From Desulfobacteraceae bacterium (GTDB lineage Bacteria > Desulfobacterota > Desulfobacteria > Desulfobacterales > Desulfosalsimonadaceae), in contig QZKW01000015.1 in assembly GCA_003599885.1 (NCBI GenBank), positions 1-44,233 of the forward strand: a stretch of DNA of 44,233 nt, read 5' to 3'. The stretch's first letter is position 1. Each line of letters opens with the position of its first letter. The notes under the pieces were generated by a model. It was given only the letters and a program-made list of their open reading frames with translations, had not been told where the DNA came from and searched no databases. The position numbers and the translations under genes are program-made. Below, piece by piece: positions 1 through 44,233 of the stretch.

Positions 1-24
1 ATAACAGCGCATTTTATTGTGTCC

Positions 25-36
25 GTCAGCGCTGAC
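25..36. repeat. 12-bp perfect palindrome near the sigma-54 start site
   Basis: GTCAGC is followed directly by GCTGAC, giving a perfect 12-bp palindrome centred at 30/31. It coincides with the start site predicted from the sigma-54 promoter. It could be an operator or a short 5' hairpin of the transcript. Confidence 0.45.
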
Positions 37-44
37 AATAAGTA

Positions 45-62
45 ATGCAACACATATGCCAA
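45..62 (-). promoter_or_regulatory. Sigma-54 promoter (-24/-12), facing out of the window
   Basis: Read on the minus strand the site is TTGGCA-N6-TTGCAT. The GG and GC doublets are exactly ten bases apart, which is the diagnostic spacing of the -24/-12 promoter (consensus TTGGCAC-N5-TTGCA). Transcription would start near position 35 and run left off the window. The upstream neighbour on the same strand encodes a sigma-54 activator, which fits local control. Confidence 0.72.
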
Positions 63-150
63 CTTTATTTAAAAATGCCATTTCGCCCTTTTCACAATCT
101 TGCGGTAAATGTAACTATCATGAATAACATTATAAAGACGAATATCCAAA

Positions 151-165
151 GTAACACAATGTGAC
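151..165. promoter_or_regulatory. Candidate activator binding site (imperfect palindrome)
   Basis: On the plus strand the arms are GTAACA and TGTGAC around a short centre, matching as GTNACA/TGTNAC. It lies roughly 90-120 bases upstream of the leftward sigma-54 promoter, the usual range for enhancer-type sites. Assignment to the neighbouring activator is inference. Confidence 0.3.
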
Positions 166-318
166 ATAAAATCAAATAACGAAGGAGTATAAACGGCAAC
201 ACATAAAAGACAGGCAGGAGAATGAGGCAGTTATGCCCCACCAAGCATTTTCAATAATGCATTACTATCTGGAATTAAAGAGTATTAAGCAGATGGGGCA
301 CAAACGGCCAAAAAGGGG

Positions 319-2184
319 CTACAACAATCCATATTTTTTCATTTTTCTGAACAGGGTCTTCCGGTCAATCTGCAAGACAGCAGCAGCCTTGTATTTTTGC
401 CACTTTTTTTGCTCAAGAACGCCCAGAATAATATTTTTTTCAAAATTCGCCATTGCCTGATCGAGGGATTCGGACGTTTCCCGGAATTCCACCGTTTTCC
501 AGTCTTCCAGTGAAACGGGCCTGGAAACGGATGTGGACATAAAATCCAGCGTTTTCATCGTAATATAGCGCTGGAGCACATTTTGGAGCTCTCTCACATT
601 CCCCGGCCAGTCATAATTATAGAGCATACCCAGCACCTTGCCGTCTAAAAGCGGCATATTCTCTGATGTGGCATAAATTGTCAGAAAATGTTCGATTAAT
701 AAGGGCAGGTCATCTTTTCTTTCCCTGAGCGGCGGCAGGGTAATGGGAATAATATGAATCCGGTAAAAAAAGTCTTCTCTCATCCGGCCGGCCTGGACTT
801 CTTTTTTTAAATCCCGGTTGGTGGCGGCAACGATGCGCACCCTGGCCTTTTTGACCTCATTGCCGCCCACCGGTGTATACCCTCCGCCGTCAAGTACGCG
901 CAACAATTTGACCTGAGCAGAAAGACCAATTTCGCCCATCTCATCCAAAAAAAGCGTACCGCCATCCGCCTGGTCAAAAAAACCGGGCTTGTCCTGAACC
1001 GCTCCGGTAAACGCCCCTTTTTTATAGCCGAAGAGTTCGCTCTCAAACAAATTTTCCGGAATGGCGCTGCAATTGACGGGAACAAACGGCCGCTCGCTGT
1101 TATCACTCAAACGGTGAATTTCACGGGCCACCAGTTCTTTACCGGTGCCGGACTCACCATAAATAATCACATTGGCATCCGTTGCTGCGGCTTTTGAAAT
1201 GTGTTCGTAAACCGCCTGCATAGACCTGTTTTTTCCGACGATATCCCCAAACTTATAGCGTTCCTTGATGCTGGATTTGAGCCGGATATTTTCTTTCCGG
1301 AGCTGTTGTTCTTCCATTTTATGCTCCGTCATATCGGATATAAATCCCTCAACCTCTTTGACGGAGCCATCTTCCGCAACAATACCTAAACCTTCCTCCC
1401 ATACCCACTTCAGCTTTCCGGAAGCAGTCGTGATGCGATACTCCATTTGAAACGGCCGCCCGGAAGCAAGCGAGGACTGAATCTGATCAAAGATATAATC
1501 CTTGTCCTCCGGATGGATCATCTCCATATATGCTTTTTTCGAATTATCAATTAATTCAAAGGGCGAATAATCCGTCAGCCATTTACACCCGGCGCTGACA
1601 TACTTCATGGTGCGGAATTGATCATTGATGCACCGGTACGCCATTCCCGGCAGGTTGCCCATTAATTTGGAAAGCTTTCGCTCGCTCTCAATTAACGCCT
1701 TCTCCGTCTGCTTGAAAGCGGTGATGTCGTTGAATGATCCCACGCTGTTCAATGTTCCTGAAATCATATCAATGCGCACATACATGTCTTTTACTTCACC
1801 GAAACGGTTAAACACGCGGCATTCATATTCAGTGGGCGCTGCGTTTCTGTCCTTCCGCCTTTTGAAATGATACTGCCGCATCCGTTCAACATCTTCTTTG
1901 ACAACGAACTCCGACCATTTCATCTTTCCCTGAATTTCTTTTTTTGAATAGCCGGTGAGCTCTTCAAACTTTGCGTTGACCATAGAAATGATCATATCAT
2001 TTTCAATAATAATGGTTGCCGTGCCTGTATTTTCAAAAACCGTCCGGTATCGTTCCTCGCTTTTTTCCAGAGCCTTCTGTATTGAAGATTGCGCGTTTTC
2101 CAGCGCCTGAAGATCGTCGATCCTTCGGCGCAGCATTTTCAGCTCGTCAATAAGTTCCTGTTTTGATTTTTTAATATCACTCAT
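319..2184 (-). CDS. PAS-domain sigma-54-dependent activator, Fis family
   Basis: This 621-residue bacterial enhancer-binding protein would remodel sigma-54 RNA polymerase by ATP hydrolysis. It starts with a short coiled coil (about 5-50), followed by two PAS sensor domains (about 45-160 and 170-290). The AAA+ domain has Walker A GESGTGKE near residue 343, the sigma-54-contacting GAFTGA loop near 390, Walker B GGTLFLDEMGE near 406 and the sensor region AATNRDL. A Fis-type helix-turn-helix ends the protein at FRKMKKYGLL. There is no receiver domain, so PAS ligand or redox sensing rather than phosphorylation is likely; the ligand is unknown. It is last in a minus-strand series after the nitroreductase gene. 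The sigma-54 promoter at 45-62 is its most obvious local target. Confidence 0.93.
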   Translation of the reverse strand: MSDIKKSKQELIDELKMLRRRIDDLQALENAQSSIQKALEKSEERYRTVFENTGTATIIIENDMIISMVNAKFEELTGYSKKEIQGKMKWSEFVVKEDVERMRQYHFKRRKDRNAAPTEYECRVFNRFGEVKDMYVRIDMISGTLNSVGSFNDITAFKQTEKALIESERKLSKLMGNLPGMAYRCINDQFRTMKYVSAGCKWLTDYSPFELIDNSKKAYMEMIHPEDKDYIFDQIQSSLASGRPFQMEYRITTASGKLKWVWEEGLGIVAEDGSVKEVEGFISDMTEHKMEEQQLRKENIRLKSSIKERYKFGDIVGKNRSMQAVYEHISKAAATDANVIIYGESGTGKELVAREIHRLSDNSERPFVPVNCSAIPENLFESELFGYKKGAFTGAVQDKPGFFDQADGGTLFLDEMGEIGLSAQVKLLRVLDGGGYTPVGGNEVKKARVRIVAATNRDLKKEVQAGRMREDFFYRIHIIPITLPPLRERKDDLPLLIEHFLTIYATSENMPLLDGKVLGMLYNYDWPGNVRELQNVLQRYITMKTLDFMSTSVSRPVSLEDWKTVEFRETSESLDQAMANFEKNIILGVLEQKKWQKYKAAAVLQIDRKTLFRKMKKYGLL

Positions 2185-2281
2185 ACACTATATCCGCCGG
2201 GGCAAAATCGACTAAAACCATCTGAAATCGTAAACGCTGAAAATTCAGATACTGAACCTGCAAAACCGACCGCTTAAAAAT

Positions 2282-2827
2282 TTAAAACGTATCGTAATGC
2301 ACAAACTCATCCAAATTTTTCCGCTTGGGAGCGCCCGACACCTTCTCGGGGTATCCAAGAGGAATCAAACAAACATTATCAACACCTTCCGGAAGATTCA
2401 GAGCTGCATTGACCTTGTCATGTTCATATAGCCCTAAAACCACTGTTCCCAAGCCCAGAGCATGGGCGGCAAGGCACAGGCTCTGGGTGGCAAGACCCAG
2501 ATCAAACATGAACCAGTCCCCGAATTTGGTTGTCACCAGGCCTTTATAGTAACCGGATGTGCCGAGTTTCGCGCACAGGGCAATGAGCACCGGCGCTTTT
2601 AATATGGACTTAGACCCTGGATTGCTTGCGGGCACGGCCGCATGAATCTGTTCTTTGATTTTCGGGTCTTTCACCACCACCACCTCCCAACACTGGGTAT
2701 TCGCCCATGATGGTGTCCACTGAACCGCCTCCAGTATTGCCTGAAGGGCTTTTTCCGGCACATCCGTATCCGCGTAATTTCGGATACTCCGTCTTTCTTT
2801 TATGGCCATCATCACTGTTTCAATCAT
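2282..2827 (-). CDS. Nitroreductase family protein
   Basis: This 181-residue FMN-dependent oxidoreductase belongs to the nitroreductase fold. The start carries the typical RRSIRNYADTDVP segment that helps bind the FMN phosphate. It is followed by a dimer-interface helix region (ILEAVQWTPSWANTQCWE) and a late GLGTVVLG-like segment. The length is typical for the short nitroreductase subgroup. A ribosome site AAGGGG lies about eight bases before the ATG. It sits 15 bp downstream of ispD and is probably co-transcribed with it. The natural substrate cannot be predicted; such enzymes reduce quinones, nitro compounds or enoates with NAD(P)H. Confidence 0.9.
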   Translation of the reverse strand: MIETVMMAIKERRSIRNYADTDVPEKALQAILEAVQWTPSWANTQCWEVVVVKDPKIKEQIHAAVPASNPGSKSILKAPVLIALCAKLGTSGYYKGLVTTKFGDWFMFDLGLATQSLCLAAHALGLGTVVLGLYEHDKVNAALNLPEGVDNVCLIPLGYPEKVSGAPKRKNLDEFVHYDTF

Positions 2828-2842
2828 ACCAATTCCCCTTTT

Positions 2843-3556
2843 TTATGTATTTTGTTCACTTGCGTGACTCATATGAAAAATTGCCTGAGCCATTAAAAGA
2901 TCCTCGGGTGTCGTAATCTTGATATTATTGGGACTGCCTGGAATCATCCGGACCCGAATGCCAAGGCGCTCCAAAAGAGAGGCATCGTCCGTTCCGATAA
3001 CTCCCTCAGATAACGCAAGATCATGCGCTTTTTTGATTAAATGATACTGAAAAGCCTGGGGAGTCTGGGCGAGCCAGATGGATTGACGCGCCACAGTATG
3101 GGCAATACATCCGTCTTCGTCTATTTTTTTTAAGGTGTCGGCCGCCGGAATTCCAATAATACAGGCACCGTCCTTTTCGGTGCAATGAACAACTGCCTCT
3201 ATCTGCCTGCCCGAAATAAAAGGCCGGACACCGTCATGAATCACCACAATACCATCTGTGTCATTAATCGCACACAATCCATTATAGACCGATGCCTGCC
3301 GGTGCTTTCCACCAGGAACCAGGCAAACACGCTTTCGGGGGTTGATAGGAGCAAGAACTTCACTGACGCAGAAGTCCAAATCCGTTTCAGGAACCACGAG
3401 GAATATTGCCTGGATGAGCGGGCTTGAATCAAAAGCTGCAATGGTGTGGCTTAGGACAGGCAATTTCCCAAGAACCAGGTATTGCTTCCGGATGCTTGAT
3501 TGCATCCTTTCGCCTTTACCGCCAGCCACAATAACAGCTGATATGGAAGAAGCCAT
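2843..3556 (-). CDS. ispD: 2-C-methyl-D-erythritol 4-phosphate cytidylyltransferase
   Basis: IspD joins CTP and methylerythritol 4-phosphate to make CDP-methylerythritol in the non-mevalonate isoprenoid pathway. The nucleotide-binding start AVIVAGGKGERM followed by RKQY is the family signature. VVIHDGVRPF in the middle and TPQAF further on are also typical. I place the start at the ATG at 3556 because AAAGGA lies just before it; the in-frame ATG five codons upstream would overlap that ribosome site. The resulting 237 residues match the normal length. ispF is not adjacent and no fusion is seen. Confidence 0.94.
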   Translation of the reverse strand: MASSISAVIVAGGKGERMQSSIRKQYLVLGKLPVLSHTIAAFDSSPLIQAIFLVVPETDLDFCVSEVLAPINPRKRVCLVPGGKHRQASVYNGLCAINDTDGIVVIHDGVRPFISGRQIEAVVHCTEKDGACIIGIPAADTLKKIDEDGCIAHTVARQSIWLAQTPQAFQYHLIKKAHDLALSEGVIGTDDASLLERLGIRVRMIPGSPNNIKITTPEDLLMAQAIFHMSHASEQNT

Positions 3557-3632
3557 AGTTCCTTTCGACATCTGGAATCCCTCACCAGGAAAGTGAAAAC
3601 CCTGTGACTGATACCATCCCTCTCATCTTGGT

Positions 3633-4952
3633 TTATCTGAGATATTGAAGGCTTTTCGGCAAGGGGATGCCCTTGCCCATCTGGTCTTCACCATAATTAA
3701 CGCCGGCAAGGGTTTCTATGTCTTTTAATGCCCGGATGTCCCCTTCAAAGGTGACTTGCTGGATGTTTTCTTTTTGAATTTTTCCGCCGGCCCACTGAAT
3801 GTCCAGCACACTGCTGGCGTCGAACAAGTCCCCGCCTGCAATCAGTTTGACTTCTCCCCCATAGTTCTGCACAATTTTGGCGACCATAAGGCTGGGCCGG
3901 CAGTGAAACCCCATGTCCTTGGGGATGCCAACGGTAATGGATGCGCGCTCGATATTGTCCTTTAATATTTCCTGGGCCATTTCTTTGCCGGAGGAGAAAA
4001 AATGATTCACATAATATAATCCGTAATTAACGGTGCAGTCCAGCAGGACATTCGGATCAACAAGCTCGGCCAGTCTTTCCCGCGCTTTGGTGTAGATATA
4101 TTTATATCCGATATCAATGAGATGGCGTTCATAAAAATGCAGCAGCCGCCCCATCACCTGAAGTAAATGATAAATAACCGAAAAATAAGAACGAAACCGC
4201 TTCATGTTCCGGTTGCCGCATAAAAAACCACCATGAATCACATAAGAATCAAACGATGACTGCAGATTGTGGACCCTCATTTCAAAGCGCCTGATCTCAA
4301 CCTCGTTGACCCGATCCGGAACCAGGGCCTTTAAACCCTCCTGATCATAGACATCCACAAACTCAAAGGCGTCAAAATCGTTGGACAGAGAGATAAAATC
4401 ATTGGCGACACGGACCACATGCTTGTTGTATTGATCTTTTTGTTCATCTTCAAAATCGTGGTCCAGCATATCGCCCGTGGTGATTACCGGAAAATGCTGG
4501 GCTTTATACCCCTTATCCGGCAGTTTAATCCCCAACCGCCGGGCCTCTTCAATAATAACCGGAGCCAGCTTCATCAGGGAAGTGGTCATGAATTCCAGAG
4601 TCACATGACCATTTTGGCTAAATTCTCCCTCATTATCGATATCATAAAATTTCAGACGGTTGTTAATATGTTTCTGGGCATACCCCCCCAGACTGATATG
4701 CCGGACGGCAGCTGCCAGTTCCCGGTAAAAATACCATTTGGAATTGTTCTTGGCCCCATGAAAATCAAGAAAGTCTTCAAGCAGGTGAGAGGTGGTGATC
4801 AACTTGGAGTACAAACTTTTCGTAAAAATTTGCTCTGATGAATCGCAACTGGTGAGATACAAAAAACACCGGAGATATTCATGGGAAAAAAATCTGGCCT
4901 TTTCTTCAAATGAATTGTTTTCAAGAATGACTTTATTCGGATCTCGCGCCAT
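3633..4952 (-). CDS. Unknown protein with a C-terminal HPr-like domain
   Basis: This 439-residue protein has two parts. Residues 1-340 are largely helical in composition and match no family I recognise. From about 342 to 420 the sequence reads like an HPr phosphocarrier domain. GFHCRPSL (His350) aligns with the HPr active-site GLHARPA, DASSVLDIQWAGG aligns with the regulatory serine stretch, and VTFEGDIRALKDIETL forms the last strand and helix. The phospho-accepting histidine and following arginine are kept, with Cys in place of the usual Ala. No PTS enzyme I or EII is nearby, so a regulatory phospho-relay is possible but unproven. A ribosome site AGGA lies eight bases before the ATG. It lies between rnpB and ispD. 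Confidence 0.8.
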   Translation of the reverse strand: MARDPNKVILENNSFEEKARFFSHEYLRCFLYLTSCDSSEQIFTKSLYSKLITTSHLLEDFLDFHGAKNNSKWYFYRELAAAVRHISLGGYAQKHINNRLKFYDIDNEGEFSQNGHVTLEFMTTSLMKLAPVIIEEARRLGIKLPDKGYKAQHFPVITTGDMLDHDFEDEQKDQYNKHVVRVANDFISLSNDFDAFEFVDVYDQEGLKALVPDRVNEVEIRRFEMRVHNLQSSFDSYVIHGGFLCGNRNMKRFRSYFSVIYHLLQVMGRLLHFYERHLIDIGYKYIYTKARERLAELVDPNVLLDCTVNYGLYYVNHFFSSGKEMAQEILKDNIERASITVGIPKDMGFHCRPSLMVAKIVQNYGGEVKLIAGGDLFDASSVLDIQWAGGKIQKENIQQVTFEGDIRALKDIETLAGVNYGEDQMGKGIPLPKSLQYLR

Positions 4953-5008
4953 TTTTGGGTCCTACATCATGTTTTTCTGGGTTCCATGGGATTGATGAAA
5001 TATAAAAA

Positions 5009-5404
<396 letters not shown>

Positions 5405-5424
5405 TTTCATAAATTTACACGCCA

Positions 5425-6141
5425 TTACTGTATAACATAAAGCATGCGATGGCAATGGGGACACGCTCTCAATTCATCGCCCCGATGCAGTTCATTATAC
5501 ATTTGCGGCGGAATGTTCATATGACAGCCTGAGCAGATACATTCTTTCACTTCAACTATGGCGATGCCCCGGGCTTTGGGTTTGATGAATTCATAATCTT
5601 TGATCAAAGATGATTCGATTTTTTCAGCGAGACTGTTTCTTTCAGACAACAATTCATCCAAAGATTGCCGCTGCTCCCTGGATTTGGTTTCCAAATCCGC
5701 CGTTTGCCGGGCAACATCTTCTGCTTCAATGGCATATTCTTTTTCTTTTTCCTTGACCTCGCTCTCCGCCGCATCAATTTTTTCCAGACAGGCAAGGGTT
5801 TCATCTTCTATGCGTGAACTGGCTTTTTTAATTTCGTCGATTTCCTTGAGTATGGCCTGGTATTCCTTATTGGTTGTGACTGACCGAAGCTGCTCTTCCC
5901 GTTTTTTGATGCGTTCTTGATTGGTGCGAACATCAGCGTCAAAAGAGCGATAAAGTTTCTTCAATTCAGCCAGATGCTCTTTTTGCGCTTCAATAGCCGC
6001 TTCAAAGGTGTTTAACACAGAGGCGATTTCGGCGATTTTCACCGGCAGCGCGTCCAGCACCAGTTGAATTTTAGTTGCCGCAGTCTCTTTGACCTGCAAT
6101 TCAATCAACAACTCGATCTGTTCTCTTGGAATTTTTCTCAT
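5425..6141 (-). CDS. Zinc-ribbon coiled-coil protein (C4-type, DUF164 family)
   Basis: The 238-residue product is almost entirely coiled coil (about residues 15-180, rich in E, K, Q and L). It ends in a zinc ribbon with CICSGC...CPHCHR, giving four cysteine ligands. This is the zf-RING_7/DUF164 family; some members have been studied as CdsZ-type nucleic-acid-associated proteins, but the function in this lineage is unsettled. I choose the ATG at 6141 over an upstream TTG because GGA lies at suitable distance; the site is weak. It lies downstream of the Nif3-like gene and directly before rnpB, an order I believe is common in this phylum. Confidence 0.88.
   Translation of the reverse strand: MRKIPREQIELLIELQVKETAATKIQLVLDALPVKIAEIASVLNTFEAAIEAQKEHLAELKKLYRSFDADVRTNQERIKKREEQLRSVTTNKEYQAILKEIDEIKKASSRIEDETLACLEKIDAAESEVKEKEKEYAIEAEDVARQTADLETKSREQRQSLDELLSERNSLAEKIESSLIKDYEFIKPKARGIAIVEVKECICSGCHMNIPPQMYNELHRGDELRACPHCHRMLYVIQ
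5427..5455 (-). promoter_or_regulatory. Candidate rnpB promoter inside the upstream gene's 3' end
   Basis: On the minus strand TTGCCA and TACAGT are separated by 17 bases, giving a sigma-70 type promoter. It overlaps the last codons of the zinc-ribbon gene and its start would fall about 15 bases before the RNase P RNA 5' end. The boxes are four to five matches out of six, so this is probable rather than certain. Confidence 0.5.
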
Positions 6142-6208
6142 TATTAAATCCAATATTATTTAATCATTCTCATTATATGTAACCGTATAACAACAATGCA
6201 ATGCTGCC

Positions 6209-7051
6209 TTATATATATTGAAACGGGTCTGATTCGACACGCAATGCCTCCACCGTGACATCCAGGTCTTTTTCCTTGAAGCGGGTCGCCAGCCGACCGG
6301 CGATCAGATCAATCATTAATTGTTCGGATGCGAAATGCCCGACATCAATTAAAGCGCGATGATGGGTTTCCACATCTTTTGCATCGTGAAATTTCAAATC
6401 ACCGCTGACATACACATCGGCGTCTGTTGACAAAAACTGTTTCATCAACCCGGAACCGCTGCCTGTGCATACGGCGATTTTTTTCACCGGCATATTCAGT
6501 GAACCGGAAATCTTCAAAGTGGCCAGTCCGAATGTTTTTTTAATCGTTTCCGCCAAAGCCCCTAAACTCGAAGGAGACGCCAGCTCGCCGACACGGCCCA
6601 ATCCATGCTGACCCTCTATGGCATGCAGCAGATGAGCACCATCAGCAATTTCGGTGGCCGGTTCAAGAAAATTTAAATTTCTCAATCCTAATTTTTCAGC
6701 AAAAAGATCGTTTAAGCCGCCTTTTACGCTATCCAGATTGGTATGGGCGGAAAAAATGGCCAGCCGGTTTCGGATAGACAAATCAATAATTTCACCAACC
6801 GGTGAGTCCAAAATAATATTTTTGATTGCCTGAAAAATCAGCGGATGGTGCGTGATCAGAAGGTCCGCTTTTTTTTCACAGGCGGTTTTAACAACCGAAA
6901 GACTGGGATCCAGCGCCACAACAATGTGTTTGACCGGCCAGGTCCGGCTTCCGCACTGCAAACCGGAATTATCCCAGGACTCCGCCAGGGACTGGGGCGC
7001 AACGGATTCCATCAAGGCAATGATATCATTAACGATTGTCATTGGTTCCAT
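6209..7051 (-). CDS. Nif3-like dinuclear metal centre protein
   Basis: This is a 280-residue member of the NIF3/YbgI family, which form hexameric toroids with a two-metal site. Metal-binding motifs are visible: LLITHHPLIF in the first half, IFSAHTNLDS next, and DVGHFASEQ near the C-terminus. The family is called GTP cyclohydrolase I type 2 in some databases, but that activity is doubtful here. The protein lacks the extra PII-like middle domain of the longer forms. The ribosome site is weak and an ATG three codons downstream is an alternative start. A terminator just upstream separates it from the tRNA and rpoD. Confidence 0.92.
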   Translation of the reverse strand: MEPMTIVNDIIALMESVAPQSLAESWDNSGLQCGSRTWPVKHIVVALDPSLSVVKTACEKKADLLITHHPLIFQAIKNIILDSPVGEIIDLSIRNRLAIFSAHTNLDSVKGGLNDLFAEKLGLRNLNFLEPATEIADGAHLLHAIEGQHGLGRVGELASPSSLGALAETIKKTFGLATLKISGSLNMPVKKIAVCTGSGSGLMKQFLSTDADVYVSGDLKFHDAKDVETHHRALIDVGHFASEQLMIDLIAGRLATRFKEKDLDVTVEALRVESDPFQYI

Positions 7052-7094
7052 CCATGTGAGCGTATACTTTCAATTGATCCGGAACTGTGCACAT

Positions 7095-7126
7095 AAAAAA
7101 GGCGCGGAGTGCTGTGTCTCCACGCC
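7095..7126 (-). terminator. Intrinsic terminator after the CAU tRNA gene
   Basis: On the minus strand a nine-base-pair stem (GGCGTGGAG with CTCCGCGCC, one G-U wobble) closes an eight-base loop and is followed by TTTTTT. It ends the tRNA transcript about 75 bases downstream of the tRNA and before the Nif3-like gene. Confidence 0.85.
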
Positions 7127-7200
7127 TGAAATACCTATCGATTCGACTTTGATTACGATGCTGACTGATATATTGCCTGAAATAAATCATCGATAGTGAA

Positions 7201-7273
7201 TGGGCCCACCTGGGTTCGAACCAGGGACCGACCGGTTATGAGCCGGTGGCTCTTCCAGCTGAGCTATGGGCCC
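7201..7273 (-). tRNA. tRNA with CAU anticodon (elongator Met or Ile2)
   Basis: A 73-base cloverleaf folds fully: acceptor GGGCCCA/TGGGCCC, D-arm GCTC...GAGC, anticodon stem ACCGG/CCGGT around CTCATAA, and a T-arm CCTGG TTCGAAC CCAGG. The anticodon is CAU, so it is elongator methionine or the isoleucine tRNA whose C34 is changed to lysidine by TilS. The anticodon-arm sequence reminds me more of Ile2 tRNAs, but I cannot decide. The CCA end is not encoded. It is not an initiator, because the 1-72 pair is matched. Confidence 0.93.
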
Positions 7274-7304
7274 GTCAGATTGGTTTTTGAAGTAAGTCAA
7301 AGTC

Positions 7305-7332
7305 TTTATATGGTTTGTCATTGATTTGTCAA
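7305..7332 (-). promoter_or_regulatory. Promoter of the CAU tRNA gene
   Basis: TTGACA and TATAAA on the minus strand are 16 bases apart, starting directly after the rpoD stop codon. The start site would fall about 25 bases before the tRNA 5' end. This gives the tRNA its own strong promoter rather than relying on rpoD read-through. Confidence 0.75.
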
Positions 7333-7343
7333 GCGCTATATTG

Positions 7344-9167
7344 TCATGAATCTATGAAATGTTTGAGTTTGCGGCTCCGGGTGGGATGCCGCAATTTCCG
7401 TAAGGCCTTGGCCTCTATCTGGCGGATGCGTTCCCGGGTCACAGCAAAATCACTGCCGACTTCTTCAAGGGTATGATCAGCTTTTTCACCGATGCCGAAC
7501 CGCATGCGCAGCACTTTCTCCTCACGGGGCGTCAGCGTTGCAAGCACTTTTCGGGTCTGTTCAGATAAATTCATACTGATGGCTGCGTCGGAGGGGAGCA
7601 TAAATGTCTTGTCTTCGATAAAATCACCCAAATGGCTGTCATCTTCTTCGCCGATGGGTGTTTCAAGGGAAATCGGTTCCCGTGCAATTTTGAGTACCTT
7701 TCTGACTTTATCCAGCGGCACCTCCATTTTATCTGCAATTTCCTCAGGCGTGGGCTCACGTCCAAGTTCCTGGACCAGATATCTGGAAGTACGGATGAGT
7801 TTATTGATGGTTTCAATCATATGAACGGGAATCCGGATGGTTCTCGCCTGGTCGGCAATGGCCCGGGTGATGGCCTGCCGGATCCACCATGTCGCATAGG
7901 TGGAGAACTTATATCCCCGGCGATATTCAAATTTATCCACGGCTTTCATGAGACCGATATTGCCTTCCTGAATCAGGTCCAGAAACTGCAATCCGCGATT
8001 GGTGTATTTTTTAGCGATGCTGACCACCAGCCGCAAATTGGCTTTCACCAGTTCGCTCTTTGCCATTTTCGCCATCAGACGGCCTTCTTCAATGCTGGTG
8101 ATGACTCGTTTCAATGTCCGGATGTCGGCTTTAAGCTCACTTTCTCGCTCCTCAATCTGAGAATTAAGAGTTTTCAGGTCATTAAAGACCTCGACGATTT
8201 CCTTTTTCGGCATCGAACAGCACTTGCAGGCCCAATCAACAAATTTTTTTTCACTCACGGCCAATTGATCGCGAACATCCGAAACCGGGGCTTCAAAAAT
8301 AGCAGCGCATTTGCATAATACCTTGCTGGTGGTGTCAAACCATTCCACCTGTTCGAGAATCATTTCCTCGATGCCATCAATCACATTGCTTTCAAGGCGC
8401 CACTCTTTAAAATGTTCAAAGATCTTCCGGTTTCTACGCCGGATCGATCGCTTAATTCTGCGCAGCTCCTCCTGATCCGTCTGGGTGGCCGCAAACAGCT
8501 TTTCCCTGAGATCCTGATTTTCATCATCTATCTGCTTAATGGCATCAATCATTTCCAGAAATTTTTCAATCTGGATCGATTCATCCACAATGGTGTCCCC
8601 TTCATCAATATCCCGCAGCACATGTTTGGGACGGAGGGTTCCGGCGGCGATCTGATCCCCGAGATTGATAATGCTGTCCACGCCCAAAGTTGTTTCGAGC
8701 ATGGCCCGCAGCACTTCCTGCTCACCTGCTTCAATTTTTTTGGCGATAACGATTTCCCCTTCACGGGACAACAGGGTCACCATTCCCATTTCACGCAGGT
8801 ACATTTTCACCGGGTCCGTCACCGTACCGTATGTAGACAGAGAATCGACCTCATCCGCATCGGAAATTTTATCAGAATCAGTATCGTCATCATCTTTTAA
8901 TTCAGATGCGGTCATTTTTTTCTTTTTCTCGACCACTTCGATATCACGGTCATCAAACCACATGAGCGTCTCATCAATCTGATCCGGCGTCATCATTTCG
9001 TCAGGAAGCGCCTTGCTGATCTGATCAATGGTTAAATACCCCTGCTCCTTGCCCTTGATGATCAATTTATCCATATCATTATCATGAATATCGTCTGAAT
9101 TCACATCCTGATTGTCATCCTGAATCTCTTCCGGTTCACCCTTTTTTTTGGTGGGCTTTTTTGCCAT
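7344..9167 (-). CDS. rpoD: RNA polymerase primary sigma factor (sigma-70)
   Basis: The housekeeping sigma factor, 607 residues. Region 1.1 is at the N-terminus after a Lys/Glu/Asp-rich start, and region 1.2 begins near [12 protein letters not shown] non-conserved insert of about 200 residues follows. Region 2 is textbook ([49 protein letters not shown]), as are region 3 ([14 protein letters not shown]) and region 4.2 ([20 protein letters not shown]). A strong site CAGGAGG lies nine bases before the ATG. It follows dnaG by 93 bp and is probably co-transcribed with it, the classical dnaG-rpoD arrangement without rpsU in front. Confidence 0.98.
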
Positions 9168-9260
9168 TATTGCATGCCTCCTGAAATTATCCTGTGATGA
9201 GAATGATTTTAGTTCTGGAAAAAGGGAACTTTCATATCTCTATATTCGATCTATATTGGT

Positions 9261-11051
9261 TTAACGATTGGCCCGTTGCGCCTGTTTTTTTCTTAACAGT
9301 TCAAACAACAACGTATCGTCATTATTTTTTTCAGCTGCTTTGATCTGATTCAACAGGCTGCCCTGCCGCCGCTGTCTGCTGTTTAAAAACTGACAGAGCA
9401 ATTTGTCGCCGGTTTCATAATCCCAGCAGTCATCACAAATGGCCAGCGATGCAATGATTCTCTGGTCGTCCGGGGAGGCCAGCCGGTTCATCAGACCTGA
9501 CAGATCCTCCTGTGTGACAACAGGATGTTCAAGCAATAAAGCCCCTATTGCAATCAACTGCTTATCACTAAAAAACTCAAGCACCCGGCGTTTTTTGATT
9601 TCCGGCAAAATACCGGGAAATTTCAACATCATGGTCATGATGTGTTTTTCAAGCCGGTTCATTTCCGGTGAGATAGCGTTCTCTCCGTCCGTCTGAGGCT
9701 CTGTCTCGCATGGATGGCCGGACTGAGCGACGGGCTGATGATACGCTGCGCGTTTTCCCTCAGCCTGAATTTTTTCACTGATGGCACTTTCATCCACCCC
9801 GATACGTTCCGAAAGATATTGGATGTATATGGACCGGGCAACGTGATCGTTGATCTCAGATAAAGGGCCTGTGAGTTCGGATATAATCCTGACTTTGCCC
9901 TCCATTGAAAGGCCGTTGACGGAAATTGCCGATTCAATCAGAAATTCAACCATGCCAGCCGCTTTCTCTGACAGGGTTTCAAAGGCAGGCCTTCCGAACT
10001 CAAACATATAAGAATCCGGATCATATCCTTTGGGCAAAACAATGACCACCGCATCCATGGCCTCATTCATAAACAGGGACACGCTCCGCTGGGCCGCCTT
10101 GAGCCCGGCCTCATCCGAGTCAAACAAAAGAAACGCTTTCTGGGCGAATCCCCTTCGCAACAGCCGGACATGTTCAGCCGTCAGGGCCGTGCCAAGAGTT
10201 GCCACTGTATTGGTGATGCCGTGCTGATGCATGGCCAGCAAGTCAAAATAGCCTTCGACAATATAAACGCACCCGGTTTCCCTGGCTTTGTTCCGGGCGG
10301 CTTGCGCACCAAATAATGACTTGCTTTTATTGTAAATAATTGTTTCAGGGGAATTTAGATACTTGGGTTTTGAATCATCCAGCACCCTTCCCCCAAACCC
10401 GATGACCTGATGGGTCACATCAAAAATCGGGAACATGATCCGGTTTCGGAACCGGTCGTAAAATCCCTGATTTTTTCTAGGTACAATCAGTCCGGTTTTT
10501 TCAGCAATCGATTGGGGAACATTAATTTTCTGAAAAAATCGAACCAAAGAATCCCATTCGTCAGGGGCAAACCCGAGACCAAACGCCTTGATAATCTCCT
10601 GACTGAACCCCCTTTTTTTTAAGTAAGCCCTTGCTTTTTCACCTTCAACCCGGCTGGCGAGACGGGACACAAAAAAGGACAAAACCTGCTTGTTCAGATC
10701 AAACAACTGTTGCCGTTCTGAAATATTTTTTTTCTGGCCCGGCGTCATGTCACCGGTTGGCAGGTCTATTCCATAACGCCGGGCCAGAGAAGAAACCGCA
10801 TCTGAAAACCCGATGCCGTCATGTTTCATCAAAAAGCTGAACACATCTCCCCCGGCCCCGCACCCAAAACAGTGAAAAATCTGTTTCACCGGACTGACTG
10901 AAAAGGAAGGCGTTTTCTCAGAATGAAACGGACAAAGACCCACAAGGTCTTTGCCCGTTTTTTTTAAGACAACCCGTTCAGATATAATATCGCTGATATT
11001 GGCAGCGCTTCGTATTTCCAGAAGCTTTTCTTCGGGAATATATATCGCCAA
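9261..11051 (-). CDS. dnaG: DNA primase
   Basis: DnaG makes RNA primers at the replication fork. The 596-residue protein has the zinc-binding domain with ligands C40, H43, C61 and C64 (CPFH...CFGC). The TOPRIM core follows with VYIVEGYFDLLAMHQHG and LLFDSDEAGLKAA. The last 150 residues form the helicase-binding domain and diverge, as is usual. The start is a TTG at 11051; GGGAGG lies nine bases upstream and the product begins MAIYIPEEKLLEIRSAANI as other primases do. A promoter is visible about 150 bases upstream, so dnaG-rpoD forms its own unit. Confidence 0.97.
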   Translation of the reverse strand: MAIYIPEEKLLEIRSAANISDIISERVVLKKTGKDLVGLCPFHSEKTPSFSVSPVKQIFHCFGCGAGGDVFSFLMKHDGIGFSDAVSSLARRYGIDLPTGDMTPGQKKNISERQQLFDLNKQVLSFFVSRLASRVEGEKARAYLKKRGFSQEIIKAFGLGFAPDEWDSLVRFFQKINVPQSIAEKTGLIVPRKNQGFYDRFRNRIMFPIFDVTHQVIGFGGRVLDDSKPKYLNSPETIIYNKSKSLFGAQAARNKARETGCVYIVEGYFDLLAMHQHGITNTVATLGTALTAEHVRLLRRGFAQKAFLLFDSDEAGLKAAQRSVSLFMNEAMDAVVIVLPKGYDPDSYMFEFGRPAFETLSEKAAGMVEFLIESAISVNGLSMEGKVRIISELTGPLSEINDHVARSIYIQYLSERIGVDESAISEKIQAEGKRAAYHQPVAQSGHPCETEPQTDGENAISPEMNRLEKHIMTMMLKFPGILPEIKKRRVLEFFSDKQLIAIGALLLEHPVVTQEDLSGLMNRLASPDDQRIIASLAICDDCWDYETGDKLLCQFLNSRQRRQGSLLNQIKAAEKNNDDTLLFELLRKKQAQRANR

Positions 11052-11202
11052 AAAAAGGAACCTCCCATGAGAGGGCTATGAAACGGCACTATGAAACAAC
11101 GACTTTTTCTGCATCAAATCATGCGCTTTTAATGCGCACCCGGCAGCCAACATTATAACCGACTGATTTATATCACCTATAAGCCATTATAATCGGCTTT
11201 AA

Positions 11203-11231
11203 AAAATAAGTATTAATCGTATGCATGTCAA
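11203..11231 (-). promoter_or_regulatory. Promoter of dnaG-rpoD
   Basis: TTGACA and TATTTT on the minus strand are 17 bases apart, about 150 bases before dnaG and just downstream of the hisA stop codon. Two TATAATG copies occur further downstream in the leader and could be additional start points, but neither has a good -35 box. Confidence 0.6.
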
Positions 11232-11267
11232 ACAAAAAACCCGGATGAAATGTAATCAAAAACAATT

Positions 11268-11996
11268 TTACTGATGGTTTAAAATTTCAATCGCTGCCTT
11301 TAAATCCAGACTGCCGTCATATAACGCACGTCCTGTAATCACACCGACAACGCCGGCAGACGCAAGAGGTGCCAGATTGATGATATCCTGAATCGATGAA
11401 ACCCCTCCGGATGCCACTACGGGAATGGATATGGACAGGGCAAGCCTTTCCGTTTCCTTCAAATTCGGGCCGGAACGCATTCCGTCGCGTTCAATGTCGG
11501 TAAAATTGATGGCTGCGACACCGCAGTCTTCAAACTGTCTGGCCAGGTCCACTGCCGCCGTTTCCGTGGTTTGGGTCCACCCTTCGATGGCCACCATCCC
11601 GCCTTTCGCGTCAATGCCAACCACAATGCGATGGGGAAATTCGCGGCAGGCTTTTTTAACCAGCTCGGGATTTTTAATGGCTTCCGTGCCGATTACCACC
11701 CGGGACACGCCATGGTCCATATACATTTTTATGGTTTCAAGATCACGAATGCCCCCGCCCACCTGGATTGGAACACTTACGCGATTAATAATATCCTGAA
11801 TTGTCTTTAAATTCACAGGGCGCTTGCCCACAGCCCCGTCCAGATCCACAATATGGATCAACTGAGCGCCTTCATTCTCCCACCGGTCGCCCATGGCCGC
11901 CGGATCATCAGAGAATACAGTCTCGGCATCCATCCGTCCCTGCAAAAGGCGCACGCATTTTCCATTTTTGATATCTATCGCTGGTATAACAATCAT
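11268..11996 (-). CDS. hisA: ProFAR isomerase (phosphoribosylformimino-AICAR-P isomerase)
   Basis: HisA opens the ribose ring of ProFAR in histidine biosynthesis. The 242-residue (beta/alpha)8 barrel begins MIVIPAIDIKNGKCVRLLQG, with the catalytic Asp8 in AIDIKNG. A second acidic residue sits in the half-barrel repeat (NFTDIERDGMRSGPN), and phosphate-binding segments QVGGGIR and VASGGVSS follow. Its ATG overlaps the hisB stop as ATGA, so the pair is translationally coupled. hisH, which often lies between hisB and hisA, is absent here. Confidence 0.97.
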   Translation of the reverse strand: MIVIPAIDIKNGKCVRLLQGRMDAETVFSDDPAAMGDRWENEGAQLIHIVDLDGAVGKRPVNLKTIQDIINRVSVPIQVGGGIRDLETIKMYMDHGVSRVVIGTEAIKNPELVKKACREFPHRIVVGIDAKGGMVAIEGWTQTTETAAVDLARQFEDCGVAAINFTDIERDGMRSGPNLKETERLALSISIPVVASGGVSSIQDIINLAPLASAGVVGVITGRALYDGSLDLKAAIEILNHQ

Positions 11997-12583
11997 AAAA
12001 CCCCTTTGGATGAATGCACCTGCCGGACACGCCCATCTGTTGACGTGGCCTGATCAAGCGCTCTGGCAAAGGCCTTGAATATGGATTCAATGATGTGATG
12101 ATCATTTTCTCCATAAGATGCCTGAATGTGCAAATTCATTCCGGCCTTGTTTGAAAACGCCCGGAAAAATTCCTTAAACAAATTTGAATACGCGGTTGAC
12201 TGACACGCAAACAACTCAGGGATACTGTAAACCAGGTACGGCCGGTTTGACAGGTCAATGGCAACCGTTGACAAGGCATCGTCCATGGGAACCACTGCAT
12301 ATCCATACCGCTGAATTCCTTTTTTGTCTCCCAAAGCCTTTGCCAGGGCTTCGCCAAGGACAAGACCGACGTCTTCCATGGTGTGATGGTAATCCACCTC
12401 AATATCGCCGATGGCTTTTAATTTTAAATCAAAAAAACCGTGAACGGAAAACAAGGTCAGCATATGATCAAAAAAAGGGATGCCCGTGGCAATATCATGA
12501 ACGCCACTGCCTTCCAACAGCAATTCCGCTTTGATTTTTGTCTCTTTGGTCGACCGTTCGACTTCGGCGCTACGTGTTGTCAT
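11993..12583 (-). CDS. hisB: Imidazoleglycerol-phosphate dehydratase
   Basis: HisB dehydrates imidazole glycerol phosphate in histidine biosynthesis. The 196-residue protein has the two metal-binding motifs of the family, FFDHML near the start with DYHHTMEDVG, and the repeat ENDHHIIESIFKAFARAL near the end. It is the monofunctional form without the histidinol-phosphatase domain. I start it at the ATG at 12583, because AAGGA sits seven bases upstream; the in-frame ATG six codons earlier overlaps this site. It is followed directly by hisA with a 4-bp overlap. Confidence 0.97.
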   Translation of the reverse strand: MTTRSAEVERSTKETKIKAELLLEGSGVHDIATGIPFFDHMLTLFSVHGFFDLKLKAIGDIEVDYHHTMEDVGLVLGEALAKALGDKKGIQRYGYAVVPMDDALSTVAIDLSNRPYLVYSIPELFACQSTAYSNLFKEFFRAFSNKAGMNLHIQASYGENDHHIIESIFKAFARALDQATSTDGRVRQVHSSKGVL

Positions 12584-12715
12584 GGGTTCATCCTTTTTCA
12601 ATTACAGCCAGAGATTCTATCATGAATTACCCGCAAAACCAGGGAAAGAATACTTACAGGAGTAAAACGCAATGAAGCCACGCTTTATATCGGAAAACGG
12701 ATAAGATTAATGAGG

Positions 12716-12791
12716 TGGTGGAGATGAGGGGGATCGAACCCCTGACCTCGGCATTGCGAACGCCGCACTCTCCCAACTGAGCTACATCCCC
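12716..12791 (-). tRNA. tRNA-Ala (CGC anticodon)
   Basis: A full cloverleaf: acceptor GGGGATG/CATCTCC, anticodon stem CGGCG/TGCCG around TTCGCAA, and a T-arm AGGGG TTCGATC CCCCT. The anticodon CGC reads the alanine codon GCG. The discriminator A and the CCA end are encoded, unlike in the CAU tRNA further left. The body is 73 bases plus CCA. Confidence 0.95.
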
Positions 12792-12810
12792 ACATTTAAA
12801 TTAATCAAGC

Positions 12811-12839
12811 TTTCTAACAAAATTTAAGCACCCGGTCAA
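12811..12839 (-). promoter_or_regulatory. Promoter of tRNA-Ala
   Basis: TTGACC and TAGAAA on the minus strand are 17 bases apart, with a predicted start about 12 bases before the tRNA 5' end. It lies in the AT-rich gap downstream of the TIGR02757 gene. Confidence 0.6.
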
Positions 12840-12872
12840 TTAAAAATTTATTTATTTTTATAAACTCCAAGA

Positions 12873-13673
12873 CTACATGCCAAGCTGTTTTAACAAAGCA
12901 TGATGCCCCTCCAGATCGTCCCTGATACCGAAGCGGGTCAGGGCAAAATCATATTTCACCGGATCATCCGGCGACCATTGCTTAAAACCAGCGGATATAT
13001 CCAATGCAGCCATCAGATCAGCCTGATTACGGGAGGTCAGTCCCAGTGTTTTGCCGACGCGGAACATATGGGTATCCAAAGGAATAATCAACATTGAGCG
13101 CGGAATATCATCCCATCCTCCGGGGTCAACCGCGTCCTTTCGAACCATCCATCTTAAAAACAGGTTCAACCGTTTGCAGGCGCTCCCTTTTTCAGGGCAC
13201 GGCATGAGGTGTCCCGGACTGCAACTGTAAGATTTAGATAGAGATCCATAAATTATTGTTTCTGAAAACCGGGACAACGCAGGCAGAATGGTTTCCTCCG
13301 TCCGGCTGAAGCCGTCCAAAAAACACCCATGCAGTGAACCGTACTCCCGGAGAACCTGTTTAATCCCAATCAAAAACGCCGAAAGCTGCGGCCCCTTGGC
13401 GAAGCGATGCACAAAGGACTGAAAATCCGAAACAATACGGACCGCCGGGGTCGAGCCCAAATAAGCGAATGGAGAGGGTCCCATCTTTTCCAGCACCGCG
13501 CCCACGCTTTTCAATATTTGGGCCACTTTTCCGTATGCCAGGGCGGACGCAATCAAGCCGGCGATTTCGCGGTCCTGAATCTCTTGATAAAGGTAAAGGA
13601 ATTCCAAAGGATCCGGATGAACATACGCTCTCTGATTATACTGATTATAGAGGCGGTCAAGGTTTTTTCTCAT
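12873..13673 (-). CDS. TIGR02757 family protein, function unknown
   Basis: This 266-residue protein matches the conserved family TIGR02757 (DUF2400). Its marks are an N-terminal LDRLYNQYNQRAYVHPDPLEFL, an ASALAYGKV segment, and the C-terminal LNLFLRWMVRKDAVDPGGWD plus LIIPLDTHMFRVGKTLGL. The latter part resembles helix-hairpin-helix DNA glycosylase folds, but no activity is established. The ATG follows the stop of the DUF2892 gene with no gap and has no clear ribosome site, so it is probably translated by coupling. Why it is linked to copper genes is not apparent. Confidence 0.85.
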   Translation of the reverse strand: MRKNLDRLYNQYNQRAYVHPDPLEFLYLYQEIQDREIAGLIASALAYGKVAQILKSVGAVLEKMGPSPFAYLGSTPAVRIVSDFQSFVHRFAKGPQLSAFLIGIKQVLREYGSLHGCFLDGFSRTEETILPALSRFSETIIYGSLSKSYSCSPGHLMPCPEKGSACKRLNLFLRWMVRKDAVDPGGWDDIPRSMLIIPLDTHMFRVGKTLGLTSRNQADLMAALDISAGFKQWSPDDPVKYDFALTRFGIRDDLEGHHALLKQLGM

Positions 13674-13877
13674 TTATTCAAATGCATTGCCCGGTTTAAT
13701 ACCGATTTTTTTTAAAACCTTGGCCATGGGACAGAACCCGGTAAAAGAAGATTGCACCATATTGGCGCCCACAAACGCTGTAAACAGCAGCCAATAGGGG
13801 CTGTGGGCCCAGGAAAGAAAAAGACTGATCAACACAAAACTGCCGGCGATACGAAAAACCAATTGATCAATATTCAT
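13674..13877 (-). CDS. Small inner-membrane protein (DUF2892, YgaP-like)
   Basis: The 67-residue product has two hydrophobic segments (about 6-22 and 28-44) and the typical ending [15 protein letters not shown]. This is the DUF2892 family, the membrane part of YgaP-type rhodaneses, here without a rhodanese domain. The family often occurs with metal or sulfur-handling genes. A strong site AAGGAGG precedes the ATG. It lies 26 bp after copA and abuts the TIGR02757 gene, so these form one operon. Confidence 0.85.
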
Positions 13878-13903
13878 GGAGAAGCCCTCCTTATTAATGA
13901 GGT

Positions 13904-16165
13904 TTATTTGTCAATGTTCAAACGACTGAGCAACAGACTGTTGGTCACCACGGAAATACTGCTAAGCGACATGGCGAGAGCGGCAAGCATGGGATGGAAC
14001 TGCTGCAAAAAACCAGGAACGCCGTCAAAAGGATACAGGATACCGGCGGCAATCGGAATCAGAACAACATTATATCCAAAAGCCCAGAACAGATTCTGCC
14101 GGACCGTCCGCATCGTCGCCCGGCTTAAACTGACCGAACGGGGAACACCGCTGAGCATCCCGCTGGTCAAAATCACGTCAGCGGTTTCAATGGCAACGTC
14201 TGTTCCGGTTCCAATGGCAAATCCGACATCTGCCTGGGCAAGGGCCGGCGCATCATTAATCCCGTCGCCGACCATGCCGATTCTCATATGACTTTGCTGG
14301 AATTCACGTATTTTTAAAGATTTGTCTTCCGGCCGGATCTCCGCAATCACCTGATCCACCCCTGCCTGCCTTCCAATGATCGCTGCCGCCCTCTGATTGT
14401 CTCCGGTCAACATGATAATCTGGTGTCCCTGATCACGAAGTGAAGTGATCGCAGATGGCGAATCCGGCTTCAGGGCGTCAGCGACGGCAATCACTCCCAG
14501 CAACTGGTTGCCTTTTGCGACACCCATGGCGGTTTTGGCCTGATCCTGCATTGTCTGAATGGATTCCCTGGCCGGATCCATATTCACACCAACCATTTGC
14601 AGCCAGTCCGGTCTTCCAATTTTTACGGATGCGCCATCAATATTCGCATCGATACCATTGCCGCCGTAGGATTTAAAATCAGATACCGGGAGCAGTTCCA
14701 ACTGCCGATTCCCTGCCTCACTGACAATGGCTTTTGCAATGGGGTGCTCGGATCCGGACTCAACGGATGCAGCCAGTTGAAGAAGTTTTTCAGGCGAAAA
14801 ATCTGTATGCCCCAAAACCAGAATATCATGCACCACTGGCTTGCCGACGGTGATGGTTCCGGTTTTATCTAAAGCGATAATATCCAGTATTGCGGCCATC
14901 TCCAGGGCTGCGCTGTTTTTAAATAAAATGCCCAGTTCCGCCCCCTTGCCCATGCCCGCCATCATGGCCGTGGGCGTTGCAAGCCCTAAAGCGCAGGGAC
15001 AGGCAATCACCAGAACCGCAACCAGGCGGATCATCGCCGGTACGAACTGACCTGTCGCGCCCCACCAGATGAAAAAGGTAACTGCAGAGACAGCCAGCAC
15101 CGACGGCACAAATACTGCCGCTACCCGATCGGCGAGAGCCTGGATCGGGGCCTTGCTGCCCTGGGCATCCTGGACAAGCTGAATGATCCGGGCCAGGGCC
15201 GTGTCCTTGCCCACACGGGTCGCCTCGAATTTTAACATGCCCTCCCGGTTGATGGTGCCGCCCACCACCATATCCCCAGGATGTTTATCCACAGGGAGCG
15301 GCTCGCCTGAGAACATGGCTTCATCCACGGATGAAGCGCCGTCAATCACGCGGCCATCCACCGGAATCCCTCCGCCTGGCCGGACCACCAGAACATCTCC
15401 TTCCATTACCATAGAAATTGGGATCTCCTGCTCCGCATCATTTCTAATCACGGATGCGGTTTTGGGACGAAGTGCGATCAGTTTGCGAATAGATCTTCCG
15501 GTATTGCGCTTGGCTTTGGTTTCCAGGAGTTTGCCCAGCTTAATCAGGGTGATAATAACTGCGGATGTTTCAAAATACACATGAGCACCCAAATCAGAGG
15601 ATAACAGAACGGCCGCAGAATAAAAATAGGCCACCGAAGACCCCATAGCCACCAGCACATCCATGTTAGCGCTTCTATTTTTAAGGCTTTTCCATCCACC
15701 CACATAATAATCCCAGCCCGTATAAAACTGTACCGGGGTCGCCAGCAGGAAAAAAAACCAGTTCATCCAGTTCATCATTAGGGGATGCGCCCCTTGTCCG
15801 ATAAGCCCCATATCCCGGCCCATGGACATCAAAAACAACGGCACCGTAAAAAATGCGCCCACTGAAAATTTTAGGATATGTTGCCTCACGTCCCTGTCAC
15901 GGGCTAAACTTTCCGCATCTTCCACATCCCCCGAAAGACCTGTCATGTCAGGGACAATCGCACCATAACCGGCTTTTTCAATCTGATGGATAATCCGGTC
16001 AGAATCCGCCTGAACGTCATCAAAATCAACGTCCACGGTTTCAGCAGCGAAATTCACCCGAACATCTTCCACGCCGGCCAGCTTTTTCACACTGCGTTCA
16101 ATGTTAGCGGCGCAATTGGCGCAGGTCATCCCGGTCACGGCCATATGGACATGCTTCACAGTCAT
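13904..16165 (-). CDS. copA: Copper-exporting P1B-type ATPase
   Basis: CopA pumps Cu(I) out of the cytoplasm. The 753-residue protein has one N-terminal heavy-metal domain with GMTCANC, then the eight-helix P1B topology. It carries the CPC metal site ([12 protein letters not shown]), the phosphorylated aspartate in [11 protein letters not shown], the HP motif [11 protein letters not shown] and the hinge [22 protein letters not shown]. The last helices carry the Cu(I)-subgroup marks FGYN and MSLSSISVV. It begins four bases after the CopZ-like gene without a strong ribosome site, so coupling is likely. The preceding chaperone supports copper as the cargo. Confidence 0.95.
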
Positions 16166-16169
16166 TTAC

Positions 16170-16373
16170 TTATGATGCCGGATAATTAATCGATTGCATG
16201 ATGTTGCGGATCTCCGATTCAGTTGCCGGAGAAGACCAGACGATCGTAATGGTTTTATTTTCCGCATCGCCTTTAACAGACTCAACCCCTTGTAACTCTC
16301 CCAACTCATTTTGAATACTCCGGACACAATGGCCGCACGAAATATTTGGAACAGTGAAAGTTTTGGTTTCCAT
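16170..16373 (-). CDS. copZ: CopZ-like copper chaperone (HMA domain)
   Basis: This 67-residue protein is a single ferredoxin-like heavy-metal-associated domain with the Cu(I) ligand motif ISCGHC near residue 12. It would carry copper to CopA, encoded immediately after it. I start it at the ATG at 16373, eight bases after AGGAGG; an in-frame GTG at 16382 is too close to that site. The gene name is by analogy and context. Confidence 0.88.
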   Translation of the reverse strand: METKTFTVPNISCGHCVRSIQNELGELQGVESVKGDAENKTITIVWSSPATESEIRNIMQSINYPAS

Positions 16374-16420
16374 TATCATCACCTCCTGTTTGGAAGAATA
16401 TAAGGATTGATCTGCCGAAA

Positions 16421-17317
16421 TTAAAGAGAGGCCCGAATTGCCTCAGACAGATCCGGATATTTAAATTTGAACCCATGGGATAGCAGACGCTTTGAAACCG
16501 CACGCTGGCTGCTTAACAGCACCCCCCCCAATTCTCCGGCAATTAATTTCAACAAAAACGCCGGGGTCCGAAAAAAGGCCGGTCTTCCGAGTTCACGGGC
16601 AAGGGTTTTTGAAAATTCATTGTTGCGAACCGGGTTGGGCGAACAAAAATTCAGCGGTCCTTCAATTTCCTCATGAACCATCACATATTCAATGGCTGAC
16701 AAGAGATCCGCCATATGGATCCACGGGAACCAGTGCCGGCCGTCACCTAATGGCCCACCTGCAAACATGCGGTAGGCCGGCAGCATTTTAGCCAAGGCCC
16801 CGCCGTTCCTGCCGAGCACAACACCAAACCGGGAAACAACCACCCGAACGCCCCTGTCTTTGGCGATAAATGCCTCCCGTTCCCAGTCCACACATACACG
16901 GGCCAAAAAATCATCTCCGGGAGTTTTCGATTCATCAAGGATGTCCTCCCCTCGGTCCCCGTAAAAACCCGCCGCCGATGTGCTGACAAGGACAACCTTC
17001 CGGTCGACCGGAAGGGCGGCCACAACGTTACGGGTGGTGAGGATCCGCGTGTTGTAGATAAGTTCTTTGTATTTGTCATTCCACAGATGAAAAATGTTTT
17101 TCCCCGCCAGGTTGATGACAGCATCCACTTCTTTTAATGCCTGCTGCCACTCACCCGTCCGGGTGGTGTCCGCCTGGACGAACCGGAATTCCTCTTTTTT
17201 ATAATTCCCCTTAGCGGACAGCGCGTCCACGCCTGTCACCCGATGTCCCTGATCGATCAAATATGTCGTCAACCGGGTTCCCACAAAACCCGAACTGCCT
17301 GTAATTAAAATTTTCAT
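16421..17317 (-). CDS. TIGR01777 family NAD-dependent epimerase-like protein
   Basis: A 298-residue extended short-chain dehydrogenase/reductase of the TIGR01777 (YfcH/SDR39U1) family. The N-terminal Rossmann motif is ITGSSGFVGTRL, NLAGKNIF follows, and STSAAGFYGDRGEDILDE contains the active-site YG region. The C-terminal DUF1731 portion is recognisable (KRLLSHGFKFKYPDLSEAI). I choose the ATG at 17317 behind GGGAG; the TTG four codons upstream is less likely. The reaction is unknown. It lies 24 bp after the universal stress gene. Confidence 0.92.
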   Translation of the reverse strand: MKILITGSSGFVGTRLTTYLIDQGHRVTGVDALSAKGNYKKEEFRFVQADTTRTGEWQQALKEVDAVINLAGKNIFHLWNDKYKELIYNTRILTTRNVVAALPVDRKVVLVSTSAAGFYGDRGEDILDESKTPGDDFLARVCVDWEREAFIAKDRGVRVVVSRFGVVLGRNGGALAKMLPAYRMFAGGPLGDGRHWFPWIHMADLLSAIEYVMVHEEIEGPLNFCSPNPVRNNEFSKTLARELGRPAFFRTPAFLLKLIAGELGGVLLSSQRAVSKRLLSHGFKFKYPDLSEAIRASL

Positions 17318-17340
17318 GGAATCTCCCAAAAATGAAACGA

Positions 17341-17814
17341 TTAATCCACCAGCAGCACACTTGCTTTTTTAACGCCGTTGAGTACTTTCTGGGAAACACT
17401 GCCCATAAAAAAATCCTTAATTGCCGAATGGCCTTTTTTTCCAAGCACAACCAGATCATACCCCCCATTGTCAGCCTCATGAATGATGTCTCTCGCAATG
17501 CCTTTTTCGCGCTTACTGGATTTCATTGTAATCAAATCCGCGGGAAACCCGCAATTGGCCAGACAATCCCTGGCTTGTCGCTGGGCTGCGTGCAGCACCT
17601 CTTTTCTTTTTTCCTCCAAAATACAAAATACCGTTTGCTGTTCCAAAAAATACGGGGTCAACTCCGGGCTTTGCATTGAACATAAACTCTCAGTATCCGG
17701 CAGCACGCTAAACAGTGTGATTCTGCAATCAATGGATAAATGCGCGCCGACAAAATCAACTGCTCGCATGGCATTATCCGAATCATCAAAGGCGATCAGA
17801 ACATGTTTGGTCAT
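17341..17814 (-). CDS. Universal stress protein (UspA family)
   Basis: A single Usp domain of 157 residues. It starts HVLIAFDDSDNAMRAVDF, the usual first strand and helix with the nucleotide-binding aspartate. It ends VVLGKKGHSAIKDFFMGSVSQKVL, which matches the GxxG-x9-G(S/T) ATP-binding signature of the ATP-binding subgroup. The start is set at the second in-frame ATG, after GGAGGGCAGG. It is placed between the CoA-disulfide reductase and TIGR01777 genes, all on the minus strand. Confidence 0.93.
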   Translation of the reverse strand: MTKHVLIAFDDSDNAMRAVDFVGAHLSIDCRITLFSVLPDTESLCSMQSPELTPYFLEQQTVFCILEEKRKEVLHAAQRQARDCLANCGFPADLITMKSSKREKGIARDIIHEADNGGYDLVVLGKKGHSAIKDFFMGSVSQKVLNGVKKASVLLVD

Positions 17815-17880
17815 TTTCCTGCCCTCCATTTTGTTATCAACAGATTGAAAAAAATTCCATTTTTAAACCAAGCAGGCGAT

Positions 17881-19572
17881 TTACTCTGCTTTCCAAAGGG
17901 GTGTACCGGGTGATTCAGCCATGATTTTTTCCTGCGCGCCCAGCAGGGTTTTATATCCGCCGCTCAGGTTTCTGGCGTTAAATCCTTTTTGGGACAGAAT
18001 GCGATACCCGACATATCCTCGAAGTCCGATGGCGCAGAACAGAATATAATTTTTTTCCGGATCAAGCTCAGTCAGCCGGTCCCGGAGTTCGGGTAGCGGA
18101 ATATGCATTGCATTTGCAATAGCGCCGACTTGTTTCAATTCATCATTATTTCTCAGGTCGATCAGCACATCCGTACCGGGATCCAGATCAAACAATTCGT
18201 TCCAGTTAATGTTGCGGACATCTCCTTTCAGGATATTCACGGCCACAAACCCCGCGATATTAACCGGATCTTTTGCTGAAGAATATGGCGGCGCATAGGC
18301 CAGTTCCAGCTCCTCAAGATCATAGACGGTCATGGAACCATGAATGGCAGTGGCGAGGATGTCAATTCGCTTGTCCACTCCCTGCTTGCCGATAATCTGC
18401 GCGCCCAGAACCTTGCCGGAACTTGGTGAAAACAAGAGTTTGATAGCCATCATTTCCGCGCCAGGATAATAGGATGCATGAGATCCGGAATGTGTGTAAC
18501 TGACCAGAAACGGTATATTGTTGTTTTTTAAAAACCGCTCGTTGGCGCCAGTGGATGCCACCGTCAGCTCAAATATTTTTACTACCGAGGTGCCAAGCGT
18601 GCCTCTAAAAATACTGCTTCGACCCATAACGTTGTCCGCTGCAATCCGGCCCTGCTTGTTGGCCGGGCCGGCCAAAGCCGTCATCGCCGAAAAACCGGTA
18701 CCGTAATCCGTAACTTCCACGGCATCACCCACTGCATAAATGTCCGGATCGGATGTCTGCATGGTGGCGCTGACGCGAATCCCGCCCTTGGGGCTGATGT
18801 TAAGCTCCGCCTCCCTGGCCAGCCGGTTTTCCGGTTTGACGCCGATGGACAGAATCGCAAGATCACAGTCAAGTTCCCTTCCCGCATCCGTATGCGCACG
18901 GAGTTTTCCATTCACTTGCGAGAATGATTGAATGCCTTCACCGAGTAAGCATGCCACATTTTTTTCCTTAAGATGGGCAGACAGGAAACTGGCCATTTCA
19001 TTATCCAGAGAGGGCATCACCTGATCCGATTTTTCGACAATTGTAGTCTTGACCCCCCGAATGACCAGGTTTTCAGCCATCTCAAGACCGATAAAACCGC
19101 CGCCCACCACCACTGCTGTTTCCGGTTTTTGCTCGTCCACGAACTTTTTGATCCGATCGGAATCAGGAATATTTCGCAAATTAAATATGTTGTTACAATG
19201 GATGCCTTCAATGGACGGTACAAAGGGTTCAGCGCCCGGAGACAGGATGATTTTGTCGTAAGGTTCATGGTAAGTTTCACCGGTTTGAACATGGCGCACT
19301 GCCACCCGTTTATTTTTACGGTCTATCGCGGTCACTTCCGTAAACACTCGGATATCAATGTTATACCGTTTTTTAAACGCATCCACGGTTGTTACAAACA
19401 GACTGTCCCGTTTTTTGATGACTTCGCCGATGTAATACGGCAACCCGCAGTTGGCGAAAGAGATGTATTCTCCCCTCTCAAACAGAATGATTTCCGCATT
19501 TTCATTCAACCGCCTGGCCCTGGCAGCAGCTGTTGCGCCGCCGGCAACCCCTCCAATAATTAACAGTTTCAT
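17881..19572 (-). CDS. CoA-disulfide reductase with rhodanese domain
   Basis: A 563-residue FAD/NAD(P)H flavoprotein of the CoADR-RHD group, which reduces CoA disulfide, CoA persulfide or polysulfide. The FAD motif GGVAGGATAAARARR opens the protein, and the single redox cysteine Cys42 sits in SFANCGLPYYIGE. VVVGGGFIGLEMAENL binds NAD(P)H and DIYAVGDAVEV is the second FAD contact. Residues from about 465 form a rhodanese domain with the complete loop CAIGLR (CxxGxR), so sulfur transfer between the two centres is plausible. GAGGAGG precedes the ATG. In a sulfur-metabolising anaerobe this fits sulfane-sulfur handling. Confidence 0.93.
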   Translation of the reverse strand: MKLLIIGGVAGGATAAARARRLNENAEIILFERGEYISFANCGLPYYIGEVIKKRDSLFVTTVDAFKKRYNIDIRVFTEVTAIDRKNKRVAVRHVQTGETYHEPYDKIILSPGAEPFVPSIEGIHCNNIFNLRNIPDSDRIKKFVDEQKPETAVVVGGGFIGLEMAENLVIRGVKTTIVEKSDQVMPSLDNEMASFLSAHLKEKNVACLLGEGIQSFSQVNGKLRAHTDAGRELDCDLAILSIGVKPENRLAREAELNISPKGGIRVSATMQTSDPDIYAVGDAVEVTDYGTGFSAMTALAGPANKQGRIAADNVMGRSSIFRGTLGTSVVKIFELTVASTGANERFLKNNNIPFLVSYTHSGSHASYYPGAEMMAIKLLFSPSSGKVLGAQIIGKQGVDKRIDILATAIHGSMTVYDLEELELAYAPPYSSAKDPVNIAGFVAVNILKGDVRNINWNELFDLDPGTDVLIDLRNNDELKQVGAIANAMHIPLPELRDRLTELDPEKNYILFCAIGLRGYVGYRILSQKGFNARNLSGGYKTLLGAQEKIMAESPGTPLWKAE

Positions 19573-19623
19573 TCAAGTTCCTCCTCGCAGTGTTTTTCAC
19601 ATTGGACATGTATATGGATAGAT

Positions 19624-20232
19624 TCAGATGTCTTTTTTATCATCAGTCAAATCCTTCAGCACCAGGCCCTCGCCCGGATAAACCGCTCTTTCAGAAACCG
19701 GGGTTGGCGTCATAACCACCGGCCAGCAGCCGGGAACGGGCTCTGCCCCTTCCTTAGCTGCCTGTGATGGATGACGGTCCTTCATTTGCGGGTATTTGCG
19801 TAAATCCACGGCCTGGATCTGCACACTAAACTCTACCGGAATATGATTGGGGTCAAATGAATACACCGAATGGATAAATCCGTGATCCATGACTTCGGAA
19901 ATCCAGAAACCGGCGGCCATTATCCGGTCGCGAAGAGTCCAAAGCATTTCCGCATCCGTCACCCCTAAAGACACGTGATCAAAGCAAAAAGGCCCCTTCA
20001 CCGGAACCCCATGATCTTTTTCAGGAATCGGCGCGACATCCGGCCATTCAAAAAAAGCGATCATATCTGTTTCGGAGAGTTCAAAAAAATAATGCCGGTA
20101 GCGATGGTCGCCGATACCCGCGATCAAGCGAAGTCCAAGCAGGTCCCGCCAGTAACGGATGGTGGTGTCCATATCCCTGGTGGCGAACGCCAGATGATTG
20201 ATTCCGTTAAACGTTATCCGGTTAACGTTCAT
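19624..20232 (-). CDS. VOC-fold (glyoxalase/dioxygenase-like) protein
   Basis: This protein of about 202 residues has the vicinal-oxygen-chelate fold. Metal ligands are visible as NHLAFATRD (His), FDHVSLGV (His) and PVEFSVQI (Glu), with IRYWRDLLGL typical of the first module. The C-terminal 45 residues are an extra tail. The start at 20232 has AGGGG in front; in-frame ATGs five and seven codons upstream are possible. The substrate is unknown; glyoxalase-like, lyase and ring-cleaving activities all occur in this superfamily. It ends 51 bp before the CoA-disulfide reductase gene. Confidence 0.85.
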   Translation of the reverse strand: MNVNRITFNGINHLAFATRDMDTTIRYWRDLLGLRLIAGIGDHRYRHYFFELSETDMIAFFEWPDVAPIPEKDHGVPVKGPFCFDHVSLGVTDAEMLWTLRDRIMAAGFWISEVMDHGFIHSVYSFDPNHIPVEFSVQIQAVDLRKYPQMKDRHPSQAAKEGAEPVPGCWPVVMTPTPVSERAVYPGEGLVLKDLTDDKKDI

Positions 20233-20331
20233 AGTCGCCCCTATCATCCCCATTAATGAACGAATGCATTATTAAAAACAATTCTATATTTGACAAATTA
20301 CGACGGACAGGTACAAAAGTCAAATTACAGC

Positions 20332-20360
20332 ATGACATCCTGATTAATGTTTAGGATAAT
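20332..20360 (+). promoter_or_regulatory. Promoter of the DUF3783 gene
   Basis: ATGACA and GATAAT are exactly 17 bases apart, each five of six matches to the sigma-70 consensus. The start site would lie about 45 bases before the ATG at 20412. A second, weaker pair (TTGACA at 20290, TACAAA at 20312) lies upstream. Confidence 0.65.
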
Positions 20361-20411
20361 GAAAGGAAAGACATTAATTTCGTTAAAAGATTTCTATTCG
20401 GAGGAGCAGCC

Positions 20412-20822
20412 ATGAGCTTAAAAGTCGTCGGAGAGTCAAAAAAGCGGATGTACGGGCCAAGAGGCCTGATCGTGTGCGGATTTTCATCAGAAGAACGAAC
20501 AGCCGTCAAAAACCTTTTCGAATCAACAACTTTCAATCAGGTGCCGGTGGTGTTCTCAACCGATTCGGACCGACAGGTCCAGGTCAAGGATTTACTGGCA
20601 AGAAATCATCATTCGGGTGCGGACCAGTCCTGTTCCCTGGAATGCGCAATCATCATGTCCGGCGTAACCGAACAGGAACTGCATTTTATCATGGCCGAAT
20701 ACAAGAAAACCGGCCTGCCCAAACCCCTGTGGGCCACACTCACGCCCACGTCAGAAAACTGGACCATCGAGGCTCTGATCACTGAACTGGCCAGCGAGCA
20801 CAGACAAATAGGGCATCACTGA
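20412..20822 (+). CDS. DUF3783 domain protein
   Basis: A 136-residue soluble protein with a C-terminal DUF3783-like segment from about residue 80 (VTEQELHFIMAEYKKTGLPKPLWATLTPTSENWTIEALITEL). The family has no known function. Residues 15-75 look like a small alpha/beta fold (GLIVCGFSSEERTAVKNLF). GGAGGAGC precedes the ATG. It is a single plus-strand gene between the VOC and yedF genes and converges on yedF with five bases between the stop codons, so a link to selenium or sulfur metabolism is only positional. Confidence 0.75.
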   Translation: MSLKVVGESKKRMYGPRGLIVCGFSSEERTAVKNLFESTTFNQVPVVFSTDSDRQVQVKDLLARNHHSGADQSCSLECAIIMSGVTEQELHFIMAEYKKTGLPKPLWATLTPTSENWTIEALITELASEHRQIGHH

Positions 20823-20827
20823 AGTGA

Positions 20828-21424
20828 TCAAAGATTGATCACCTTGTCCGCCAACTGCATGGCTGTCACAATATCCAGCATATTGGTGGTTTCGCCCACC
20901 TGTTTGGCGTCCAGCAGATTGAAATAGGTCAGGCATGTGCCGCAAACCATAATGGTCACACCGGCTTGGGCGATGTCCTGTAAATCCGGCAGCGTGTCAG
21001 CGCCTGACACCGTCAGCTTGACACCGTTGTTGACAAACACCAGCCGCCACAGTTCGGGACCCATTTCTTTCAATGTCTTGATAAAACTGATCATGAGCTT
21101 CTGGCCCAGAATATCATCGCCATATCCGATGCGGTCGGTGGCCACCATTATCATGATCTTCTGGGTGCCGGAATTTGAGGTTTTATCTGACAAAGGTTTA
21201 GACGATGTATTATGGCCCCGTGTTCCGGTGATGCGGAAATCAGGCCCTTCCGGCGTTACCGACGACTGATAAGACCGGGATTCTAAAAATCGGGTGACAT
21301 TTTGACGTGCGGCGTCATTGTCGACAAGGATTTCCATTTCTGACGGATTATCGTTTTCAATGGCCTGTTTTGCCGCGAGAACAGGTGCCGGACACGCCAG
21401 TTTACGGGCGTCAATTATTTTCAT
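20828..21424 (-). CDS. yedF: Selenium metabolism protein YedF (TusA + DsrE-like)
   Basis: This 198-residue protein matches the YedF family of selenium metabolism. Residues 1-70 are a TusA/SirA-type domain with the CPAPVLAAKQAIE motif, whose Cys10 would be the sulfur or selenium carrier. Residues from about 88 form a DsrE-like domain ending in CGTCLTYFNLLDAKQVGETTNMLDIV, with conserved cysteines. The fusion is found in bacteria that make selenoproteins or selenium-modified tRNA. GGGAGG precedes the ATG. It diverges from a LysR regulator of the selenium-associated type, which supports the assignment. Confidence 0.92.
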   Translation of the reverse strand: MKIIDARKLACPAPVLAAKQAIENDNPSEMEILVDNDAARQNVTRFLESRSYQSSVTPEGPDFRITGTRGHNTSSKPLSDKTSNSGTQKIMIMVATDRIGYGDDILGQKLMISFIKTLKEMGPELWRLVFVNNGVKLTVSGADTLPDLQDIAQAGVTIMVCGTCLTYFNLLDAKQVGETTNMLDIVTAMQLADKVINL

Positions 21425-21495
21425 GAAGTCCTCCCAGTATTTTAATGATTGCTGTTTAATTTCGCTAAATATATATTATCATATTCAATAATTCA

Positions 21496-21535
21496 AATTG
21501 CAAATTTCAATAGGAAATGGAATTGCAATTGAAAT
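21496..21535. promoter_or_regulatory. Candidate LysR operator between yedF and lysR
   Basis: AATTGCAA occurs twice, at 21496 and 21521, exactly 25 bases apart. Overlapping this, ATTTCAAT (21504-21511) and ATTGAAAT (21528-21535) form an inverted repeat with a 16-base spacer. Symmetrical AT-rich sites of this kind between a lysR gene and its divergent target are typical autoregulatory operators. Confidence 0.5.
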
Positions 21536-21568
21536 AATTAATACAACAGGCATTCAGGCGGGCACCAC

Positions 21569-22468
21569 ATGGACATATGGCATCTCCAGGTTTTTCAAAA
21601 AGTAGTTGAAATGAAAGGGTTTTCAAATGCGTCCAAGGCCGTCAGCCTGACCCAGCCCACCATCAGCAGCCACATAAAAGAACTGGAATCCTATTATGGC
21701 TGCAAGCTCCTCGACCGGCTTGGAAAACAGGCCCTGCCCACCAGGGCCGGCGAACTGCTTTATGCGTATGCGGGCAAACTCATCTCCCTGTTTGCGGAAA
21801 CCGAAACCGCTATGGCCGAATTTACCGGCAACATCAGCGGTCGCCTGGTCATGGGCGGCAGCACCATTCCCGGCAGCTATATTCTCCCCCGCGCCATCGG
21901 CCAATTTGTCAAGCAATACCCGGATGTCAATATCACCGTGATTGTCGGCGATACGGATCAAGTCATCGAAGAAATTTTAAATTTCCGGAGCGAGTTCGCC
22001 GTGGTGGGCGCTAAAACCGATTCACACAAAATTGATCAGCAAAAGCTGATTGAAGATGATATGCGTCTGATTGTTCCTGCCGGCCATCCATGGGCTGATA
22101 AAAAACAGGTGACCCTTGACATGCTGATGTCCGAGCCTTTTATCATCAGGGAACACGGTTCCGGCACCCTTCAATCCATTCAGAAAAGCCTTTCCCACAG
22201 CAACAAAGAGATTTCGTCCCTGAATGTCATTGCAGAGCTGGGCAGCACCGCAGCGGTGATCCAGGGGATTAAAAACCATGTCGGCATTTCGATTCTGTCC
22301 CCGATCGCGGTAGCAGAAGAACTGGCCGCAGGATCCCTCAAGGCTCTTACCATTAAAAATGTGGACCTCAAACGCCACTTTTATCTGACGACTCACAAAG
22401 ACCGTACGCCTTCCCCCCTATGCCGGGAATTTATCCGTTTTCTCGAACAATACCTTCAGCGGCCTTAA
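21569..22468 (+). CDS. LysR-family regulator, selenium-metabolism associated
   Basis: A 299-residue LysR-type regulator. The N-terminal winged helix-turn-helix is clear (MDIWHLQVFQKVVEMKGFSN, then AVSLTQPTISSHIKELE). The co-inducer domain follows (GRLVMGGSTIPGSYILP onward), ending near LTIKNVDLKRHFYL. MDIWHLQVF with early SNASKAVSLTQP is the style of the LysR subgroup found with YedF and selenium genes. The gene is divergent from yedF across 144 bp carrying symmetrical repeats. The effector is unknown. Confidence 0.9.
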   Translation: MDIWHLQVFQKVVEMKGFSNASKAVSLTQPTISSHIKELESYYGCKLLDRLGKQALPTRAGELLYAYAGKLISLFAETETAMAEFTGNISGRLVMGGSTIPGSYILPRAIGQFVKQYPDVNITVIVGDTDQVIEEILNFRSEFAVVGAKTDSHKIDQQKLIEDDMRLIVPAGHPWADKKQVTLDMLMSEPFIIREHGSGTLQSIQKSLSHSNKEISSLNVIAELGSTAAVIQGIKNHVGISILSPIAVAEELAAGSLKALTIKNVDLKRHFYLTTHKDRTPSPLCREFIRFLEQYLQRP

Positions 22469-22844
22469 AATATATAACCTATTGACAATAAACAAAAAAA
22501 TGAAATAGAAAAAGCCAATTTTAGGACATCACCCCCCCTCCCCGGCAGTTACAAAAAAACCGCCAAAAAATAATTCATTTTTTAATTGACAAGCTATTCA
22601 CATGCGATCATATACGGGAAAAAACAACTATTTGTCGTTTATGCAACACAGGTGCTTTTTATGAAATTCCGGTTTACGTAGCAAAATAATATGAAGATAT
22701 TTTTGGCCCCAGATATGATGGCGCTTCACCATATGAATAGTGCATATAATTTTTTAAAAATGGTGGGCGCTTTTTTGTTGACGGCCGCACAATTCTGCGA
22801 CCGTTGGAATAACCCAGGCAGAATAAACTCCAAGGAGAAAATCA
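22469..22844. other. Gene-free leader upstream of the aminomutase operon
   Basis: This 376-base AT-rich stretch has no convincing gene. It contains a weak promoter-like pair (TTGACA at 22586, CATATA at 22609), a seven-codon frame (22661-22681, MKFRFT), and the terminator-like hairpin at 22721-22776. It does not resemble the lysine riboswitch: no L-box core sequence is visible. Confidence 0.5.
22721..22776 (+). terminator. Terminator-like hairpin ahead of the aminomutase gene
   Basis: The arm GCGCTTCACCAT (22721-22732) pairs with ATGGTGGGCGC (22760-22770), with one bulge and a wobble, and is followed by six T residues. It lies 250 bases after lysR and 69 bases before the aminomutase ATG. The left arm can also fold locally as ATGG/CCAT (22718-22732), which would compete with the terminator. 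It may be an attenuator or simply the lysR terminator. Confidence 0.45.
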
Positions 22845-24173
22845 ATGCAGCAGATAACGCCTGAAAATGAGCAATCTCCATTTTTGGAACAGGAAGACGA
22901 ACCTCCCAGTAGATGTCTCCATCGTGAGCTGAAGCTGAGACCCTCCTTTTTAATCCCTGATCGGCAGTTAACCCTTCCCTCATTCCCCCGCCAGATTCAG
23001 AAGGACGCTTTGACCAGAAAGCGTTCCTTTCGCAAACGGTTTTTTCCCGGCGTTACCGACAAACAGTGGAACAACTGGCAATGGCAGGTCCAGAACCGGA
23101 TCAGTACACCCACCCAGTTGAATCGCTTTTTGAAGCTTTCCAATGAGGAGCAAAGTGCATTTCACAACTTAAACGTCAAGATTCCGCTGGGTATCACACC
23201 TTATTATATGAGTCTGCTGCCTGCGGATGAACCGGACAATCCGCTCCGGCGAACGGTTGTTCCAACCGTGCATGAACTGTTCAAGGTACCTGGGGAAGCC
23301 AATGATCCCCTGAATGAAGAAGCCCAGAGCCTGGTGCCCGGACTGGTACACCGGTATCCGGACAGGGTGCTGCTGCTGCTGATCGATTTCTGTTCCGTGT
23401 ATTGCCGGTACTGCACCCGCGCCCGAATGATCGGACGAGGGAATATCCATGCCGGTGGCTTGCGGCTGGAGAAAGCCATTGAGTATATCAAAAACACCCC
23501 GACCATCCGGGATGTGCTCCTGTCCGGCGGTGATCCGCTGACCTTGAGTGACAAAAAACTGGACTGGGTGCTCTCCCAAATTCGGGCGATTCCCCATGTC
23601 GAGATCATCCGTATCGGCACCAAGGTTCCGGCGGTTCTTCCCCAGCGTATTACTCCCCAACTGGTGAAAATGCTGCGCAAATATCATCCCCTGTGGATGA
23701 GTCTGCATTTTACCCATCCGGATGAATGCACGCCCGAAGCCTATCGCGCAACCCGGTTGCTGGCTGATGCTGGAATCCCCTTAGGCTCGCAAACTGTCCT
23801 GCTCAAGGGCGTCAACGATACTGTGGAAACCATGAAAGACCTGATGCATCATTTGATGAAAATGCGGGTCCGGCCTTATTACCTTTACCAGTGCGATCCG
23901 GTGACCGGCACCAGCCATTTCAGGACGACTGTGGAAAAAGGCATGGAAATTATCCGCGGGCTCCGGGGCCATACCTCCGGATATGCAGTACCCAACTATG
24001 TGGTGGACGCTCCTGGCGGCGGCGGTAAAATTCCGGTCATGCCAAATTATGTCATGGGGCATCAGGAAAACGACCTCGTGTTATGTAATTATGAAGATAA
24101 AATTTTCCGGTATCCTGACAGCGTGGATAATTTTAATCAGTATCCGGATCAAGGGAGCATTCATGGCTGCTGA
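22845..24173 (+). CDS. kamA: Lysine 2,3-aminomutase-type radical SAM enzyme
   Basis: This 442-residue PLP- and radical-SAM-dependent enzyme most likely converts L-lysine to beta-lysine. The iron-sulfur motif is Cys183, Cys187, Cys190 (CSVYCRYC). Asp351 and Asp388 are 37 residues apart and Lys395 lies in DAPGGGGK. From established work on the Clostridium subterminale enzyme (C125/C129/C132, D293, D330, K337), the spacings are identical. The two aspartates bind the lysine side-chain amine there and are Lys and Asn in glutamate 2,3-aminomutase, so lysine is favoured. It has about 58 more N-terminal residues than that enzyme and is longer than EpmB. AAGGAG precedes the ATG. It heads an operon with two ATP-grasp genes. 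Confidence 0.92.
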   Translation: MQQITPENEQSPFLEQEDEPPSRCLHRELKLRPSFLIPDRQLTLPSFPRQIQKDALTRKRSFRKRFFPGVTDKQWNNWQWQVQNRISTPTQLNRFLKLSNEEQSAFHNLNVKIPLGITPYYMSLLPADEPDNPLRRTVVPTVHELFKVPGEANDPLNEEAQSLVPGLVHRYPDRVLLLLIDFCSVYCRYCTRARMIGRGNIHAGGLRLEKAIEYIKNTPTIRDVLLSGGDPLTLSDKKLDWVLSQIRAIPHVEIIRIGTKVPAVLPQRITPQLVKMLRKYHPLWMSLHFTHPDECTPEAYRATRLLADAGIPLGSQTVLLKGVNDTVETMKDLMHHLMKMRVRPYYLYQCDPVTGTSHFRTTVEKGMEIIRGLRGHTSGYAVPNYVVDAPGGGGKIPVMPNYVMGHQENDLVLCNYEDKIFRYPDSVDNFNQYPDQGSIHGC

Positions 24174-24206
24174 TCACACTTATTTCCTTTATTTTCAAAA
24201 GGATCA

Positions 24207-25211
24207 TTGATGAAGGTCGGCTTGGCATACGACCTGCGGGTGGATTATCTGGCAATGGGGTACAGCCGCCAGGAAACCGCAGAATTTGACCGGGAAGAAA
24301 CCATTCTTGCCATTGAAAGCGCACTTCAGGGAATGGGGCATGCCACAGACCGCATCGGCAATGCCTGGAAGCTCACCGAACGCCTGGTGAGGGGTGACCG
24401 CTGGGATCTGGTGTTTAATATCGCCGAAGGGCTTCACGGGATCGCCCGTGAAGCCCAGGTTCCGGCAATTCTGGATTTATACCAGATCCCCTATACGTTT
24501 TCAGACCCCGTTGTCATGGGTCTGACCCTGCACAAGGGAATGACCAAACACGTGGTCCGGGGACATGGTTTTCCCTCACCGGATTTCATGGTGGCTGAAT
24601 CAGCAACCGACACCGAAAAAATCGATTTTGCGCCCCCGTATTTCGTCAAGCCTGTGGCCGAGGGCACCGGAAAAGGCATCAGCGGCCAGTCCATCGTCCG
24701 GAATAAAGATCAGCTGGCCGAAGTCTGTGAAACATTGATCAACACCTTTCAGCAGCCGGCACTGGTGGAACAGTATCTTTCCGGACGGGAATTCACTGTG
24801 GGAATTGTGGGCACGGGCAATGACGCGCGCATCCTGGGAACAATGGAAGTTATTCTGCTGGAAAACGCGGAAAAAGGGGGTTACTCCTATGAAAACAAGG
24901 ACAAATATGAAGACCGGGTAGAATATCGTCTGGTAAAGTCTGAAGACGACCCGTCGGTGGCTGAGGCGGAAAAAATCGCCCTCGGTACCTGGCGGGCTCT
25001 GGGATGCCGGGACGGAGGAAGGACGGATTTACGATGCGACAGTGAAGGAAAGCCGTATTTTCTGGAAGTCAACCCCCTGGCCGGGCTGAATCCGGAACAC
25101 TCGGACCTGCCTATCCTGTGCCGCCATCTGGGTCTTCCCTACAATGAATTAATCGGGGAAATCTTTTTATCAGCCGCAAAGCGGGTAGACCGAACGGCCA
25201 GGAAGTCATGA
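24207..25211 (+). CDS. D-Ala-D-Ala-ligase-like ATP-grasp enzyme
   Basis: A 334-residue ATP-grasp ligase related to D-alanine--D-alanine ligase. It shows the N-terminal substrate region (FNIAEGLHGIAREAQVPAILDLYQIPYTFSD), the ATP-binding lysine segment (YFVKPVAEGTGKGIS), EQYLSGREFTVGI and the metal-binding end (RTDLRCDSEGKPYFLEVNPLAGLNPEHSDL). It should activate a carboxylate by ATP and form an amide, but it is unlikely to be the cell-wall Ddl because it sits between an aminomutase and an ATP-grasp/GNAT fusion and has no mur neighbours. AAAGGATC precedes the ATG. The next gene overlaps by four bases. Confidence 0.88.
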   Translation: MMKVGLAYDLRVDYLAMGYSRQETAEFDREETILAIESALQGMGHATDRIGNAWKLTERLVRGDRWDLVFNIAEGLHGIAREAQVPAILDLYQIPYTFSDPVVMGLTLHKGMTKHVVRGHGFPSPDFMVAESATDTEKIDFAPPYFVKPVAEGTGKGISGQSIVRNKDQLAEVCETLINTFQQPALVEQYLSGREFTVGIVGTGNDARILGTMEVILLENAEKGGYSYENKDKYEDRVEYRLVKSEDDPSVAEAEKIALGTWRALGCRDGGRTDLRCDSEGKPYFLEVNPLAGLNPEHSDLPILCRHLGLPYNELIGEIFLSAAKRVDRTARKS

Positions 25212-26836
25212 ATACCCTCCCACAAAAAATGCGCGTGGCCATAGCGTATAACCGGGTAAATGAAACCGGAACGCCAGACGAGAAAGACGTATTAGACCAG
25301 GTGGCGGCAGTGTCTGAAGCCCTTGCCGAGCTTGGTCATCAGCCGGCAGAACTTCCATGCGACCTTAATTTAACGGCATTCAAACAAAAAATCATAGAGA
25401 TCCAGCCCGACATGGTGTTCAATCTGGTCGAATCTCTGGATGGCCATGGCCGCCTGATCGGCACTGTTCCCAGCCTGTTCGACGCGATGGCTATCCCATA
25501 CACCGGTGCCCCCTTCGGTGCCATCCATGAGACATCCCACAAGACCCTGTCCAAGGAGCGGATGTGGACCACCGGGCTTGCGACCCCAGTTTACATCGGA
25601 CCCTGGCCGCCCGAGTCTTGCACAAAGCTCGCCATGCCCAATGGGATGGAATGGTTCAAAGGCCCGTGGATCATCAAATCCGTCTGGGAACATGCGTCTT
25701 TGGGCATCAGCGGCGATGCGCTGGTCTTTAAAAATTGCCCGGAAGATCTGATGGAGGAATTGGAGCAGCGTGCCCCTGAACTCGGCGGTGCCTGTTTTGC
25801 CGAGCAATACATTGAGGGCCGGGAGTTCAACCTCTCCATCATTGCCGGACAAAATGGATCAGACGGGCCGGTTGTGTTGCCGACTGCCGAAATCGTGTTT
25901 GAAAATTTTACAGACAACCAGCCACGCATCGTTTGCTACAAGGCCAAATGGGATGAAACCTCGTTTGAATATACCCACACCCGCCGGAGATTTGACTTCA
26001 CAGAATCCGACTCAGCCCTGCTGAGCGAACTTCAAGAAATGGCTTTCCGGTGTTGGCGGGTCTTTAATTTACGGGGATACGCCCGGGTGGATTTCCGTGT
26101 GGACAGTCAAAACCGGCCCTGGATTCTGGAAGTCAACGCCAATCCCTGCCTGTCGCCAGACGCCGGTTTTTCGGCTGCGGTGAAACAGTCCGGAATGACG
26201 TTTGCTCAAGCTGTTGAACGCATCCTTATGGATGCGATGCCTCTTAAAAAATTTCCATTTGCAGAACCCGTCATACCCCCCGCCAAGGCGCTCCGGGGTC
26301 ATGAGATTTTCCAAAAATCAAAAACGTTGGATACTGTTTTCCGTTATGAGGCATGCCCGCAGGATATCCGGGACATCCGGGATATGGTGGAAGCCACCGG
26401 TTTTTTCCAATCCTATGAGGTCGATGTGGCGGTGGAACTGGTGGAAGACCGATTGGCGAGAGGAACTGCCAGCGACTATTCCTTTGTGTTTCTGGAAAAA
26501 CAGGGTTGCCTTGCCGGATACGCCTGCTACGGCCCTATCCCCTGCACAGTATCAAGCTTTGACCTTTACTGGATAGCCGTTCATCCGGACTTTCAGCGGC
26601 AGGGACTGGGCCGCATGATCAATGATGAAATTGAGCGATTGATTCAAACAGCAGGCGGAACCCGGATTTACATCGAAACCTCGCAAAGCAGCGCATACGA
26701 GCCCACCCGGTCTTTTTACAAAAGTCTCGGTTACCTGCCCGCCGCTGTTCTCGAAGATTTTTACGCGCCGGGAGATGCAAAAGGGATTTACTGCAAGAAA
26801 CTCACCGACTCGCCGATTGATAATGAATTGAAATAA
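25208..26836 (+). CDS. ATP-grasp ligase fused to a GNAT acetyltransferase
   Basis: A 542-residue two-domain protein. Residues 1-355 are a second Ddl-like ATP-grasp domain: FNLVESLDGHGRLIGTVPSLFDAMAIPYTG, the WIIKSVWEHASLGIS ATP site, and a C-terminal metal site RVDFRVDSQNRPWILEVNANPC. Residues from about 375 form a GNAT acetyltransferase with IAVHPDFQRQGLGRMIND, the acetyl-CoA motif, and YEPTRSFYKSLGY. The start overlaps the previous gene as ATGA. A ligase and an acetyltransferase on one chain suggest an N-acetylated amide product. N-acetylglutaminylglutamine amide synthesis uses a comparable GNAT/ATP-grasp fusion in the opposite order. The true substrates are unknown. Confidence 0.88.
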   Translation: MNTLPQKMRVAIAYNRVNETGTPDEKDVLDQVAAVSEALAELGHQPAELPCDLNLTAFKQKIIEIQPDMVFNLVESLDGHGRLIGTVPSLFDAMAIPYTGAPFGAIHETSHKTLSKERMWTTGLATPVYIGPWPPESCTKLAMPNGMEWFKGPWIIKSVWEHASLGISGDALVFKNCPEDLMEELEQRAPELGGACFAEQYIEGREFNLSIIAGQNGSDGPVVLPTAEIVFENFTDNQPRIVCYKAKWDETSFEYTHTRRRFDFTESDSALLSELQEMAFRCWRVFNLRGYARVDFRVDSQNRPWILEVNANPCLSPDAGFSAAVKQSGMTFAQAVERILMDAMPLKKFPFAEPVIPPAKALRGHEIFQKSKTLDTVFRYEACPQDIRDIRDMVEATGFFQSYEVDVAVELVEDRLARGTASDYSFVFLEKQGCLAGYACYGPIPCTVSSFDLYWIAVHPDFQRQGLGRMINDEIERLIQTAGGTRIYIETSQSSAYEPTRSFYKSLGYLPAAVLEDFYAPGDAKGIYCKKLTDSPIDNELK

Positions 26837-26871
26837 ACCGGTTCTATTCATCAGGAGGGAGCGTATCCGCA

Positions 26872-27504
26872 TTGGAACTCTGGCAAGAATACGTTAAATT
26901 TTTTGTGGGGCTGTTCTCGATTGTGAACGCAATCGGTACGCTGCCGGTCTTTATCAACCTCACCGAGAATTTTTCCGAAGCCCAGCAATTACGGACCGCA
27001 CGCATCGCGGCGTTCACCTGCTGCATCGTGCTGCTGCTTACTCTGGTGACGGGAGAACTGCTTCTTAAATTTTTCGGGATTTCCATCGGCTCGTTCCGGG
27101 TGGGCGGCGGCATCCTTCTTCTGCTCATGGCCATTTCCATGATGCACGCACGTCTGAGCAATGTGAAACAAACCCCGGAGGAAGCCATTGATAAAGCCAA
27201 CAGTGATTCGGTGGCGGTGGTGCCGCTGGGTCTGCCCCTGCTGGCAGGCCCCGGCGCCATCAGCGCGGTCATATTGTACGCGAACCGTTATCCTTCGGTG
27301 ACCCATTACAGCATTCTCGGAGGCGAAATCATTCTCATGTCTTTGATTATATGGGGCATCTTCCGTGCCTCCCATTTTCTTTCCAATCTCCTGGGACGAA
27401 CGGGGATCAATATTGTCACACGGATCATGGGTCTGATCATGGCGGCGATCGGCATTGAATTTATCGCCAGTGGAATCAAGCAGCTTTTCCCAGTACTTGC
27501 GTAA
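26872..27504 (+). CDS. MarC-family integral membrane protein
   Basis: A 210-residue protein of the MarC/UPF0056 family with six hydrophobic segments. Characteristic parts are FFVGLFSIVNAIGTLPVFINLT at the start, FRVGGGILLLLMAISM in the middle and VPLGLPLLAGPGAISAVI. Neither drug efflux nor amino-acid export is proven for the family. Translation probably starts at TTG (26872) behind AGGAGG, because no in-frame ATG or GTG is available between the site and the conserved sequence. It is 35 bp after the ATP-grasp/GNAT gene and may handle the same product. Confidence 0.9.
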   Translation: MELWQEYVKFFVGLFSIVNAIGTLPVFINLTENFSEAQQLRTARIAAFTCCIVLLLTLVTGELLLKFFGISIGSFRVGGGILLLLMAISMMHARLSNVKQTPEEAIDKANSDSVAVVPLGLPLLAGPGAISAVILYANRYPSVTHYSILGGEIILMSLIIWGIFRASHFLSNLLGRTGINIVTRIMGLIMAAIGIEFIASGIKQLFPVLA

Positions 27505-27507
27505 CCT

Positions 27508-28950
27508 TTAGTGCTTGACTTTGATATTCACCTCAACATCCGGCCACGGTTTCCCCACCGGCTGAATGGTTTGCGGTGTAATAATTTTACACAACACCCG
27601 GGTGTTTTCGTTAATGCTTTCCAGATAAATCGGAGTCGTCGTTACCGTAAGGGCTCTTTCTCCCTTCTCGGGTGTGGGGGCCGATACCCGAACCTTTTGC
27701 GGGAGGACATCCACCGAACGAATCTTGAAACCGGACGGAAGGCTACCGACAAGTTGCGGAACAACCGTCGCCCATTGTTCCGCGATGGACGCGAGCGTTA
27801 ATTCCAGTTTTGATGGAATCACTTCCAGAAGCTTCACCCCTTTGGGGAGATTGACATTCTCGCTGGTAATAAAATACGTCTGGGTTCCGGGCTTAAACTG
27901 GGACAAATCGATTTTTAAACCCAGATCCGCAGAAGCGACACCATCCATATGGGATTTGGTCCCTCCAAGAACCAGTTGCACCTCTTTTTCCCTCGCCCCC
28001 ACCAGGGCGAGGTTCGGTCCTGAAGCGGAATATTCCACCGGCACCGTAACAGGACGCTCCACCCATTCGCCCTGGGCCACAATAATGGTGGACCAGAAGA
28101 CGACAGCAAGCGCAAAGCTTATCGCCATCTGACGAAAAACCGACAGCCGGGAATGGCCATCTTTAAGTTCGAACAAATAAGAAGAATTGTCTTTCCAGTG
28201 GGACAAAATGGCGGTCTGTAATTCCTCTTTGCTTGCCGGCTTCCACATTTCCCCTTTATGAAATAAAGACAGTTGGCCGCGTTCTTCTGAAACGACGCAG
28301 ACCAGAGCGTCCGTGGTTTCGGCCAGGCCCATGGCCGCGTGATGACGGGTGCCGTATTCCGCCGGCAGCTTCGCGGTATGGGAAAGCGGCAGCCGCACAC
28401 CGAACTGGGAAAACAGCCCCCTGGAAATAACCAGCGCCCCGTCATGCCCGGGAGAGTTCGGGTCAAAAATGCTCATCAGCAGGGGAAGACTGGGCCTGGC
28501 TTTCAGAATATACCCTCCGGACAGGGACTCCTGAATATTTTCCTTTCCGGGCAATACGATAATGGCGCCGCGATATTCCTTAGCCAGAGCAAACAATCCG
28601 TCTACGATAATTCGGGACAAAACATTTCCGGGATCGCTGATTTCGGAACGCCGGATGGACACCGCCCGTTCGAAGATTTTTCGCAGCTCCGGCTGAAAAA
28701 TAACAATCAGCGCGATCAGCACCACATGGCTGAGATTGCTGTAAATCCATTTGATGCCATTCAGGTTCAACACATTGGCCATCAGGAATATCGACATCGC
28801 CACCAGCATGCCGGCCATAATTTTCCATGTGCCGAGCCGCTTCAGCGTCCGGTAGAGAACAAACAAACCGGCCGCAATCAGTGAAACATCGATCATATTC
28901 CGCCAGACAAGAAACTCCTTGATCAAGGCCAGCGTACCCATGTGGGTCAT
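27508..28950 (-). CDS. cdaA: Membrane diadenylate cyclase fused to YbbR repeats
   Basis: A 480-residue protein that would make cyclic di-AMP at the membrane. Three N-terminal helices (about 15-85) lead to FQPELRKIFE and a diadenylate cyclase domain (95-255) with HDGALVISRG (Asp170, Gly171, Ala172) and GTRHHAAMGLAE (202-204). The canonical motif is RHR, so the last position here is His. A fourth membrane helix (274-292) is followed by about 190 residues with YbbR/CdaR-type repeats (VTVPVEYSASGPNLALVG; IDLSQFKPGTQTYFI). In Firmicutes, CdaA and its regulator CdaR are separate neighbours; here they are one chain. The ATG at 28950 has GGAGG in front. It converges on the MarC gene. Confidence 0.9.
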   Translation of the reverse strand: MTHMGTLALIKEFLVWRNMIDVSLIAAGLFVLYRTLKRLGTWKIMAGMLVAMSIFLMANVLNLNGIKWIYSNLSHVVLIALIVIFQPELRKIFERAVSIRRSEISDPGNVLSRIIVDGLFALAKEYRGAIIVLPGKENIQESLSGGYILKARPSLPLLMSIFDPNSPGHDGALVISRGLFSQFGVRLPLSHTAKLPAEYGTRHHAAMGLAETTDALVCVVSEERGQLSLFHKGEMWKPASKEELQTAILSHWKDNSSYLFELKDGHSRLSVFRQMAISFALAVVFWSTIIVAQGEWVERPVTVPVEYSASGPNLALVGAREKEVQLVLGGTKSHMDGVASADLGLKIDLSQFKPGTQTYFITSENVNLPKGVKLLEVIPSKLELTLASIAEQWATVVPQLVGSLPSGFKIRSVDVLPQKVRVSAPTPEKGERALTVTTTPIYLESINENTRVLCKIITPQTIQPVGKPWPDVEVNIKVKH

Positions 28951-28968
28951 CAATCCCTCCGGATGTAT

Positions 28969-29346
28969 TTATTCCTGATGATCTGTCGTATTGAACACAT
29001 AAGATGAAACGATATTGTCCTTGTTAAAATGAATGACCAGATCCTTGGTTTTGGAATCCCCAATGAGCCGGTATTGATATCTTCCGTAAGTCCATGTGGT
29101 CTTTCCATCTTCGATGCCCACCCGCCACGGCGAACCGAACATGTCCCGGAGATCATCCTGGGTGGTCTTCCCGATTTGGATGTCAAGCACCCGGCGATCC
29201 GCAAAATCCCTTCCCATGTTGGCGCAACCCGTTGCAACCAGGATCACGGCCAGAAAAGAAATCATCCGGCAGAAAAAAACCATCGGTCTGACGGGGCAAT
29301 TAAGAGAGCCGTGAGATAACTCCGCCTGCATTTGATTGTGTAACAT
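28969..29346 (-). CDS. BamE/SmpA-like small lipoprotein
   Basis: The 125-residue product has a lipoprotein signal ending LAVILVATGC, with the acylated cysteine at residue 41. A BamE/OmlA-like domain follows (VLDIQIGKTTQDDLRDMFGSPWRV, then TTWTYGRYQYRL). AGGAG lies eight bases before the ATG at 29346, although this gives an unusually long stretch before the hydrophobic core; an ATG at 29283 would give a normal signal but has no ribosome site. It precedes the diadenylate cyclase gene by 18 bases on the same strand. It is probably a periplasm-facing outer-membrane lipoprotein of unknown role. Confidence 0.8.
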   Translation of the reverse strand: MLHNQMQAELSHGSLNCPVRPMVFFCRMISFLAVILVATGCANMGRDFADRRVLDIQIGKTTQDDLRDMFGSPWRVGIEDGKTTWTYGRYQYRLIGDSKTKDLVIHFNKDNIVSSYVFNTTDHQE

Positions 29347-29405
29347 GATGCTTTCTCCTGATACATTGATTTATGAAGAAATAATACAGCCTGCAAATTT
29401 TATGG

Positions 29406-29684
29406 CTAATCTTCCACTGCATCTTTCAACGTTTTTCCGGGTTTAAATTTGACGACATTCTGGGCAGGGATGGTTATTTCCGCTCCTGTTCCGGGATTTC
29501 TCCCTTTGCGTTCTTCTTTGTGGACCGTTAAGAATGTTCCGAAACCGGTCAACTGGATTTTCCCATTATCGGTTTTTAATGTTTCCAGAATGCCATCCAT
29601 TAAAGAATTTAAAGCGATCCCCGCTTTTTCTTTTGTGATGTCAGCCTCTTTTGCCATGTGGTCAATCAGTTCTGCTTTGGTCAT
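29406..29684 (-). CDS. HU-family DNA-binding protein
   Basis: The HU/IHF fold is clear over 92 residues: MTKAELIDHMAKEADITKEKAG, then the beta-arm region GFGTFLTVHKEERKGRNPGTGAEITIPA and the end VVKFKPGKTLKDAVED. The start is taken at 29684, eight bases after GGA; two tandem ATGs directly upstream are equivalent alternatives. Longer upstream reading is not HU-like. It would be a dimeric nucleoid protein. HU and IHF subunits cannot be separated confidently from sequence alone here. Confidence 0.94.
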   Translation of the reverse strand: MTKAELIDHMAKEADITKEKAGIALNSLMDGILETLKTDNGKIQLTGFGTFLTVHKEERKGRNPGTGAEITIPAQNVVKFKPGKTLKDAVED

Positions 29685-30030
29685 CATCATCTTCCTTTTT
29701 AATTTTATAATTTTACTTACAAAGCCATTGTTCTTGCCCATTTGAATAAATCAACATGGCATTAGATTGCAATGCTTATTCCCAAAAAATCAATGAAAAA
29801 AAAGATACGCATAAAAATTGTAAAACACGGCGGTTAAAAATGAATATGCCTTGATATCTGGAGAATATTGCTCTAATGTAATTTCCTCTAAAGTTCTGGA
29901 AAGACGACCTGTCCGGGCGGATTTTACGGATCAGTCCATTCAGGCGATCAAACAGCGAACTACCTGTACGTTTACTAAAAATTACAATAACAAAAAAACA
30001 GCGAACCGGATTACATTCATAGAGGCGGCA
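29685..30030. other. Divergent spacer between HU and dksA genes
   Basis: This region of about 346 bases separates two divergent genes. A weak plus-strand promoter-like pair (TTGATA at 29851, TAATGT at 29874, 17 apart) would give dksA an untranslated leader of about 150 bases. The frame upstream of the dksA ATG stays open to 29851 but its sequence does not resemble DksA, so I read it as leader. Confidence 0.4.
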
Positions 30031-30396
30031 ATGGAAGAAAAAGATCTCGAATATTTCACCCAGCTTTTAAATACTCAGCTTGCCGAGCTGGAAAACCGGA
30101 CCAAGTATACCGATATCCGTGAAATGACCCAGAACAACGGGCTTCAGGACCCGCTGGACATTGCTTCATCGGATATGGAAAAAAACATGCTGCTTCGGAT
30201 CAGGGAACGGGAAAGCCGGCTGATTTCAAAAATTAAACAAGCACTTGAACTTATTGCTGAAGGGACGTACGGCACCTGTGAAATTTGCGGCGATGATATC
30301 CCGGTGAAACGCCTGGAAGCACGACCGGTTACGACCCAATGCATTGAATGTAAAACCAGAGAAGAACTCATCGAGCGGATACGTCAAAACAAATGA
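30031..30396 (+). CDS. dksA: DksA/TraR family RNA polymerase-binding protein
   Basis: A 121-residue protein with the DksA arrangement. It has an N-terminal helix, the coiled coil with DPLDIASSDMEKNMLLRIRERE (bearing the acidic tip residues) and a four-cysteine zinc finger CEICGDDIP...CIECK. A family member binds the secondary channel of RNA polymerase and works with ppGpp in the stringent response. I start at ATG 30031 behind AGAGG, because the upstream extension has no similarity to the family. It is followed by the glycogen cluster 84 bp downstream. Confidence 0.9.
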   Translation: MEEKDLEYFTQLLNTQLAELENRTKYTDIREMTQNNGLQDPLDIASSDMEKNMLLRIRERESRLISKIKQALELIAEGTYGTCEICGDDIPVKRLEARPVTTQCIECKTREELIERIRQNK

Positions 30397-30480
30397 TTTT
30401 TTTCAATTATCTGAGTTGGGTAATCAATGATCCTGCATTTCACGTTCATTTATTAACCGGTTCAGAACGAAGAGGAGCCT

Positions 30481-33400
30481 ATGACCAGTATGCACCTCAC
30501 ACAAACACCCGCTCCCGGAACCAGCTGCGTCAGGTTCCGCGGAGACACCATCACCTTTTCCCTTGATTTGTCCAATGCCGTTTCCGGCAATGCCTGGCTG
30601 AGAACCACTCTTGGAAAGACTAAAACAACCCGAAACGAAATAATTCAAACTGTCAGGCAGGACGACCCGATACTGGCGCGGGCATGGTATGATATCCCCA
30701 TGACACGCTTAAATTCCAGGCAGTTTGAAATCACTTTGGGCTTGACTGAAGTCGGCCATTTTGAAGCCAAATGCCTTTTTTTTAAAACCAACGAGTCGAC
30801 ACCTGTATGGCCCGACGGTGACAATGCCGTCATCAACGTAGAAACTGCGGACATGTGTTGCGGCAACATCATCTATAATGCCTTTGTCCGTCAGTTTGGT
30901 CCCAACAAATCCGGCGCTGTCAAGAATTCGCCAAAAAAAAACGCCGGCATACAGGCTCTGGATCAGGAAGGGTATACCGTCATTCCACCCTCAGGCACTT
31001 TCCGGGACTTGATTGGCGAGCTTGACTTTATCATCCATACCCTCGGCTGCCGCATCCTGCATCTGCTGCCCATCAATCCGACCCCCACCACCTATGGCCG
31101 TATGGGCAGGTTCGGAAGTCCCTATGCAGCCCTTGATTTCACTGGCATTGACCCGGCCCTTGCAGTGTTTGACCCCAAAGCGACACCGCTTGAACAGTTT
31201 ATCGAACTGGTGGATGCGGTTCATCGTAGAAACGCCAAAATCATAATTGATCTGGCCCCGAACCACACCGGGTGGGCTGCGGAACTCCATGAAACCCATC
31301 CCCAGTGGCTGGTCCGGGACAAGGAAGGCAAAATCGAAGCCCCCGGCGCCTGGGGTGTCGTCTGGGAGGATTTGACCCGGCTGGATTACACCAACAGGGA
31401 ACTATGGAAATACATGGCCGATGTATTTCTGACCTGGTGCCACCGCGGGGTGGACGGGTTCCGGTGCGACGCGGGCTATATGATTCCCGTTCCGGCCTGG
31501 AACTTTATTGTGGCCTCGGTCAGAGACCAGTATCCGGACACGATTTTCTTTCTGGAAGGTCTGGGCGGCAAGATTTCCGTGACCCGTCAGATTTTAAATG
31601 AATCCAACTTTAACTGGGCATACTCGGAATTGTTTCAGAACTATGACCGGGGACAGATTGAATCCTACCTGCCCCAGTCGGATCGTATATCTGTTGAAGA
31701 CGGATTAATGATCCATTTTGCCGAAACCCATGACAACAATCGCCTGGCAGCGACTTCGAATGAGTATGCCGCCATGCGCACCGCCTTGTGCGCCCTGGTT
31801 TCCCAGTGCGGGGGCTTCGGGTTCGCCAATGGAGTGGAATGGTTTGCCGACCAGAAAATCATGGTTCACGACGCCTGTTCTCTGAACTGGAAAACCCAAA
31901 TCAACCAGGTGGACTGGATTGGGCGGATCAACCGGCTGCTGACCCGCCACCCGGCATTTTTTGATCAGGCCCGTATCCAGATGATTCAGCAGGGAGAAGG
32001 GAATTTCCTGGCTATCTTGCGGCACCATCCGCCTTCCCGGAAACAGGTTCTGGTGCTTATCAACCTGGACATGAACGCATCCGTTCAGGCAGCCTGGGAA
32101 GTCCGGGCCACCGGAATTTCATCATCAACCTGTATGGATTTATTGACCGGCCAGCCGGTCTGCCTAAAAAAGGACAATGAACGATACCTTTGCCTTCTGC
32201 CGCCCGGCGCTGTCCGCTGCCTGTCATTTGACCCCGAGGACGCGGATATCATTGAACCAGACCGCGATTTTCCAACGGATGGACAAATAACACCTGCTTT
32301 GCCGGAACGCATCATCGACCAGCGCCTTCGGGCCCTTATCCTGGATGTATACCGATGCATCAGCGGCACCATAAAGCTGGAAGGCTTGGACATGGATCAG
32401 GCCATCAGGTCCATCGTCCTTGATCCTGAAGACTTCTGCCGCTCCATGAATCCGCATTCCAAAGAAAGCCGCGTCGTCACCTGGCAATATCCATGTGACT
32501 GCCGACGGCAGGTCATGGTGCCGCCGGATCATTTTTTACTGGTCCGGTCACACCATCCCTTTCATGCCAAAATGATGGACAGCAAAAGAAGGACCGGGAA
32601 AACCCTTGCAGCCCATCATAGTTTGAAAAGCCATAACGGCAATCATTTTGCGTTGTTTATGCCTCAACCCGTCCCCGGACATCACGTAAGCGGTCTGCTG
32701 AAATTAACGGTTTTTGCGGATGCCAAAAATGATCATGTGGATGCGCCCGTCATCTATCTCACCGGCTCAGAAAACGCTAAGGTCAAAAACATTTTTACCC
32801 GCCACGAATTATTAAACCATCCCTTACGTTTTTTAGGGACCAACGGACGGGGCGGCATGATGCGGGCAAATGCCTGGTGGGGAAAAATCGAAAGCAAATA
32901 TGACGCGCTTCTGGCCGCCAACCTGAATCCGGATTATCCCGACACCCGATGGATGATGCTGATCCGCTGCCGGGCATGGCTGGTTTTTCAGGGGTACTCA
33001 CAGACAATCTCCACAGATTGCCTGAAACGATTCTGGTTTGATTCCCGCTCGCAATGCGGATGGGAATTTGCTATTCCCTGCGGACAGGGTCAGCATGTAC
33101 TCCTGATCGTAAACGCGGCCATGTTTCCCGGTATCAATCGCATCCGGCTGTCATTTGCCCGGGGAAAAGCTCATGGCGACCCCCGGCTCATGCCCGACTA
33201 TAAGAGTGTTCAATTGATTCTTCGACCGGATATTGATGACCGCAGCTTTCACCACACCACCAAGGCCTATGCCGGGCCGGAATCGCAATGGCCCGCTGCA
33301 ATCGCTCCCAGGCCCCAGGGTTTTATGTTCACGCCCCATCCGGACCGGGTTCTTGAAATCGCGGCTTCTGCGGGGAAATTCACTCTGGAGCCGGAATGGC

Positions 33401-34794
33401 AATACATGGTTGATCTGCCCATGGATGCGGAACGCGGTATGGACGCCCATACGGATCTGTTCAGCCCCGGTTATTTTTCGGTTTCTTTAAAAGGAGATGA
33501 AACTTTCGATCTTTCGGCAGCCGCGCACTTCCCCTGGCAGACGGATGCGGAATCACCGGAAAACATAGCGCCGTTTAATAGGGTTCCGGAAAACATGCAT
33601 CTGCATGAAATGATGCGTCTGGCCATGAAACATTATGTCGTGAAACGGAATTCGCATAAAACCATTATTGCCGGTTACCCCTGGTTTCTGGACTGGGGCC
33701 GGGACACGCTGATTGTCACACGGGGCCTTATCGCCGAAGGGTTCATCGAAGAAACCAAAGAAATTTTAAAACAATTTGCAAAATTCGAACTCAAAGGCAC
33801 CCTTCCGAACGTATTGTTCGGCTCTGACACCCGGAACAGGGATACATCCGACGCCCCCCTGTGGCTTGTCGCTGCCTGCAAGGAGTTGATCCAGGCCACG
33901 GGCGACAGCCGCTTTCTCAATGAAACGTGCGGCAACCGCGCCCTTCGGGAAATTCTGACATCCATTGTCAACGGATATTTCAGCGGAACCGACAACGGCA
34001 TATATGCAGACCCGGATACCGGACTTATTTTCAGCCCGTCCCATTTTACCTGGATGGATACCAATTTTCCGGCCGCCACCCCTCGGGAAGGATTTCCTGT
34101 GGAAATTCAGGCGCTCTGGTATAACGCACTGACATTCATCGCGCAAATTGAACCTCCGGACCGCATGAATCTGTGGAAGGATCGCGCCGCCCTTGTTCAG
34201 GCTTCTCTTCAGGAGCTGTTCTATCTAAAAGAATCCGGATATTTATCGGATTGCCTGCATGCATCCAGAGGAACATCTGCGCGGGCCGCCCAGGCAGATG
34301 ACGCGCTCCGGCCCAATCAACTCCTGGCGGTTACCTTAAATGCCATATCAGATCCTTCCATTCTCAGGTCTGTTGTCCAAAACTGTGCTTCACTTATTGT
34401 TCCGGGAGGCATTCGGAGTCTGGCTGACCAAAAGGTCCGACACCCCCTCTCCATCTACCGCGACGGCCAACTCCTGAATGATCCTTTCAACCCTTATTAC
34501 GGCACGTATTCCGGTGATGAGGACACCCGGCGCAAACCCGCATACCATAACGGCACTGCCTGGACCTGGATATTTCCGTCATTTTGCGAAGCATGGGTGA
34601 TTGCTTTCGGAGATAAAGCCAGAAACACCGCCCGCGCCTTGATGGGGAGTACCGCCATTCTCACCAATACCGGATGCGCCGGACAACTTCCGGAAATTCT
34701 GGACGGCGATTACCCCCACCAGCAAAAAGGCTGCGATGCCCAGGCCTGGAGTGTCAGTGAATGGCTGCGGGTATGGCGGCAGCTTTCATCATAG
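30481..34794 (+). CDS. Bifunctional glycogen debranching enzyme (GH13 + GH133)
   Basis: This 1437-residue protein combines 4-alpha-glucanotransferase and amylo-1,6-glucosidase activities, as in eukaryotic debranching enzymes. The GH13 barrel (about 125-520) has all three catalytic acids: Asp330 in FRCDAG, Glu359 in FFLEGLGG and Asp418 in AETHDNN. A long middle region (about 590-1030) looks like beta-sandwich linker. The C-terminal (alpha/alpha)6 domain from about 1040 starts YPWFLDWGRDTLI and contains TWMDTN and GEDEDTRR-like acidic segments typical of GH133. It would trim the branches left by the phosphorylase encoded next. GAGGAGC precedes the ATG. Most bacterial debranching enzymes (GlgX) are much shorter. 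Confidence 0.92.
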   Translation: MTSMHLTQTPAPGTSCVRFRGDTITFSLDLSNAVSGNAWLRTTLGKTKTTRNEIIQTVRQDDPILARAWYDIPMTRLNSRQFEITLGLTEVGHFEAKCLFFKTNESTPVWPDGDNAVINVETADMCCGNIIYNAFVRQFGPNKSGAVKNSPKKNAGIQALDQEGYTVIPPSGTFRDLIGELDFIIHTLGCRILHLLPINPTPTTYGRMGRFGSPYAALDFTGIDPALAVFDPKATPLEQFIELVDAVHRRNAKIIIDLAPNHTGWAAELHETHPQWLVRDKEGKIEAPGAWGVVWEDLTRLDYTNRELWKYMADVFLTWCHRGVDGFRCDAGYMIPVPAWNFIVASVRDQYPDTIFFLEGLGGKISVTRQILNESNFNWAYSELFQNYDRGQIESYLPQSDRISVEDGLMIHFAETHDNNRLAATSNEYAAMRTALCALVSQCGGFGFANGVEWFADQKIMVHDACSLNWKTQINQVDWIGRINRLLTRHPAFFDQARIQMIQQGEGNFLAILRHHPPSRKQVLVLINLDMNASVQAAWEVRATGISSSTCMDLLTGQPVCLKKDNERYLCLLPPGAVRCLSFDPEDADIIEPDRDFPTDGQITPALPERIIDQRLRALILDVYRCISGTIKLEGLDMDQAIRSIVLDPEDFCRSMNPHSKESRVVTWQYPCDCRRQVMVPPDHFLLVRSHHPFHAKMMDSKRRTGKTLAAHHSLKSHNGNHFALFMPQPVPGHHVSGLLKLTVFADAKNDHVDAPVIYLTGSENAKVKNIFTRHELLNHPLRFLGTNGRGGMMRANAWWGKIESKYDALLAANLNPDYPDTRWMMLIRCRAWLVFQGYSQTISTDCLKRFWFDSRSQCGWEFAIPCGQGQHVLLIVNAAMFPGINRIRLSFARGKAHGDPRLMPDYKSVQLILRPDIDDRSFHHTTKAYAGPESQWPAAIAPRPQGFMFTPHPDRVLEIAASAGKFTLEPEWQYMVDLPMDAERGMDAHTDLFSPGYFSVSLKGDETFDLSAAAHFPWQTDAESPENIAPFNRVPENMHLHEMMRLAMKHYVVKRNSHKTIIAGYPWFLDWGRDTLIVTRGLIAEGFIEETKEILKQFAKFELKGTLPNVLFGSDTRNRDTSDAPLWLVAACKELIQATGDSRFLNETCGNRALREILTSIVNGYFSGTDNGIYADPDTGLIFSPSHFTWMDTNFPAATPREGFPVEIQALWYNALTFIAQIEPPDRMNLWKDRAALVQASLQELFYLKESGYLSDCLHASRGTSARAAQADDALRPNQLLAVTLNAISDPSILRSVVQNCASLIVPGGIRSLADQKVRHPLSIYRDGQLLNDPFNPYYGTYSGDEDTRRKPAYHNGTAWTWIFPSFCEAWVIAFGDKARNTARALMGSTAILTNTGCAGQLPEILDGDYPHQQKGCDAQAWSVSEWLRVWRQLSS

Positions 34795-34896
34795 CCGTGG
34801 CAAATTGATGGAATAGATGCTATGTTAGATAAAAACTGAACAGGCAGGGACGATGCCGTCATTATGATCTGTCACATATCTCAAGGGGGTTAAAAA

Positions 34897-37440
34897 ATGA
34901 GTTATATTCAAACATTTCAAGTGTATCCAAAAGTTCCGGAATCGCTTGCGTTCGCTGAAAAGCTGGTCAGGAATATGTGGTGGTCATGGAACCTGGACGC
35001 CATCGAACTGATCCGCCGGATTGACCCCAGACTCTGGACCCAGTCCGGCAGGAACCCGATTCATTTTTTCTCCCTGATTTCTCAAAAACAACTCGAATCC
35101 ATCGCAGGTGATGAAGGGTTTATGGCTCATCTCCGTCGCGTTCAGGCTGCGTTTGAAAAAGAAGTGGAAACACCCGCCAGGCTGATGACCGAAGAAAGCG
35201 GAATCAACGGCACCGTCGCCTATTTTTCCATGGAATACGGTATCCACGAAAGCCTTCCGCTGTATGCCGGCGGCCTTGGCATGCTGGCCGGAGATCATCT
35301 CAAGGCGGCGTCAGACAGGGGCACTCCCCTGGTTGCGGTCGGCCTTCTCTACCGCAAAGGCTATTTTCATCAGTTTATGGACCAAAACGGGTGGCAGCAG
35401 GAGCGGTATCCGGAAACCGACCTTTACCAGCTTCCCGTGGAACGGGTCCTGGATGTGAACGGACGCAGCCTCTTGATAACTGTTGAAGGCCCGGACGGGG
35501 ATATTCACGCCCAGGTATTTAAAATTATGGTCGGCCGGATCCCATTGTTTCTGATTGACTCCAATGTCCGGAGTAATTCTCCTGAAAACCGGGATATCAC
35601 TTCTAGGTTGTATGTGGCAGACGCTAAAAACCGTCTGGCCCAGGAAATCCTCCTGGGCATCGGGGGCATGCGCGCATTGGAAGCCATGGGCATACATCCG
35701 TCCGTCTGTCATCTGAACGAGGGGCACTGTTCATTTGTCGGCATCGAACGGGCGGTTCATATGATGCAGAAACACAATCTGGACTTAAAAACAACTCTCG
35801 AAGTCATTCCCCGGACCACGGTGTTCACCACCCATACGCCGGTGGCCGCCGGGCATGATGAATTTCCCGTAGAAATGGTAAAGCCCTATATGAAATCCTT
35901 TGAAGAAAAGCTCCATACCAGCGTCGATGAAATCCTTTCATGGGGCCTGCACCATCCGAATGACCCTTTTTCCATGTTTGCATTGGGACTTCGCATGTCC
36001 CAGTATTGCAACGGCGTCAGCGAGCTCCATGGACAGGTGGCGCGAGGCATGTGGTCCTATTTGTGGCCCGGACGTTCCAAAAAAGAAACACCCATCAATC
36101 ATATTACCAACGGCGTTCATATCCCGTCCTGGATATCCATTGAAAACTCCATGCTGTTCGAGCGTTATTTGTCTCCCAACTGGGCGCAGAAAACATGGAG
36201 ACAGTCCGAAATAATAAACCGTATTGATGACATATACGACGAAGAGCTCTGGCGCGCCCATGAAATGTGCCGGGTCCGCCTGGTGCGCACCTGCCGGAAC
36301 CTGATGGTTCAGCAATACGGGCGTCGAAACGCTCCGAAATCCATCATGGAAGGCGCAGCCACCGTGCTTGACCATGAAGCATTAACCATTGGATTCGCCC
36401 GCCGCTTCGCCACTTATAAGCGCGCCTATCTTCTGCTTCGGGATCCGGCGAGGTTAGAGGCGATTTTAACCTCCAAAGAATTTCCCGTTCAGATTATCAT
36501 TGCCGGAAAAGCCCATCCCAGAGACAACGACGGCAAGGAGGTGATTCGCAAACTCATCGATTTCGCCAAAAAAAGCGCCATCCGTCACCGGTTTATTTTT
36601 CTTGAGGATTATGACCCCTATATCGCCCGCCATCTGGTGCAGGGCTGCGATGTATGGTTGAATACGCCGCGCCGCCCGTATGAGGCCTGCGGCACCTCCG
36701 GCATCAAAGCCGCTGCCAACGGGGTTCTCAATTTAAGTATTTTAGACGGCTGGTGGTGCGAAGGATATTCCGAGGAAACCGGGTGGCGGATCGGAAATGG
36801 CGAAGAATACACGGACTATGAATATCAGGATGATGTGGAAAGTCAGGCGCTCTACAACGTGCTTGAAAATGATGTCATTCCATGTTTTTACAACCGGAAA
36901 CTCAATGATACCCCCATTGCATGGCTGAAGATGATGAAAGCATCCATCAAAATGGCACTCCAGCAATTCTGCGCTCATCGTATGGTGGGAAAATATATTG
37001 AATCCTCATATGTCCCTGCATCCAAAAGGTTTCATGAACTGCTTGCCGACGGCGGCAGCTCGGCATGCCAGGTGTTCGCGCTTCACGAACGACTGAAAAA
37101 AGAATGGAAAACCATCAAAATCGATCACCCGGTCCGAAATGCCGAGGGCCCCTTTCGGACCAACGATCAAATGGATGTAACGGCGTCAGTTTTTCTTGGC
37201 AATATCCGGCCCGAGGAGGTGACGGTCGAGCTGTGCTGCGGCCGGCTCATCAGCGTGGATGAACTGGAAGTTCTGAGTGTTGAACCCATGAACCTGATTG
37301 AAGAGTTAGGCGGAGGAAGTTATAGATACGGCACGACGGTTCTGTGCGATACTGCCGGGAGGTTCGGCCTGACAACCCGGGTTGTGCCTTCAGGTGATAA
37401 TCACTTGAAGTATACGCCGGGATTAATTACCTGGGCGTAA
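34897..37440 (+). CDS. glgP: Alpha-glucan (glycogen) phosphorylase
   Basis: An 847-residue GT35 enzyme releasing glucose-1-phosphate from glycogen. It is the divergent type with an N-terminal DUF3417-like region (PESLAFAEKLVRNMWWSWN) followed by YFSMEYGIHESLPLYAGGLG. The C-terminal PLP site is EACGTSGIKAAANG, with Lys604 as the Schiff base; the usual sequence is EASGTSGMK, so Cys and Ile are substitutions next to the site. THTPVAAGHDEF and LNEGHCSF are typical of the group. It lacks the allosteric features of animal phosphorylases. A ribosome site AAGGGGG precedes the ATG. It sits between the debranching enzyme and glycogen synthase genes. Confidence 0.95.
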   Translation: MSYIQTFQVYPKVPESLAFAEKLVRNMWWSWNLDAIELIRRIDPRLWTQSGRNPIHFFSLISQKQLESIAGDEGFMAHLRRVQAAFEKEVETPARLMTEESGINGTVAYFSMEYGIHESLPLYAGGLGMLAGDHLKAASDRGTPLVAVGLLYRKGYFHQFMDQNGWQQERYPETDLYQLPVERVLDVNGRSLLITVEGPDGDIHAQVFKIMVGRIPLFLIDSNVRSNSPENRDITSRLYVADAKNRLAQEILLGIGGMRALEAMGIHPSVCHLNEGHCSFVGIERAVHMMQKHNLDLKTTLEVIPRTTVFTTHTPVAAGHDEFPVEMVKPYMKSFEEKLHTSVDEILSWGLHHPNDPFSMFALGLRMSQYCNGVSELHGQVARGMWSYLWPGRSKKETPINHITNGVHIPSWISIENSMLFERYLSPNWAQKTWRQSEIINRIDDIYDEELWRAHEMCRVRLVRTCRNLMVQQYGRRNAPKSIMEGAATVLDHEALTIGFARRFATYKRAYLLLRDPARLEAILTSKEFPVQIIIAGKAHPRDNDGKEVIRKLIDFAKKSAIRHRFIFLEDYDPYIARHLVQGCDVWLNTPRRPYEACGTSGIKAAANGVLNLSILDGWWCEGYSEETGWRIGNGEEYTDYEYQDDVESQALYNVLENDVIPCFYNRKLNDTPIAWLKMMKASIKMALQQFCAHRMVGKYIESSYVPASKRFHELLADGGSSACQVFALHERLKKEWKTIKIDHPVRNAEGPFRTNDQMDVTASVFLGNIRPEEVTVELCCGRLISVDELEVLSVEPMNLIEELGGGSYRYGTTVLCDTAGRFGLTTRVVPSGDNHLKYTPGLITWA

Positions 37441-37526
37441 AACCAATGATGAGTGATAAATGATGAATGATGAAGCAACACCAGCAAAAACTTTGAAAAC
37501 GCTTGTCCTAAAATGAAAAGGCCGCG

Positions 37527-39083
37527 ATGTTAAAACAAAAAAATCCACGGATTTTAATCGTCACGCCTGAAACCACCTATCTGCCGGAAGGCATGGGCAA
37601 CCTGTCCAACTATATGGCCGCAAAAGCCGGAGGGCTTGCGGACGTGTCCGCCGCCCTGATCAGCGCGCTGTTTCACCAGGGAGCGGATGTCCATGTCGCG
37701 CTTCCGGATTACCGGGCCATGTTTCGCAGCAAACTGCACCCGATACTCCACAACCAGAGACGAATGATCCGGGACCATATGCCGGGGGACCGGATTCATC
37801 TGGCCGAAGACCGGGCGTTTTTCTATATCAATGACGTGTATTCACGCCACCGTTCCGAGAACCTGCACATGTCGATGGCCCTTCAGCGTGAAGTCATGAA
37901 CCATATTGTCCCACGGGTAAAACCGGACCTGATCCACTGCAATGACTGGATGACCGCCTTGATTCCCGCCATGTCGAGACGCATGGGTATTCCGTGTCTT
38001 TTTACCATTCACAATATTCACACCGTCAAATCCACGCTGGCAGAAATTGAGGACCGGGGAATTGACGCTGCCTATTTCTGGGACCATTTGTTTTATGAAA
38101 ACATGGCCTATGACTATGAATCCACCCGTGAAACCAATCCGGTAGACTTTCTGGCCAGCGGTATTTTCGCCGCTCATTTTGTCAACACCGTCAGTCCGAC
38201 ATTTCTGATGGAAATTGTCGATGGTGCCCATCCTTTTGTCGCGCCCCACATCCAACGGGAATTATCCAATAAATATTATTCCTCCTGCGCATCCGGCATT
38301 CTGAACGCGCCGGACCCGAGTTATGATCCCATATCGGACAAAGCCCTTGTCAGCAACTATGACGCCAAAAAGCATCCGGCCGGGAAAGCCTGGAACAAAC
38401 GTTTTCTGCAAAAAACATTGGGGTTGCTGGAAGATGATCAGGCGCCTCTGTTCTTCTGGCCGTCTCGCATGGACATGAACCAGAAAGGCTGCCAGTTGAT
38501 GGCGGACATTCTGTACCATACGATTCACACCCACTGGGACGATCATCTGGAAATTGTATTTGTCGCAAATGGCGGATTCCGGCAGCATTTTATCGATATT
38601 GTCAACCACCACGGAATCCATAACCGCGTTTCCGTGTGCCTTTTTGATGAAAATATCTCCCGAATCGCCTATGCGGCTTCCGATTTTATCCTCATGCCTT
38701 CCTTGTTCGAACCTTGCGGTCTGCCCCAGATGATTGGGCCTATCTATGGTTCCCTGCCGGTGGCGCGGGATACCGGAGGTATCCATGACACAGTGATACC
38801 CTTGAATCCGGAAAAAGGAACCGGCAATGGTTTTTTATTTGAATCCTATGATGCCGGTGGACTTTTCTGGGCCATAGAACAGGCCATGCAATTTTATAAA
38901 CGTCCCGCAGCCCTTCGTGAAAAAAACATCCAAAGGATCATGACCCATTCAAAACAAACCTTTAATCATGATGTGACCGCCGGACATTACATCGGGTTAT
39001 ATGAACGCATGCTTGACCGGCCGTTGGTCAAAGACTTCATTCCGGAAGACGCATCCGCCGAAAAACACTATTTAACTGTGTAA
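37527..39083 (+). CDS. glgA: Glycogen synthase (GT5)
   Basis: A 518-residue GT5-type glycogen synthase extending alpha-1,4-glucan from ADP-glucose. It shows the KxGGL nucleotide-sugar motif (KAGGLADVSAALISAL, Lys33), the acceptor region RVKPDLIHCNDWMTALI and the GT5 C-terminal motif SLFEPCGLPQMIGPIYGSLPVARDTGGI. The N-terminal stretch TPETTYLPEGMGNLSNYMAA before KxGGL is longer than in E. coli GlgA. The ribosome site is AAAGG. Start and stop lie close to glgP upstream (86 bp) and glgB downstream (15 bp). No ADP-glucose pyrophosphorylase gene is in the window. Confidence 0.94.
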   Translation: MLKQKNPRILIVTPETTYLPEGMGNLSNYMAAKAGGLADVSAALISALFHQGADVHVALPDYRAMFRSKLHPILHNQRRMIRDHMPGDRIHLAEDRAFFYINDVYSRHRSENLHMSMALQREVMNHIVPRVKPDLIHCNDWMTALIPAMSRRMGIPCLFTIHNIHTVKSTLAEIEDRGIDAAYFWDHLFYENMAYDYESTRETNPVDFLASGIFAAHFVNTVSPTFLMEIVDGAHPFVAPHIQRELSNKYYSSCASGILNAPDPSYDPISDKALVSNYDAKKHPAGKAWNKRFLQKTLGLLEDDQAPLFFWPSRMDMNQKGCQLMADILYHTIHTHWDDHLEIVFVANGGFRQHFIDIVNHHGIHNRVSVCLFDENISRIAYAASDFILMPSLFEPCGLPQMIGPIYGSLPVARDTGGIHDTVIPLNPEKGTGNGFLFESYDAGGLFWAIEQAMQFYKRPAALREKNIQRIMTHSKQTFNHDVTAGHYIGLYERMLDRPLVKDFIPEDASAEKHYLTV

Positions 39084-39098
39084 ACCCATAGGCATCCA

Positions 39099-41156
39099 AT
39101 GATACTGCCGTCCACCAACCCGTTACCATCTGAGCAGCTTGCTGCCCGCCTGATAAGCAAAGATCCTTTATTAAAACCCTACCAAAAAACCATTGCGCGG
39201 CGGCTGCAAAAAATTTCCGATACCGAACACCGCCTCACGGAAGGAAAAATGACGCTTGCGGACTTTGCGTCAGGGCACGAATTTTTCGGGCTGCATCATG
39301 ACGAAGACGGATGGATTTTCAGGGAATGGGCGCCCCATGCCGACGCCATTTACATTATTGGCGATATGACCGGATGGCGGGAAACCCAGAAATACAGGCT
39401 CCAGCAGGCAGGACCCGGCGGCGTATGGGAAATCCGGATGCCTTCTGATTCCTTCCACCATCAGAATTTATACCGGCTTCGCATATACTGGCCCGGCGGC
39501 TCGGGAGACCGGATTCCGGCCTATGCCCGAAGAATCGTTCAGGATCATCACACCCATATTTTTAACGCGCAGGTATGGCATCCGGATTCTCCTTACGCAT
39601 GGAAAAACCAAATGCCTTCCTCAAATCCCGACGGCCTCTTCATCTACGAAGCCCATATCGGAATGGCCCAGGAATATGAAGGGATCGGCACCTACAGGGA
39701 ATTTCAGCAACACATCCTGCCCCGGATCATTCGGGCCGGATACAACACCCTCCAGCTCATGGCCATTGCCGAACACCCCTATTACGGATCATTTGGTTAT
39801 CATGTTTCCAATTTTTTCGCCGCATCATCGCGGTTCGGGACCCCGGAGGAGCTCAAAACGCTCATTGATGCCGCACACAAGGCCGGGCTGCGGGTAATCA
39901 TGGATATCATCCATTCCCATGCCGTCAAAAATGAAACCGAAGGGCTCAGCCGTTTCGATGGTACCCTCTACCAGTATTTTCACGAAGGCGACCGGGGCAA
40001 TCACCATGCCTGGGATTCACGGTGTTTTGATTACGGCAAAATTGAAGTGCTGCATTTTCTGCTTTCCAACTGCCGGTTCTGGCTGGATGAATATCATGTG
40101 GACGGTTTCCGGTTTGACGGCATCACCAGCATGCTTTACCGGGATCACGGTCTTGAAAGGGCTTTTGTCTCCTATGATGACTATTTCAACGAGAATGTGG
40201 ATGAAGAAGCCTTGGCCTACCTTGCTCTGGCTGCCCAGGTCATTCATTCGGTCAATCCGAACGCCATTGTCATTGCGGAAGATATCAGCGGCATGCCTGG
40301 ACTGGCTTGCCTTCAGGAAGACGGCGGCATCGGATGTGATTACCGGTTTGCCATGGGGATCCCTGATTACTGGATCAAACTGATCAAAGAAGTACCCGAC
40401 CAGGACTGGCCGATAGGAACCTTATGGTTTGAGCTTAACAACCGGCGGCGTGATGAAAGAACCATCAGTTACGCGGAATCTCACGATCAGGCCCTGGTCG
40501 GTGACCAGACCCTGATCTTCCGGATGCTCGGCGAAGAAATTTATCACCACATGCACATCCATGACACCAGCCTCCGGGTGGACCGCGGCATGGCCCTGCA
40601 CAAAATGATCCGGCTGATCACCCTGGCTACCGCAGGCCACGGGTACTTAAATTTCATGGGCAATGAATTCGGACACCCGGAATGGATTGATTTTCCAAGA
40701 GAAGGAAACGGATGGAGCTATAAATATGCCCGCCGGCAATGGCACCTGGCCGACAAAACGGATTTAAAATTTCATTATCTGGGAAAATTTGATCAGGACA
40801 TGATCCATCTGGCCCGATCCCATTGTCTGTTTGCGTCAATTGAAAACTCGGAAAAAACGGATTTTCTCTATGAGCATCAGATTGATAAGGTTATCGCTTT
40901 TATGCGCAATGAACTGGTGTTTGTCTTTAATTTCCACCCGGAAGCCTCCCACACCGACTACCCGATTCCGGCCCCGGCCGGAAAATACCGGATGATTTTT
41001 AATTCAGACGACGCGGTTTACGGGGGGCATAACCGGCTTAAAAAAAACCAGACCCATTTCACCCTGCCCTATGAAAACCCGGGTTCGAGCGGGGACCGGC
41101 TGAGCCTTTACCTGCCGACCCGCACCGCCATAGTGCTTGCAAAAACGGAAAAATAA
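39099..41156 (+). CDS. glgB: 1,4-alpha-glucan branching enzyme, eukaryote-like type
   Basis: A 685-residue GH13 branching enzyme that makes alpha-1,6 branches in glycogen. Catalytic acids are Asp340 (VDGFRFDGITSMLY), Glu394 (IVIAEDISG) and Asp463 (YAESHDQALVG). The phrases YYGSFGYHVSNFFAASSRFGTPEELK and FDGITSMLYRDHG belong to the eukaryote-type subfamily GH13_8 rather than the usual bacterial GH13_9. A carbohydrate-binding module precedes the barrel (FREWAPHADAIYIIGDMTGW). It begins 15 bp after glgA and ends two bases before the next start, so these genes are co-transcribed. Confidence 0.94.
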   Translation: MILPSTNPLPSEQLAARLISKDPLLKPYQKTIARRLQKISDTEHRLTEGKMTLADFASGHEFFGLHHDEDGWIFREWAPHADAIYIIGDMTGWRETQKYRLQQAGPGGVWEIRMPSDSFHHQNLYRLRIYWPGGSGDRIPAYARRIVQDHHTHIFNAQVWHPDSPYAWKNQMPSSNPDGLFIYEAHIGMAQEYEGIGTYREFQQHILPRIIRAGYNTLQLMAIAEHPYYGSFGYHVSNFFAASSRFGTPEELKTLIDAAHKAGLRVIMDIIHSHAVKNETEGLSRFDGTLYQYFHEGDRGNHHAWDSRCFDYGKIEVLHFLLSNCRFWLDEYHVDGFRFDGITSMLYRDHGLERAFVSYDDYFNENVDEEALAYLALAAQVIHSVNPNAIVIAEDISGMPGLACLQEDGGIGCDYRFAMGIPDYWIKLIKEVPDQDWPIGTLWFELNNRRRDERTISYAESHDQALVGDQTLIFRMLGEEIYHHMHIHDTSLRVDRGMALHKMIRLITLATAGHGYLNFMGNEFGHPEWIDFPREGNGWSYKYARRQWHLADKTDLKFHYLGKFDQDMIHLARSHCLFASIENSEKTDFLYEHQIDKVIAFMRNELVFVFNFHPEASHTDYPIPAPAGKYRMIFNSDDAVYGGHNRLKKNQTHFTLPYENPGSSGDRLSLYLPTRTAIVLAKTEK

Positions 41157-41158
41157 TT

Positions 41159-41782
41159 ATGAATCTCGAAAAATTAAAAAAAGCGGCAGACCGTTTTTTA
41201 AAAAGGTATCCCGGCGGATTCAATCATCCGGAAATGGTGGCCATCGGCAAGAAACATAAAATGGACGCCATGACCCTTTTCTCTCAGGAAGCTTTCTCAA
41301 AGGAAAAATTCGATTCCTCCGAAACGGTTATTGAAAATATGATCAAGCTAATCAGCCGCGCTTCCATGATATCCGTGTTTGAAAAACCGAAGTTCCGTGA
41401 TTTTGCGAATACACTGATGTCCCCGGACAGAGAGTTGCTTGCCATCGGCCTGGAAGAACGGTTATATGGAGATGGGAAAAAAGGTTTCGAAATCATGCTG
41501 GAAATCCTGCAGGGCGGAAAACTGGCGAAATGGCCGCTGATGACCATTTGTCCGGTTTATTATTATCCGCAGAAGGATGTTTTTGTAAAGCCGACCACGG
41601 CCAAAGGGGTTATTGAGTTCTTCGAACTGCGCTCTCTGCACTATAAGCCCGGCCCTACCTGGGCTTTTTATCATGAGTACCGAAAAATTATCAGTGAAAT
41701 GAAAGCGGCCGTCGACCCCAGCCTTTCGCCCAACAACGCGGCTTTTACCGGATTTCTGATGATGAGCCTGGAAAACAGATGA
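41159..41782 (+). CDS. Conserved hypothetical protein in the glycogen operon
   Basis: I do not recognise this 207-residue protein. It has no signal peptide or membrane segment, and is mostly helical in composition with a basic N-terminus (MNLEKLKKAADRFLKRYPGGF) and the phrases CPVYYYPQKDVFVKPTTAKG and YKPGPTWAFYHEYRKII. Its ATG is two bases after the glgB stop, so it is likely made with the glycogen enzymes. A regulatory or assembly role is possible but nothing in the sequence shows it. Confidence 0.6.
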   Translation: MNLEKLKKAADRFLKRYPGGFNHPEMVAIGKKHKMDAMTLFSQEAFSKEKFDSSETVIENMIKLISRASMISVFEKPKFRDFANTLMSPDRELLAIGLEERLYGDGKKGFEIMLEILQGGKLAKWPLMTICPVYYYPQKDVFVKPTTAKGVIEFFELRSLHYKPGPTWAFYHEYRKIISEMKAAVDPSLSPNNAAFTGFLMMSLENR

Positions 41783-41873
41783 TCTTTTTCCAAAAACTTC
41801 AGGCGATTTGGATTTAAAGGGCTTAAAACTTTTTTGATCTGCTCTTCCATCATAATCCGAATGGGGGCTTTGC

Positions 41874-42761
41874 ATGAAAAAATCAACCTGGTTAATGGTA
41901 AAGAAACATGGCTGGCGGATGGACCGGTTTATTCACAATTACATTTACTTCCTGTTTTACTACCCTTATGTCAGGACCATGTACGCATTTGTTCAGTCGC
42001 TGAAATACCTGACCTGGTGCAAACCCCTTGTGCCGATCGGGAAAATGGCGTTTAACAGGTATCACGCCAAGGTTCTCTCCCGAGAGGACACGTTGAAAAT
42101 ATTCGCATTAAATGAAGATGTCCGCATTGATTCGGAAGACAACAAGCGCATCATCCCTTACAAATATGCCACCCGCATCATTTTCCAGGAACCGGAATTT
42201 ATCGCGGTCATGGATTGTCCTTGCAAGAAATCCACCGGCGCGGCCCCGGAGGACATCAATTCCTGTATTGCCGTCGGCCGCAGCGTGGCATCCTTCTGGC
42301 TGGAACATTGCGAAAAGTACAACCCCCGAAAGATCACCCAGTACGAGGCCATAGAAATCATCGACCGGTTCCGGAAAAAGCAGCACATTACCCAGGCATT
42401 TCTGAAAGTGGCGACAGGCGGCAGCACCGGCGTGATCTGCAACTGCCATCCGGACACGTGCGTCAGCCTTCAGGCGACCCGGCTGGCCGGAAACATCGAC
42501 AAATCCCTTTCCATGACTGTCGGATCAGGATATTCCATCCGGCATGACAATACCCGTTGTATGCATTGCCGCGTCTGCGAAACCCTCTGCCGGTTTGGCG
42601 CCATATCCTTTGACGATAACAACCGGCGTTATGACAGGAAGGTTTGTCTGGGTTGCGGGTTGTGCGTGGAAAACTGTGACCATGACGCCATTTCTCTTTA
42701 TACCGACCCGGCCAAACCCCTGCCGCTGGACTTGGATTTGATTCGGGGCTTCGGGACGTGA
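41874..42761 (+). CDS. 4Fe-4S cluster protein of unknown role
   Basis: A 295-residue protein with a two-cluster ferredoxin module at its C-terminus: CMHCRVCETLCRFG and CLGCGLCVENCDHD, giving eight cysteines for two 4Fe-4S clusters. The N-terminal half has a hydrophobic aromatic stretch (IYFLFYYPYVRTMYAFVQSL) but no clear membrane helix. The middle carries more cysteines (MDCPCKK, CNCHPDTC). It resembles the family of ferredoxin-like proteins in sulfate reducers, but I cannot name a partner. GGGGG precedes the ATG. It is 91 bp downstream of the unknown gene at 41159 on the same strand. Confidence 0.82.
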   Translation: MKKSTWLMVKKHGWRMDRFIHNYIYFLFYYPYVRTMYAFVQSLKYLTWCKPLVPIGKMAFNRYHAKVLSREDTLKIFALNEDVRIDSEDNKRIIPYKYATRIIFQEPEFIAVMDCPCKKSTGAAPEDINSCIAVGRSVASFWLEHCEKYNPRKITQYEAIEIIDRFRKKQHITQAFLKVATGGSTGVICNCHPDTCVSLQATRLAGNIDKSLSMTVGSGYSIRHDNTRCMHCRVCETLCRFGAISFDDNNRRYDRKVCLGCGLCVENCDHDAISLYTDPAKPLPLDLDLIRGFGT

Positions 42762-42915
42762 TCCGACAGTTGCGAAGAGGAGCCCTGTGCATGGTAACCT
42801 TAAAAAATACTCTGCCGACATCTTTGGAGGGATAAAACAATCCATTAAATATGTCATTTGAAGAGTAGCGCTCGATAACACAAAAATAAATCCAGCCCGG
42901 AGATTCTGGCATCCC

Positions 42916-43557
42916 ATGAAAACAGCCCGTAATGAAACGGAAATCACCAAGATCCGTGAAAAAATCCTTGAAAACGCGCTCGATATTATTGCCGGGAAAG
43001 GCCTCGACGGACTGACCATGCGAAATCTTGCCGCGAAAACCCATATGACAGCGCCCAATCTCTATAATTTTTTTTCAAGCAAAGATGAAATTTATATCCA
43101 TATTATCATCCACGGATTTGAACTGCTGCGTGCTGATCTGAAAGCCGCCTTTGACAGCCATGAAGACGCCGTCATTCGGGTCCGCGCCATGATCAACGCG
43201 TATATGGTTTTTGGAATGAAGCAACCGAGATATTATGATGTCATGTTTACCCGCCCTACCCCGAAATATAATGATTACGTCGGCACACCGCTTGAAAAAA
43301 TATCCGAGATCGAATTCCGGCTTTCAATGGAGATTGCAGATCTTGCGCTGAAAGCTGCATCTGCTGCCATGGGCGGTCATGTTGCTGAGGGCATGCTCCG
43401 GCATCGTCTGATTCAGATATGGAGCCTGATGCACGGCATGATCTCCCTCAATAACAGTAAAGTCATGGACTATGTGACCGAGTCCGCCGACCAGGATTAT
43501 AAAATAATTATTGATGAGGTTATCGCCTCTCTGACAGACGCCCATTCCGGGTTCTGA
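42916..43557 (+). CDS. TetR/AcrR-family transcriptional regulator
   Basis: A 213-residue TetR-type repressor. The N-terminal DNA-binding domain is clear: LENALDIIAGKGLDGLTMRNLAAK, then MTAPNLYNFFSSKDEIYIHI. The C-terminal ligand domain is all helical (about 80-210) and its ligand is unknown. The gene lies immediately before the saccharopine dehydrogenase-like gene on the same strand, and a 30-bp near-perfect palindrome sits in that gap (43584-43613). This strongly suggests that the regulator controls the gene that follows. Confidence 0.92.
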   Translation: MKTARNETEITKIREKILENALDIIAGKGLDGLTMRNLAAKTHMTAPNLYNFFSSKDEIYIHIIIHGFELLRADLKAAFDSHEDAVIRVRAMINAYMVFGMKQPRYYDVMFTRPTPKYNDYVGTPLEKISEIEFRLSMEIADLALKAASAAMGGHVAEGMLRHRLIQIWSLMHGMISLNNSKVMDYVTESADQDYKIIIDEVIASLTDAHSGF

Positions 43558-43567
43558 GATATTTTTC

Positions 43568-43596
43568 TTGACATGATCTTATTTTGAACTTAGTTA
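43568..43596 (+). promoter_or_regulatory. Promoter of the saccharopine dehydrogenase-like gene
   Basis: TTGACA at 43568 and TAGTTA at 43591 are separated by 17 bases. The -10 box lies inside the 43584-43613 palindrome, so a bound repressor would block RNA polymerase. Confidence 0.6.
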
Positions 43597-43613
43597 AATT
43601 TAACATAGTTCAA
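43584..43613. promoter_or_regulatory. TetR-type operator (30-bp palindrome)
   Basis: Outer arms TTGAACT and AGTTCAA flank a perfect inner palindrome GTTAAATTTAAC. Only two base pairs of symmetry (TA against AT) are broken, so 26 of 30 positions match. Length and symmetry fit a TetR-family operator. Confidence 0.75.
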
Positions 43614-43663
43614 TTATTTTCCCTTTCTTTTGATATACCTTTCTTTCAACAGGAGAAAAAACC

Positions 43664-44233
43664 ATGTCAACCGTTATCGTGCTGGGCGGGTGCGGCGCTG
43701 TGGGCAGCGTCGTCGTCAAAACCCTGGCAGACCAGGATCTGTTCTCAGAAATCATCATCGGCGACATTAACGAAAGCCGCGCCGCCACCCTTATTTCAAA
43801 GATCTCCCCAAAAAATATTTCATTCGTCCAGGTAAACGCTGAAAATTCTGATAGCATTCATCAGGCCATCCAGGGCTGTGACCTGGTCGTGAACTGTATC
43901 GGCCCGTTTTACAAAACCGTAAACACAATTCTACGTAAAGTCATTGAATTAAAAATCAATTATGTGGATGTGTGCGACGATGTGGATGTGACTCTGGAAA
44001 TTTTGAAAATGGACGCAGCTGCCAAAAAAGCGGGCATCACAGCCCTCATCGGCATGGGCAGTTCGCCGGGCGCAACCAACCTGCTCGCCAAATTCGCAGC
44101 AGACCATTTGCTGGATGACACCGAGGCGGTGGATATCTTTCATGCCCACGGGGGAGAACCTTTTGAAGGTGAAGGCGTCATTGGTCATCGCTTCCACTGC
44201 ATGCGCATCGACATTCCCATATATCTGGACGGG
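43664..44233 (+). CDS. Saccharopine dehydrogenase-like oxidoreductase (cut at right edge)
   Basis: The first 190 residues are present and the gene runs off the right edge. It opens with a Rossmann motif VIVLGGCGAVGSVVVKTL and the acidic strand end GDINESRA, followed by CDLVVNCIGPFY and YVDVCDD, the pattern of saccharopine dehydrogenase-family reductases. AGGAG lies eight bases before the ATG. The substrate cannot be set from this half. It follows a TetR gene and carries a palindromic operator in its promoter. Confidence 0.88.
   Translation, partial: MSTVIVLGGCGAVGSVVVKTLADQDLFSEIIIGDINESRAATLISKISPKNISFVQVNAENSDSIHQAIQGCDLVVNCIGPFYKTVNTILRKVIELKINYVDVCDDVDVTLEILKMDAAAKKAGITALIGMGSSPGATNLLAKFAADHLLDDTEAVDIFHAHGGEPFEGEGVIGHRFHCMRIDIPIYLDG

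Follow-up and report, generated by a model that had tools for sequence, protein, structure and literature searches.

The window, a stretch of 44,233 nucleotides from a Desulfobacteraceae bacterium (contig QZKW01000015.1), contains four closely packed genes on one strand (Table 1), which raise the question of what is made by an aminomutase (KamA), two ATP-grasp ligases (AG1 and AG2) and a GNAT acetyltransferase encoded together next to a MarC-type membrane protein. The initial annotation had placed these genes here from the sequence alone, and their presence and domains were confirmed by profile matches.

Table 1. Features of the cluster and its flanks, in window coordinates
Feature	Coordinates	Strand	Evidence
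KamA-type radical SAM aminomutase, predicted lysine 2,3-aminomutase (P0001)	22845..24173	+	LAM_C and Radical_SAM, PDB 2a5h match, residues, clade
AG1, Ddl-fold ATP-grasp ligase, first position (P0002)	24207..25211	+	Pfam/NCBIfam, residues, AF2, Foldseek
AG2-GNAT fusion protein (P0003), Ddl-fold ligase and GNAT	25208..26836	+	Pfam
AG2, Ddl-fold ATP-grasp ligase domain of P0003	25208..26257 (end approximate)	+	Pfam, residues, AF2, second-position clade
GNAT N-acetyltransferase domain of P0003	26303..26836 (start approximate)	+	Acetyltransf_1; PDB 2r7h
MarC/YchE family membrane protein	26872..27504	+	Pfam; NF008320
LysR-type regulator upstream of cluster, candidate link only	21569..22468	+	NF040786 above cut-off
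CdaA-type diadenylate cyclase fused to YbbR (c-di-AMP synthase), convergent to cluster	27508..28953	-	Profile matches

Both KamA domains score above their Pfam cut-offs. In Pfam, Dala_Dala_lig_C is matched by AG1 (91.2 bits) and by the fusion protein (68.6 bits), which also matches Acetyltransf_1 (44.8 bits), whereas MarC reaches 203.4 bits and, in NCBIfam, 245.4 bits against the NF008320 cut-off of 216. The AG1 and AG2 genes overlap by 4 bases, and 35 bases separate the fusion gene from MarC; AG1 may start at TTG 24207 or at the following codon, ATG 24210. AF2 models of AG1 and AG2 had pLDDT values of 93.4 and 90.1, respectively, and the AG1 model matched Ddl structures in Foldseek. The GNAT domain matches PDB 2r7h with 139 bits.

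The genes KamA, AG1, AG2 and GNAT form a real conserved unit that is far from chance, because order and strand are kept in 84 of the 85 loci that have all four, among 121 mapped loci (window included). The initial annotation would have been contradicted by neighbours that are not conserved together; related genomes keep these core genes together. Of its proposed set of four families, the KamA-AG1-AG2-GNAT unit proved to be conserved, but MarC did not belong to it. Among 198 genomes of the phylum, 66 contain both KamA (at least 375 bits) and AG2, 10 only KamA, 7 only AG2 and 115 neither (Fisher p 2.7e-33, kinship ignored). KamA matches of at least 470 bits adjoin AG2 in 31 of 33 cases, and the thirty-second (G104) was also adjacent once its locus had been fetched; both KamA cut-offs were chosen after the score list was seen. 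One AG2 place per genome was taken for the co-occurrence count, which scored G104, G167 and G178 as unlinked or mixed despite their adjacent pairs. Five of the 10 genomes with KamA and no AG2 have AblB, and in two KamA adjoins lysine-fermentation genes; of the 7 with AG2 only, two show a partial KamA match (G005 and G049).

Further counts were made on 119 other loci, comprising 39 of 40 phylum loci hand-picked from 73 matching genomes (L078, whose second ligase was labelled AG1, was left out) and the best 80 of at least 569 confirmed named loci. KamA was not found within 8 kb of AG2 in 5 of the 39 phylum loci and 16 of the 80 named loci, and GNAT in 5 and 11, respectively; contig ends explain some of these cases, but not all (L093). 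In G072, a relative from the same order, AG1 is shortened to about 65 codons. Among 74 assessable loci, AG2 and GNAT form a single protein in 16 (the window and 15 of the other 73), and GNAT has a gene of its own in 58. The order of the unit is maintained under eight phylum-level labels among the matches listed. No description of a cluster of an aminomutase, ATP-grasp/Ddl-like ligase and GNAT was found among the titles and abstract beginnings of open-licence papers, although the 2009 amidoligase survey by Iyer and colleagues may have noted this neighbourhood. The unit resembles a pathway that is widespread and apparently undescribed.

The window KamA matches PDB 2a5h, the Clostridium subterminale lysine 2,3-aminomutase, with 483 bits. 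It contains the equivalents of D293, D330 and K337, the first two being the aspartates that contact lysine. Equivalents of D293 and D330 were found in 102 of 102 rows of the cluster clade (window included) and in all 8 cluster KamAs outside it, whereas in one of five other KamA rows Lys and Asn replace the two Asp, in agreement with the L006 sequence. The 102-row clade was obtained in a tree of 126 rows (SH-aLRT 100), from which short rows and rows with stops were excluded and the type II genome G019 (L183) was absent; it consists of 91 of the 99 KamAs from clusters together with 11 unlinked KamAs. A smaller, 38-row tree gave it a support of only 91. The remaining 8 cluster KamAs belong to other clades of the enzyme, suggesting that the association of the ligase pair with a KamA arose at least twice. 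KamAs of lysine fermentation share the lysine-contact residues, but they belong to a separate clade, and all three of this type adjoin KAL.

The two ligases share the fold and the ATP-grasp catalytic residues of the D-Ala-D-Ala ligase family, the latter being present in 103 of 103 AG1 and in 114 to 116 of 116 AG2 rows. Rows without stops and of sufficient length were used in these residue comparisons (91 KamA, 103 AG1, 116 AG2 and 96 GNAT). Both enzymes could be cell-wall ligases for D-Ala-D-Ala or a depsipeptide that lie beside KamA by chance, and this reading draws on their matches to Ddl families, on the Ddl structures matched by the AG1 model and on two retained positions: Glu occupies the column of DdlB E15 in all 103 AG1 and in 69 of 116 AG2 rows, and 100 of the 103 AG1 rows retain S281. 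The positions E15, H63, S150, Y216, S281 and L282 of DdlB are taken here as its D-Ala pocket. Most of them differ, so cell-wall D-Ala-D-Ala is an unlikely product of AG1 and AG2. In AG1, H63 (Glu in 103 of 103), S150 (Thr in 91 of 103) and L282 are changed, and the alignment is doubtful at Y216; in AG2, H63 (Glu in 116 of 116), S150 (Ala or Gly in 116 of 116), Y216 (Trp in 116 of 116), L282 and mostly S281 are replaced. The best Ddl models of NCBIfam give 144.9 bits for AG1 and 102.8 for AG2 against a cut-off of 243, all listed Ddl models being far under their cut-offs, and a classical Ddl (L009) is encoded elsewhere in the same genome. The cell-wall reading is regarded as the least probable of those considered, and the substrate that would have undermined the initial annotation is not the one indicated. 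In a quick tree of 100 rows covering all three cluster types (34 hand-picked type I loci, 10 of 11 type II and 6 type III), AG1-position and AG2-position ligases fall on two opposite sides.

The best explanation, held with moderate confidence, is that the unit synthesizes a small acetylated beta-lysine amide or peptide. In the first step, KamA is predicted from its residues and homology to convert L-lysine to beta-lysine. AG1 and AG2, judging from the kept ATP-grasp residues, would then each use ATP to activate a carboxylate as an acyl phosphate for transfer to an amine, and the co-occurrence suggests that beta-lysine is a substrate of at least one of them. AG1 probably forms a dipeptide-like amide, and AG2 may cap or extend the AG1 product, because AG1 keeps the Ser corresponding to S281, which in Ddl binds the acceptor carboxylate, whereas AG2 mostly lacks it. 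Finally, the GNAT, often fused to AG2, would acetylate a free amine of the product. The top NCBIfam model for the window KamA, TIGR03820, counts against this explanation, as the score of 494.2 bits is below the cut-off of 525.4. The genomes with only KamA or only AG2, the loci without KamA or GNAT nearby, the shortened AG1 of G072, the Ddl-like Glu of AG1 at E15 and the lower clade support in the 38-row tree weigh against it too. If confirmed, a unit of conserved order with a predictable first precursor, beta-lysine, would lead directly to a new metabolite of common occurrence, and would correct gene names derived from likeness to D-Ala-D-Ala ligase, as well as the name putative D-alanine acetyltransferase carried by 2r7h, a GNAT relative of solved structure.

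Two known pathways resemble the proposed one in part. N-epsilon-acetyl-beta-lysine, an osmolyte of archaea and bacteria, is synthesized by an aminomutase and a GNAT (AblA and AblB), and the synthesis of N-acetylglutaminylglutamine amide (NAGGN) uses a GNAT/ATP-grasp fusion with a neighbouring glutamine amidotransferase. The cluster shares a KamA of the lysine 2,3-aminomutase type and a GNAT with the former, but it has two additional ATP-grasp ligases, and the window KamA scores below the AblA equivalog cut-off and lies outside the AblA clade, the 6 AblA rows forming a clade of their own in the 126-row tree. The AblB family TIGR03827, above cut-off in 7 of the 198 genomes, was not among the matches of P0003 and had no match in the window's genome. 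The combination of ATP-grasp and GNAT in a single protein recalls NAGGN synthesis; however, the ATP-grasp is of the Ddl type here and the GNAT is at the C-terminal end, unlike in the NAGGN layout. The 22 NCBIfam families matched by P0003 are all Ddl, Van-type ligase or GNAT models and include no NAGGN model, and no glutamine amidotransferase was found among the window genes scanned from 17884 to 34791 (ORF 29851-30396 excluded). The literal merger of acetyl-beta-lysine and NAGGN logics proposed in the initial annotation is therefore not supported, whereas its acetylated beta-lysine amide or dipeptide survives as the best guess, in the form of an amide or small peptide, since the aminomutase, the two ligases and the GNAT form one conserved unit.

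The neighbours of the cluster, namely an acetylpolyamine-type deacetylase, polyamine operons and a c-di-AMP synthase, hint at both an osmolyte and a polyamine-like cation as the role of the product. A compatible solute, as suggested in the initial annotation, with the acetylated beta-lysine amide or dipeptide stockpiled under osmotic stress, is a tentative possibility. c-di-AMP controls potassium and osmolytes, and 6 of the 135 other AG2 loci contain its synthase gene (DAC). When 54 further query genes were compared, higher scores came only from a Ddl gene (entered twice, with paralogue matches) and one multi-match gene, while the remaining 51 gave 0 to 3. The link is one of proximity, however, with varying strands and distances of 0.1 to 6.6 kb, and the controls are few and of unverified copy number. 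Carriers also include records of Syntrophus and Smithella among the matches listed, and these genera are mostly non-saline. No osmotic regulator or compatible-solute transporter was recognised by eye among the 12 recurrent neighbour groups listed.

A polyamine-like conjugate, in which the ligases couple beta-lysine with a diamine or polyamine, its charge being tuned by the GNAT and an acetylpolyamine-type deacetylase, is somewhat more doubtful than the compatible solute. A pyruvoyl arginine decarboxylase gene (PvlArgDC) adjoins AG2 in 10 of 198 genomes, and in G175 at a contig end; these counts come from whole-sample tables compared by eye, because an unlinked KamA was the reason for retrieving 7 of the 11 type II loci. 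Agmatinase-like genes are adjacent in 8 of the 11 PvlArgDC loci, and in 7 of the 11 genomes PvlArgDC and a gene of the deoxyhypusine synthase family are no more than about 2 kb apart. Each of the 11 encodes a KamA that is unlinked to AG2, which also speaks for the main explanation, and the 10 of these KamAs placed in the tree are inside the cluster clade. In L060 and L150, probably one lineage, agmatinase is directly behind GNAT. A GNAT-HDAC fusion is present in the cluster in 33 of 119 loci; the cultured Desulfatitalea alkaliphila M08but (L108) is a carrier that combines it with a complete cluster. The HDAC domain tested (L048) is closest to acetylpolyamine amidohydrolase (6phr, its closest solved relative; 243 bits), but here it is GNAT-fused in 33 of 33 assessable loci; in such carriers the fusion could render acetylation reversible. 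The window's own cluster lacks the HDAC, and its genome has no PF01916 or PF01862 match; therefore, PvlArgDC and deoxyhypusine synthase are not required. The Ser for an acceptor carboxylate is present in 100 of 103 AG1 rows, whereas a plain polyamine has no carboxylate, and the company of polyamine genes may mean shared regulation only. A broader proposal, equally speculative, is that acetylated beta-lysine conjugates from a dedicated pair of Ddl-like ligases constitute a new metabolite class of many phyla, a tunable cation that replaces or supplements polyamines and whose charge is set by acetylation and deacetylation.

Beta-lysine might instead be ligated onto a lysine of EF-P or another protein, as the KamA relative EpmB makes the beta-lysine that is attached to EF-P, and there are ATP-grasp enzymes that modify proteins. 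This is regarded as very unlikely, though marginally less so than the cell-wall reading. The window's own genome encodes GenX/EpmA above cut-off (308.6 bits, contig C4), an EF-P with a PGKGQ loop (contig C48) and a further KamA (L005); L005 and the G007 KamA that adjoins EpmA and EF-P form a group (support 92). The cluster, on contig C35, is away from EpmA and EF-P, and L005 (contig C3) is likewise not beside them. Both KamAs score under the EpmB cut-off of 369.3 bits (254.9 for the window KamA and 242.6 for L005). In the 38-row tree the EF-P-linked KamA of G067 lies elsewhere, on a long branch outside the cluster clade. EpmA is above cut-off in 9 of 15 carriers vs 8 of 15 non-carriers among chosen genomes, so the cluster is no general substitute for EpmA. 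A PGKG loop pattern was found in 8 of 14 carrier genomes having an EF-P locus, the conclusion being based on the window's own genome.

Searches for regulation and defence gave little. Three regulatory RNA matches in 8 relatives were all tRNAs, and the window between 19000 and 30000 gave one sub-threshold V_AS7 match within a coding gene. Predicted promoters (5 vs 5.0 expected) and terminators (9 vs 6.8 expected) were within one standard deviation of shuffles, and the 5 proteins scanned had 0 PADLOC-DB matches. MarC, which the initial annotation had considered a possible transporter, is possibly co-transcribed with the cluster in the window. None of the 119 other AG2 loci (39 phylum and the best 80 of at least 569 named) has a co-oriented MarC gene within 8 kb, and MarC was rejected as a conserved transporter of the pathway. 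MarC is probably a bystander outside the conserved unit. No transporter common to the clusters was seen. In L040 and L058, MarC lies about 3 kb off on the opposite strand, and other transporters occur inside individual clusters, namely MFS in L081 (Pfam) and DUF486/DMT_6 in L132 (Pfam) and L050 (sequence likeness).

A cluster of four genes encoding a KamA family radical SAM protein, two Ddl-like ATP-grasp ligases (AG1 in first and AG2 in second position, the latter fused to a GNAT N-acetyltransferase) and a MarC protein was confirmed in the window at the coordinates first assigned, with all four genes on the forward strand. The AG1 and AG2 genes overlap by four bases, and 35 bases separate AG2-GNAT from MarC. 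The source genome assembly comprises 4.5 Mb in 90 contigs.

Genes of the cluster and the convergent neighbouring gene
Feature	Coordinates	Strand	Basis or remark
KamA family radical SAM protein	22845-24173	+	Pfam, NCBIfam
AG1, Ddl-like ATP-grasp ligase	24207-25211	+	Pfam, NCBIfam
AG2-GNAT, Ddl-like ATP-grasp ligase fused to GNAT	25208-26836	+	Pfam, NCBIfam
MarC protein, YchE-type	26872-27504	+	Pfam, NCBIfam
CdaA-type diadenylate cyclase fused to YbbR (DAC, c-di-AMP synthase)	27508-28953	-	Convergent with cluster

AG2-GNAT matches were detected by protein search in 73 of 198 phylum genomes, and the best 80 of 569 confirmed relatives were retained from a scan of named genomes. Record titles of the relatives include Desulfobacterota, Planctomycetota, Acidobacteria, Bacteroidales, Ignavibacteria, Calditrichaeota, Aminicenantes, Neomarinimicrobiota, Fibrobacter, Sumerlaeota, Dependentiae and Patescibacteria; the carriers are mostly MAGs, so isolated odd labels may reflect misbinning. 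Among 121 mapped loci (40 from the phylum, the best 80 of 569 named and the window), 85 contain KamA, AG1, AG2 and GNAT, with identical order and strand in all but one (L158). Complete sets occur under eight labels (Desulfobacterota, Planctomycetota, Acidobacteria, Bacteroidales, Ignavibacteria, Aminicenantes, Fibrobacter and Dependentiae). Within 8 kb on the same strand, KamA was found at 34/39 phylum loci and 64/80 named loci (best 80 of 569), AG1 at 39/39 and 73/80, GNAT at 34/39 and 69/80, and an HDAC domain at 8/39 and 25/80, contig ends accounting for some missing neighbours. MarC, which the initial annotation had regarded as a possible transporter, was found at none of these 119 loci by the same measure, and that role is not supported. 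One AG1 gene, in locus L040 of a genome (G072) from the same order as the window's, is shortened to about 65 codons (6606-6797) between KamA and AG2-GNAT.

With kinship ignored, 66 of the 198 genomes have both AG2 and a KamA scoring 375 bits or more, 10 have such a KamA only, 7 have AG2 only and 115 have neither. Five of the ten KamA-only genomes contain AblB, two (G087 and G051) carry KamA near a KAL gene above the lysine-fermentation cut-off, and the last three are G034, G043 and G090. At loci L190, L194 and L195, a KAL gene above that cut-off lies near KamA, accompanied in L190 and L194 by a class III aminotransferase; this is apparently the lysine-fermentation arrangement within the same phylum.

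Three layouts were recognized. Type I has the order KamA-AG1-AG2-GNAT; a fusion of GNAT and HDAC is present in 33 of 119 sampled loci. In type II (11 loci), AG1-AG2 is adjoined by PvlArgDC with no linked KamA; an agmatinase-like gene is adjacent in 8/11 loci, and 7/11 genomes have a member of the deoxyhypusine synthase family roughly 2 kb or less from PvlArgDC. Ten of these genomes were obtained by comparing the whole-sample AG2 and PvlArgDC tables by eye, and in the eleventh (G175) the locus lies at a contig end. Type III (L200-L204) consists of AG1, two regulatory genes, a gene of 141 to 150 aa, KamA and AG2, and L073 resembles it less clearly. In L201, AG1 and KamA-AG2 are separated by genes for a histidine kinase and a sigma-54 activator, a hint that sigma-54 may control the locus; the 141-aa protein of this locus reads as receiver-like and has no match in NCBIfam. 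A passage of PMC12316311 lists lysine 2,3-aminomutase with other genes that are linked to sigma-54 and enriched in Bacilli.

In a tree of 126 rows, most cluster KamAs fall in a clade of 102 rows (SH-aLRT 100; support 91 in a smaller 38-row tree). AblA (support 100), the 2a5h chain with the lysine-fermentation KamAs (95) and the window genome's own paralogue L005 (99) fall in separate clades. All 11 type II genomes encode KamA elsewhere, and the ten placed in the tree lie inside the cluster clade, as does one KamA from G090, a genome without an AG2 match. Of the 99 cluster KamAs, eight are placed elsewhere, at two positions, which suggests repeated pairing of KamA with AG1-AG2. Equivalents of D293, D330, K337 and R134 of 2a5h are retained in 102/102 clade rows and in all eight outside cluster KamAs; D293 and D330 are the aspartates contacting the lysine side chain. 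Lys and Asn occupy both contact positions in one of five other KamA rows, consistent with L006, a 606-aa KamA relative on contig C41 of the same genome with this replacement. These residues suggest that L006 may act on a different substrate, such as glutamate.

With respect to EF-P beta-lysylation, the same genome encodes EpmA (contig C4), EF-P with PGKGQ (C48) and L005 (C3). L005 groups with the KamA of G007 that adjoins EpmA and EF-P (support 92, 38-row tree), whereas the EF-P-linked KamA of G067 is placed elsewhere, outside the cluster clade. EpmA was above the cut-off in 9/15 carriers versus 8/15 non-carriers.

The AG1- and AG2-position ligases of all three layouts lie on opposite sides of a 100-row tree (split support 97; AG1 group 82 without the long-branched Ddl). 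Ddl residues K97, K144, E180, E187, K215, R255 and D257 are retained in 103/103 AG1 and 116/116 AG2, E270 in 103/103 and 114/116, and N272 in 103/103 and 115/116. In Ddl these residues serve ATP-grasp catalysis, and the DdlB positions that follow belong to the substrate pocket. Glu occupies the H63 column in 103/103 AG1 and 116/116 AG2. In the S150 column, 91 AG1 sequences have Thr, 11 Ser and one Ala, while AG2 has Ala in 100 sequences and Gly in 16; Y216 is replaced by Trp in 116/116 AG2. S281 is retained in 100/103 AG1 and 18/116 AG2, and the L282 column is Asp in 98/103 AG1 and Gly in 113/116 AG2. Glu in the E15 column (103/103 AG1, 69/116 AG2) counts against an entirely novel pocket. AlphaFold modelled both ligases with high confidence (pLDDT 93.4 for AG1, 90.1 for AG2), and the top 50 Foldseek matches listed for AG1 were all Ddl or D-Ala-D-Lac ligases (best 26% identity). 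A classical Ddl (L009) is encoded elsewhere in the genome. The closest solved relative of the GNAT is 2r7h (139 bits), annotated as a putative D-alanine N-acetyltransferase.

In the simplest scheme fitting these data, lysine would be converted to beta-lysine, followed by two ATP-dependent ligations and one acetylation. The genes, the extent to which they are conserved and the retained residues are observed; we infer the substrates, ligation order, acetylation site and role of the pathway. This scheme supports in part the initial proposal of an acetylated beta-lysine amide or dipeptide: the conserved aminomutase/two-ligase/GNAT unit stands, but the AblB logic was not supported, the GNAT not matching the AblB model and KamA lying in a clade apart from AblA, nor was that of N-acetylglutaminylglutamine amide synthesis, the ligases being Ddl-like. 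Passages of PMC3543383, PMC1224877 and PMC12776343 describe AblA-AblB and not the KamA-AG1-AG2-GNAT cluster.

The product is a candidate osmolyte. DAC genes occur in 6/135 other AG2 loci; of 54 further queries, those scoring above DAC were one gene with multiple hits and the Ddl gene, which was entered twice, and the remaining 51 gave 0 to 3. This proximity is a lead towards an osmotic function. A polyamine conjugate is the other candidate; the HDAC domain of L048 is closest to acetylpolyamine amidohydrolase.

A small Cys-rich protein is encoded near AG1 in ten loci, several times between KamA and AG1, and that of L135, the one scanned, matches CxxCxxCC (PF03692). ORFs of 160-229 aa separate KamA and AG1 in L084, L086, L103, L107, L135, L141, L154 and L158, and the sequences read are Cys-rich; the product is perhaps a metal or Fe-S helper. 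A below-threshold match to V_AS7 (Rfam; 50.1 bits, gathering threshold 90) at 19387-19551 on the forward strand lies inside a pyridine nucleotide-disulphide oxidoreductase gene and probably reflects coding conservation.
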